Counted from the first letter of the stretch, positions 1 through 45,143 are shown. The stretch: 45,143 nt of DNA from Gammaproteobacteria bacterium (GCA_029862885.1 JAOTWM010000002.1:1-45143); one strand, 5' to 3'. Notes: generated from the sequence alone by a model not told the origin. Numbers and translations: made by a program.

Positions 1-477
1 TTTCGGCGCGCTGCGTTCGCTCACTGGATTCTGTTGAAGCTCTTTCTCCATCATATCGATGTACTCAACCAGGACTACTGTTCGGGGTGGTGTTTTCATC
101 GCGTGTTCAGGCGCCGCCCGGTATCCCTGTCATTTCTCCTCGGAGACCGGCTGCTGGGCACCACGACGGCGGATCGATACCGGGAGGACCTGTACCAGCC
201 GGATCTTCACCCGAGTGGAATGTGCGGGTTCGAGTTTCCGTTTCCTGCCCGTATTGCCATCGACAATAAACAGCCAGTCTCCATCCGCGGGAACGGCGGG
301 GCCAATCCGTTTATCACGCTGCCGGCGGAACGAATACAACAGCTTGTCGAAACCGGCGGCAAGAAAGTGTTTTTTATGCATATCCCCAAGGCGGCGGGCA
401 CAACCTTCAATAACTACGTGCCCCGGTTCTTCGGGTATCGCAGGGCGGCTTCGATTTCCGGCTTTACGGCAAGATAG
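1..477 (+). pseudogene. Sulfotransferase fragment, C-terminally truncated
   Basis: The frame is open at the left window edge. TTG at 34 is the first start in the track, but the gene may begin further left. The first ~95 residues resemble a small N-terminal domain known from large glycosyltransferase and sulfotransferase proteins: an ADRYREDL-like stretch, then a CGFEF stretch. It is followed by the 5'-phosphosulfate-binding loop of the Sulfotransfer_2 family, FFMHIPKAAGTTF. Homology stops right after this loop near base 415, where the sequence becomes the antisense of an hsdM fragment. The 3'-phosphate-binding motif and all of the remaining catalytic domain are missing, so it cannot be active. 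This looks like a gene cut by a deletion or island rearrangement. The family is clear; the true start is unknown. Confidence 0.7.
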
Positions 478-620
478 CGGCTGTAAGCATGCCGCAGGAA
501 AATGAATCCCATCACCGGCAGAAGATATTCGTTACTCGCGTAGTTGCTGTTCGAACGCAGGGTGTCTGCGCTGCTCCACAGGCGCTTTTCAATGGATTCG
601 ATATTGTCAAACTGCGTCAT
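414..620 (-). pseudogene. hsdM: Type I restriction-modification methyltransferase subunit (HsdM), N-terminal fragment
   Basis: The 68-residue ORF begins with the typical HsdM start (MTQFDNIESIEKRLW) and runs through YLLPVMGFIFLRHAYSRY to KPEIEAAL. This is the all-helical HsdM N-terminal domain that normally precedes the N6-adenine methyltransferase domain. After EAAL the sequence diverges from the family and stops a few codons later, exactly where it meets the sulfotransferase fragment on the other strand. A complete HsdM has roughly 500 residues or more, and no hsdS or hsdR is visible. It is a remnant of a restriction locus that lost everything beyond the first ~60 codons. Its start and upstream region are intact, so a short peptide could still be made. 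Confidence 0.8.
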
Positions 621-775
621 CGTTTTGCGTGTTGTCCTCTCTTATTTGGTCTTACTCCGACTTGTGCCAGGTACGCAATCAACTCGTCAGGTGTTGGCTT
701 CGGCTAGTTACATGATTTCGATCGTTTTTTAATGGTCGCTGGTTGAGACTTAATGCGAGCCGATTATCGCGATGT

Positions 776-1615
776 TCAATTCAAGTTCGAGTGAAAACCT
801 TCATAAAAACTTGCAAGTAGCTTGAGACTACGATCAACCAGAGTTCCTGTCTCGCCAATAAGTTTTAGACCACCATCCGGGTTGATTTCGCCTTCGAGTA
901 TGCTTTCCACGACTTTAACAACCCGGTCTGGTTGTTCGCTGTGATTCGAGATACAACTCCTAGCATCGTGACCCGTAAGCCAAGCCCCGGCCGACTCATA
1001 GTCGAAGTCATCTGAGTTCAATAAATGCGCGGCGTCAGTGTAGAGTCGTTTCGTGTTTTCGCCATTGAGATAGCTTCTTAGAATGAGAAAAAGATCAGCG
1101 GCATCCTTTCCAGGACTTCTTGTGTGGCGGTCTGCCCAAGCAAGCACCTTTAATAAGGCGAGCATGGGTATCGAGACAGTTGCCAGTGTTTTCTCTTGCG
1201 GAAGGAGCAGTTCTACCGCAGATGCTCGCGCCTCGTGGTAGCCCAAGACGCTCATTACGCTGTCGTCAGGCCACATGATGCTTCCATCTGCACGCTCAAC
1301 ACCATCAAACGGTATGAGGTCGACGGGCATGCCATCGCTATGAATTAGCCGGTGACTTGCAGGTTGACCCGGACTGAAATCGTCAGATGCGAGTAAAGCA
1401 TCACGGACTGAATTGAACTCACCCCAGTTAGCCACTGCGAACGCGAAGTCGACATCTTCGGTAGCGCGCGATACAGGTACCCCAAAGCCATAGTGAAGTA
1501 ATAAGTCTCTGGCCATGGCCCCTACTACGAATGGTTCATGAGCGGGGGCTGCTCTCCGGAAGTCGGTGATCAATTCTCCCAGCCAGGTCAACTCTTTTTT
1601 ATTGGACAAATCCAT
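776..1615 (-). CDS. AbiEii-like nucleotidyltransferase (type IV toxin)
   Basis: This is the probable toxin of a type IV toxin-antitoxin pair. Near residues 28-56 there is a minimal nucleotidyltransferase signature: FVVGAMARDLLLHYG, then RATEDVDFAF, which supplies the D-x-D metal-binding acidic pair. AbiEii/MenT-family enzymes are known to transfer nucleotides to tRNA or other acceptors. The protein is about 279 residues, normal for the family. The track start at 1621 is TTG; the ATG two codons later (1615) is preferred. It overlaps the end of the AbiEi-like gene by 17 nt, so the two are translationally coupled with the regulator first, as in abiE operons. The catalytic residues look intact, so the system may still work inside an otherwise decayed island. 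Confidence 0.8.
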   Translation of the reverse strand: MDLSNKKELTWLGELITDFRRAAPAHEPFVVGAMARDLLLHYGFGVPVSRATEDVDFAFAVANWGEFNSVRDALLASDDFSPGQPASHRLIHSDGMPVDLIPFDGVERADGSIMWPDDSVMSVLGYHEARASAVELLLPQEKTLATVSIPMLALLKVLAWADRHTRSPGKDAADLFLILRSYLNGENTKRLYTDAAHLLNSDDFDYESAGAWLTGHDARSCISNHSEQPDRVVKVVESILEGEINPDGGLKLIGETGTLVDRSLKLLASFYEGFHSNLN

Positions 1616-2615
1616 CCGCAATCTTTTGGTAGATTAATTCTGCGGTCTCTAAACACCGTGCGTCGCCAATAAAAAGGAGATCTGCGTAGATTAAGGGCAA
1701 CGGAGCGATATTTTTGTCATCGATCTCGAATTTCCAAAATCGTTTGAGTATTTCGACAGGTCCCCCTGGATCCTGCCGCAGTTTGTAGTCGAGCAATAAT
1801 CGTGGCTCAGCTTTCTCGCCGTACAATGTGACAGTCTCTGGTCGCAAATATTTAGTCACTCGTTCGGCTGCCGGCTCCCCGCCCAAGAGTACTTGATACT
1901 TGTGAGGCTGGAGCTTCGTCCACCACTGTTGCTTGTCGGTACGATACCGACCAATAGCCAGTTTTGGTCGCAAAGTCCGTGCGTATGCCTCGGCCCATTG
2001 CTTTAACAGCAATTCTGGCTGTAGTAGGCGACGCCTACCCGCGACGTCGGCGACATACCCGAGCCTTGGTAGTTCGGCCATGACCCAGCCGACGGTGCCG
2101 TGTGCGACGCCTGCAAGCGTCGCGATTTCTCGGTAGGGCTGGCCGACCCAGTCGGGATGGCATAGCAATGCAAACAAGACCTTTAAACCGCTTGCCTGAA
2201 ATGCACGTCCCGTGCCTTCCTTTGCAGTGGGTTTTTCACGGGGCCTTTCCCCCTTTACCCATAAGAACAATGGTGGCTGGTTCACGAAAGCATTACCAGC
2301 TGTGTCTAGAAAGGCCACGCCGCGCTCTCTTAATGCCTCGGCGAGGGGGGGTGTCACGTAGTCGGCGATCAGTAGTGGAGGTTTTCCAGTTCCCTCAAGT
2401 TGATGGAGGGTCGCCCCCAGCGTCGCCGGCCGAAGCCCTTTTTTTACCTCGGCAACATAGGTGCGCGCCTGGCGCCCTTGGCCGATGCGGACGAGTGCAT
2501 CGATGTGCCGGCCGTCTAGTACGGGCTCGAGCTGCGCAATTTCGATCTCGATACCGAGCCGTCGCACACGGGCCAGAGCGTTCTCCAATAGGTTGTGTTC
2601 GGTACGGTTGTCCAT
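1599..2615 (-). CDS. AbiEi-like antitoxin / autoregulator
   Basis: This is the likely antitoxin and transcriptional repressor partner of the downstream AbiEii-like toxin. The N-terminal third has a restriction-endonuclease-like layout (HIDALVRI ... TYVAEVKKGL), reminiscent of the D...ExK pattern. It is followed by a winged-helix region around ATLAGVAHGTVGWVMAEL and a long C-terminal domain. This architecture fits the AbiEi_2-type antitoxin family. The track gives ATG at 2645, but that codon overlaps a strong palindrome. The internal ATG at 2615 (MDNRTEH) leaves both operator elements upstream of the gene and is preferred, giving 338 residues. Negative autoregulation by DNA binding is known for AbiEi; here it is inferred from the repeats. 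Confidence 0.75.
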   Translation of the reverse strand: MDNRTEHNLLENALARVRRLGIEIEIAQLEPVLDGRHIDALVRIGQGRQARTYVAEVKKGLRPATLGATLHQLEGTGKPPLLIADYVTPPLAEALRERGVAFLDTAGNAFVNQPPLFLWVKGERPREKPTAKEGTGRAFQASGLKVLFALLCHPDWVGQPYREIATLAGVAHGTVGWVMAELPRLGYVADVAGRRRLLQPELLLKQWAEAYARTLRPKLAIGRYRTDKQQWWTKLQPHKYQVLLGGEPAAERVTKYLRPETVTLYGEKAEPRLLLDYKLRQDPGGPVEILKRFWKFEIDDKNIAPLPLIYADLLFIGDARCLETAELIYQKIADGFVQ

Positions 2616-2622
2616 AAAAAGC

Positions 2623-2664
2623 GATTGTCCACGTAACGTGGACATAAGTCAATAGTGGACAATC
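2623..2664 (-). promoter_or_regulatory. Palindromic operator of the abiE-like operon
   Basis: Two nested inverted repeats sit just upstream of the preferred AbiEi start. One is a near-perfect 17-base palindrome, gtccacgtaacgtggac (2627-2643). The other is an outer pair, gattgtccac (2623-2632) and gtggacaatc (2655-2664). The shared half-site is GTCCAC/GTGGAC, giving three half-sites over ~40 bp. This is the arrangement expected for cooperative binding of an AbiEi-type autorepressor. The repeats are seen directly; the binding protein is inferred. Confidence 0.65.
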
Positions 2665-2905
2665 ACGCTGAGGGTCCCGAGCTGTCCGCATTCCTTTAAC
2701 GCTGGTCCGGACCGAGTAATCGATCACGAAGAATGTAGAAAGCCACTCAAGCAATGTGGAAAATACTTGATAATTCTCCCTTATGGCGCGAGAAGGTCAA
2801 AATCCACCCAGTTTCACCGCGGAAGTAGACTCAAGTCGGTATCTGCAACTCACCGCTTCTGCTTTTACCCGCAGGTTGCCTCGTGCTCCCATGTGTTGAT
2901 CGGAA

Positions 2906-3676
2906 ATGGTATTGTTTGATTACTACATAGGCATTGACTATTCGGGCGCCGAAACACCGACGAGTCGACTCAAGGGCTTGAAGCTTTGCATGGCGAATCG
3001 TAACTTGGAACCCGCAATCGTTACGACACCGACCCTAGGTGCTAAGAACTGGACCCGAAAGGAGATCGCGCAGTGGTGCGCGGAGAAGCTGGCTGACGAT
3101 GAACGAGGAATCATCGGGATCGATCACGGATTCTCGTTTCCCGTCACTTACATGCAGCGTTATGGGCTGGAGAACTGGGACCAGTTCCTGGGAGATTTTC
3201 TAACGCACTGGCCGACAGCGGATGACCACACCTATGTGGATTTCCTAATCGAGGACAATCAAAGAATCGGGGATTCGAGCGAGTTTCGTCTATGTGAAAA
3301 GTGGACATCGTCTACAAAAAGCGTCTTCCAACTGGATGGTCAGGGCACCGTTGGTAAGTCGACCCACGCAGGGATTCCGTGGCTTCTCTATCTACGCGAG
3401 GATCCGCGTCTTCGGGACAAACTCCACTTTTGGCCGTTCGATGGATTCGAGATACACACGGATAAGTCAGTGATAGCGGAGGTATATCCGTCGATCTTCC
3501 GCCGGCGATATCCTCGCGAGGATAGAACACTTGATGAACATGATGCGTGGTGTATTGCTGCGTGGATGAAGTCGATGGATTCGAGTGGGGCTCTGGCAAG
3601 ATACTTTAAGCCGCCGCTGACATTGGCAGAGCGTCGTCAATGTCGACTTGAGGGTTGGATCCTGGGCGTGTGGTAA
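2906..3676 (+). CDS. DUF429-like predicted RNase H-fold protein
   Basis: A 256-residue protein opening with YYIGIDYSGAETP, the first strand and acidic residue typical of RNase H-like folds. A second acidic motif, GIIGIDHGFSFP, lies near residue 70, and a late acidic cluster, LDEHDAWCIAAW, near residue 215. This spacing resembles DUF429 predicted nucleases, whose biochemical role is not established. It begins with ATG and stands alone on the plus strand between the abiE-like operon and the integrase remnant, so it is probable island cargo. A defence or nucleic-acid-processing role is possible but not shown. The fold-level call is moderate; the function is unknown. Confidence 0.55.
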   Translation: MVLFDYYIGIDYSGAETPTSRLKGLKLCMANRNLEPAIVTTPTLGAKNWTRKEIAQWCAEKLADDERGIIGIDHGFSFPVTYMQRYGLENWDQFLGDFLTHWPTADDHTYVDFLIEDNQRIGDSSEFRLCEKWTSSTKSVFQLDGQGTVGKSTHAGIPWLLYLREDPRLRDKLHFWPFDGFEIHTDKSVIAEVYPSIFRRRYPREDRTLDEHDAWCIAAWMKSMDSSGALARYFKPPLTLAERRQCRLEGWILGVW

Positions 3677-3948
3677 GCGCGTCACTACACCGCGCCAGCG
3701 GGTAGTAACGCGCTGGGAAACGTAAGTCTGGCGCGGCTCTGGAGAGCAAAAACGAAAGTGCCGACTAAGTGACGATTTAGGGCTTATCAGGGAATACGCA
3801 GCGGAAATAAAATAGCCACCATCTGGCGAAAGTCGGATCGACAGATTTCCATCACGCCGCTCGTTCGTGGCTCCTCTGGGGCAAATCGAGTAAGACGTCA
3901 TGCTGATTGTAGGGCGTCCTCTGGCGTAAGCCAACCGGATCTTTCCAT

Positions 3949-4608
3949 TTGGGATTAAGGGCCGGACCCGAGCCGTTCAGGAAGGCGATTCGATGGGGCA
4001 TGGTAACGGTAAATCCGTGCACAGGCATCGAACGATTCCATGAAAAACCGCGAGAACGATACGTTGAGGATTGGGAATTCCAAGCATTTCGAGAATTCGT
4101 ACTGGCGACATCTCTTACACCCGGCCGTCATATTAGACACACCGGTCCATTGATCGCCGCCTATTTGGACTTCAAACTACTAACGGATCTTAGAAAAGGC
4201 GATATATTGTCGATCAAGTCGGAACACCTCAAAGACGACGGTATTCACGTCCATATATCGAAAACGAAGAAAGATATCATCATCGAATGGACGGACGCGC
4301 TAAGGAAGTCTGTTCATACTATTCGGTCTTTACCTCGACCGAGAAAAGTTACTGGTTTGTACCTCTTTTGTACACGTGAAGGGCGTCCGTACACGGTGAC
4401 AGGGTTCAGCTCCATTTGGCAGAGAAAGATGAAGGCCGCTATTGAACAAGGGGTTATCAGGGAGCGCTTTACTGATCACGACTTGCGCGCCAAGTCAGCA
4501 AGTGATACTGACATCGAACACGCTACGCGTTTGCTCGCACACTTAGATCGAAAGACGACGCAGCAACATTACCGTCGTAAGGCGGAGAAAGTACGGCCGC
4601 TGAGATAG
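3949..4608 (+). pseudogene. Tyrosine recombinase (phage/island integrase), N-terminally truncated
   Basis: The catalytic half of an integrase is present. The catalytic Arg lies in LLTDLRKGDIL, the beta-hairpin Lys in SKTKKD, HxxR in HDLRAKSASD, the late His in LLAHLDRKTTQQHY, and the nucleophilic Tyr in the same stretch. All five active-site positions are kept. The N-terminal SAM-like arm-binding domain is missing: the frame opens only at a weak TTG inside what should be mid-protein sequence, and the ~270 bases before it hold no recognisable remainder. It ends 67 bases from the 3' end of tRNA-Phe, the usual target and position for such enzymes. It probably integrated the island covering the left end of the window and is now inactive. 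Confidence 0.75.
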
Positions 4609-4675
4609 TTTTTTTGGAAAGAAGCCCGAATATTGGAAAGACGAACAAGCGAAAGCGTCGTAAGTTATTGTTTTT

Positions 4676-4751
4676 TGGTGGCCAGGGACAGAATCGAACT
4701 GCCGACACGGGGATTTTCAGTCCCCTGCTCTACCGACTGAGCTACCTGGCC
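4676..4751 (-). tRNA. tRNA-Phe (GAA)
   Basis: On the minus strand the gene folds as a full cloverleaf. The acceptor stem is GGCCAGG/CCTGGCC, the D-stem GCTC/GAGC, and the anticodon stem GGGGA/TCCCC around the loop CTGAAAA, giving anticodon GAA. The T-arm GGCAG/CTGTC encloses TTCGATT. Discriminator A and an encoded CCA follow. Its 3' end faces the truncated integrase, marking it as the likely island attachment site. Confidence 0.95.
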
Positions 4752-4823
4752 ATATGTGAGACGGGAGCGCGGCATTAGAAATCAGAGCGCCAGCGCGAGT
4801 CAAGCCGAACCGACCCCGTGCCC

Positions 4824-5102
4824 TCAGTTGCTATCGGACTTCGGCACGTAACCCTCGGGCTGGTCAACATCACCGCCGAACAAGTATTTTTCCATCTGCT
4901 CGGTCAGGTAGGCTTTGTGTTCGGGATCCCGGACGCTCAGATGTTTCTCGTTGATGAGCATCGTCTGATGGGCGAGCCATTCGCTCCAGGCCTGTTTCGA
5001 GACGCTATCGAAGATGCGCTGACCGCGCTCGCCGGGCAATGGCGGGAAATCGAGGCCCTCGGCGTCGATACCAAGTTTGGCGCAATGTACCTGGCGAGTC
5101 AT
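4824..5102 (-). CDS. yggX: Probable Fe(2+)-trafficking protein YggX
   Basis: A 92-residue protein matching YggX. It has the N-terminal [17 protein letters not shown], with the family's single conserved Cys in the TRxVxC region, then [16 protein letters not shown] and the C-terminal EKYLFGG. YggX is a small cytosolic protein linked to protection of Fe-S clusters and oxidant resistance. Its ATG overlaps the mutY stop as ATGA, so translation is coupled. The mutY-yggX order is common in gammaproteobacteria and pairs the Fe-S enzyme MutY with a protein that guards such clusters. Confidence 0.95.
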
Positions 5103-6154
5103 GAAGCGGTCCTCAGTGTTTCGATCAGGCGTTTTACGGGCGCGGCCAGACCGCGGCCGCCCGGGGAGTCGGGGTTATACCAAACCCGTTCGGGAGACTC
5201 CATAAGCGCCGGCAGTTCACCCCGTTTGCGCGCGGGCACCGGTGTGATGTCGAGATGGTAATGGCTGAAGCTGTGCCGGAGCGGCGGCCACGGCGGCTCG
5301 ACGTCAACAACGAGCGCCAGGCGATGTTCGCACCATGTTGCGATGTCGGCATCGACCGCGCACTCGGGCAGGCTCCAGAGTCCGCCCCAGATACCGCGGT
5401 CCGGGCGTTTCTCGAGCAAAACGCGGTCCGTCGTGTCCTGGATCATTAACATCGCGACCGATTTCTCGGGCTTTGTCCTCCGCGGCCGGGGTACGGGATA
5501 GTCGGCCGTCACCCCGTCACGGTGCGCGGCACACGAGGCCGCGACCGGACATTCGATGCATTGCGGTGTGCGCTTACAGACCGTCGCACCCAAATCCATG
5601 ATGGCTTGCGTGTAGTCGGCGATGCGTTCGGCCGGAGTATGGCGGTCCGCCCATTCCCAGAGTTGCGCTTCGGTGGCACGCGTCCCCAGATGGCCGTCGA
5701 TGCGGTGATAGCGCGCGAGCACACGCTTCACATTGCCGTCCAGGATCGGCTCGCGCTGATCGTATGCGAATGCGAGTATCGCCGCGGCGGTGGAGCGGCC
5801 GATTCCAGGTAATGCACACAACCCCTCGAGATCGTCGGGCAGGCGCCCATTATTGCGTTCACACACCTGTTGGGCGGCGCGGTGCAAATGACGCGCCCGG
5901 GAGTAATAACCAAGTCCCGTCCAGTGGTGTAACACCGAGTCTTGCCCGGCGCGCGCCAGTGCTTGAATATCTGGAAACGCCGAGACGAAACGCAGAAAAT
6001 ACGGGATGACGGTCGCGACTTGGGTTTGCTGTAACATGATCTCGGACACCCAGACCCGATACGGATCGCGCGAGCGGTGCCAGGGCAGGTCTTTGCGGGC
6101 GTGTCGGCTATACCAAGCCAGTACCGATGCAGTAAAAGGCGTACCGGGAGACAT
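5099..6154 (-). CDS. mutY: A/G-specific adenine DNA glycosylase MutY
   Basis: Removes adenine mispaired with 8-oxoguanine in base excision repair. The domains are in the expected order: N-terminal helical domain ([17 protein letters not shown], with the catalytic Glu), helix-hairpin-helix [12 protein letters not shown], the catalytic Asp in [12 protein letters not shown], a 4Fe-4S ligand region [16 protein letters not shown], and a C-terminal NUDIX-like 8-oxoG recognition domain (LLEKRP...GGLWSLPE). The track ORF begins upstream at 6265. ATG at 6154 (MSPGTPF) fits the family start and gives 351 residues. The first cysteine gap is five residues rather than the usual six. It is transcribed divergently from the lipoprotein gene and overlaps yggX. 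Confidence 0.95.
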
Positions 6155-6244
6155 CGCACGGTTGTACCGGAAACTGAGCACCGCGGTCCAGTACGCTGAA
6201 CCATTTAGCCAGCTCTGACACTCTATTCGGACGAGGATTTCTCT

Positions 6245-7252
6245 ATGTGTATAGCCCGTTTCCAAGCGCTACCTCTCAATGTTGTCCGTATGACGACGTT
6301 GCTGATAGTGCTGGCCGCGCTGAATGGCTGCGCGGGATTGCCCACTGCCACCCCACCCGGTACGGTTTATATACCCACCGAGGACGGGATGTTTGGCCGC
6401 TTCGCGCCGTTGTTTGTGCACGAAAACGACGCGCATGCTTATAACCGAATCGGACGACCTGCAGCACGCTACGACGAAAGGGGAGAGGTCAGCGTCTACG
6501 TCGATCCGCTACGGCCCGCTATCTTTACCGAGCGTCGCGAATTCGAGAGCAGCAACGGCACGAGTTACACGAACTTTATATATCGGGTGCACTTTGAGAG
6601 CGTGCCGGTGCGTTTCCGACCGTTCCACATCAGCGCTGGGCGCAATGTCGGATTGTTGGTGGTAGTGACCGTAAACGAAAAACAAGAACCGGTGCTGTAC
6701 ACGACAGTTCATACCTGCGGGTGCTATACGGCTTTCGTTCCGACCGGATTTTTGCCAGCCAGCGCTAGACCGGCGAATTGGGAGGAGCGCAACCAAGAGC
6801 TATGGGGCGAGCAATTACCCGCCGTGATTACGATCGCGCGACCCGACGACGGCGAACAACGTCCGCTGATCACACTGCGTGCGGGCTCGCACCGCGTGAA
6901 AGACATAGGCGTTACCACGCTGCCGCTCGCGCGATCGGAATTTCGCGCGGTAGCAGCACCGCTCACACCGGTCACCGATCTCAAGTACTTAGCGCTCGAC
7001 AACGGCACGACGGTGTCGTTCTTCGATACCGAGGGCGCGCGGGCGGGCTATGTACGCGGCACCTTCAAGCCGTTTGAGTTGTTACTGGTAAGTTGGTGGG
7101 CGCTCGACGTGCGCGCCGGTGTCGATAAAGATTACGGCAGGCCCGGTGACGACGGTCCGCGCTTCTATACGAGCTTCAGACCCTGGAAGCGCAACAGCTC
7201 CGACATGCGGGATTTCGCGGGTTTCCTCGATTACTGGGGTTGGCGTTTGTAG
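6245..7252 (+). CDS. Predicted lipoprotein of unknown function
   Basis: A 335-residue protein with a short basic N-region, a hydrophobic stretch and a lipobox (LAALNGC), so it is probably cleaved by signal peptidase II and anchored in the envelope. The start at 6245 has a GAGG eight bases upstream and keeps the positively charged N-region that a start at 6290 would lose. The mature part is rich in beta-type sequence, with a CGCY motif near residue 158 and several aromatic patches. I do not recognise the family. It diverges from mutY across ~90 bases and stands 137 bases ahead of the yejA-like gene. Confidence 0.7.
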   Translation: MCIARFQALPLNVVRMTTLLIVLAALNGCAGLPTATPPGTVYIPTEDGMFGRFAPLFVHENDAHAYNRIGRPAARYDERGEVSVYVDPLRPAIFTERREFESSNGTSYTNFIYRVHFESVPVRFRPFHISAGRNVGLLVVVTVNEKQEPVLYTTVHTCGCYTAFVPTGFLPASARPANWEERNQELWGEQLPAVITIARPDDGEQRPLITLRAGSHRVKDIGVTTLPLARSEFRAVAAPLTPVTDLKYLALDNGTTVSFFDTEGARAGYVRGTFKPFELLLVSWWALDVRAGVDKDYGRPGDDGPRFYTSFRPWKRNSSDMRDFAGFLDYWGWRL

Positions 7253-7389
7253 GTTGTCGTTGTTTTCGCGGTCCCGGTGCGCGGCGGCAGGCGTTCTCCC
7301 CGGGCAATTAAGCGGCGGCTTTTACTCCCCTCAGCACTCATCCATAATGCGCGCACACGATTCGACTGCATCGGAAAACCGTACGACGA

Positions 7390-9375
7390 ATGAGTAGCAT
7401 GGCCTCAAGCGGCAACAATTCGTATTGCAGTATTCTGTGCACCGCGCTGGTCATGCTGGCGATGCTGACGACACCCGATGCGCAGGGCGAGGAAGATGTC
7501 GTTATCAGCCACGCAATCGCGATGCACGGCGACCCCAAGTATCCGGCTGACTTTCCCCATTTCGACTACGTGAATCCGAATGCGCCCAAGGGCGGCACGC
7601 TGCGAATCGCGGCGCAAGGGACTTTCGACAGCTTTCACCCGTTCATCCCCAAAGGCAACGCCGCCAACACGGGTTCGGTTGAGACATTGCTGACTTCGAG
7701 CGCCGATGAGCCATTCACCGAATACGGACTGATTGCCGAGTCGCTCGAATACCCCGCCGACCGTTCGTGGGTCATCTTTAATTTACGCCCGGAGGCGCGC
7801 TGGCATGATGGGGAACCGATCACGACCGACGATGTGGTGTGGTCGTTTGAAACCCTCGTGGCGAAAGGCTCGCCCGCTTATCGCTTTTATTACGGCAGCG
7901 TCGCGGGGGCGGAAAAACTCGGGCCGCGCAGGGTGAGATTCACATTTAACGAAAAGGGCAACCGGGAGCTGCCGCTTATTGTCGGGCAACTATCGATTCT
8001 TCCCAAACACTTTTGGGAGGGACGCGACTTCGAAAAAACAACGCTGGAACCGCCACTTGGCAGTGGGCCGTATCATGTCTCCGAATACGAGGCCGGTCGA
8101 TATTACATACAAGAACGTGTAGAGGATTACTGGGGCAAGGACTTGGCAGTAAACATCGGTCTTCATAACTTCGACCGCATTCGCGTCGATTATTATCGCG
8201 ACGACACAGCGATACGGCTGGCGCTCAAATCCGGAGACATCGACTATCGCGAAGAGAATCAATCCAAAGCGTGGGCTGTGGATTACGATGTCCCGGTGGT
8301 GAACAAGGGCTGGCTCAATAAGGAGTTGATACGCCACCGGCTGCCGACCGGCATGCAGGCTTTCGTCATGAATACAAGACGCGACGTATTCAGCGACATC
8401 AAGGTGCGGGAAGCATTGGCCTACGCGTTCGATTTTGAATGGACCAATAAGAATTTATTTTTCGGTCAATATACCCGCACGGAAAGCTATTTCTCCAATT
8501 CCGAACTGGCATCCCGAGAGTTACCGCAAGGAGAGGAGTTAGAGATTCTTGATCGCTACCGGGACCGACTCCCGGAACGCGTATTCAGCGAGACCTATCG
8601 TGCGCCGTCCACCGACGGCAGCGGTTGGCCCAGGGCAAACCTGCGCAAGGCATTTGCAGTTTTACGAGAAGCAGGTTGGGTTGTCCGGGAGCAAAAGCTC
8701 GTCAACGAGAAAACCGGTCAACAGATGCGGTTTGAGATACTGCTGGTGAGTCCGGCGTTCGAACGGATTGTGTTGCCGATGACGCGTAATCTGCAGCGTC
8801 TCGGCATCGACGCGCGTGTGCGGCTTGTCGATCAGACTCAATATATAAACCGGTTGCGCAGTTTCGATTTCGATATGTTTATTTTCACCTGGGGCCAGTC
8901 CGACTCTCCAGGAAACGAACAACGCAACTACTGGAGCAGCGCTGCCGCAGACAACCCGAGCAGCCGCAATTTCGCGGGAATTCGGGATCCCGTGGTGGAC
9001 GAATTGATCGAATTGGTGATTACCGCACCGACCCGGGAGAGCCTCGTGGCGCGCACTCGCGCCCTCGACCGCGTGCTGCTAGCGGGCTTTTACGTGATCC
9101 CGAACTGGCACATTCGGGCCGACCGCGTTTTGCATTGGGACAAGTTTTCGCGGCCTGCGATGGCGACAAAGAATGGCGTTATGACCAGCCGCTGGTGGTA
9201 CGACGACGTTAAGGCGCAGGCTTTGATCCAGGCGATGGACAAAGACGAATCGCTGACAGCGAATACGAGTGATGCGACGCGCCCCGGCGTCGGCGTTACG
9301 CTGGCCGCTGTGATCGGCGTCTTGGCACTTGGCTATATGGTATTTCGACGCGCCATGCGGCCACGGGGGGCGTAA
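7390..9375 (+). CDS. yejA: YejA-like periplasmic oligopeptide-binding protein with C-terminal membrane anchor
   Basis: Extracellular solute-binding protein (SBP family 5) of a peptide/microcin C-type importer. An N-terminal signal sequence (~30 residues) precedes the family block FPHFDYVNPNAPKGGTLRI and the later RWHDGEPITTDDVVWSFE. At 661 residues it exceeds the usual ~600. The extra length includes a C-terminal hydrophobic segment, GVTLAAVIGVLALGYMVF, followed by basic residues (RRAMRPR). This looks like a membrane-spanning tail with its end in the cytoplasm, which is unusual for this normally soluble component. It is the first gene of yejABEF; yejB starts five bases after its stop. Confidence 0.9.
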   Translation: MSSMASSGNNSYCSILCTALVMLAMLTTPDAQGEEDVVISHAIAMHGDPKYPADFPHFDYVNPNAPKGGTLRIAAQGTFDSFHPFIPKGNAANTGSVETLLTSSADEPFTEYGLIAESLEYPADRSWVIFNLRPEARWHDGEPITTDDVVWSFETLVAKGSPAYRFYYGSVAGAEKLGPRRVRFTFNEKGNRELPLIVGQLSILPKHFWEGRDFEKTTLEPPLGSGPYHVSEYEAGRYYIQERVEDYWGKDLAVNIGLHNFDRIRVDYYRDDTAIRLALKSGDIDYREENQSKAWAVDYDVPVVNKGWLNKELIRHRLPTGMQAFVMNTRRDVFSDIKVREALAYAFDFEWTNKNLFFGQYTRTESYFSNSELASRELPQGEELEILDRYRDRLPERVFSETYRAPSTDGSGWPRANLRKAFAVLREAGWVVREQKLVNEKTGQQMRFEILLVSPAFERIVLPMTRNLQRLGIDARVRLVDQTQYINRLRSFDFDMFIFTWGQSDSPGNEQRNYWSSAAADNPSSRNFAGIRDPVVDELIELVITAPTRESLVARTRALDRVLLAGFYVIPNWHIRADRVLHWDKFSRPAMATKNGVMTSRWWYDDVKAQALIQAMDKDESLTANTSDATRPGVGVTLAAVIGVLALGYMVFRRAMRPRGA

Positions 9376-9379
9376 CCAG

Positions 9380-10483
9380 GTGACGGCCTATATTGTTCGG
9401 CGATTGTTACTCATGATCCCGACACTGTTCGCGATCATGGTCATCAACTTCGTCGTGATTCATGTCGCGCCGGGCGGCCCGGTGGAGCAAATTATCGCTC
9501 AACTGACCGGCCAAGGCGCGGATATTACGGAACGCGTGACCCGTAGCGGTACCGGTGAAAGCACGGTTCGCGCGGACACGGCTTCCGGGTCGAGTTCGGG
9601 TAAGTATCGAGGCGCGCAAGGACTGGATCCGGAGTTTATCGCGGAGTTGGAAAAACAGTTCGGTTTCGACAAACCGTTGCACGTACGATTTTTTTCCATG
9701 GTCAAAAACTATGTGCTGTTCGATTTCGGAGACAGCTTTTTCCGCGATCGCAAAGTCGTGGATCTGGTCATCGACAAGATGCCGGTTTCGATCTCACTCG
9801 GCGTGTGGACGACATTATTGGTTTACATGATCTGCATCCCGCTTGGTATCGCCAAAGCGAGACGCGACGGCAGCCGTTTTGATGTATGGACCAGCGTTAC
9901 AATCATTATCGGCACGGCAATACCGGGCTTTTTGTTCGCTGTTTTCCTTCTCGTCGTGTTCGCGGGGGGCAGCTATCTCGATTGGTTTCCATTGAGCGGC
10001 CTGACATCGGAAACCTGGAATGAGATGAGTTGGCCTAACCGTATTTTGGATTATTTCTGGCACCTCGTGTTGCCCATTACCGCGATGACCATCGGTGGCT
10101 TTGCGACCCTGACGATGCTCACGAAGAATTCATTTCTCGACCAAATTCATCAACAGTATGTGATTACCGCAAGGGCCAAAGGTTTGAGCGAACGCCGTGT
10201 CATGTATCGCCATGTGTTCCGTAATGCGATGCTTATCGTGATCGCTGGTTTCCCGGGCGCGTTTGTGGGCATTCTGTTTACCGGGTCACTATTGATCGAA
10301 ATAATTTTTTCACTTGATGGCCTCGGTCTATTGGGTTTTGAGGCCGCGTTTAACCGCGACTATCCGGTGATGTTCGGAACTTTGTACTTCTTCTCACTAC
10401 TGGGATTGTTGATGAACCTCATAGGCGATCTCATGTACACGATAATTGACCCGCGAATTGACTTCGAAGCGCGCGAGGTTTGA
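9380..10483 (+). CDS. yejB: Peptide ABC transporter permease YejB
   Basis: Inner-membrane permease of the Yej importer. GTG at 9380 starts VTAYIVRRLLLMIPTLFAIM, the standard first helix, giving 367 residues like other YejB proteins. The 17 earlier codons in the track ORF overlap yejA and are not needed. The periplasmic loop after helix 1 (~residues 40-95) is long, as in YejB. The permease family's ATPase-contact (EAA) loop is visible as ITARAKGLSERRVMYRHVFRNA. The gene ends two bases before the yejE GTG, so the four genes form one tight operon. Confidence 0.92.
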   Translation: MTAYIVRRLLLMIPTLFAIMVINFVVIHVAPGGPVEQIIAQLTGQGADITERVTRSGTGESTVRADTASGSSSGKYRGAQGLDPEFIAELEKQFGFDKPLHVRFFSMVKNYVLFDFGDSFFRDRKVVDLVIDKMPVSISLGVWTTLLVYMICIPLGIAKARRDGSRFDVWTSVTIIIGTAIPGFLFAVFLLVVFAGGSYLDWFPLSGLTSETWNEMSWPNRILDYFWHLVLPITAMTIGGFATLTMLTKNSFLDQIHQQYVITARAKGLSERRVMYRHVFRNAMLIVIAGFPGAFVGILFTGSLLIEIIFSLDGLGLLGFEAAFNRDYPVMFGTLYFFSLLGLLMNLIGDLMYTIIDPRIDFEAREV

Positions 10484-10484
10484 T

Positions 10485-11549
10485 GTGACCAGCACTGCTG
10501 TTGCCACTTCGGGATTTTCAAAAATGAGGATATCGCCGTTAACGCGCCGTCGCTTTGACAGTTTTAGAGCGAACCGGCGCGGCTGGTGGTCGTTGTGGAT
10601 CTTCCTCGTGATTTTCGTAGTTACTTTGTTGGCCGAGGTTGTCGCGAACGATAAACCGTTTCTCGTTTACTTCGATGGCGGAGTGTATAGCCCGGTGTTT
10701 AAGGCATATCCCGAAACAGCGTTCGGCGGAGAGTTCGAGACGGAGGCTGACTATCGGGATCCTTTTGTGGCGGAGCTAATCAACATTAAAGGTTGGATGG
10801 TTTGGCCGGTGGTGCGCTACAACCACCGCACGGTTGCATGGGACCTACCGGTGCCCGCGCCGGCGCCGCCTGACTCTCAGCATTGGATCGGCACCGACGA
10901 CCAAGCCCGCGATGTGGTGGCCCGATTGATTTACGGATTCCGTATCTCGGTGCTATTCGGTTTCGCGCTAACGATAATCAGCGCTGTCGTCGGCGTCACC
11001 GCGGGCGCGGTGCAGGGGTATTTTGGCGGCTGGCTCGACCTGTTATTTCAGCGCTTCATCGAAGTTTGGGCGGGTCTACCGACATTATATTTGTTGATAA
11101 TTCTGGCCAGCATCGTCGAGCCGAATTTCTGGTGGCTGTTAGGGTTGTTACTGTTGTTCAGTTGGATGGGATTCGTCGGTGTCGTGCGGGCCGAGTTCTT
11201 ACGGGCTCGAAATTTCGACTATGTGCGCGCGGCGCGTGCACTTGGGGTCGGCAATCTGCAGATTATGTTTCGCCACGTATTGCCGAACGCGTTGGTGGCA
11301 ACATTGACCTTTTTGCCGTTTACGCTCGCCGGTTCCGTTACGATTCTGACTTCGCTGGATTTCCTCGGTATCGGCCTGCCACCGGGGTCTGCGTCTCTCG
11401 GAGAAGTGCTGGCCCAGGGCAAGGCGAATCTGCAGGCGCCGTGGCTCGGGCTCTCGGGATTCTTTGTCATAGCGATAATGCTGAGTCTGTTGATATTCAT
11501 TGGCGAGGCTGTACGCGACGCGTTCGATCCACGCAAAACAATCGGATAG
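10485..11549 (+). CDS. yejE: Peptide ABC transporter permease YejE
   Basis: Second permease of the Yej importer. The FRANRRGWWSLWIFLVIF first helix and DKPFLVYFDG stretch are typical of YejE. The ATPase-contact loop is VRAARALGVGNLQIMFRHVLPNA. GTG at 10485 has a GAGG six bases upstream and couples to the yejB stop. An ATG at 10524 would give exactly the length usual for YejE (341 residues), so the true start is one of these two; the track start is a TTG inside yejB. Six membrane segments are likely. It is followed after nine bases by the ATPase gene. Confidence 0.92.
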   Translation: MTSTAVATSGFSKMRISPLTRRRFDSFRANRRGWWSLWIFLVIFVVTLLAEVVANDKPFLVYFDGGVYSPVFKAYPETAFGGEFETEADYRDPFVAELINIKGWMVWPVVRYNHRTVAWDLPVPAPAPPDSQHWIGTDDQARDVVARLIYGFRISVLFGFALTIISAVVGVTAGAVQGYFGGWLDLLFQRFIEVWAGLPTLYLLIILASIVEPNFWWLLGLLLLFSWMGFVGVVRAEFLRARNFDYVRAARALGVGNLQIMFRHVLPNALVATLTFLPFTLAGSVTILTSLDFLGIGLPPGSASLGEVLAQGKANLQAPWLGLSGFFVIAIMLSLLIFIGEAVRDAFDPRKTIG

Positions 11550-11558
11550 CGCATAGCA

Positions 11559-13199
11559 ATGAACACAGATCAACGCGCTACGCTGCTCGAGGTCGAGGAC
11601 TTGTCGGTCGGTTTTCGCTCGGGCCATCGCGACAACATCGCAGTGGATCGTATCTCGCTGCGTATCGACGAAGGCGAAACCCTCGCGTTGGTAGGCGAAA
11701 GCGGGTCCGGCAAATCGGTCACTGCGCTATCGATCATGCAACTGCTCCCCTACCCCGCCGCACATCATCCGAGCGGCAGCATCAAGTTTCGCGGGGAACA
11801 AGTGCTCGGGGCCGGGCCGGAGCAACTGCGGCGAATCCGCGGCGATCGCATCGGTATGATTTTTCAGGAACCGATGACGTCATTGAATCCGCTGCATAAA
11901 GTCGAAAAGCAGATCAATGAAGTGTTGATATTGCATAAAGGCTTGACTGAGTCCCAATCTCGGGAGCGTGCGTTGGAGCTAATGCGGCTGGTGCAGATTC
12001 GCGACCCCGAAAGCCGCCTGCATTCCTATCCACATCAACTCTCAGGCGGGCAACGCCAACGGGTCATGATTGCGATGGCGCTCGCCAACGAACCCGACCT
12101 GCTGATTGCGGATGAGCCGACGACCGCGTTGGATGTCACGATTCAAGCGCAGATACTTAAACTTCTTAAGGAATTGCAGCACAAACTCAAGATGTCGATG
12201 CTGCTGATTACCCACGACCTCGGTATCGTGCGCAAAGTTTCCGATCGAGTGTGCGTAATGCGGGGCGGTAAGATCCTCGAGCGGGGCCCGACCGAGCAGA
12301 TCTTTACCACGCCGGAGCACGAATACACCAAGGAATTGCTCGCGGCTGAGCCGTCGGACCATGAGCGGCCGGCCGATGCGAATGCCGCAGAGGTGATGCG
12401 CGCCGAGCAGGTGCGGGTATGGTTCCCGATACGCCGTGGGGTGCTGCGCCGTACCGTGGACTACATCAAAGCCGTGGACGACGTGTCGGTGCAGATTCGT
12501 GAAGGCCACACCGTCGGTGTGGTGGGGGAAAGCGGTTCCGGCAAAACCACTTTGGCGCTTGCGCTGCTGCGATTAATCAGCAGCAGAGGAGGAATTTGGT
12601 TCAAAGGTCAAGCGATCGACGCCCTCGGAGGCAAGATCCTCAAACCGTTGCGCAAGGAAATGCAGATTGTTTTTCAAGATCCGTACGGCAGCCTCAGCCC
12701 GCGGATGTCGGTCGGACAGATCATTGCGGAAGGGCTTGAAGCGCATAATATCGTCAAGCTTGAGTCGGAACAGGATGCACGCGTCGTCGCGGCGCTCGAA
12801 GAGGTCGATCTCGATCCGGACGTGCGCCACCGTTACCCGCATGAGTTTTCAGGTGGGCAACGCCAGCGCATCGCGATCGCGAGAGCGATGATTCTTAAAC
12901 CGAAGTTGCTGGTGCTTGACGAACCGACCTCGGCGCTCGACCGATCGATCCAGGTGCAGATCATCGAGCTGCTTCGCGGCTTGCAATCGGCGCATAAGCT
13001 CGCCTACATATTTATCAGCCACGACCTCAAAATCGTACGCGCATTGAGCGACGATCTCGTCGTGCTACGTGAAGGCCGGGTCGTGGAGCAAGGGTCGGCG
13101 GAGTCGATTTTCAATAACCCGGAGCACACCTATACCCGGGCGTTGCTCAAGGCTGCATTCGATTTAGAAACGGTGGAGAGTGCTGAGCTCGCGCAGTAG
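11559..13199 (+). CDS. yejF: Duplicated ABC transporter ATPase YejF
   Basis: A 546-residue protein with two complete ABC ATPase domains in tandem. The first has Walker A GESGSGKS (~residue 47), signature LSGGQRQR and Walker B LLIADEPT. The second has Walker A GESGSGKT (~residue 324), signature FSGGQRQR and Walker B LLVLDEPT. Each keeps an H-loop (THD and SHD). The fused layout is normal for YejF, which powers both sides of the YejBE channel and imports peptides including microcin C-type peptides. It is the last gene of the operon. No clear T-tract terminator was seen in the 150 bases that follow. Confidence 0.95.
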
Positions 13200-13350
13200 T
13201 ATCGCTCCGGCTACGGACGGATCCGGGCGCCGTGGGAAACCCATAGCGCCGTAGGCCGGACACAGCGACACCGAAATCCGGCATTCAATTAGATGGATTG
13301 AACCACCGCAAGCGATATCGTTCCATTACACAAGCCGAGTCTCGCCGACA

Positions 13351-13761
13351 TCAGGCGTCCTGCAAATCGACCAACCCATTCAACACGATCTCATCGTAGC
13401 CTATTATTCCTTTTATCTCGCTCTCCTCGAGAACCGGCGCCACCGCAAGCCCGAAATTGTCAAACAACCGAGCGCAATAACGTATATCCATATTCGGCGA
13501 AACGGAAATGACCGGCTTCGACATGATCTCATAAGTATTAACACGGTCTGGAGATCGGTTGTTGGCTAGGACGTATTTAGCGATATCGGATAAAAGAACA
13601 ATGCCGTACTCGTCGTCGTCGTCGCGTTTCCTCACGATCAGCGCCCGGGAGTTACGATTTTTCATGGTACGCAACGCGTCACGAACTACGGTCAGCCCAT
13701 CGACTAACTCATAGTCTTGGGTCATTACATCCCGGACTTTAATGCGTTTTCTCTGATTCAT
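13351..13761 (-). CDS. CBS-domain protein
   Basis: A 136-residue protein made of two CBS repeats: VRDVMTQDYELVDGLTVV near the start and YEIMSKPVISVSPNMDI near residue 80. Such pairs form a Bateman module that binds adenine nucleotides or similar ligands. The track ORF starts at 13890; ATG at 13761 matches the domain start and overlaps the P-II-like stop as ATGA. It is the last gene of an operon with two DUF1538 membrane proteins and a P-II-like protein, so it is probably a soluble ligand-sensing regulator of the membrane pair. Confidence 0.85.
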   Translation of the reverse strand: MNQRKRIKVRDVMTQDYELVDGLTVVRDALRTMKNRNSRALIVRKRDDDDEYGIVLLSDIAKYVLANNRSPDRVNTYEIMSKPVISVSPNMDIRYCARLFDNFGLAVAPVLEESEIKGIIGYDEIVLNGLVDLQDA

Positions 13762-14108
13762 ATCTGCTGTTCCACAACATGGGTTAAGGTTTCGATTTGG
13801 TGAGCTACGCCAACCGCATCTTCGACATCGAGTTGTACCGCGATTCCGGTTCCCGGCGTAGCGTCGAATTCGCCAACGTCGGCGATACACTCCAAAATAT
13901 GACGACTTAGATGTTCTGCGACGAGAAACAACAACACATCGCGTTGGGACTCGAGAGTCAACCCGAGGAATGTTTTGCCCTTGGTCACACCTTCCCCACG
14001 AGCGTTATTCAGGATTGTCGCGCCGGTCGCACCAGCATCACGGGCGGCCTGCATGACGTTTTCGGTGTGACGATCTTCGACAAACGTCACAATCAATTTG
14101 AATCGCAT
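13758..14108 (-). CDS. P-II-like regulatory protein
   Basis: A 116-residue protein beginning MRFKLIVTFVEDRHTENVM, followed by a glycine-rich segment AGATGATILNNARGEG. Both resemble the first strand and T-loop entry of the GlnB/GlnK (P-II-like) ferredoxin-like fold. The canonical uridylylated Tyr of GlnB is not evident, so it is not a classic nitrogen P-II. ATG at 14108 is the domain start; the track start at 14246 is a GTG inside the neighbouring gene. P-II-like proteins encoded beside transporters typically regulate them, here the DUF1538 pair. Confidence 0.8.
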   Translation of the reverse strand: MRFKLIVTFVEDRHTENVMQAARDAGATGATILNNARGEGVTKGKTFLGLTLESQRDVLLFLVAEHLSRHILECIADVGEFDATPGTGIAVQLDVEDAVGVAHQIETLTHVVEQQI

Positions 14109-14149
14109 GGTGTGTTCTCCACGTTGGTTTACCGGTGGTTTACCGGTGA

Positions 14150-14935
14150 TTAAGGTCCTGCCTCGTCGGTCTCTTTTACCGGTCGGCGGTTGAAGTAGGC
14201 CGACAACTGCGCATAAGCCATTACGGTGATTATCGGAAACAAACACGCAAAAGCGATTAAGCCAAAACCATCTATCAAAGGATCGCGGCCCGGTACGGCT
14301 TCGGCGAGACCTAGCCCGAGTGCCGCAACCAGCGGTACCGTTACAGTGGATGTTGAGACCCCACCGGAATCGTAAGCCAGAGGTATGATTAATCTAGGAG
14401 CGAAGTAGGTTTGGGCGACTACGACAATATAAGCGGCGATTATAAAGTAGTGAATCGGCGCCCCCACGACAATTCGCCAAGTGCCCAGTGATATGCCAAT
14501 CGCTACTCCCAATGCGACCGCAAGCCGTAACCCCCATGTCCCGATCGCACCGGCCGAGTTTTTATTGGCTTGTATAGCCACCGCGATTAACGCCGGTTCG
14601 GCCATGGTTGTACCAACGCCCACTAGAAACGCAAAAACGTATACCCAAAGATAACTCGTCCAATCGACCGCGGCGTCGGACAATCCTCCGGTGACTTCCG
14701 GATGGGTCAATTGCGCCGCCATCAACCTGCCTATTGGAAACAATGCTTTCTCCAGACCGAACAGGAACAGCGCCATACCCAACACCACACACAGCAATCC
14801 GATCAGCGTGCGGCCCCAGTTGGGCATAGGCTTGCGGATCACAAAATATTGAAATCCGCCGAGGATCGCGATGATTGGTAGCACGTCGTGCAAAGTACCG
14901 TACAGGGCAGTCCAGATTTCTACTATCACATTCAC
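14150..14935 (-). CDS. DUF1538 integral membrane protein (second of pair)
   Basis: A 261-residue polytopic membrane protein with the family blocks [57 protein letters not shown] and [13 protein letters not shown]. It starts with GTG overlapping the stop of its paralogue (GTGA). DUF1538 pairs have been described as two-component Na+(Li+,K+)/H+ antiporters (UmpA/UmpB) in Halomonas; I recall this from the literature and cannot verify it here. The D-x-G-G-V-x-T-x-T-V motif shared by both copies may be part of the transport path. A role in cation or pH homeostasis is plausible. Confidence 0.82.
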
Positions 14936-15657
14936 GACAAGAACAATCCGTACAACATGACAAACAACATTGGGAACAATGATGCAAACGCGATAAGGCC
15001 AAAGCCGTCTATCATCGGGTTGCGGCCACGGATGCTGCGTGCGAGTCCGATACCGAGCGCGGTAACCAACGGTACGGTAATCGTAGAAGTAGTAACACCG
15101 CCGGAATCGTAAGCAATGCCTATGATCTCGCGAGGCGCCAGCGCCGTCAGCGCTACCACCAAACCGTAGCCCACCATGATCATGAGGTGCAGCGGCCAGC
15201 CCTTAAGAATTCGGATCACGCCGACCAAGATCGCGAGACCGACCGATATAGCCACGGTCAGCCGTAACTGCAAAGCGAATTTTTCGCGCGCAGTATCGGA
15301 TTCAACGATAAGACCGGACTGCGCGGCTACCGTGGAAGCTTCGTCGGCCACAGCAATCAACGCTGGTTCGGCTACCGTGGTGCCAAATCCGAGCGCAAAC
15401 GCGAATGCCAGCAGCCATACTGTACTGCCTTTCTTGGCAAACGCATAAGCCATCGATTCGCCGACTGGAAACAACCCCAGCTCGAGACCGTAGAGAAATA
15501 GCGCGAGTCCAAACATCACACAGATTACGCCCGTCAATAAATCCAGAACATTGGGCATCGGCTGCTGGAGGATGACGATCTGAAAGAAAGCAATGATGAT
15601 AATGATCGGAGCCAGATCCCGAGCGCTACTCAACAACGGCTGAAACAGAACACGCAT
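14932..15657 (-). CDS. DUF1538 integral membrane protein (first of pair)
   Basis: A 241-residue paralogue of the adjacent gene, sharing [61 protein letters not shown] and [17 protein letters not shown]. About six membrane helices are visible. It is the first gene of the minus-strand operon DUF1538-DUF1538-P-II-like-CBS. The two subunits probably assemble into one antiporter-like complex, controlled by the two soluble nucleotide-sensing proteins encoded downstream. Start ATG at 15657. Confidence 0.82.
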
Positions 15658-16059
15658 AGTAAGTTGCTTTTATCCTTTTGCTGAGTTGAATAAATGCGCG
15701 ATCGAGCAATTTTCGACCACGAACCAGACCGCAGCTGTCCAGTAATTGTACTGCCCCAACGGCGCATCGTTGCGACTTCCACGTACGATAACCCAAGCAC
15801 GACTATTGTTGAGCTGATAGAGCGCAAATAGTAATTCGCTCGAGGGCCACCCCTAGCAGCCGATGTCACAACAAGATGCCCCGCCAGGATGTTCTGCGAC
15901 GATCCGTCCGGGTTACAAGACATCCACAAGTGATGAGCATTAAAGGTATATTGATGTACATATAATGTCTATACTAGATCATTGGTAGATATCAGGGTAG
16001 GCGTCAATTATGCATATAACTTATTGATGTATAGAAGATAATGCCAAATTCGTTAAATC
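15658..16059. other. Intergenic region between divergent operons; no gene seen
   Basis: This stretch separates the DUF1538 operon (minus) from the PspA module (plus). The 99-codon minus-strand ORF at 15630-15929 overlaps the DUF1538 start, looks like no family and is not credited. From about 15940 the sequence becomes strikingly AT-rich. It contains the direct repeat attgatgta (15950-15958 and 16023-16031) and an inverted pair atgcca/tggcat (16041-16046 and 16060-16065) flanking the sigma-54-like promoter. These could be activator-binding sites. Confidence 0.5.
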
Positions 16060-16075
16060 TGGCATGAATCTTGGA
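16060..16075 (+). promoter_or_regulatory. Sigma-54 (-24/-12) promoter-like site upstream of the pspA-like gene
   Basis: The sequence TGGCATGAATCTTGGA fits the sigma-54 layout TGGCAC-N5-TTGC, with the GG of the -24 box intact and TTGG in place of TTGC at -12. It lies ~40 bases before the PspA-like start, the right distance for a short leader. A sigma-54 activator is encoded two genes downstream, and psp operons in enterobacteria are sigma-54 dependent. The -12 mismatch lowers confidence. Confidence 0.5.
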
Positions 16076-16115
16076 TTGTAGTAGGTATCAATTTAACCAA
16101 TCCAAGGAGCAAATC

Positions 16116-16766
16116 ATGATGTCAACCCTAAAACGACTCTCAACCACGATCTTTAGCCGTGTCGATCATGCGGTGACCCAAATCGAGAATCACGACGCGG
16201 TGATCGAAGCGTCGGTGCGCGACGCCAAGCGCGCGGCGGCGCGCGCCAAGGTACGTTTGGCACGGGTTCACGCAGACGGCGAACGATTACGTACCCGAAT
16301 TACTAATGTGGAGAAGAGTAAAGTGAGTTGGGCCGAGCGCGCACGCTCGGTGGCCGTGAAAGATGAAGACACAGCCCTTGAGTGCCTGCGCCGCAGTAAA
16401 GCGTGTCAGCAACAACTCGAAGAACTCCGCGTGGCTCTGGAACGGCATCAATGTGTCGAGTCGCGTTTAGCCAGCGACATACACGAAGCCGAATCGCGAT
16501 TGGGCAATATTACGCAGCAACGTAACCTTATGCGTACGCGTCAGTCCGCTGCCGAGGCGCTGAAGTTTACGAGCACACTCGACCGTGCGCCAGCCAGCGA
16601 CCTAGACGACATCTTCGAGCGCTGGGAAGTTCAGGTGACGGAGACTGAGTTGGCTCTTGGCAACGATGACCCGGTCGACACGCTCGATCGCCAGTTTCTG
16701 GCCGATGAGGAACGCACCGAGCTGCGCGCCGAACTTTCCGCAATGCTTGCGAGCGACGAGGAATAG
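16116..16766 (+). CDS. PspA/IM30-family protein
   Basis: A 216-residue protein that is almost entirely alpha-helical coiled coil, with heptad-rich segments through residues ~25-160. It starts MSTLKRLSTTIFSRVDHAVTQIEN, which matches the amphipathic N-terminal helix and following hairpin of PspA/IM30. ATG at 16116 follows AAGGAG at seven bases, so the track start at 16071 is rejected. PspA proteins polymerise on the inner membrane and protect it under stress; in enterobacteria PspA also inhibits the sigma-54 activator PspF. The gene is three bases upstream of a polytopic membrane protein gene, so the two are co-transcribed. Confidence 0.85.
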   Translation: MMSTLKRLSTTIFSRVDHAVTQIENHDAVIEASVRDAKRAAARAKVRLARVHADGERLRTRITNVEKSKVSWAERARSVAVKDEDTALECLRRSKACQQQLEELRVALERHQCVESRLASDIHEAESRLGNITQQRNLMRTRQSAAEALKFTSTLDRAPASDLDDIFERWEVQVTETELALGNDDPVDTLDRQFLADEERTELRAELSAMLASDEE

Positions 16767-16769
16767 ATC

Positions 16770-18113
16770 ATGACAACCGACGCAACAAAAATCGACGCAG
16801 TGGACACACCGGAGCTTTCTAAATTCGCTCAATTGTTTTCGAGTTTCGAAAAACTATCCGGTTTACTGCGGATACTCGGCGCCTCAGTGCTGGTCGCCGC
16901 TATGTCCGTATTTCTGCTACAGAACTGGGATTCCGGCAACGATATCAATCGCTATTTACTATTGTTGGCTCACACCGTGATATTAGCCGCGGTGGGTTTA
17001 GCGAGTGGCCACTGGATCAGAGAAAATAAGGGGGCGCGGCTATTTCTCGCTCTCGCCTTAGGCTCGGTGGCGGTGAATTTTACGATTCTGGGTAGCCTTG
17101 TTTTTTCCCGATTTTGGGGGGAGGAATTGCTGATTTTGTATCCGCAATTCGCAACCTGGCGAGCGGAGAGTCTGATAAGTGCTCTGATCACGGCGGGAGG
17201 CAGTTTTGTGATACTGGCACCGGTCACATATCTGGGTTTCCTGACGCTCGCAAGGCGGTCGGCGGCGCATCTTACGCTACTAAGTATGCTCAGTAATGCG
17301 GCGTTGCTGCTGCCTTTTCGCAGCTCAATGGCCGTAACCTCCCTATTGATCGTGCTGACTTTGGTACTTGTCCACCAGCTCGCTGCGGCATCACGTCGTG
17401 ACAATACTCTGCAAAATGCCGAAGGCCGGTTTGCCCGTGTTGTGCCGCTGCTACCGCTAGGCATTATGCTTGGTCGGAGCTTGTACCTGTACTCTATCGA
17501 TGCATTCCTCGTAACCGCCGGTGGGCTTATGGTGTTTGCGATTCTGCGACAGGTTAGTTTACAAATGGGTGTGAAATCCAGGCTACGTATTGGCATTGAG
17601 CGTTTGTCCGTTTTTCCGGCATTGGTGACAGCGGGATCATCAGCCTGGCTGATTTCCGATACGTTCCCGACGACCGATGTATATAGCTTGCCGGTCGCGG
17701 GCATTGTGTTTGCGTGCATGATGTTCGAGCTGTCGCTACGCTCAATCGGCCGCGGCGCGGGTTTCCGCCGCATCGCGAGCATCGGGCTGGCGGCGAGTGC
17801 ATTAGTCAATCTGTTCATGGTTGGCGGCATCATGGCCGCGGCCCTGTGCTTATTGGTTGGCCTGGCACTCATCATCTATGGCGGCAGCGTACAGCAGCGG
17901 GTAATTGCCGGTTTGGGCTTGGTAACACTGTTATTCGGGCTCGGCTTCCAGGTTAGCTATGCCATCGATGCCTTCGATTTCGGCAGTTGGGGAAGCCTTG
18001 CACTACTAGGTACTGCTGCGATTATTGCCGGCTCGATATTGGAGCGTCATGGCGTCAACATTAAGACACGCGTAACGACTTGGTGCGAGCAGTTCGGCGC
18101 CTGGAGTAATTGA
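16770..18113 (+). CDS. Polytopic membrane protein of unknown function, paired with PspA-like protein
   Basis: A 447-residue protein with a ~30-residue cytosolic N-terminus (VDTPELSKFAQLFSSFEKLSG) and then about 13-14 hydrophobic segments covering almost the whole length, joined by short loops. No transporter signature is recognised; it loosely resembles large predicted membrane proteins of DUF2157 type. It begins three bases after the pspA-like stop and is followed by a strong GC-rich hairpin, so the two genes probably form a bicistronic unit. It may be the membrane partner that recruits or senses PspA, in place of PspB/PspC, which are absent here. Confidence 0.65.
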   Translation: MTTDATKIDAVDTPELSKFAQLFSSFEKLSGLLRILGASVLVAAMSVFLLQNWDSGNDINRYLLLLAHTVILAAVGLASGHWIRENKGARLFLALALGSVAVNFTILGSLVFSRFWGEELLILYPQFATWRAESLISALITAGGSFVILAPVTYLGFLTLARRSAAHLTLLSMLSNAALLLPFRSSMAVTSLLIVLTLVLVHQLAAASRRDNTLQNAEGRFARVVPLLPLGIMLGRSLYLYSIDAFLVTAGGLMVFAILRQVSLQMGVKSRLRIGIERLSVFPALVTAGSSAWLISDTFPTTDVYSLPVAGIVFACMMFELSLRSIGRGAGFRRIASIGLAASALVNLFMVGGIMAAALCLLVGLALIIYGGSVQQRVIAGLGLVTLLFGLGFQVSYAIDAFDFGSWGSLALLGTAAIIAGSILERHGVNIKTRVTTWCEQFGAWSN

Positions 18114-18134
18114 TCGCTCCCAACACCTACCGCG

Positions 18135-18166
18135 CAACGCCCCCGGCGATTCATACGGGGGCGTTG
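18135..18166 (+). terminator. Strong GC hairpin after the pspA-like operon
   Basis: A perfect 10-bp inverted repeat, caacgccccc and gggggcgttg, closes a 12-base loop 21 bases after the membrane protein stop. No run of T follows, so it is not a textbook intrinsic terminator. It could attenuate read-through into the activator gene or stabilise the transcript 3' end. Confidence 0.45.
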
Positions 18167-18232
18167 TCGCCTGCGGCGGTCGCTTTGATTCGACTGCATT
18201 TACTAGTTTAGACGACATCGGATTTATAACTA

Positions 18233-19723
18233 ATGACAACTCTACAACGATTGACGCCTGACGAACGCGGTTTTTTTGATACCGTCTCCTCAATTATTTT
18301 TTCAAATCCATTCACCGTAAATCGCGCTGCGATCGAGGCGGTTCTGGACCGATCGGCCGGAACAACAACTGGGAGTGCTGACCACTATTTCTGGGAATTA
18401 CTACCGGAAGTCGAAGCGAGCCTATCGAGACTGTCGGCTCGCGGAATCGTCAAATTGCAGTCGGTACAAGCATCCGATCGTGAGCGGCTGCGACACGTAT
18501 TTCTGTTCAAGGTCTACGATCGATACCTTACGCAGTTCGATGCTCTTATCCGGGCGCAGAGTCGCCACGGTGCTGAACCGCTTGCAGCGGAGTTCGGTCG
18601 CGAATTTCTTCGCGACCTGTACGACTACGGGTTCAGCGATGACGATGCGTTGAGCTATCTGGCGCTCTGCTATCAAGTGCGCCGCGCTTACTTCTTTATT
18701 TACCACACGCTGGTGGGTGACTCTAATAGCATGGAGGATCTGCGCCGGGCTCTCTGGGATAATGTCTTTACGGCCGATATTCGCACCTACCGCGATCACC
18801 TTCGTCACCGGATGGAAGATTTCTCCACGCTGTTGCTGGGCGAGACGGGCACCGGCAAGGGCTCGGCCGCAGCGGCGATCGGCCGTTCGGGACTGATTCC
18901 CTACGACCCGAAGTCCGGTCGCTTCAAGAGCAGCTTCACGGACACGTTTATTACCATCAATTTGTCGCAGTTTCCCGAGACTTTAATCGAGTCGGAGCTG
19001 TTCGGGCATCGCAAGGGCGCATTTACCGGCGCCATTGATCAACATGAAGGGGTATTTCAACGCTGCAGTGCATACGGATCGTTATTCTTGGATGAGATCG
19101 GCGAAGTATCGGTGCCGGTGCAAATTAAATTGCTCAATGTACTGCAGAATCGCGAATTCACGCCCGTCGGCGCGCACCATAGCAAGCGATTCTCTGGTCG
19201 CGTTATTGCCGCCACCAACCAATCAATCGAGACTCTACGTCGCGGCGGCCGTTTCCGGGACGATTTTTTCTATAGATTATGCTCAGATGTGATCGAAGTA
19301 CCGCCGCTACGAATTCGCATCGAGCAGTCGCCCACCGAACTCGAGCAATTGGTATCATTACTCGTAGAGCGCATGGTCGGTTCACCGAGCCCTGAACTTG
19401 GCAAGCAAGTGCTGGACGGATTACATAAGGATTTGCCAAAGGACTATGCTTGGCCAGGCAATGTCCGCGAACTCGAGCAAGCAGTGCGTCGCGTCGTGCT
19501 ACGCGGTTCGTATCAACCACAGGTTGATACCGACGCCGCCGATGTCGGCTGGCGCGATCGAGCCGTGCGCGGGCAACTGGGCGCCCATGAACTCCTGGCG
19601 TATTATTGCCAAGATCTGTATCAGCAATTTGGAACTTACGAAGAAGTCGCACGCCGCACCGAACTCGATAGACGTACTGTAAAAAAGTATGTGGAGTCGG
19701 GACGCACCCGAACGGCGCACTAG
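18233..19723 (+). CDS. Sigma-54-dependent transcriptional activator with novel N-terminal domain
   Basis: A 496-residue enhancer-binding protein. The AAA+ domain spans ~residues 195-420, with Walker A GETGTGKG (~203), the sigma-54-contacting loop GAFTGA (~262), Walker B SLFLDEIGEV, and the arginine-finger region FRDDFFYRL. A Fis-type helix-turn-helix closes the protein (YEEVARRTELDRRTVKKYVES). The first ~190 residues are not a response receiver, PAS or GAF domain that I recognise. They look helical with repeated FxxxLYDYG-like stretches and are probably the sensor. It is the obvious candidate regulator of the sigma-54-like site before the pspA-like gene, making this a PspF analogue with its own input domain. 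Confidence 0.88.
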   Translation: MTTLQRLTPDERGFFDTVSSIIFSNPFTVNRAAIEAVLDRSAGTTTGSADHYFWELLPEVEASLSRLSARGIVKLQSVQASDRERLRHVFLFKVYDRYLTQFDALIRAQSRHGAEPLAAEFGREFLRDLYDYGFSDDDALSYLALCYQVRRAYFFIYHTLVGDSNSMEDLRRALWDNVFTADIRTYRDHLRHRMEDFSTLLLGETGTGKGSAAAAIGRSGLIPYDPKSGRFKSSFTDTFITINLSQFPETLIESELFGHRKGAFTGAIDQHEGVFQRCSAYGSLFLDEIGEVSVPVQIKLLNVLQNREFTPVGAHHSKRFSGRVIAATNQSIETLRRGGRFRDDFFYRLCSDVIEVPPLRIRIEQSPTELEQLVSLLVERMVGSPSPELGKQVLDGLHKDLPKDYAWPGNVRELEQAVRRVVLRGSYQPQVDTDAADVGWRDRAVRGQLGAHELLAYYCQDLYQQFGTYEEVARRTELDRRTVKKYVESGRTRTAH

Positions 19724-19772
19724 CCTACGTAGCGATTTGCATCACTGGTTCGAGTCGGATGTAATCTGCAAC

Positions 19773-20012
19773 GTGAACAAATCGACTCCGATTTCGCCCG
19801 ACCACGGGCAAATTCACTGGGAGGTGGAGATAGATGGGCAATGGCATCGGGTAAGCTCGCAAGCGCTTCCTGACAGCATCCGCAGTAAGAAATCGGTTCG
19901 CTTTGCGTACCAAGGCGGCATCATCGACGTGCCCGGTCCGAATGGGGAAACTCTCCGCTACCGATTGGTTCGAGGCGATAAAGAAAATGCTGATCTACAT
20001 ACTCACTTTTAG
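19773..20012 (+). CDS. Small hypothetical protein in the PspA/sigma-54 locus
   Basis: GTG at 19773 gives 79 residues; an ATG at 19689 that overlaps the activator gene would give 107. Neither has a strong ribosome binding site. The body (WEVEIDGQWHRVSS ... RFAYQGGIIDVPGPNG) looks like a compact beta-rich domain with two tryptophans, no signal peptide and no membrane segment. I do not recognise the family. It lies between the activator and the pseudokinase on the same strand. Confidence 0.45.
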   Translation: MNKSTPISPDHGQIHWEVEIDGQWHRVSSQALPDSIRSKKSVRFAYQGGIIDVPGPNGETLRYRLVRGDKENADLHTHF

Positions 20013-20102
20013 TATCGAGCGCTAGCACCGCGGCGACAGAGAACGGACAGCCAATGAGGAATTCTGCACTCCTAGCTGTCTGCCATCGCATTTGGAGAGA
20101 TC

Positions 20103-20246
20103 ATGTCGGTGATTTCAGAAATATCTTTTGTGATCGAGAGTGCATATAATGAACTCAAATGCGATAACAATACCGATAAATTTCTATTTTTCATTTTAGC
20201 AATTCGCGAACCGTACTCTTCAACTTTACGTTCCATATCTAACTGA
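20103..20246 (+). CDS. Small ORF (47 aa) upstream of the pseudokinase
   Basis: Too short for the track. ATG at 20103 is preceded by GGAG at a five-base spacing, and the frame runs MSVISEISFVIESAYNELK ... to a TGA ten bases before the pseudokinase start. The composition is ordinary and soluble, with an amphipathic helix likely in the first half. The strong ribosome site and tight spacing suggest either a real small protein or a leader that couples translation of the kinase-like gene. No family is recognised. Confidence 0.45.
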   Translation: MSVISEISFVIESAYNELKCDNNTDKFLFFILAIREPYSSTLRSISN

Positions 20247-20256
20247 ACGGCCCGAA

Positions 20257-21258
20257 ATGGAAACGCTTGGTGAGTATACAGTTCAGGCGCGTTTGACGAG
20301 CGGGCCCGATGCGGAGTTAATTTTGGGGCGGTCGGCCGACGATTCACAACTGATTATCAAACGCTTGCCCATTGCCTATCGTTTTGACAAGCAGCGGCGA
20401 CAGACATTCACGTATGAGGCGAATCTTGCAAGCAAGCTCAGTCACCCCGGCTTTCGAAACCTTATCGCTTTATCAGAAATTGATGGTGAATTAGTTCAGA
20501 TTTATGACTGGGCTGGCGGTCAATCAATAGCCTCTTTGTTGACCACGTGTCGGCGGCATTATAAGCGAATACCCATTGCCATCGGCTTTGTTCTCCTCCG
20601 CCAAATAGTTGCCGCATTGGACGAACTACATAATCGGGTTGCTGAGGATGACTCGCTACCCTCGGATCTGCACGTAGCATTGCGACCGGATGCATTGAAT
20701 CTGTGCGATGATGGGCAATGTCAGATTTTACAATTCAGCCTGATCCCTCCGCCGTCGATCACTAGGTCCATTATTTACTCGGGAGAGCAGTCCTATGCCA
20801 TGTATGCGGCGCCCGAGCAGTGTGTGGCCGGACCGATACCGGATTTCCGTGCTGATTTCTTCACGCTGGGAATGCTCGGATTTGAATTATTGACATCAAA
20901 GTCATTATTTTGTTTGGAGTCAGGGGAAATGAAAATGTCGCTAGTAAATCGACGGAAAATCCGCTGTCTGCATCCGTTATTGTCCGATGTGGATCCAGAC
21001 CTCGAGAAATACGACGATGCCGTGATTGGCCTGCTTCAACCCTTGCCCGAGTTACGCACCGGTCAGCTGGATACATTTAGGAGTTCGATCACCGATGCCA
21101 TAGCCCACGGTGACGTTATGGCTGGCACGTCCGACGTATGTGCCTTTATTACCGAAATGCAAAACCTCGAGCGCGCCGAAACCCTCCGTGAGAGCGTCTC
21201 TGATAGTTCATCCAAACCAAGCATGATGAGCACAATCGCCCAATACAACGCTTCTTAG
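20257..21258 (+). CDS. Serine/threonine-kinase-fold protein, probable pseudokinase
   Basis: A 333-residue protein with a protein-kinase fold and missing catalysis. Kept: the VAIK-type lysine (LIIKRLP, residue 35), a likely helix-C Glu, the APE motif (YAAPEQ) and the following D-x-x-x-L-G element (ADFFTLGMLGFELL). Lost: the HRD aspartate (H-V-A at 139-141), the magnesium-binding Asn five positions later (Ala), and DFG (Q-F-S at 159-161). The glycine loop is also weak. It may still bind nucleotide but should not transfer phosphate by the normal route. The C-terminal ~60 residues are low complexity and Ser-rich. Its position suggests a scaffold or sensor for the PspA module. Confidence 0.75.
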   Translation: METLGEYTVQARLTSGPDAELILGRSADDSQLIIKRLPIAYRFDKQRRQTFTYEANLASKLSHPGFRNLIALSEIDGELVQIYDWAGGQSIASLLTTCRRHYKRIPIAIGFVLLRQIVAALDELHNRVAEDDSLPSDLHVALRPDALNLCDDGQCQILQFSLIPPPSITRSIIYSGEQSYAMYAAPEQCVAGPIPDFRADFFTLGMLGFELLTSKSLFCLESGEMKMSLVNRRKIRCLHPLLSDVDPDLEKYDDAVIGLLQPLPELRTGQLDTFRSSITDAIAHGDVMAGTSDVCAFITEMQNLERAETLRESVSDSSSKPSMMSTIAQYNAS

Positions 21259-21331
21259 GATCCACGAATAGCACATATTGATATTCACCTATTATTAGGC
21301 CCGTGCTTGGCCATCGACTCAGATATAAGTC

Positions 21332-22114
21332 GTGCTCGTATTCATCACCTCAATTCGCCATCCGCGCAACTGCAATTCCTACGACCGAGTCGTGCAGTTG
21401 TTGGACCAAACCCTTAATTCCGTTTGCGCGCAAACAAGCATCAACTACCATGTGGTGGTTGTCGCTAATAAGACACCGGACCTCGTCGACAGAAAAAATG
21501 TTCATTTCGTTGAAGTTACGTTCCCCCCTCCGAGTGAACTGGAACAACCCAATACAGGAATGCAGGCAATCAGGGTCGACCGGGGATCAAAATATGTAGT
21601 AGGGCTGATTTATGCGAAACGATTCATGCCGGATTACATTATGTTCTTCGATGCTGATGATTATATCAGTCGGCGGATCGTGGAATTCGTGGAGCAGAAT
21701 CCCACGGAAGACGGTTGGTATTTTGAGCATGGTTATCGTTACAAGTATGGGTCGGATAAGGTAACTCTGCTTGACGAATTTAACAAAGCTTGTGGAACGA
21801 GCCACATTATCCGTTATTCCCTATTTGAAATACCGAAGGAACTCACAGTCGGGTCGCCGCTATCTTCGATTGAAGATAAGATTGACAGCCGCTACTTGAA
21901 CTTTACGCTCGGTAGTCACCGATTTGCTCGTAGGCAATTTCGGGAGATTGGCGTAACGCTCAGCGCGCTACCGTTCCCGGGCGCCGTCTGGGTCCTGGGT
22001 AATGGTGAAAATCATTCCGGCAAAAAGGGGCGCCCCGGCGATCTTCCGTTGACGGACCGGATTCGGGAAGAATTCACCCTATATGAGCCCGCAACCATCG
22101 CCCCGACGGACTAA
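21332..22114 (+). CDS. GT-A-like glycosyltransferase
   Basis: A 260-residue soluble protein starting with GTG. It opens with a strand and an R/N-rich segment (FITSIRHPRNCNSYDRVVQLLDQTL) and contains YIMFFDADDYISRRIVEF, a D-x-D-type metal and nucleotide-sugar site typical of GT-A glycosyltransferases. A second region, LPFPGAVWVLGNGENHSG, near the C-terminus may hold the acceptor site. The donor and acceptor are unknown. It is the first gene of the AT-richer glycan and sulfur cluster and lies before two sulfatase-fold genes on the same strand. Confidence 0.65.
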   Translation: MLVFITSIRHPRNCNSYDRVVQLLDQTLNSVCAQTSINYHVVVVANKTPDLVDRKNVHFVEVTFPPPSELEQPNTGMQAIRVDRGSKYVVGLIYAKRFMPDYIMFFDADDYISRRIVEFVEQNPTEDGWYFEHGYRYKYGSDKVTLLDEFNKACGTSHIIRYSLFEIPKELTVGSPLSSIEDKIDSRYLNFTLGSHRFARRQFREIGVTLSALPFPGAVWVLGNGENHSGKKGRPGDLPLTDRIREEFTLYEPATIAPTD

Positions 22115-22191
22115 GGTGGTTTTGTTTGTAATCATTAATAATACCTCCATCATCGATTTTGCCGGATGCGACTCAATATTATTGGGTTGTG

Positions 22192-22203
22192 TGTGGGCCC
22201 ACA
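22192..22203. repeat. 12-bp perfect palindrome before the first sulfatase-like gene
   Basis: The palindrome tgtgggcccaca lies 33 bases before the ATG of the first sulfatase-fold gene. It could be an operator half-site pair, but no second copy was noticed before the other cluster genes, so a regulatory role is only a possibility. Confidence 0.25.
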
Positions 22204-22235
22204 TCGAGTAGATTTAGAGTGGCTACTAAACCACA

Positions 22236-23804
22236 ATGAAAACGGCCTTCATTTCCTGCTTCGAAGTATCGGTTAAACGACCGCCAATTCACACGATCTT
22301 AGTTTTTTTGGCACTTAGTTTGCTCTCTTGCTCTAGGTTCGCTGCGGCAAGTGCGGCTGACGGTGAACCTGGCGACTTAAGTTGCGAGGGCTGCAATGTA
22401 CTGTTTTTAAACCTGGACTTTTTGAGGTCCGACTATACTGGCCTGATAAGTGACAGCAAGCACACGCCGAACATTGATCGGTTCTTCAAGAACTCGATCA
22501 TTTTTGAGAACGCGTTCTCGCCGGCGGGATCCTCGTATCGCGGAAACCTAGCCGTATTAACCGCGACGGACGCGCATATATACGGAGTCGATGTTCAAAG
22601 CTTTCATTTACTTAAGGCAAGGAAACAATTAGGGCCCTGGAAGAAGATCTATACCTATCATAAGACGATCGCCCAAGTGCTGTCTCGGCACGGGTACCGA
22701 ACAGTGAACCTGAATAAGGGCACTCGATCGGGACGCGGCACTTTTCTCGACCGTGGCTTTGACGAATATCAGCAGTTTCATATAAGGCTGACGATCGAAG
22801 ATCTCCTGCCGCCACTGGAGACGCATATCCGATCGACCCAAAAGCCATTCTTTATTCTATTCCATGCTGTACCTACTCGACTACACCGGGCATTTTACCC
22901 GTTAAATCGCGATCGAATTCTTGATAAGCATATTATTTACCAAGAGTATTCGATTCAGAATAGACCATACGGATACAAGGTGATACGTGACAGAAGTGCG
23001 TCTCCGCAAATACAACGAGAGACAGAACACAAGATTTATATGCAGCAATTGAAATATGCTGATGATACTCTCTCTAAACCGTTCGACATGCTGAGGGAGT
23101 TTGAACGCAATACTATTATCGTCTTGTATTCAAATCATGGAACACAGATCGGCGATAAGGGAATTTATGCCTCAAATGGCGTCTCATACCAGTCATCAGT
23201 TCGCGTTCCGCTGATGATAAAACATCCTAAGGTTAAGACACCTATGCGAATTGCTACGACAATTTCGCTCGTCGATCTTGTGCCGACGATCTATGAAATG
23301 TTGGGCGTGTTCAAACCCGGGCACTCAACTGGCCAAAGTCTAATTCCACTGATAAACGGTGAGGAGTATTACAAGGACTACATCGTTGGGAAAAACGATC
23401 CAGACGAATATATTCTGTCTGGAAAATGGAAGCTTATTATTCGATATCACAAAGAACGGCGGCTTTATAATCTTAAAGTCGACCCATTAGGTCGCGAAGA
23501 CCTTTCCGAAAAGCGGAAACTTATCGCGCGCAGGATGGAGTATCAATCGGTTATGGACCTGGACGAGAGTAAAACTATCGTCAACGACGAATGGAAACTT
23601 ATACTGACGCAGAAGAAGAATCTGGAACTATACGACCTTGACGCCGACCCTGACGAGTCCACTAACGTGGCGGCGGACTACCCAGAGGTTACCCGTACGC
23701 TTGAAGACAAGCTCATCGAATTCAAGCATCAAGCGAGACAACGGCGCATCGATATTATCGGAGACACGCTGAGAGATGGAAGTACAGGACAAGACGAAGA
23801 CTGA
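22236..23804 (+). CDS. Exported sulfatase-fold protein lacking the formylglycine cysteine (paralogue 1)
   Basis: A 522-residue alkaline-phosphatase/sulfatase superfamily protein with a signal sequence (LVFLALSLLSCSRFAAASA; an SC lipobox is also possible). The core follows sulfatases (TPNIDRFF, RGFDEYQQF, VRVPLMIKHP), but key sites differ. C-S-P-S-R is replaced by AGSSYRG. The metal pair DD becomes D-F in FLNLDFLRSD. GKWH becomes NKGTR, and SDHG becomes SNHG. A CEGC-N motif precedes the first strand. A Ser in the nucleophile position could act as in phospho- or glycerophospho-transferases, or the protein may be non-catalytic. The C-terminal subdomain (WKLI...LYNLKVDP) is repeated as WKLI...LYDLDADP. 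The next paralogue follows 58 bases on, apparently in the same operon. Confidence 0.75.
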   Translation: MKTAFISCFEVSVKRPPIHTILVFLALSLLSCSRFAAASAADGEPGDLSCEGCNVLFLNLDFLRSDYTGLISDSKHTPNIDRFFKNSIIFENAFSPAGSSYRGNLAVLTATDAHIYGVDVQSFHLLKARKQLGPWKKIYTYHKTIAQVLSRHGYRTVNLNKGTRSGRGTFLDRGFDEYQQFHIRLTIEDLLPPLETHIRSTQKPFFILFHAVPTRLHRAFYPLNRDRILDKHIIYQEYSIQNRPYGYKVIRDRSASPQIQRETEHKIYMQQLKYADDTLSKPFDMLREFERNTIIVLYSNHGTQIGDKGIYASNGVSYQSSVRVPLMIKHPKVKTPMRIATTISLVDLVPTIYEMLGVFKPGHSTGQSLIPLINGEEYYKDYIVGKNDPDEYILSGKWKLIIRYHKERRLYNLKVDPLGREDLSEKRKLIARRMEYQSVMDLDESKTIVNDEWKLILTQKKNLELYDLDADPDESTNVAADYPEVTRTLEDKLIEFKHQARQRRIDIIGDTLRDGSTGQDED

Positions 23805-23865
23805 GGTTTTTCCGGCACTACGTCATTGAGATCTAATCGTCTTGATATGGTAGGCGAGGATTATG

Positions 23866-25257
23866 ATGCCCGCTAACGCCAGTCTACAAATGGCTGCGGC
23901 ACTGATTGCCGGCGCATTACTGTTTGTATCGGGCTCCAGTAGCCGAGCCGACGGAGGAACCGATAGCCCATCGGTAGACGGCCAAGTAACGGGCAGCGAA
24001 TCGCTGGCAGCACTTGATTTATCCTGCCCCAATTGCAATGTGATTCTGCTCAATATAGAGCTGCTACGAGCGGATCACGTGGGATTGCTTAGTGGATCTA
24101 CGGATAGCGCAACGCCCAACATCGATAGTTTTTTTGGTCGCTCTATCGTCTTTGAGCAGGCATCCGCGCCAGCGGGTGAGAGTTACCGGAGCAATCTGGC
24201 CGTACAAACAGCCATGCACGCGTTTCACTATGACGCCGATCAGAGTGTTATCGATAAATTTGCGAAGCGTGGTGCCAAGGCATTACCACCTGAAGAGGCG
24301 CGGAAGATGGTGGCGATGCTTACTCGCTACCCGACGATGGCCGAAGTATTGAAGGAAAATGGTTACCATACCGTAAGCCTTAACCAAGGCATTCGTGCGG
24401 GGGAGCGATTGTTGCTTGACCGGGGTTTTGATCAGGCGATCGAATGGGGTCGCCGAAATACTTCATTTCGGGATACGGTCGCGGATCTTGGGAAGCGGCT
24501 CAGTACCGCTGATGGGAAATCATTTATTTTGTATCGTCCCGAAGGCCTCCATCCTTACCCCTACTATTATCCACCCGATCGACCGCGCGTTATCCAGGAA
24601 AATAAGATTCTTTATAAATATCGCCCGAGGTTCGGAAGGTTCAATGTCACGTTTAATGTGGCACTGCCCCAGCCCGAGCAGAGAAAGATTCATCGTTTGA
24701 TCTACCGCCAGCAGCTTAAGTACATCGATGAGGAACTGGGTAAGGTATTTGGGTTAATCAAGAAGGAGCAATTGAACCGATCCAGCGTAATTGTTTTGTA
24801 TGCGAATCACGGTAGCGGGTTAGGCGATAATGGCGTTCATCGACTGGCCGTATCCTACCAATCATGTATCCACGTTCCCTTAATAATATATCATCCAAAG
24901 ATAACTCGTCAGATCAGAGTATCTGACCCAGTAGCCCTTATTGACCTGGCGCCCACTATCTATGAGATCGTCGGTGCAAGTAATATTCCGCAATCTGACG
25001 GGCATAGTTTGATTCGTGACGACAGCACCAATAAAACGGATCTCATTGGTCGCAACGACATCGACGAATATATCCGGATGGATAATATGAAGCTAATAAT
25101 AAAGAATGCCGTTCAACGAGAGCTGTATGACTTACGTGTAGATCCTCATGAGAATGACAATTTGATCGACAGTTTACCTTCAGTAGCACGTCGACTGGAA
25201 GCGATTCTGCTGGCGAGGAAGATTCAACTATTGCAGAATGCACCCGAACGGCATTGA
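23866..25257 (+). CDS. Exported sulfatase-fold protein lacking the formylglycine cysteine (paralogue 2)
   Basis: A 463-residue paralogue. The signal peptide is MPANASLQMAAALIAGALLF..SSSRA. It is followed by a linker and the family mark LSCPNCNVILLNIELLRAD. The nucleophile segment reads APAGESYRSNLAV, the histidine site ANHGSGLGDNG, and the lysine site NQGIRAG, so the sulfatase Cys, the first metal Asp pair and the SDHG Asp are all replaced, as in paralogue 1. ATG at 23863 has GAGGA only two bases away. The adjacent ATG at 23866 has better spacing and is chosen. The substrate is unknown; export and gene neighbours point to a cell-surface sulfated or phosphorylated glycan. Confidence 0.75.
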   Translation: MPANASLQMAAALIAGALLFVSGSSSRADGGTDSPSVDGQVTGSESLAALDLSCPNCNVILLNIELLRADHVGLLSGSTDSATPNIDSFFGRSIVFEQASAPAGESYRSNLAVQTAMHAFHYDADQSVIDKFAKRGAKALPPEEARKMVAMLTRYPTMAEVLKENGYHTVSLNQGIRAGERLLLDRGFDQAIEWGRRNTSFRDTVADLGKRLSTADGKSFILYRPEGLHPYPYYYPPDRPRVIQENKILYKYRPRFGRFNVTFNVALPQPEQRKIHRLIYRQQLKYIDEELGKVFGLIKKEQLNRSSVIVLYANHGSGLGDNGVHRLAVSYQSCIHVPLIIYHPKITRQIRVSDPVALIDLAPTIYEIVGASNIPQSDGHSLIRDDSTNKTDLIGRNDIDEYIRMDNMKLIIKNAVQRELYDLRVDPHENDNLIDSLPSVARRLEAILLARKIQLLQNAPERH

Positions 25258-25286
25258 CTCACAATCACTGATTCTAGCCTGACTTG

Positions 25287-27362
25287 TCAATTCATAATTT
25301 CTTTCAGTACATGACCTTCAACAAACTCTGGTATTTCCCTGCCAAGCAACGACATGATAGTTGGATATTGATCCACGTGCTGAATAGGAGTCTCAATTTC
25401 ATAATTGCTCTTGATGCCGGGGCCCATGACGATGAAGGGCGTCCACATACCACTTTGATCGTCCGGTAACACGGCCTGTTTGTATCCGCTTGTTATAGAT
25501 GCGACGAAACTTTCAAGGTTCTGGCTAATATCCTCCACCCATCCATAGCCGACGTTGTTGGCAATTATCAAATCACCAACTCGATCGGGCGGTAAACCAA
25601 CAGACTCAGCGTCTTCCCACTTAGTAACACGGGCCAGCGGTTCTACTCCGGATTCATCCCTCAAGTCCTCAAGAATAGTAATTACATCATTCCTAAGCTG
25701 CTCATACTTTGGACCTGACGCACGCCTATAGTTTCCGCCCAACCCGGCGGGATTTATATAGATGTTATCCATCTTAAGAAACACGACCTTACTGTCTCGC
25801 CAGTTTATTTTATAGATCCCAGTGGACTCATCATATGAGTACTTCAGTAGCCCCTCTTTGGCGAAAATATTATTCAGTCTTACCTCAGTGTTTAACGGCA
25901 CAATTCCGTGATCCGAACTCAATATCACATAAGCGTCACCGTCAACTCGCTCCAATATTTCTCCAATAATTGCATCGATACCTTTGTATAGAATCTTCAC
26001 TTCTTGCCACAGCTTCTGCCGCTCTTCTTCGGTTATCTCGTTGTACCGGGTACTTTTTGGGTCAAGATAACCAAGCCACCAACGGCTAGTTAACATCTGA
26101 TTGGGTGTATACACATCGTGTATAATGACGTCGCTGCCCGTTTCTTCTATTAGGTAACCAGCTGCCTCCTTATGCCATTTAATACTCATCGCCGACTCTT
26201 CTAGAAAAGTTGATTTATCTTCATCGTAATAAATCAACTGTGGTGGAAAATTATCCGCGAAATCTACCATAGGACCAATTGACTCGCCCATGCTTGAGGC
26301 AATATGCGCCGGCTTTGTTACGTATTGGTTCATGTTGTCATATAAAAAACGAATCCGGAAAAAATCCTTTTCGCCAAGTTTTATCACTTTAACCCTTGCC
26401 TGAGTTTTGACGTCTATAGTTGCCAGTTCGCGCTCCCAATCCATCTTTTTGGGGCTAGTGATTTTGTAATCGTTATTGGTTTGATACTGAACAGTAAGGG
26501 GGGTCCAGTCGCTCCATTCGCCGACTCGTACCCGTGTCCATACATTATTTTTATCTGGGGAAAACAACACGCTATCGTAATTCTCCACTGAGTCATCGGT
26601 AGAATCGTAAATCAATCCAAACATGCTGGCACCCCAGTTGGATAGCAGCACTTCCCTTGCGGGACTGAAGCTTTGCGGGAGCGCGATCTGCCAGTCGGCC
26701 GGCTTCGCAACCGAGACGAATTTGGTCAATTCGGAACCAAGCTCAAATAGGCGGTTCCGGTGTCCCAGCGATGCACGTATATCGGTGTCCGTATTCGTGT
26801 GAAAGTTTATAGCGGGAAAATCAAGTCCCCAGCCGCCCCATCGGCCGCGAATCGTAATGCCGCGCGACAATTCCGGCGGCGTCGAGCCAGGAACGGATAG
26901 TAAGGTAACAACATCGCCTGCCTTTTCTAGTGTGAACCAGATCGGTGGTACTTTCTTGGCAACGGAGCTAAAACCACTTTTCGAAACGACATTAAGTGGA
27001 TAACCGCTTATCCGCATTGGTCCATCAGCGACACCATGGACTTTGGGAGTTGCACCCGTCAGTAAGGTGGCGAAATTGGTAGGCGTATGGCCTGGGAATA
27101 CCGGCACCGAATAACCGTAAGATCCACGATCCATCATCTTCTTGATATTCGGCAACTCGCCGTTGCTGGCCCACTCGAACACCTTGAAGACATGAGGATC
27201 TGCCCGAAAGCCATCCGGGATAAACCAGTACAGACGAATGGACTTTGCGACCGAGGGCGAATGATCGCCCACCTTAAGATTATCGACATCTGGAAGATTC
27301 CGGATGACTAGACCAGCAATTAGCGCTATGGCGATTGCTGCCGCGACAATGCGCCTATCCAT
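25287..27362 (-). CDS. Type I phosphodiesterase / nucleotide pyrophosphatase-like hydrolase, membrane-anchored
   Basis: A 691-residue alkaline-phosphatase superfamily protein. ATG at 27362 places a basic end and hydrophobic anchor (MDRRIVAAAIAIALIAGLVI) first; the track start at 27461 is less likely. The catalytic Thr motif is intact: VFPGHTPTNFATLLTGATPKVHGV, as in nucleotide pyrophosphatase/phosphodiesterase enzymes. Metal ligands appear in ILSSDHGIVPL. Unlike the nearby sulfatase-like paralogues, this active site looks competent. A large insertion (~residues 200-400) separates the two halves and may set specificity. It probably acts in the periplasm on a phosphodiester of a lipid, nucleotide sugar or polymer. 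It diverges from the BASS transporter gene and converges on paralogue 2. Confidence 0.75.
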   Translation of the reverse strand: MDRRIVAAAIAIALIAGLVIRNLPDVDNLKVGDHSPSVAKSIRLYWFIPDGFRADPHVFKVFEWASNGELPNIKKMMDRGSYGYSVPVFPGHTPTNFATLLTGATPKVHGVADGPMRISGYPLNVVSKSGFSSVAKKVPPIWFTLEKAGDVVTLLSVPGSTPPELSRGITIRGRWGGWGLDFPAINFHTNTDTDIRASLGHRNRLFELGSELTKFVSVAKPADWQIALPQSFSPAREVLLSNWGASMFGLIYDSTDDSVENYDSVLFSPDKNNVWTRVRVGEWSDWTPLTVQYQTNNDYKITSPKKMDWERELATIDVKTQARVKVIKLGEKDFFRIRFLYDNMNQYVTKPAHIASSMGESIGPMVDFADNFPPQLIYYDEDKSTFLEESAMSIKWHKEAAGYLIEETGSDVIIHDVYTPNQMLTSRWWLGYLDPKSTRYNEITEEERQKLWQEVKILYKGIDAIIGEILERVDGDAYVILSSDHGIVPLNTEVRLNNIFAKEGLLKYSYDESTGIYKINWRDSKVVFLKMDNIYINPAGLGGNYRRASGPKYEQLRNDVITILEDLRDESGVEPLARVTKWEDAESVGLPPDRVGDLIIANNVGYGWVEDISQNLESFVASITSGYKQAVLPDDQSGMWTPFIVMGPGIKSNYEIETPIQHVDQYPTIMSLLGREIPEFVEGHVLKEIMN

Positions 27363-27553
27363 AAATCGCGATACCAATCGGAAAATCGAAATTCGACATG
27401 CTAATTTTATCTGTACTCTCCCCCGAACTAACGATGACGTAGTCTGGGTTAGTTTGTACAATAAGAATTACATAATAGTGGCCACCGTTTCGCTTCGCGA
27501 AATCCAAAAATCGCAACGAACTATCGGCTAAATTTTGAATCAGCAGTCTAATT

Positions 27554-28471
27554 GTGACAAATATCTTCGGAATTCCAATTGTTATCGCAATCATTTTGGG
27601 GATTATCTTCCCATACACCGCTATTTCGTTAATGCCATACGGTGTTGCTTTTCTCTTTATACTGATGATGTCCGCAGGAATTACAATCGATTGGCGTAAG
27701 TTACGATATTTTACCTACCGCTTACCGGAATTGCTTATCGGACTAGTATTTTTATTTGCCATATTCCCAATAGGTCAATGGTTGATCGCTCGGTGGTTAG
27801 TTACCGACGACCAGTTTCTATATGGTTTAGTGTTTGCGTCGCTGTGTCCTGTTGCAATTGTCGCGCCGTACTTCAGTAATTTGATTGAGGCCGACGATGA
27901 ATTTGCGTTCGTCCTGATGATCTGGTCGATGATTCTTTGTCCGCTAATTGCGCCTATTATGTTGAAGATCTTACTGCAACCGTCGGTCGCTCTCAACGTG
28001 TTACCTCTTACCAAATACATGCTTCTCCTGGTGACTACGCCAATCGCATTGAGCTATGCGATAGATCGAGTATTCCCGAGGTGCAAAGTGATCTTACGAC
28101 CACTTTTGGGACTATTAAATATGGGTAGCCTAAGCGTCCTGATATTTATCCTTTTCGGCACTGCGGTGGGCCGCTTGAATCTTCACTACACCCCCATAAA
28201 TGACTTGTTTGTCTTGCTTTTTTTAATGTTTCTGCAAGATTTCGGGGTACTAGTCGTGGCCCGTCGAATATTCTCCTTCTGGCTTAGCCCTGAAATCGTC
28301 GGAGCACTTTCAATATCGCTGTCGATGCGAAACGTTGCCATAGCGGCGGGGGTGCTATTATTTTATGATCCCAAAGCGTCTTTTCCTGCGGCATTGGGCT
28401 TCATAGCCCACGCATTCTTGTTCACGTTCATTTCGATGCGCCGCAGGTCCAAGTGGTTCCGCCCCGTATAA
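27554..28471 (+). CDS. BASS-family (bile acid:Na+ symporter-like) transporter
   Basis: A 305-residue membrane protein with about nine to ten hydrophobic helices and the family's polar crossover regions, e.g. LVFASLCPVAIVAPYFSNLIEAD and ALSISLSMRNVAIAAGVLLF. BASS transporters move organic anions, including sulfated steroids in animals and small carboxylates in bacteria, driven by sodium. GTG at 27554 starts the first helix directly; no better start was found. The ~190-base gap to the divergent phosphodiesterase gene probably carries both promoters. The substrate is unknown; the neighbours make an organic sulfate or phosphate a reasonable guess only. Confidence 0.7.
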   Translation: MTNIFGIPIVIAIILGIIFPYTAISLMPYGVAFLFILMMSAGITIDWRKLRYFTYRLPELLIGLVFLFAIFPIGQWLIARWLVTDDQFLYGLVFASLCPVAIVAPYFSNLIEADDEFAFVLMIWSMILCPLIAPIMLKILLQPSVALNVLPLTKYMLLLVTTPIALSYAIDRVFPRCKVILRPLLGLLNMGSLSVLIFILFGTAVGRLNLHYTPINDLFVLLFLMFLQDFGVLVVARRIFSFWLSPEIVGALSISLSMRNVAIAAGVLLFYDPKASFPAALGFIAHAFLFTFISMRRRSKWFRPV

Positions 28472-28540
28472 GGTAATTTCGCGTTGCAGGCAGAGTGTGC
28501 GACGCTTGCGTAGGAACTTAGCTCGCCTGGCTATTTGCGG

Positions 28541-29176
28541 TTATGGCCTCCACCTTCGCATGCTCGGAGGACCATGCGACGGAGATTTTCTCTTCACATT
28601 TGGGTATGGATTGCGAGAATCCAACTCCAGAAACTCGGATAACTTCTCCGCTTTATTCGGATCCGAAAGATCGATGGCCAGTAATTGGTCCGAATAATTC
28701 ACAAAGAATGATAGCACCTCGTCGACATGCTGCCGGTGGATATTTTGCAACAGCACGCGATCCTTGGCGCTGACAACCGATAGTTCCGAGGACGCATAGT
28801 TGTTATACTGAAGATACTCGTAAGGATCGAGTCGCCTAGTTCTTCGGTTCTTTAGTTGCCAATGTCGCGCCACAGATTCCCACCATTGGTCGCTATCCCG
28901 GGTAACCAATACGAATCTGCTCTCCTTGTAGCGTCGGTGTAACTCCGTATACAAAGCAGGGAACGGTACATCGGTAAAAGCGTCATGCGATTCGATTACC
29001 GGTGCTAGGGTATCGACCACCAGCTTCTTGCTGGTCAGGCATGTGCCGCACATTTTTTCGTAATTAACGCCATTCACCGAGTGCGGCCAATGTATGGAGC
29101 GAAATCCCACACTCCGAAAAAAACGATTCAGACTTTTGGTTCCTGTTTTCTGAAACCCAATACCGAATACCTTCAT
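28541..29176 (-). CDS. Sulfotransferase family protein (Sulfotransfer_4-like)
   Basis: A 211-residue cytosolic PAPS-dependent sulfotransferase. The 5'-phosphosulfate loop is GIGFQKTGTKSLNRFF at the N-terminus. The 3'-phosphate motif is FVLVTRDSDQWWESV near residue 95, with the Arg and Ser ligands in place. The short length and the F-x-K-T-G-T-K-S-L signature fit the P-loop sulfotransferase group often annotated Sulfotransfer_4. It is expected to transfer sulfate to a carbohydrate or small acceptor. It diverges from another sulfotransferase gene across 165 bases. Confidence 0.8.
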   Translation of the reverse strand: MKVFGIGFQKTGTKSLNRFFRSVGFRSIHWPHSVNGVNYEKMCGTCLTSKKLVVDTLAPVIESHDAFTDVPFPALYTELHRRYKESRFVLVTRDSDQWWESVARHWQLKNRRTRRLDPYEYLQYNNYASSELSVVSAKDRVLLQNIHRQHVDEVLSFFVNYSDQLLAIDLSDPNKAEKLSEFLELDSRNPYPNVKRKSPSHGPPSMRRWRP

Positions 29177-29341
29177 GATCTCACATCAAAAGAAGATGGT
29201 TGAAGCGGCGAGCACCGCCCAAAGACAATAACCCATTCCACATGCCGAGCAATAGCCCTTGACGGTCCAAGTCCAACTTTAGAAAATGAGCTGCAGACAT
29301 CTGCCACGTGTATTTCGATCGCGAACCCCGTCCACGAAGCA

Positions 29342-30088
29342 ATGATTTCCAAGAAATTCAATTGCCTGTTTGTCCATATACCCAAAACCGCAGGCGAAAG
29401 TATAGAGCGATATTTCATGAAGTTACAGAATCTAACCTGGAATGAACGCTCCGAATTGCTAATTAGCAGGAATCATGACGTGGACTCCGGCCCACCTAGA
29501 TTGGCCCACTTGATGGCCTCCGAGTATCTTAATTACGGTCACGTGGGTGAAGTGGAATTTCGCGATTTTTTCAAATTTGCCATCGTTCGCAATCCCTGGG
29601 AAAGATTAGTGTCGGAATTTTTCTTTAATCACTACGGCCGTTACGAGTTTAAAGTATTTATCTTTGACAGATTCCCAACCGCGATCGACGACGATTACAA
29701 GACGGGATCCGACAGATTTCGTCACATCATACCGCAGTACGATTTTCTTCACGACGAGGAAGATCGGTGTCTGGTCGATTTCATCGGCAGATTCGAGTCG
29801 TTGGGTTCGGATTTTGAAAGGGTCTGCCGACGCCTGAATTTGCCGGTAAAACCGCTAGAGAAACTAAACAGCTTCGAGCGGTTAATGGTACGTCGGCTTC
29901 ACAAATCTGGAAAGCTCAAGACCGGCCAGAAAGTCCAAGTCGAGAAACCGCATTATTCTCAATTTTATGATGACGAGAGTCGAGAGTGGGTGGCAGAGAT
30001 GTACGCAAAGGATATAAAAACCTTCAATTATCAATTCGAGCGGGGTGCCAGGGGTACACGTCCTGTCGTCCGAGTGGTGCGCAACTAA
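29342..30088 (+). CDS. Sulfotransferase family protein (Sulfotransfer_2-like)
   Basis: A 248-residue sulfotransferase with CLFVHIPKTAGESIERYF as the phosphosulfate loop and FKFAIVRNPWERLVSEFFF as the 3'-phosphate site. These match the Sulfotransfer_2 family of carbohydrate sulfotransferases (chondroitin and heparan type in animals). There is no signal peptide, so it would work in the cytosol on nucleotide- or lipid-linked sugars. The fragment at the left window edge carries the same type of loop (HIPKAAGTTF). It converges tail to tail with the next gene, four bases apart. Confidence 0.85.
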   Translation: MISKKFNCLFVHIPKTAGESIERYFMKLQNLTWNERSELLISRNHDVDSGPPRLAHLMASEYLNYGHVGEVEFRDFFKFAIVRNPWERLVSEFFFNHYGRYEFKVFIFDRFPTAIDDDYKTGSDRFRHIIPQYDFLHDEEDRCLVDFIGRFESLGSDFERVCRRLNLPVKPLEKLNSFERLMVRRLHKSGKLKTGQKVQVEKPHYSQFYDDESREWVAEMYAKDIKTFNYQFERGARGTRPVVRVVRN

Positions 30089-30091
30089 CTT

Positions 30092-30676
30092 CTAATACTT
30101 ACAGTCGATCGTATCGACAAGGGGAGCTCTGGCACTACCACTGTCTAAGGATCGAAAGTGATCGATTTCGAACATTGTCGTGTAATCAGCACAATACAGG
30201 AATGCGTTAACGGCCGAGTATTTAATATCCTCCTCCGAACATGCGCCGGCGGAGAACCTTTCGTTCGCAAATCCAACAAAGTAGCGCAGGTGCCCACCAT
30301 CGACTGCCTTCTCGAAGAATTTCGGCTTAAAGCTATCGGGGCACTCAATATATTCGGTGTGCTGCCCTCGGTACCCTACTCTCTGCTTCTCAAATAGAGC
30401 GCGGAATACGGCGACTTTCTGTACGATCAGCGCATCAGCTACGGACTGATCGATTCCGGTAACCTCCGTCACATTTAATTTTTCGTTCTCGCCAAGATAC
30501 TCTAAGAACGCGATATTGTCCCCATAAGTTGTACGGGAGAATCGGTATCCCCAGAACGAATCGCCCGCCGGGAGAGCGTCGCCTCGCTTTGTGTAATAAA
30601 CCAACACCAGACCCACGGTCGCGACGAGAACGACAATCGGTAATGCTATGACCAACAGTTTGCGTCTCAGAGTCAC
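30092..30676 (-). CDS. Hypothetical single-pass membrane or exported protein
   Basis: A 194-residue protein starting with GTG. A basic N-terminus and one hydrophobic segment (LLVIALPIVVLVATVGLVLVYY) are followed by an extracytoplasmic domain of ~160 residues with four cysteines (ECPDSF, GACSEED, LYCADY and DCKY). No family is recognised. It may be a bitopic anchored protein whose domain is stabilised by two disulfides. It lies between the sulfotransferase pair and the third sulfatase-like gene. Confidence 0.55.
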   Translation of the reverse strand: MTLRRKLLVIALPIVVLVATVGLVLVYYTKRGDALPAGDSFWGYRFSRTTYGDNIAFLEYLGENEKLNVTEVTGIDQSVADALIVQKVAVFRALFEKQRVGYRGQHTEYIECPDSFKPKFFEKAVDGGHLRYFVGFANERFSAGACSEEDIKYSAVNAFLYCADYTTMFEIDHFRSLDSGSARAPLVDTIDCKY

Positions 30677-30708
30677 GATGGCTATAAGTTGGGAATCCGG
30701 GAGGTTAT

Positions 30709-30855
30709 ATGGCCTCTAACGATAGTTTTAATCGAGTCCGTGGCGTTGTCGGTCAAGATGCTACCGGTCGACTCGTGATGTGGGACGAAATGCGGACAAG
30801 TAGTAACTATTCGGTGGTGTCCTTTACCGAAGGCCATACAATTCGGCTGTCATAG
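30709..30855 (+). CDS. Possible small ORF (48 aa)
   Basis: Not in the track. ATG at 30709 follows GGGAGG at a four-base spacing and reads MASNDSFNRVRGVVGQD ... to TAG at 30853. It is divergent from the 30676 gene and its 3' end points toward the convergent sulfatase-like gene. The protein is soluble and unrecognised. It could equally be a decayed gene end or chance, because only the ribosome site supports it. Confidence 0.3.
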   Translation: MASNDSFNRVRGVVGQDATGRLVMWDEMRTSSNYSVVSFTEGHTIRLS

Positions 30856-30872
30856 ACTGGGCCTGTACGCAC

Positions 30873-32153
30873 TTAGTGACGAGCATATTTTATCTTATGG
30901 TTCAGCAAAGTAGCCTCTAGCCTATTGGCGATAATAGGCTCCTTTAAGTATAAGTCGATGGATTCGTGTGGGTCCGATTTTATATTGAATAATAATTTAA
31001 ATCGTCCGTACCGAACAATCAATTTCCATGGGCCGATACGGATGTATTCGTCCCAATTGTTTTTCCCAATAAGAACTTTCTCCTCGGTGTTACGGCCACT
31101 CAGTACATCAAAAAGGTGGTCGTTGGAGATAGGTGTTGCCCACGGTATTTCGAGCATCTTATATATTGCGGGGGCGAGATCCGCTAGAGCAACGGCACTC
31201 GGTACGCGAACAGTTATACTTATTTTCGGATGTAGTATAAGAATTGGAACGTGAACACACGACTGATATGCGACCCCATGCTTAAAAATCCCATTATCGC
31301 CCAATCCGGTTCCGTGGTTGGCATAGAGAACTACGATGCTGTTGTCGTTATAACGCTCCTGTAATACCTTAAATACTCGACCAAGTTGTGCGTCTGCGTA
31401 GCTTAGTTGTCGACTGTAAATATGTCGTTCTATTTGTTGCGCTCGTTCAGGCTCAAGATCTCTCTGCCTTTTCAAGAAATATGCGTATCTGTTCGTTCCA
31501 TTAGGAGCTTGATATTCATAGCGGCGGGCATTAATTGAAGATGCATACTCAGTGTCGGGTTGTATCGGATGTCGATATTGATGATTATGTAATAACGTCG
31601 GGCGAAATAAAACAAATCTTGGGTGATCGCTCGGTCGTTCGAGTTTGTCGATTAGAAGATCGACAAGGTCTTCCATCAAGATTTTTGATGACCACTGCGA
31701 GTAGTCGGCAAATCCCCTATCCAGGAAGACATGTTGGCCCGCCCGACCGCCTTGATTGATATTTATCGTGTGGTATCCGTGTTGCGAGAGAACTTGAGCC
31801 ATGGACACGGAGCTAGTGAGCGACTTCTCGATTTTCAGTTGCTTGATAAGATCGAGTTTCTTGTACCGATCGATTTCCGCAGGCATTACAGGAATCTGGT
31901 GGGGCAATGTTAAGGTCAGTACTGAAGTATTGCTTAGGAATGTCTCCCCTGCCGGGGCGGAGGCATCCTCGAATACTACTCCGTGTTCAAAGAACGCATC
32001 GATATTTGGCGTTAAATCTGCGTTGCTGATAAGTCCGGTAAAGTCTGCTCTTAGTAATTCAATATTCAAGAAGATTACATTGCAACCACGGCAAGCCAAA
32101 TCGCGCGGTGCGCCAGCGGCATCGGGGCTGCCAAAGAGCGTACTCGAATTCAT
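30873..32153 (-). CDS. Sulfatase-fold protein lacking the formylglycine cysteine and signal peptide (paralogue 3)
   Basis: A 426-residue paralogue of the genes at 22236 and 23866, with RDLACRGCNVIFLNIELLRAD, APAGETFLSNTSV, NQGGRAG and ANHGTGLGDNG. The nucleophile position now holds Thr, and even the downstream Arg is Leu. The ORF opens at MNSSTLFGSPD with an in-frame TAG two codons upstream, so no signal peptide is available. It is either cytosolic or has lost its export signal. It lies 132 bases downstream of the ABC ATPase gene on the same strand, so it may be the last gene of the sulfonate-type importer operon and process the imported compound. It has one C-terminal WKLI...FNIKSDP unit, unlike the duplicated one of paralogue 1. 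Confidence 0.72.
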   Translation of the reverse strand: MNSSTLFGSPDAAGAPRDLACRGCNVIFLNIELLRADFTGLISNADLTPNIDAFFEHGVVFEDASAPAGETFLSNTSVLTLTLPHQIPVMPAEIDRYKKLDLIKQLKIEKSLTSSVSMAQVLSQHGYHTININQGGRAGQHVFLDRGFADYSQWSSKILMEDLVDLLIDKLERPSDHPRFVLFRPTLLHNHQYRHPIQPDTEYASSINARRYEYQAPNGTNRYAYFLKRQRDLEPERAQQIERHIYSRQLSYADAQLGRVFKVLQERYNDNSIVVLYANHGTGLGDNGIFKHGVAYQSCVHVPILILHPKISITVRVPSAVALADLAPAIYKMLEIPWATPISNDHLFDVLSGRNTEEKVLIGKNNWDEYIRIGPWKLIVRYGRFKLLFNIKSDPHESIDLYLKEPIIANRLEATLLNHKIKYARH

Positions 32154-32285
32154 AATCTAATTATGAATTAGCGGCCGAGCGCATATAGCTGTGAATGTGA
32201 AAATAATGCCTTGAGTATCTCTGATCATGACTAGGGAAGTAATAACTCTGAAACACGCTCTGCAGTAGTTAGATCAAGACGACCT

Positions 32286-33047
32286 TCACCTCGACGATAG
32301 CATGGACTGGATTTTGTCAGTCCAGTAGTCGTTTCGTTCTTTATCCAATTTGGAATACTCGCAGTCATCGTCGGATAACAAATCACACGGAACAACATCG
32401 CCAGGCCCTCGCAATACCAACACAAAGCTACTGAGCATGACGGCCTCTCGAATATCATGTGTTATCAGCACGGTACGTGAATTGATCCGAGCGATGGTTT
32501 GACGGAAGTAGCGTTGAACTACATTCTTTGTATCCTGGTCCAGCGAACCAAAGGGTTCATCCATTAGCACACATAATGGGTCCACCGCGAGCGCACGCGC
32601 CAATCCGACTCGCTGCTGCATTCCACCAGACAGTGATTTTGGATAAAGCCCTTCAGTGCCTTCTAATCGCATTGTCTTCAATATCTCGCGCGCACGTTGG
32701 TTTCGCTCCCCATTTGGTAAACCTTTCGCTTTTAAGCCAAACTCAACATTCTCTAACACATTTTTCCATGGATACAAATTATGGTCTTGAAATACCACCG
32801 GGCGAGCAGCGGATGGGCCCATCACCTTATCGCCGCAAATCGATATGGCACCTGCATCTGCTGATGAAAAACCGGCGAGCAACGCTATTAATGTGGATTT
32901 ACCGACACCACTTTGACCGACAACCGCCAATACCATATGGCGGTCATCCAGCGTTAACGATAGATCGCTAAAAATCGGCATGCCGGGATACGAAAAATCG
33001 ACATTGTCGATCTGCATCCAGACTTCTGGGGAACTTCCTTCAGCCAT
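32286..33047 (-). CDS. ABC transporter ATPase, nitrate/sulfonate/taurine type
   Basis: A 253-residue ATPase with Walker A VGQSGVGKST, Q-loop VFQDHNLYPWKNV, signature LSGGMQQRVGLARAL, Walker B VLMDEPFGSLD and H-loop LITHD. The PW after the Q-loop and the overall length are typical of the TauB/SsuB/NrtD group. The last ~30 residues are acidic and lack the further regulatory domain seen in NrtC. It overlaps the permease gene by eight bases. It energises import of the ligand bound by the protein encoded two genes upstream. Confidence 0.88.
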   Translation of the reverse strand: MAEGSSPEVWMQIDNVDFSYPGMPIFSDLSLTLDDRHMVLAVVGQSGVGKSTLIALLAGFSSADAGAISICGDKVMGPSAARPVVFQDHNLYPWKNVLENVEFGLKAKGLPNGERNQRAREILKTMRLEGTEGLYPKSLSGGMQQRVGLARALAVDPLCVLMDEPFGSLDQDTKNVVQRYFRQTIARINSRTVLITHDIREAVMLSSFVLVLRGPGDVVPCDLLSDDDCEYSKLDKERNDYWTDKIQSMLSSR

Positions 33048-33786
33048 CGTCCCGCCAATGGCTTAGTCGTAAATCAATTCGCTGCAGGAGGAAGTTACTC
33101 ACATAACCAAGCATGCCGATTACTAGCAGGTAGGAATACAATTTTTCCATTTCGATATTCAGACTGAACAATTGAATGCCATAACCCAACCCACTTGAAG
33201 CTCCCATCATTTCTGCCGCAACAACACAAAACCAGCCGAGGCCGACCCCCAGTCGCAACCCATGGAATGCGTAGGGAAGAGCCGATGGGACGATCACGTC
33301 TGTGAGCTGCAGCAGTTTCCCACAACCGAAGCTTTCAGCAGCGAGGATATGGGATCGCTTGACCTCCATCAAACCTTGCTGAATACCCAACCATATCGGG
33401 AAAAACGCGCCCAGTGCGACTATTGCTATCGCCGGTTGAGTACCCACACCGAATGCAACGATGGCGAGGGGTGTCCAAGCGATCGGTGGAATAGGCCGGA
33501 ACAATTCAATGCCGCCCGATAAGTAGTCGGGAAACGACCTCCAGTATACCGCGACTAAGCCTAGTACCGCCGCGAGTAAAGAGCTAATCGCGACACCGGC
33601 CAACACCCGAAAAAGGCTCGCAAAAGCATCCTTTAGTAATATTCTCGAACGCAGTAACTCCAAAAAGCTCCAGAGCACATCATTTAATGGAGGAGTGAGC
33701 ACATTATTTTTTGATGTTGATAAATGCCACGCTAGCAAAATCACGCACACTCCGACGCTTGCTCGCGCTTGCTGGGGTAGCTTCAT
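33040..33786 (-). CDS. ABC transporter permease, TauC/SsuC type
   Basis: A 248-residue inner-membrane permease with about six helices. The family's cytoplasmic coupling loop is visible as ILAAESFGCGKLLQLTDVIVPSALPY, and the segment IPPIAWTPLAIVAFGVGTQPAIAIVALGAFFPI is characteristic of taurine/sulfonate/nitrate permeases. ATG at 33786 is 38 bases after the binding-protein stop, and the 3' end overlaps the ATPase gene, so all three form one operon. Confidence 0.88.
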   Translation of the reverse strand: MKLPQQARASVGVCVILLAWHLSTSKNNVLTPPLNDVLWSFLELLRSRILLKDAFASLFRVLAGVAISSLLAAVLGLVAVYWRSFPDYLSGGIELFRPIPPIAWTPLAIVAFGVGTQPAIAIVALGAFFPIWLGIQQGLMEVKRSHILAAESFGCGKLLQLTDVIVPSALPYAFHGLRLGVGLGWFCVVAAEMMGASSGLGYGIQLFSLNIEMEKLYSYLLVIGMLGYVSNFLLQRIDLRLSHWRDDG

Positions 33787-33824
33787 CTATCAAGATTCCC
33801 GAGGTCATCCAGTTAAATGAGAGT

Positions 33825-34865
33825 CTAATTTCGTATTTCGATGTTTTCCAAAATGCCACTCTGATCGGCCTCAGAAATAATCTCTTTCATTATTCCAAGG
33901 TCAGTGTACGCTCTCGCATCTATCGGAGACTTTATGATATTGCGCTCAACAAGGAACCGACTGGCCTGGTCGAATATCTCAAAATCTTCGGGAATAAAAT
34001 CAAATCGCAATTCTTGAATGGAGTGGACCCACCGATTCGGTTCGACGGAAGCCGCATCATCAAGCACTGCATCGCTAACATGCAATCTCGATTCAGTCGA
34101 GAAGTATTGGTTAAGAAAACCCGGATTATTTGCAAAGATATGCCAGCTCAATCTGAACGCAGACAAAAATGATTTCAGTTTCTCCCGGCGCTTACTTAAC
34201 ATTTCCGCAGTCGCGATAACCACAGAAACCACCTTTCCACAATGAAGTATTTTAGCTTTGCCTTGTTCTTCGAACACCGCCGGCAGTGGATCGAACCCGT
34301 AAAGCGCATCGACTCCGGGCCAAGTGGAGTTATCCTTTATGTTTGCAAGTAGCGCCGATTGTTGGGACATGTCGAGCTTTCCAGTACGAATGCCGGACAA
34401 GTCAATACCTGCAGTGGCAATAGCGGACATGGCAACTCGCTCCGCCGCAGCACCAACGGGTCCCATTATTGTTTTGTTTGCCAACTCGGTTAGAGCATTG
34501 ACGCCAGAACCAACCGGTACATATATGCAGACCCGGTTATACATCATTCTAGCCACAATCCGATAGGTCGGATCCTTCGAGAGCAATACCAGTGCAGGTT
34601 GGTCGGCCGTTAACAGAACATCCACCTCACCAGCCAGTGCAGCTCGATTCAGCGGCCCACCATAGGCAAATCCTATGTATTCAACTTCTAAATCCACTAG
34701 CTGCGGGATATTCGTATGCTTAAGGCCCATGACTAGCTGCCCTTGCGTCGCCCAGGGGATTTGCCAGCCAAGCCGCAATGCAGGCGAACCTTCCGCCACA
34801 ACGGTCATTGCATAGCCGCAACCAATACAAAAAAGCAGCATTTGACTACAGAGTTTTCGCATCAT
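33825..34865 (-). CDS. ABC transporter substrate-binding protein, sulfonate/taurine (NMT1/THI5-like) type
   Basis: A 346-residue periplasmic binding protein. The ATG pair at 34865/34862 precedes a good signal peptide (RKLCSQMLLFCIGCGYAMTVVA), so the track start at 34940 is rejected. The core resembles SsuA/TauA/NMT1 proteins: LRLGWQIPWATQGQLVMGLK, GGPLNRAALAGEVDVLLTADQPA and NKTIMGPVGAAAERVAMSAI. The ligand cannot be read from sequence: sulfonates, sulfate esters, nitrate or pyrimidine-like compounds are all used by relatives. Given the sulfatases and sulfotransferases around it, an organosulfur ligand is the best guess. It diverges from a sulfotransferase gene over 145 bases. Confidence 0.82.
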   Translation of the reverse strand: MMRKLCSQMLLFCIGCGYAMTVVAEGSPALRLGWQIPWATQGQLVMGLKHTNIPQLVDLEVEYIGFAYGGPLNRAALAGEVDVLLTADQPALVLLSKDPTYRIVARMMYNRVCIYVPVGSGVNALTELANKTIMGPVGAAAERVAMSAIATAGIDLSGIRTGKLDMSQQSALLANIKDNSTWPGVDALYGFDPLPAVFEEQGKAKILHCGKVVSVVIATAEMLSKRREKLKSFLSAFRLSWHIFANNPGFLNQYFSTESRLHVSDAVLDDAASVEPNRWVHSIQELRFDFIPEDFEIFDQASRFLVERNIIKSPIDARAYTDLGIMKEIISEADQSGILENIEIRN

Positions 34866-35010
34866 AAGAATGGTTCCGGGCCTCAAGTGAATTGCGGTTC
34901 GATTTTCCTGATATATTAGTCTATCTCGGCACCTGAACAAACTGAACTTCCGCTCAATAGTTACCGAGGGAGGCTGTACTAATCGTTATTCAACAATTTT
35001 GAAACGCTCG

Positions 35011-35916
35011 ATGAAGAGTACGACGCATAGAACAAAGACCGAACTGGTCGAGAAAACGCTAGCCAAAGAGATGTTTTTTATCGTCGGTGTAGCCAAATCC
35101 GGCACCACGTGGTTGCAACACTTACTGGATTCTCATCCAGAAATCGTGTGTCGGGGCGAGTCCCACTTTATCGATATATTTCATGCCTCATTAGTGAAGG
35201 CGTTCGAAGAGTACAACAACGCGGTGGTCAAACAGGGCGGTGTTGTCGCCCATTTAAAGGAGTACGGCGGTCATGTTGATACGCTTCGTTATGACTTGAA
35301 CGACTCATTTTACTTACTCGTCCAGGCAATTGGGCTTATGTTTGGTAAGTGGAATAACGATCCCTCGATTAGACTAATTGGGGAAAAAACGCCCGACAAC
35401 ATTGCGTGCCTCAGTTTATTGTCGAGTATATTTCCCTCGGCTAAATTCATACACATTATTAGGGACGGCAGGGATAGCGCTGTGTCGGGGTGGTTTTTTA
35501 ACCAGAGTGGGCTCGCTAAGAACAAACAGATCGTCCAAACGTTCGACGAGTATGTGCGGGGATTTGCGAAGGCATGGAGTAGTCAGATTAACCAAGGATG
35601 TGCGATCGGCGCTGGTCTCGATGATCGTTACATGGAAGTACGGTACGAGAACCTAGCCTTTACCCCAAATGACGAAGCGACGAAGCTACTGCGATATTTG
35701 GATGTTGACGATTCCGAGCAGTGTATTAACAACTGCCTGAAAGCATCTTCTTTTCAATCACTTACTGGTGGCCGACGTCCCGGAGAAGAAGACCCAGAAG
35801 CCTTCTTCCGGAAAGGAGTGGTAGGTGACTGGAGAAATAAATTTAGCGATGACCTCAGAGACGATTTTTACAACATAGCCGGAGACACACTGACCCGTTT
35901 CGGATATGAGGGATAG
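35011..35916 (+). CDS. Sulfotransferase family protein (Sulfotransfer_1/3-like)
   Basis: A 301-residue PAPS-dependent sulfotransferase. The phosphosulfate loop is FIVGVAKSGTTWLQHLLDSHPEI, the 3'-phosphate site KFIHIIRDGRDSAVSGWFF, and the late family motif FFRKGVVGDWRNKFS. ATG at 35011 is preferred over TTG at 34999. It lies directly ahead of a paralogue with the same motifs, 44 bases apart, so this is a tandem duplication. It is probably cytosolic, acting on a glycan precursor or small acceptor. Confidence 0.88.
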   Translation: MKSTTHRTKTELVEKTLAKEMFFIVGVAKSGTTWLQHLLDSHPEIVCRGESHFIDIFHASLVKAFEEYNNAVVKQGGVVAHLKEYGGHVDTLRYDLNDSFYLLVQAIGLMFGKWNNDPSIRLIGEKTPDNIACLSLLSSIFPSAKFIHIIRDGRDSAVSGWFFNQSGLAKNKQIVQTFDEYVRGFAKAWSSQINQGCAIGAGLDDRYMEVRYENLAFTPNDEATKLLRYLDVDDSEQCINNCLKASSFQSLTGGRRPGEEDPEAFFRKGVVGDWRNKFSDDLRDDFYNIAGDTLTRFGYEG

Positions 35917-35960
35917 ATTGATGCGCACCCATCAGAATCGATGCTGATCGCGGCAATAGT

Positions 35961-36878
35961 ATGGCGACTATTAGCGACAAATTAGAATTGGCTGGGCGTA
36001 ATATTAAGCTGCTCGATAAGAAGCGGCTGTTCTTTGTTTCGGGTATATCCAAATCGGGAACTACCTGGCTGGAGCGGGTTTTGGATAGTCACCCGGAAAT
36101 CATTTGCAAGGGTGAGGCTCATTTCGGCAGTCTCCTAGAGCCAGCGATCCGTAATACCGTAGCGGAATATAACGCCCGTATACCTAGGCAGGGAAATTGG
36201 TCACGCCATAGAAAAGAGAACACGACCGATAATAGTTCATCCTCATATATCTACGACACCAGTGATTTGGATTTCCTGCTCGCCACTGCCATCAAACTAA
36301 TGCTTGTGAAATGGGCCAATGTCGATACCGTAAAATGCGTAGGAGAAAAGACACCAAATAACTTTACTTATTATCCGCTCCTCGCCCGATTATTTCCGGA
36401 CTCGAAGTATATTTATATGATTCGAGATGTCCGCGACGTCATAGTTTCCGCTTGGTTCTATAATTTAGCCGTTGGCTCCGATCAAATGCTACGGCAATTC
36501 GTCAGCATCGAACGATACGCCGTACACGTTGCAAAAGTGTGGGCAGCCGAGGTATCGAGCGCGATGACATTGGGGCGGCCGCTCGGTAACAATTATTGTG
36601 AAATTCAATATGAGAACCTTTGGCAGAACCCGGAACATGAAGTAGGTCGACTCCTCGAGTTTCTCGATGTGTCCACGTCGGATTCAGTTATCAATGAATG
36701 TTTGGGGCTTACGGATTTTTCAAAGTTGTCGGGAGGCCGGCCACGCGGCACCGAAAACAGAAGTTCGTTCTATCGAAAGGGGGTGGTCGGGGACTGGAAG
36801 AATCATCTTGATGACACGTCGATTGCTGAAGTAAAGAACCACTGCGGTAGCTTGATGAGTGAATTGGGATATGACTAG
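35961..36878 (+). CDS. Sulfotransferase family protein (tandem paralogue)
   Basis: A 305-residue paralogue of the preceding gene: FVSGISKSGTTWLERVLDSHPEI, KYIYMIRDVRDVIVSAWFY and FYRKGVVGDWKNHLD. All cofactor-binding residues are kept in both copies, while the acceptor-binding middle (~residues 65-105) differs strongly. That fits two enzymes using PAPS to sulfate different positions or different acceptors. It converges with the DUF5672 operon, 47 bases between the stops. Confidence 0.88.
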   Translation: MATISDKLELAGRNIKLLDKKRLFFVSGISKSGTTWLERVLDSHPEIICKGEAHFGSLLEPAIRNTVAEYNARIPRQGNWSRHRKENTTDNSSSSYIYDTSDLDFLLATAIKLMLVKWANVDTVKCVGEKTPNNFTYYPLLARLFPDSKYIYMIRDVRDVIVSAWFYNLAVGSDQMLRQFVSIERYAVHVAKVWAAEVSSAMTLGRPLGNNYCEIQYENLWQNPEHEVGRLLEFLDVSTSDSVINECLGLTDFSKLSGGRPRGTENRSSFYRKGVVGDWKNHLDDTSIAEVKNHCGSLMSELGYD

Positions 36879-36925
36879 GGTTCGCCCGCTAACCCGGATA
36901 TTTCATGTATGGTTTGGAGTGATGC

Positions 36926-37729
36926 CTATGGTATTTCGCCGCCATAACTGACACCGGATAAAATAGTTTGAAGTTCGGTCGCTGAAATATACTGCCATGC
37001 TTTGTGAACCCCAACAGGCGAAGGATGATAGATTCGCTCTACAGCAAATCGACGTGCCAATTCAACAGAAGGTAGGTGATACTTGTCGGGCATGAGGTGC
37101 ATATTGATCGAGTAAAACGCATCTTCAGATCCAATAATCCATGGATTTGCGTTGCTGGCTTTACATACCTCAATCATCGCCATTTTGCGTCTCACTGACA
37201 GTCCACCGCTCCCGAAAAGACACCATGGGGAAATCACACTATCCGGCCATGGTGCGCCGACGTAGTCATACTCCAGGAATGCTTCTACTTCATTGGAACA
37301 TAGCATAGAGTCGGAATTGAAAAATAACTGAACCTCGCCCTTGATGGATTTCCAGAAGCCTACTTTTCGTTTTACTGTATCTGCAAAGTCTCTTCCCGAT
37401 TCTTGCAACCCCACCGGTAAACTGTTTATGTGTACGTACTGCCAGCCACTCAGGACTTTCATTATCCAATCCCTCATATCCCGAGAAACGAATACCTGTA
37501 GACCCCATTCTTCTCCAAGGAAAAACATGATGTTACGGATCGCGAATTCCGTAAATGGAGATCGCTTCGTTTCGATAAAGACCGCAAATTTGTTGGAATT
37601 GATTGGGATGCCCGTGAAATCGACCGCGCGTAAGGCCGGTAGCATTTCATTGATGTGGTGGCGACGAACACCTAATGCTTCACTGACTTCTCTTGGATCC
37701 CGCTCCGACATTTGGTCAGTGAAATCCAT
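36926..37729 (-). CDS. DUF5672 protein, putative glycosyltransferase-like (copy 2)
   Basis: A 267-residue protein with the DUF5672 core. FFNSDSMLCSNEVEAFLEYDYVGAPW has the D-x-D-like acidic pair and the family's Y-x-G-A-P-W. GSGGLSVRRKMAMIEVCKA, GSEDAFYSIN and VGVHKAW follow. DUF5672 proteins are linked to GT-A glycosyltransferases, but their reactions are largely undescribed. It is the last gene of a four-gene minus-strand operon and begins six bases after its paralogue. An N-terminal ~45-residue segment is unique to this copy. Confidence 0.75.
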   Translation of the reverse strand: MDFTDQMSERDPREVSEALGVRRHHINEMLPALRAVDFTGIPINSNKFAVFIETKRSPFTEFAIRNIMFFLGEEWGLQVFVSRDMRDWIMKVLSGWQYVHINSLPVGLQESGRDFADTVKRKVGFWKSIKGEVQLFFNSDSMLCSNEVEAFLEYDYVGAPWPDSVISPWCLFGSGGLSVRRKMAMIEVCKASNANPWIIGSEDAFYSINMHLMPDKYHLPSVELARRFAVERIYHPSPVGVHKAWQYISATELQTILSGVSYGGEIP

Positions 37730-37735
37730 TAGATG

Positions 37736-38524
37736 CTAGTACTCTATCGTAGACAGTAATTGCCGCACTTGCTCGGTGGGTAAATACTTCCACAGTTTGT
37801 GCAAGCCCAGGGGGTTTGGGTCATAGACACCCTCGACTGCAAATCGCTTCGCCTGCTCATAGGTGCCCAGTTTAAAAGTTCCCGGTTCTTTCGCGTTACA
37901 TAGAGACATATTGACGCAAAAGAAAATATCCTCCGGCTCAAATAATGAATGATGCGGATTGGCGACAGCAGCGATTCGCAACATTGCAGATCTACGTCGC
38001 AGCGATAGGCCACCATTGCCGACTCGACAGGCCGGGGAAACTGCAAATTGTTTGCCCCACGGAGCGCCTATATAATCAAGGTGCATAAACTCATCAATGC
38101 CCGTGCGGCGAAATATACTGTCCGGCTCCATCCAGAGAATGTGCCCGGTCCGGATTTGCTCCCAGAATGTGTATTGTTTTTTTAAGGAATTGTAGTCACG
38201 CGTACTCAAATCATTGGTATCCAGTTTTTCGATGCCGACATAACCCCAAGATCGAGTTAGTTCCTTAATGTACGAAAAGTTATCCGGCCCAGTGAAAATC
38301 TCTAATCCCCACTCCGGTCCAAGAAAGTACATGGCGTTGCGTAACACATATTCGAGATGGGGATGCTTTCTTGGCTCAACTAACACGACGCTGCGCTGAG
38401 AGTCTTTTGGAATCGACGGCCGAGGCAGCTGCCGGACTATCGGATACGTGCGTTCTATAAACTCATTCCAAATCTGATAGTTCGTTTCTTCCCGCAGCCT
38501 GGATCGACTAATCGCCTCACTCAT
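37736..38524 (-). CDS. DUF5672 protein, putative glycosyltransferase-like (copy 1)
   Basis: A 262-residue paralogue of the neighbouring gene, sharing LWMEPDSIFRRTGIDEFMHLDYIGAPW, VGNGGLSLRRRSAMLRIA, PEDIFFCVNMSL and LGLHKLWKYL. ATG at 38524 overlaps the stop of the upstream TPR-glycosyltransferase gene as ATGA; the track start at 38545 lies inside that gene. The coupling argues that the DUF5672 protein works with the TPR enzyme, perhaps extending or capping the sugar it adds. Confidence 0.78.
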   Translation of the reverse strand: MSEAISRSRLREETNYQIWNEFIERTYPIVRQLPRPSIPKDSQRSVVLVEPRKHPHLEYVLRNAMYFLGPEWGLEIFTGPDNFSYIKELTRSWGYVGIEKLDTNDLSTRDYNSLKKQYTFWEQIRTGHILWMEPDSIFRRTGIDEFMHLDYIGAPWGKQFAVSPACRVGNGGLSLRRRSAMLRIAAVANPHHSLFEPEDIFFCVNMSLCNAKEPGTFKLGTYEQAKRFAVEGVYDPNPLGLHKLWKYLPTEQVRQLLSTIEY

Positions 38525-40095
38525 GGCGCCCTCGCTTTTGGGCAACCGGAGATTTCAGCTTTCAGCGCGTTGGCGATTTGACCTACAACGCTGTCCCAGT
38601 CGCCGTGTCTCGGCTGTCGAAATAATCGCATGCTTGGATACCAAGGGCTATCGGTACGGTTCTGCAAATATCGCCAGCAATGCGCAAACCACAACATTGT
38701 CCATACTGGCTTACCTAACGCCCCGGCCAAATGTGCGGTCGCGGTATCGACTGTTATTACCAAATCCAGCGCCTCAATAAGAGCTGCAGTATCGCCGAAG
38801 TCGCGAAGTTCTTCGGTGAAGTCAATGATCTTAAGTTGTTTCGGGCCGCCTTGCAGCTGCTCGGCTGCAGGCCCAACTTGTATACTGTAAAATGCTGAAC
38901 CATCGACAGCCGCTAACGGCGCCAACGCTGACAGCGGGCACGACCGATATTTGTTGTCCTTCTGTCCCGGATTACCGGCCCACACCAGACCCACCGTAAT
39001 ACGCTCTTTTTCTAATTGCCCTCGCCAAGCGTCCACCTTCGAGCTATCTGCTCTCAAGTAGGGGGTCACACGCGGGATCGACTCTAATGTTGTGCCGAAC
39101 ACCCTTGGTAGGCTCAGCAAAGGTATCTGCACGTCGTAATGGATTCTCTCTATAGCCTCCGGTGTCTTGCACTTATCGACCAATCGATGGACTGCCGTGT
39201 TTCTCTCGAACAATGAATGCAATGACGCATCGCACATAAACACAATTTGACCGCCACGTTCCGCGACCATGGGCAGGTATCGTGAAAAGTGAATTACATC
39301 GCCGATGCCCTGTTCGCCATACACCAACAGGGTTTTACCGCAAAAATCGCTTCCGTCCCAGCGTGCTCGGCCCGAGCAACGGAATAATTCGAATGACGCA
39401 TCGGATTGGCGAAATTCGTAATCGTCCCAACCCTCGGCAAGTCGGCCCAATTTCAAGAGGGCCGAACCTCTGCCGATATGAGCATCGGCATAATCCGGAT
39501 TTCGCTTTAGCGCCTCTCCATAAGCGTCGATCGCTTCCTCTAGCCTTCCTGTATATTGCAGGCAGTTTGCCAACTGGTAGTGCGCCTGAGTCCAGTCGTC
39601 GTCGAGCTCGATAGCGTGACGAAATGCCACAACAGCATCTTCGAACCGATCTTGAATCCAACACGCATTGCCCAGGTTGAAATACGCCTGTACAAATTCA
39701 GTATCGAGACTCGCCGCCAGTTGAAATTCCGACCACGCATCGGCGACTCGACCTTGATTCCAATAGGCATTACCGAGATCGTTGTGATACACCGCAAGAT
39801 CCGGCCGTATTGCCACCGCACGCTCAAGATACTCTAGGACTTTTTGTCGATTCTCCTGCTTTCTACCGCCTAACAACGCTAGGCCGAGCAAGTGATTTGC
39901 ATCCGGATTCTTATCGTCGAGCTGCAACACTTCTTCATACAAGGCTATCGCTTTTGTCAAACGGCCGGCCCGATGATGATTAACTCCCTGGCGGAGGCGG
40001 TTCGCGATACTGTCGTTTTTTGGTGCTGTGCCTATATTTAGATTCGGCACACCGTTAAGAGGTTCGTCCGCATTAGAATCCATCGGATTCGACAT
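38521..40095 (-). CDS. TPR-repeat glycosyltransferase (GT9/GT41-like), shorter copy
   Basis: A 524-residue protein. About five to six TPR units (e.g. AVYHNDLGNAYWNQGRVADAWSEF, WTQAHYQLANCLQYTGRLEEAIDAY) occupy residues ~30-210. A GT-B-type domain follows: LLVYGEQGIGDVIHFSRYLPM, VGLVWAGNPGQKDNKYRSC, ALIEALDLVITVDTATAHLAGALGKPVW. This order resembles bacterial O-GlcNAc-transferase-like and heptosyltransferase-related proteins, which may glycosylate proteins held by the TPRs. The domains look complete. It lies in an operon after its longer paralogue (41-base gap) and overlaps the DUF5672 gene. Confidence 0.85.
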   Translation of the reverse strand: MSNPMDSNADEPLNGVPNLNIGTAPKNDSIANRLRQGVNHHRAGRLTKAIALYEEVLQLDDKNPDANHLLGLALLGGRKQENRQKVLEYLERAVAIRPDLAVYHNDLGNAYWNQGRVADAWSEFQLAASLDTEFVQAYFNLGNACWIQDRFEDAVVAFRHAIELDDDWTQAHYQLANCLQYTGRLEEAIDAYGEALKRNPDYADAHIGRGSALLKLGRLAEGWDDYEFRQSDASFELFRCSGRARWDGSDFCGKTLLVYGEQGIGDVIHFSRYLPMVAERGGQIVFMCDASLHSLFERNTAVHRLVDKCKTPEAIERIHYDVQIPLLSLPRVFGTTLESIPRVTPYLRADSSKVDAWRGQLEKERITVGLVWAGNPGQKDNKYRSCPLSALAPLAAVDGSAFYSIQVGPAAEQLQGGPKQLKIIDFTEELRDFGDTAALIEALDLVITVDTATAHLAGALGKPVWTMLWFAHCWRYLQNRTDSPWYPSMRLFRQPRHGDWDSVVGQIANALKAEISGCPKARAP

Positions 40096-40136
40096 TCCTC
40101 GTTAGCAATCAATAGAATTCGGATTTCGTAAATATG

Positions 40137-42149
40137 CTAACGACCCAAGTGTTCTTCCAAGGCCTTGCATACTTGTGCGATTACGCTATCCCAATCACCG
40201 ATTCGCGGCTGTCGAAACAAACGCATACTCGGGTACCACGGGCTGTCGTCCCGTTCTCGTAAGTATCTCCAACAATGCGCGAACCATAATATGGTCCAAA
40301 CCGGCCGCCTCAGTGCTCCAGCCAAATGTGCCGTCACTGTATCCACGGTTATTGTTAGGTCCAATGCACTCATCAGTGCGGCGGTATCGGAAAGATCATT
40401 CAAGTCTCCCGTAAAGTCTACGATTTTCAGACCCTCTGGCGGAAGCAGCAACTGCTCCGCTCCGGCACCCTTCTGAAGACTGTAATAAGTAACACCTGCT
40501 ATTCTTCCCAGCGGTGCCATGGCAGATAACGGGCATGACCTATGTACATTTTCTTGTTGATCGGGATTTCCGGACCACACCAAGCCGACGTTTACCTGCT
40601 CGCGGTCAATACGATTCTGCCAATTCACGATATTCGAATCATCGGCGCGCAGATATGGCACTTCAGTCGGAATTGTAGCCAATGTCGTATTAAATATTCG
40701 CGGCAGACTCAATAACGATACGTGATAGTCGAAATCGACTCGGAGAGGCTCGCTGCGATCGACAAATTCGTCGATTTCAGGCACCGTCCGCAGCAATCGC
40801 ATTAACGCCGGCGCACATGCCAAAACGATCCGCCCGCCAAGTTGCTTCACCATTGGCGCGTACCGGATAAAATGAATAACGTCTCCCATCCCTTGTTCGC
40901 CCAGTATCAGCAATGTTTTGCCGTGAAATGCCGCTCCCGACCATTCAGGGCGGGCCAAATCCTGCGGGCCAATGTTTAGCCGGCCGTGCACCTCGAATCG
41001 CCATTCATAATGCCGCCAGCCCTTCTCGAGACGACCGGCTTTGAGCAACACGATGGCTTTGCCCAGATGTGACATTGCATGGTCGGGTTGCAACGCGAGC
41101 GACCGCTCAAAACAACTGATCGCGTTATCCAAATCACCTATGCGGCGATACGTAGTAGCTAGATTCATCCATGCCTGTATCATCTGCGGATGCAAACGAA
41201 TAGCGGTTCTGTATCCATCGATTGCTTCGTCATATCTATGCAGCATATATAAAATGCTAGCCATATTTACCCATGATGCCGCCCAGTCTGGATCGATTGC
41301 GATAGCCCTCTCAAACAGAGGCAAAGCTTGTTCATGGTCGCCTTGCTGGTGAAGCAAAAATCCAAGATTGTATAGGGGCCACAGAGACCGCGCCTCCAGC
41401 TCGAGCGAGCGCCGAAATGCCGCAATTGCCTCTGCCGTTTCTCCCTGCTGGTGATATATCGACCCGAGATTATTATGCAATTTCGCGTCGTTCGGCGAGA
41501 GCGCAAGGGCATTGTGAATTGCGATGAGCGCCGACTCCAATTCTCCAAGGGACTGCAGGGCGTTCGCGAGATTCGCGTGAAAATCGAACCGCGCCGGCTC
41601 TAATTCAAGCGCTATCTTAAATTGCTGTATCGCCTCGTGATAGCGCTGGCTACCAAGATGGAGCAATCCTATGTCGTTATAGGCATTGACATAGCCCGGA
41701 TCAAGATCAAGTACCCGTTGGTATTCGGATGCCGCCTCTTCGTATCGATGTAGATCGCGGAAGGTGTTACCCAAGTTATAATGGGCTTCTACATAGTCGT
41801 CTTTAACCGAGACTACGCGCTGAAAAACATCATTAGCTTCGGATATCTGACCAATTTGTGAGTAGGCCGCCCCAAGGCTGTTCAGAAATATCGGTTGATC
41901 AGGATAGGCCTTAAGTGCTTGTTGAATAAGTTCGATGGCCTGATCACTATCGCGGTTCTGTCGCAGCAGTGCCACTGCCAGCAGGTGACAGGCATCGGGA
42001 TGGTCATCTTGAATCAATCGGGCATTTCTAAAGCACTGCTCCGCGTCTCCGGGACGATTGACTTCCAACCACTTTAAACCATCTCTAATTAGAGAGGATA
42101 CATTGGATATTGTCTGGTTTTTCCCGGAGTCGATGGATTCCGTGCTCAT
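40137..42149 (-). CDS. TPR-repeat glycosyltransferase (GT9/GT41-like), longer copy
   Basis: A 670-residue protein with about ten to eleven TPR units through residue ~390 (PIFLNSLGAAYSQIGQISEAN, YVEAHYNLGNTFRDLHRYEEAA and so on) and a C-terminal GT-B domain: LLILGEQGMGDVIHFIRYAPM, VGLVWSGNPDQQENVHRSC, ALMSALDLTITVDTVTAHLAGAL, LRERDDSPWYPSMRLFRQPR. The catalytic domain is closely related to that of the next gene; the TPR number is roughly doubled. It is the first gene of the operon, so the two copies probably recognise different protein partners and attach the same or similar sugar. Confidence 0.85.
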   Translation of the reverse strand: MSTESIDSGKNQTISNVSSLIRDGLKWLEVNRPGDAEQCFRNARLIQDDHPDACHLLAVALLRQNRDSDQAIELIQQALKAYPDQPIFLNSLGAAYSQIGQISEANDVFQRVVSVKDDYVEAHYNLGNTFRDLHRYEEAASEYQRVLDLDPGYVNAYNDIGLLHLGSQRYHEAIQQFKIALELEPARFDFHANLANALQSLGELESALIAIHNALALSPNDAKLHNNLGSIYHQQGETAEAIAAFRRSLELEARSLWPLYNLGFLLHQQGDHEQALPLFERAIAIDPDWAASWVNMASILYMLHRYDEAIDGYRTAIRLHPQMIQAWMNLATTYRRIGDLDNAISCFERSLALQPDHAMSHLGKAIVLLKAGRLEKGWRHYEWRFEVHGRLNIGPQDLARPEWSGAAFHGKTLLILGEQGMGDVIHFIRYAPMVKQLGGRIVLACAPALMRLLRTVPEIDEFVDRSEPLRVDFDYHVSLLSLPRIFNTTLATIPTEVPYLRADDSNIVNWQNRIDREQVNVGLVWSGNPDQQENVHRSCPLSAMAPLGRIAGVTYYSLQKGAGAEQLLLPPEGLKIVDFTGDLNDLSDTAALMSALDLTITVDTVTAHLAGALRRPVWTILWFAHCWRYLRERDDSPWYPSMRLFRQPRIGDWDSVIAQVCKALEEHLGR

Positions 42150-42588
42150 AAAGATAAACTACAAGAAACCAGCCGAAATGAAAAGTCACTACTATTGACG
42201 GTGAGTTTGATCGTTAGTTGAGAAATGGGATCGCCGCGGTAGCAACGGCGATCGGTTTTGCTAGCAGTTGGTGGCTGGTTGTGCACGCATGACGCCGTAC
42301 GTGCTGATTCGAATACTTGAAGATTGCAAGCGGTACTATACGAAGATCCGCGTTACTCTATCCACTTGCAAATACGAAAATGAGAGTGTGCCAATTTTGG
42401 AACTACGATAGCCGCAATCGCACACCAAAACTCACCCGTCCCGGGGTGGACAATGTGCTTGGCTACGATCTAACTAAGCATTGTGAATTTACGCGCGATT
42501 GCATCAGGCCTGTGTTGCAAGCGCGAGTATTAGAGAGACACGTTGGCAGGACTACCAACGCCTATGTAGTTGCGTACAATTGGGACTA
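42150..42588. other. Intergenic region upstream of the TPR-glycosyltransferase operon
   Basis: About 440 bases with no convincing gene. The plus-strand ORF at 42317-42589 starts at TTG, has no ribosome site and resembles no family. A hairpin (gatcgccg 42229-42236 and cggcgatc 42246-42253, nine-base loop, then GGTTTT on the plus strand) lies ~80 bases upstream of the TPR gene start. It could be a plus-strand terminator or a leader structure of the minus-strand transcript. The rest should hold the operon promoter. Confidence 0.4.
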
Positions 42589-42611
42589 GTGAGCCTCTAC
42601 GAGAGGCTCAC
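42589..42611 (-). terminator. Hairpin downstream of the cysteine-rich secreted protein gene
   Basis: A perfect 10-bp stem (gtgagcctct and agaggctcac) with a three-base loop begins 15 bases past the stop of the minus-strand gene. It has no T-run on either strand, so termination would be weak or factor-assisted. It sits between two minus-strand transcription units and probably separates them. Confidence 0.5.
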
Positions 42612-42625
42612 GATTATCCGGTCAA

Positions 42626-43171
42626 CTATGCTACGGTGCCGACCCCGGAACATATACAAACACCACCCCAATTGAACCTTAACGTCACGCTATCGCCCGA
42701 CACCACGCTGTGGCTTCCCGCCGCAACTTGAACCGAACAAGAAACCAGACACTGGCCTACGGTACCCGTACAGTCACCAGTGCCAAAGCCACTGCCCTGA
42801 TACGTTCCACCGTCCGGATCTGTCCCGACGATAAGGCCGTCACAACCCAGTATTGCGCAACTGAGCGATACCGACGGATTGGATCGGCAACCGGGCGGAA
42901 TATCCGCTTCTCCAACTACCACCAAGTCACCCCCTCCCAACACCACCGCGGCAGTGACAACGGCCGACATACCGGAGGTACACGAACCAAGCGGCGCACA
43001 CGTGGTTTGTGCGTGAGCAGGCAACACCATGGCATCGACAACGGGCGTAGCCCATTTTTTCGGAATTACTCCCGCGACAGCACCTGTCGCGGCAAGTGTT
43101 TTTAGTGCTTTACGGCGGGAGGAACTTTCTTCTATTGTCCTCGTGTCTCGGTCATCCGTCTTCTTAGTCAT
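42626..43171 (-). CDS. Secreted cysteine-rich protein with Tat-like signal
   Basis: A 181-residue protein starting at ATG 43171 with GAGGT seven bases upstream; the track start at 43267 is rejected. A twin-arginine-like region (SSRRKALKTLAATGAVAGVI) is followed by PKKWATPVVDAMVLPAHAQT, giving a cleavage point after AHA. The mature ~115 residues carry ten cysteines in a Gly/Ser/Val-rich, beta-like sequence (CAPLGSC, SCAILGC, GDCTGTVGQCLVSC, GVCIC), suggesting several disulfides. I recognise the leader type, seen on small exported proteins of marine proteobacteria, but not the mature domain. It may be a surface structural protein or a substrate of the glycosyl- and sulfo-transferases. Confidence 0.65.
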   Translation of the reverse strand: MTKKTDDRDTRTIEESSSRRKALKTLAATGAVAGVIPKKWATPVVDAMVLPAHAQTTCAPLGSCTSGMSAVVTAAVVLGGGDLVVVGEADIPPGCRSNPSVSLSCAILGCDGLIVGTDPDGGTYQGSGFGTGDCTGTVGQCLVSCSVQVAAGSHSVVSGDSVTLRFNWGGVCICSGVGTVA

Positions 43172-43468
43172 ATTCGACCTCACGATAGCGCATTCAGGTG
43201 ATTGTGATGCGAGTCCAACCGTTTGAAGGTTAACGCATTTCTTGACATATGTATATATTTCGCGCAATTTGCCAAAATTATGGCCGATATGCCTACATGA
43301 GATATAAGTTATTGAAAATAATTGTTTATTTAGAGTGGCTCGCCGCTGTCTACAAAGTATGAGACGGCCACTAAGACCGTTTGCATCGATGCATAGGTGC
43401 GCTCTTTACATCGCTACTGATCGGTGCGCGCACCCATCGCATCGACTTCTGGCACCTTCTCGATACGC
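43172..43468. other. Divergent promoter region; no gene seen
   Basis: About 300 bases between the secreted-protein gene (minus) and the nucleotide-sugar dehydrogenase gene (plus). The half next to the secreted-protein gene is AT-rich (atatgtatatatttcgcg, gaaaataattgtttatttag), as expected for promoters. No repeat, RNA gene or small ORF with a ribosome site was seen. Confidence 0.4.
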
Positions 43469-44602
43469 ATGAACACACTATCGGTGATTGGTATTGGGCG
43501 TATCGGCCTGTGTTTTGCTCTGTTCCTCGAACGTGCGGGTTATAACGTAATCGGCTGCGACCGCGACCGCCGTCATGTTGACTCTATAAACAACCGAACC
43601 CATCGATCAACGGAACCGCGTGTGATTGATTTACTAGCCCAATCGACAAACTTTCGAGCCACTTCGAGCCTCACTGAGGCGGCCGAGGCGAGTCATTTTC
43701 TTTTTGTATGCGTTCGAACCGAATCGGAACCGGATGGAAAATACTGTCATTCTCAAATCGAATCGATGCTTGGCGAATTGGAAACACTGGGGCGCCACAA
43801 GCATACTAAGCGCTTGGTTATTTGCTGCAATATTAACCCGGGCTATAGCGACGCTGTCGCATTGAGGCTGCAGCCTCTAAATTACAGCGTAACTTACAAT
43901 CCGGAATGGGTACGACAGGGATCTATTCTCGATAATTTCACCAACCCCAATACTGTCGTGATTGGCGAGCCTGATGTATCCACAGGCGATGACTTAAGCG
44001 AAATTTATCGGCGTGCCTGCAATAATACACCACGGATAATTAGGACGACTCGATTGACCGCGGAGGTTATCAAGATTGCCCTTAATTGCTCGCTGGCAGC
44101 CAAGATCGCTTTGGCGAACATGATCGGGGATCTCGCAATTTGCAAGGATGTTGACCCCCACCAGGTACTTGATGCCATTGGTTCGGACCCACGCATAGGG
44201 GCACAGTTTTTTGCTTACGGGTTTGGGTACGGCGGTCCGTGCCTACCTCGAGACACTCGGGCATTTCGATATTGCGCCCGATCATGTGGTGCTGATGCAG
44301 CGATAATAGAAGCCGTCGAATCTGCGAATCGCGAACATTTAGACTTTCAGGTAGAACGATTTTGCAGCACCCACAGCATAGACGATATCGTATTAATCGA
44401 TGAAGTGTCCTATAAGCCGGGCGTTGATATCTTGGACGATTCACAGCAACTCCTGTTTGCCGTCAAGATTGCGCAACGAGGGTATAAAGTGAAGATACGA
44501 AGCACGAAACAATTAGTAGATAAGATCAGCCGATTATACGGCGATATGTTCGACTTCGACATCACCGATGCCTCTCCAACTATTGCGTCGGACGGCGCCT
44601 AG
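43469..44602 (+). CDS. UDP-glucose/GDP-mannose 6-dehydrogenase family protein
   Basis: A 377-residue NAD-dependent nucleotide-sugar dehydrogenase that would oxidise a UDP- or GDP-sugar to the uronic acid. The NAD fold opens with LSVIGIGRIGLCFALFLERAGYNVIGCD. The helical linker has the catalytic-type NCSLAAKIALANMIGD, and the active-site Cys is in GFGYGGPCLPRDTRAF. The C-terminal domain (~residues 300-377) is present but short compared with the usual ~430 residues. ATG at 43469 starts at the Rossmann strand; the track start at 43424 is rejected. Uronic acids are a common base for sulfated polysaccharides, which fits the neighbours. Confidence 0.85.
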   Translation: MNTLSVIGIGRIGLCFALFLERAGYNVIGCDRDRRHVDSINNRTHRSTEPRVIDLLAQSTNFRATSSLTEAAEASHFLFVCVRTESEPDGKYCHSQIESMLGELETLGRHKHTKRLVICCNINPGYSDAVALRLQPLNYSVTYNPEWVRQGSILDNFTNPNTVVIGEPDVSTGDDLSEIYRRACNNTPRIIRTTRLTAEVIKIALNCSLAAKIALANMIGDLAICKDVDPHQVLDAIGSDPRIGAQFFAYGFGYGGPCLPRDTRAFRYCARSCGADAAIIEAVESANREHLDFQVERFCSTHSIDDIVLIDEVSYKPGVDILDDSQQLLFAVKIAQRGYKVKIRSTKQLVDKISRLYGDMFDFDITDASPTIASDGA

Positions 44603-44661
44603 CCGACAATGCCGAACTTTGGAACCTTCTTCGATCCATCCGGGCGAATAATCATCTAACG

Positions 44662-45143
44662 ATGGTATCTTGTCTTCGAGTCGTTTCGTTCGGATTAATA
44701 GCGTCGCTTGCTTTAACGAACTGTAGCCCGAGTCGGCCTGCTCCACCGAATGTGATAATTTTTTTTGCCGATGACGCCGGATACTCCGATTTCGGATTTC
44801 AGGGCAGCGGCACCCATGTGACGCGGTGGATAGATTCCCTTGCGGAGCAAGGGACACGATTTTCGCAAGCTTACGCGTCTTCGTCAGTTTGTAGCCCCTC
44901 ACGAGCGGGACTGTTAACGGGCAGGTATCAGAATCGCTTTGGCGTTGAATTCAACCTTCCTACGTTTTCTAGCCAGCAATATTCACTTGAAAAACAAGGG
45001 TTGCCCTTATCGGAGATTACGCTAGCCGACCGGGCGAAACAGCACGGCTACCGCACGGCGATGATAGGCAAATGGCACCTTGGCGAGGCACCACAGTTTT
45101 TGCCCGATCAACGTGGATTCGACGAATACTTCGGACTGTTGGG
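44662..45143 (+). CDS. Canonical formylglycine-type sulfatase, lipoprotein, cut by window end
   Basis: Not in the track because the stop lies beyond the window. ATG at 44662 starts a lipoprotein signal (LRVVSFGLIASLALTNC, lipobox LTNC). The sulfatase core follows: VIIFFADDAGYSDFGF with the metal DD pair, AYASSSVCSPSRAGLLTGR with the C-x-P-x-R formylglycine motif, AMIGKWHLG, and RGFDEYFG at the edge. All catalytic residues in view are standard, in sharp contrast to the three paralogues in this window. It probably acts at the outer membrane on sulfated sugars. An FGE or anSME maturase must be encoded elsewhere. Confidence 0.9.
   Translation, partial: MVSCLRVVSFGLIASLALTNCSPSRPAPPNVIIFFADDAGYSDFGFQGSGTHVTRWIDSLAEQGTRFSQAYASSSVCSPSRAGLLTGRYQNRFGVEFNLPTFSSQQYSLEKQGLPLSEITLADRAKQHGYRTAMIGKWHLGEAPQFLPDQRGFDEYFGLL

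Follow-up and report, generated by a model that had tools for sequence, protein, structure and literature searches.

Three sulfatase-fold proteins, A, B and C, encoded in a 45,143-nucleotide stretch of gammaproteobacterial DNA (hereafter the window) fall into a single monophyletic group within the alkaline-phosphatase superfamily, distinct from the formylglycine sulfatases. We call its members NHG proteins, after the Asn-His-Gly found where sulfatases have Asp-His-Gly (DHG). They are accompanied by a phosphodiesterase-like PF01663 protein and by a small exported protein, and together the three kinds of protein look like an undescribed cell-surface module present in a few bacteria and tiny archaea.

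All three reading frames are open at the positions given in Table 1, that of B from an ATG at either 23863 or 23866. Each protein covers the full PF00884 model (E 1e-19 to 1e-25; 71–91 bits against a cut-off of 25), and A is 39–40% identical to B and to C. The unusual marks that a sequence-only reading had attributed to these three paralogues are all present. A CxxCN (CEGCN in A, CPNCN in B and CRGCN in C) precedes the first core strand, a further segment reads NLDFLRSD in A and NIELLRAD in B and C, the nucleophile segment reads PAGSSY, PAGESY and PAGETF, respectively, an N-x-G-x-R block is present, and the SDHG position is occupied by SNHG in A and ANHG in B and C. Judged from the alignment, these marks exceed chance. 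Of 22 PF00884 matches in the window's genome, only A, B and C fit the NHG-family profile along the length of that profile. An AlphaFold2 model of B built from 17 sequences (pLDDT 86.7, pTM 0.86) found its best Foldseek matches among S1 sulfatases (7stv, E 1.4e-21, TM 0.62); by this model, protein B has the sulfatase fold. The orthologues of C have an N-terminal signal or anchor. Window C has no signal peptide because an in-frame stop lies two codons 5' of its ATG, and this copy may therefore be impaired or its sequence faulty. A possible hydrophobic segment precedes the stop, as could result from truncation or a sequence error.

Table 1 Features of the window and of related loci (L numbers); positions without an L number refer to the window.
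Feature	Position	Strand	Basis
Kinase-like gene, kept upstream of A in L054 and L065	20257..21258	+	
GT2-like glycosyltransferase, kept upstream of A in L054 and L065	21332..22114	+	
Protein A, NHG-clade sulfatase-fold, 522 aa, signal/lipobox-like N-terminus	22236..23804	+	ORF, PF00884, tree
CxxCN of A, residues 50-54	22383..22397	+	
PAGSS of A, S100 at nucleophile position	22521..22535	+	alignment
NHG of A, residues 300-302	23133..23141	+	
Protein B, NHG-clade sulfatase-fold, 464 aa	23863..25257	+	ORF, PF00884, tree, AF2 model
CxxCN of B, residues 55-59	24025..24039	+	
PAGES of B, S107 at nucleophile position	24169..24183	+	alignment
NHG of B, residues 315-317	24805..24813	+	
PF01663 phosphodiesterase-like partner, 724 aa	25287..27461	-	
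BASS (SBF) family transporter, adjoins PF01663 gene also in L065 and L133	27554..28471	+	
Small exported partner, 194 aa, follows C	30092..30676	-	
Protein C, NHG-clade sulfatase-fold, 426 aa, no in-frame signal peptide, stop just upstream	30873..32153	-	
CxxCN of C, residues 21-25	32079..32093	-	
Region with the in-frame stop preceding C and, before it, a possible hydrophobic segment	32153-32230	-	
ABC importer next to C, likewise in L065 and L113 (ATPase, permease, SsuA-like binding protein)	32286..34940	-	
Two sulfotransferase-family genes; also next to ABC genes in L113, not in L065	34999..36878	+	
Two DUF5672 proteins and TPR-glycosyltransferase genes	36926-42149	-	
The same, G466	L113 3-2310		
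Exported Cys-containing protein	42626-43267	-	
Exported Cys-containing protein	L065 74-976	-	
Kinase-like gene, other loci	L054 1122-2099; L065 1188-2177		
Archaeal modules	L055 5303-11881; L057 578-3913; L114 1544-6521		
Archaeal module	L117 5319-1444	-	
Small exported family, other loci	L055 7371-8045; L057 2580-3128; L114 3576-4115; L117 2835-3404; L129 6380-6916		
Shared C-terminal domain of about 115 residues	L055 8057-11881 and 17223-17789; L115 1078-2997		
Sister tandem pair (G501)	L105 / L135 3059-5845		
Putative small-protein homologue (G501)	L135 5882-6415		by eye
PF01663 gene (G501)	L135 6390-8378		
PF01663 and small-protein genes in lipoate context (G872)	L129 2203-8946		

Relatives were sought in the named genome contigs, in the window's order and class, in the locus-bearing genomes, and in the archaeal phylum and order. 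The full motif set occurs in three copies in a gammaproteobacterial MAG (G466; L054 and L113), in two copies in G016 (L065), which belongs to the same order as the window, in three copies in a Nanoarchaeota MAG (G465; L055), and in two archaeal genomes with two copies and one copy, respectively (G475, L114; G853, L117). G467 (L057) has a partial copy. In a maximum-likelihood tree of 38 proteins, composed of 14 full or nearly full NHG sequences, an outgroup and canonical sulfatases, the 14 proteins form one clade with 100/100 support. Orthologues of A are found in L054 and L065, of B in L054, and of C in L113 and L065. In the tree the archaeal copies sit outside the bacterial ones, and identities between the two sides are 31–47% (about 31–38% in the comparison with the 46–50% of the PF01663 partner). 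The marks are thus neither confined to the window's locus, as they recur in three bacterial and three archaeal genomes, nor carried by proteins that nest among ordinary sulfatases, and the earlier view that the changes are concerted and not random decay is borne out by an independent clade.

The clade is rare. It occurs in 2 of 109 genomes in the window's order, in 4 of 145 in the archaeal order sample, and in 1 of 369 in the class-wide sample, where no other genome has an NHG protein. Viral contigs scanned with A2 as the query gave no relatives. Phage tblastn returned weak matches only, to the C-terminal half at 34–38% coverage, and plasmid tblastn returned weak matches with 24–32% identity among the matches listed; none of either was shown to be a clade member. 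A search of the open-access literature found no description of the NHG clade or of the three-gene module.

Columns are numbered here as in protein B, residues 66, 107, 315 and 316 were placed by alignment, and percentiles give column conservation over the 14 clade members. At the aligned formylglycine position the clade has Thr (12/14) or Ser (2/14), compared to Thr in 13/13 outgroup proteins and Cys in 11/11 canonical sulfatases; the Ser/Thr nucleophile suggested by the sequence-only reading appears plausible, since one of the two residues is present in 14/14. Ligand 1 (column 66) is Glu in 11 proteins and Asp in three. The Asp of DHG is replaced by Asn in 12 and by Thr in two, next to a His that is invariant (14/14). 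The [SA]NHG noted earlier therefore holds for A, B and C, and its Asn for 12 of the 14; the exceptions, STHG and STHA, are the A orthologues of the two other genomes. The [CS]-x-P-x-R signature of S1 sulfatases, as defined in PMC5066984, is absent from all 14, which have [ST]-x-x-[SG]-[NL] instead, with Asn or Leu for the Arg. The GKWH or G-K-x-[WMY]-H block is replaced by an N-x-G-x-x-[SA]-G-like block, and its Lys is lost throughout. E66 lies at the 85th percentile, S107 at the 87th, N315 at the 90th and H316 at the 99th. Clade-specific invariant residues include N64, G105 and G176, and the set CxxCN, N64, G105-x-[ST], G176 and [NT]H is complete in 14/14.

It could be argued that these are ordinary sulfatases with scattered substitutions or decay, given the Pfam name Sulfatase, a genome rich in such proteins (the 22 matches above) and a signal peptide that window C may have lost. 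With no nucleophile Cys in any of the 14, the CxPxR Arg and GKWH Lys gone in all, and a tree in which NHG proteins do not nest among canonical sulfatases, this explanation is highly improbable, and on the tree and the motif table we reject both it and random decay. A PF00884 match does not equal a sulfatase call, as is seen again here.

Not all of the marks define the clade. CxxCN is invariant within it, yet it is also found in 9 of the 13 outgroup sulfatase-like proteins and is therefore a mark of the parent group; the proposed co-occurrence of CxxCN, PAGx[ST] and NHG describes a real clade, of which CxxCN is not diagnostic. Likewise, the residues said to replace the D-D pair, D/E plus a hydrophobic residue, are in place, but in the near outgroup the counterpart of this pair is usually D-T. 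Together with a Thr nucleophile in 13/13 outgroup proteins, this means that both changes are older than the clade. The D-D of the formylglycine sulfatases, the comparator used in the sequence-only reading, was therefore the wrong starting point, and the parent is the Thr-nucleophile wing of PF00884. As one part of our overall explanation, to which as a whole we assign an even chance, the NHG clade may have its origin among the “sulfatase-like hydrolase/transferase” proteins of small archaea and CPR bacteria, which have CxxCN and a Thr nucleophile.

Of the outgroup proteins, a tandem pair (L105 of G501) stands closest in the tree, joined to the clade at 89/58 support only. Both copies have Glu at ligand 1 and a Thr nucleophile. 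One copy reads SNHG and the other SDHG; the Asp-to-Asn change may predate the clade or may have arisen twice. On the same contig the pair is followed by a putative homologue of the small exported protein, assigned by eye from the pattern F-x-S-I-F...P-Y-P-G...C-P-x-E-F...G-x-C-S-x-D-L, and then by a PF01663 gene. Since the sister pair has both partners, the partnership predates the clade and the Asp-to-Asn change. It would have begun with Thr-nucleophile proteins of a more ordinary site, which favours an enzyme origin of the NHG clade.

These partners, missed by the sequence-only reading, are a stronger functional clue. The PF01663 and small exported proteins are encoded in all seven clade-bearing genomes (G000, G016, G466, G465, G467, G475 and G853), and in the NHG locus itself wherever its flanks can be read. 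In the archaea the PF01663 gene comes first, then the small-protein gene and then the NHG gene or genes, all overlapping or nearly so. In the window and in L065 the NHG, PF01663 and small-protein genes share one cluster with kinase-like, GT2-like and BASS genes and an SsuA-like ABC importer. The G466 assembly is broken into short contigs. There the small protein begins 25 bases after C on one contig, a second has A and B along with the kinase-like and GT2-like genes, and the PF01663 gene adjoins the BASS gene on a third, as in the window. PF01663 proteins of bacteria and of NHG-bearing archaea are 46–50% identical, and eight homologues have 185 invariant columns, including D83, N129, T132, D517 and H518. 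Among 145 genomes of the archaeal order, NHG proteins occur in four, the small protein in five and the PF01663 protein in six, in nested fashion, in genomes that are related so that the counts are not independent. L129 has both partners and no NHG gene nearby, and L130 has the PF01663 gene alone.

The small exported protein (~190 aa) has no match in Pfam or NCBIfam, and no other genome in a class-wide sample of 229 encodes it. Its family is about 180–220 aa long, with conserved Cys residues and the pattern F-x-x-[LI]F...Y-x-G...C-x-[DE]...G-x-C, and its gene always adjoins the PF01663 gene where seen in archaea. The AlphaFold2 model was poor (pLDDT 65.8), and Foldseek found nothing below E 0.01; START/Mog1-like matches were set aside on both counts.

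Several features of the surroundings are recorded here as observations. The product of the kinase-like gene, kept upstream of the GT2-like gene in three loci, matches protein kinases weakly and is possibly a pseudokinase, as visual inspection does not reveal the usual catalytic HRD and DFG motifs. In the archaeal genome G872 the PF01663 and small-protein genes lie beside lipoate ligase-, lipoyl synthase- and H-protein-like genes and a gene for a thioredoxin-like membrane protein that also adjoins the partner pair, a lipoate context seen in this one genome only. Exported Cys-containing proteins of no family are encoded near the clusters of the window and L065, with a twin-arginine-like start, “LPAHAQT” and a similar C-terminus (GxVTLRF..G.CxCS). 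Next to the cluster, G466 shares with the window two DUF5672 proteins and TPR-glycosyltransferase genes, and the conserved locus therefore extends well beyond the NHG module.

The explanation that we prefer, and that we think as apt to be wrong as right, is that the module is a surface-anchored, single-metal Ser/Thr group-transfer enzyme or hydrolase acting on the envelope, and not a sulfatase. The NHG proteins would be exported, mostly lipid- or membrane-anchored, and would form a surface module by physical partnership with the PF01663 and small exported proteins. One metal ion, held by Glu/Asp66, Ser/Thr107, Asn315 and His316, would activate Ser/Thr107, which would take up a charged group as a covalent intermediate, most likely phosphoryl or phosphodiester and possibly sulfuryl. 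The acceptor of this group would be a glycan or lipid of the envelope, or else water, as in LtaS, EptA/MCR-1 and YejM. Consistent with an enzyme, Ser/Thr, Glu/Asp and His316 are each present in 14/14, in columns conserved across the bacterial–archaeal split, and Thr is retained in the sister pair, which has the same partners and in one of its copies also DHG. Evidence against comes from the replacement of the DHG Asp by Asn or Thr, from the missing GKWH Lys and CxPxR Arg, and from the STHG and STHA of the A orthologues.

Alternatively, the NHG proteins may be non-catalytic pseudo-sulfatases that bind an envelope ligand or serve as regulatory or scaffold partners of the PF01663 protein, to which the chemistry would be left. 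A metal ligand is lost (Asn in 12/14) and is eroded further in the A lineage (Thr in 2/14, with HG changed to HA once), whereas the partner keeps D83, N129, T132, D517 and H518 in 8/8 homologues and is far better conserved. The distribution of NHG genes is that of an add-on, as the PF01663 protein occurs without them (L129, L130), and window C has no export signal. We regard the non-catalytic explanation as doubtful, yet as a serious rival because of the further erosion in the A lineage and the missing export signal of window C. A pure binding protein, however, would not need Ser/Thr107, Glu/Asp66 and His316, which are invariant in kind throughout the clade, and the sister pair with the same partners retains an ordinary-looking Thr/DHG site in one copy.

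The glycan-type context of the NHG genes provides leads. The bacterial clusters have the GT2-like gene and, in the window and L113, TPR-glycosyltransferase and sulfotransferase genes. Two L055 NHG copies carry a C-terminal domain of ~115 residues without a Pfam match. A solo protein matches this domain at 44% identity, and a large hydrophobic protein in the same locus matches it with its C-terminus at 34–37%. N-glycan sulfation in Halobacterium salinarum requires the sulfatase-fold proteins VNG1056C and VNG1057C (PMC11980604), and the NHG proteins could be glycan sulfotransferase-like enzymes of this kind, working with the nearby sulfotransferases and SsuA-like importer. The sulfotransferase genes and SsuA-like binding protein in the clusters of the window and L113 fit this idea, as does the domain that the two L055 copies share with other proteins of a glycan-type locus. 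There are no sulfotransferase genes beside the archaeal modules or in L065, and we consider such a role improbable.

Under the preferred group-transfer or hydrolase explanation, a sulfatase active site has been rebuilt stepwise, from Cys to Thr in the parent group and then from Asp to Asn. Bacteria and archaea alike have kept the rebuilt site, and the change was therefore selected for and is not a product of decay. It is tied to two partner genes, one from a family without any annotation, a link through which the function of proteins currently called “sulfatase” can be put to the test. More speculatively, and with rather low confidence in the combined proposal, the three components may form a surface complex found in small archaea and in a few Gammaproteobacteria. 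Its sulfatase-fold members, with a metal site made of Glu, Ser/Thr, Asn and His, would perform together with the phosphodiesterase-like partner a group transfer new to either family.

Among known systems, the formylglycine sulfatases (SulfAtlas S1) share the overall fold and the C-terminal half with the NHG proteins, which differ in having no Cys/Ser-x-P-x-R, GKWH Lys or DxG Asp. A survey of those enzymes puts the conservation of the DxG Asp and the Arg at about 99%, and its authors do not accept Thr-bearing PF00884 proteins of the TxNxE type as sulfatases unless experiment supports it (PMC5066984). VNG1056C and VNG1057C are comparable as sulfatase-fold proteins to which a transferase function in glycosylation of the archaeal surface is ascribed; the literature searched reports no similar module that includes a PF01663 protein. 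The PF01663 partner keeps the core of the nucleotide pyrophosphatase/phosphodiesterases (D83, T132, D517 and H518 in 8/8), with weak local similarity only to solved members, and H695 is not conserved in L129 and L130. The archaeal/CPR group (L056, L058, L101, L105 and L111), itself uncharacterised, resembles the NHG clade in its fold, in having CxxCN ahead of the first strand and Thr at the nucleophile position, and in Asp/Glu at ligand 1. It differs in mostly keeping DHG (10/13) and in lacking N64, PAG-x-[ST] and the N-x-G block.

The closest functional parallels are the phosphotransferases and phosphatase LtaS, EptA/MCR-1 and YejM. Enzymes that use a Thr nucleophile and a single metal, with Glu or Asp as ligand 1, have been described (PMC7576196, PMC5031297). 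In LtaS the metal lies near Thr300 and is held with Glu255, Asp475 and His476, with EptA and MCR-1 alike (PMC7576196), and Thr285 of MCR-1 is required for function (PMC5031297). YejM functions with Asp268, Thr302 and an Arg at the position of the others' His (PMC7576196), and therefore changes of ligand need not abolish activity. By alignment the NHG clade likewise has Thr (or Ser) at the nucleophile position and Glu or Asp at ligand 1, and a single metal site and envelope substrates would also be common to both. NHG proteins have no multi-helix membrane domain, and the Asp-His pair of LtaS, EptA, MCR and YejM is not found in them, being Asn-His or Thr-His. The NCBIfam models for LtaS, EptA and YejM score at most 24 bits against cut-offs of 500–970, so NHG proteins are not members of those families. 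Their residues suggest instead that they resemble the Thr-nucleophile wing of PF00884 with one ligand changed. The fold and the Thr-nucleophile logic are already known; apparently new, at least to us, are an Asp-to-Asn variant kept across domains and its conserved two-partner module.
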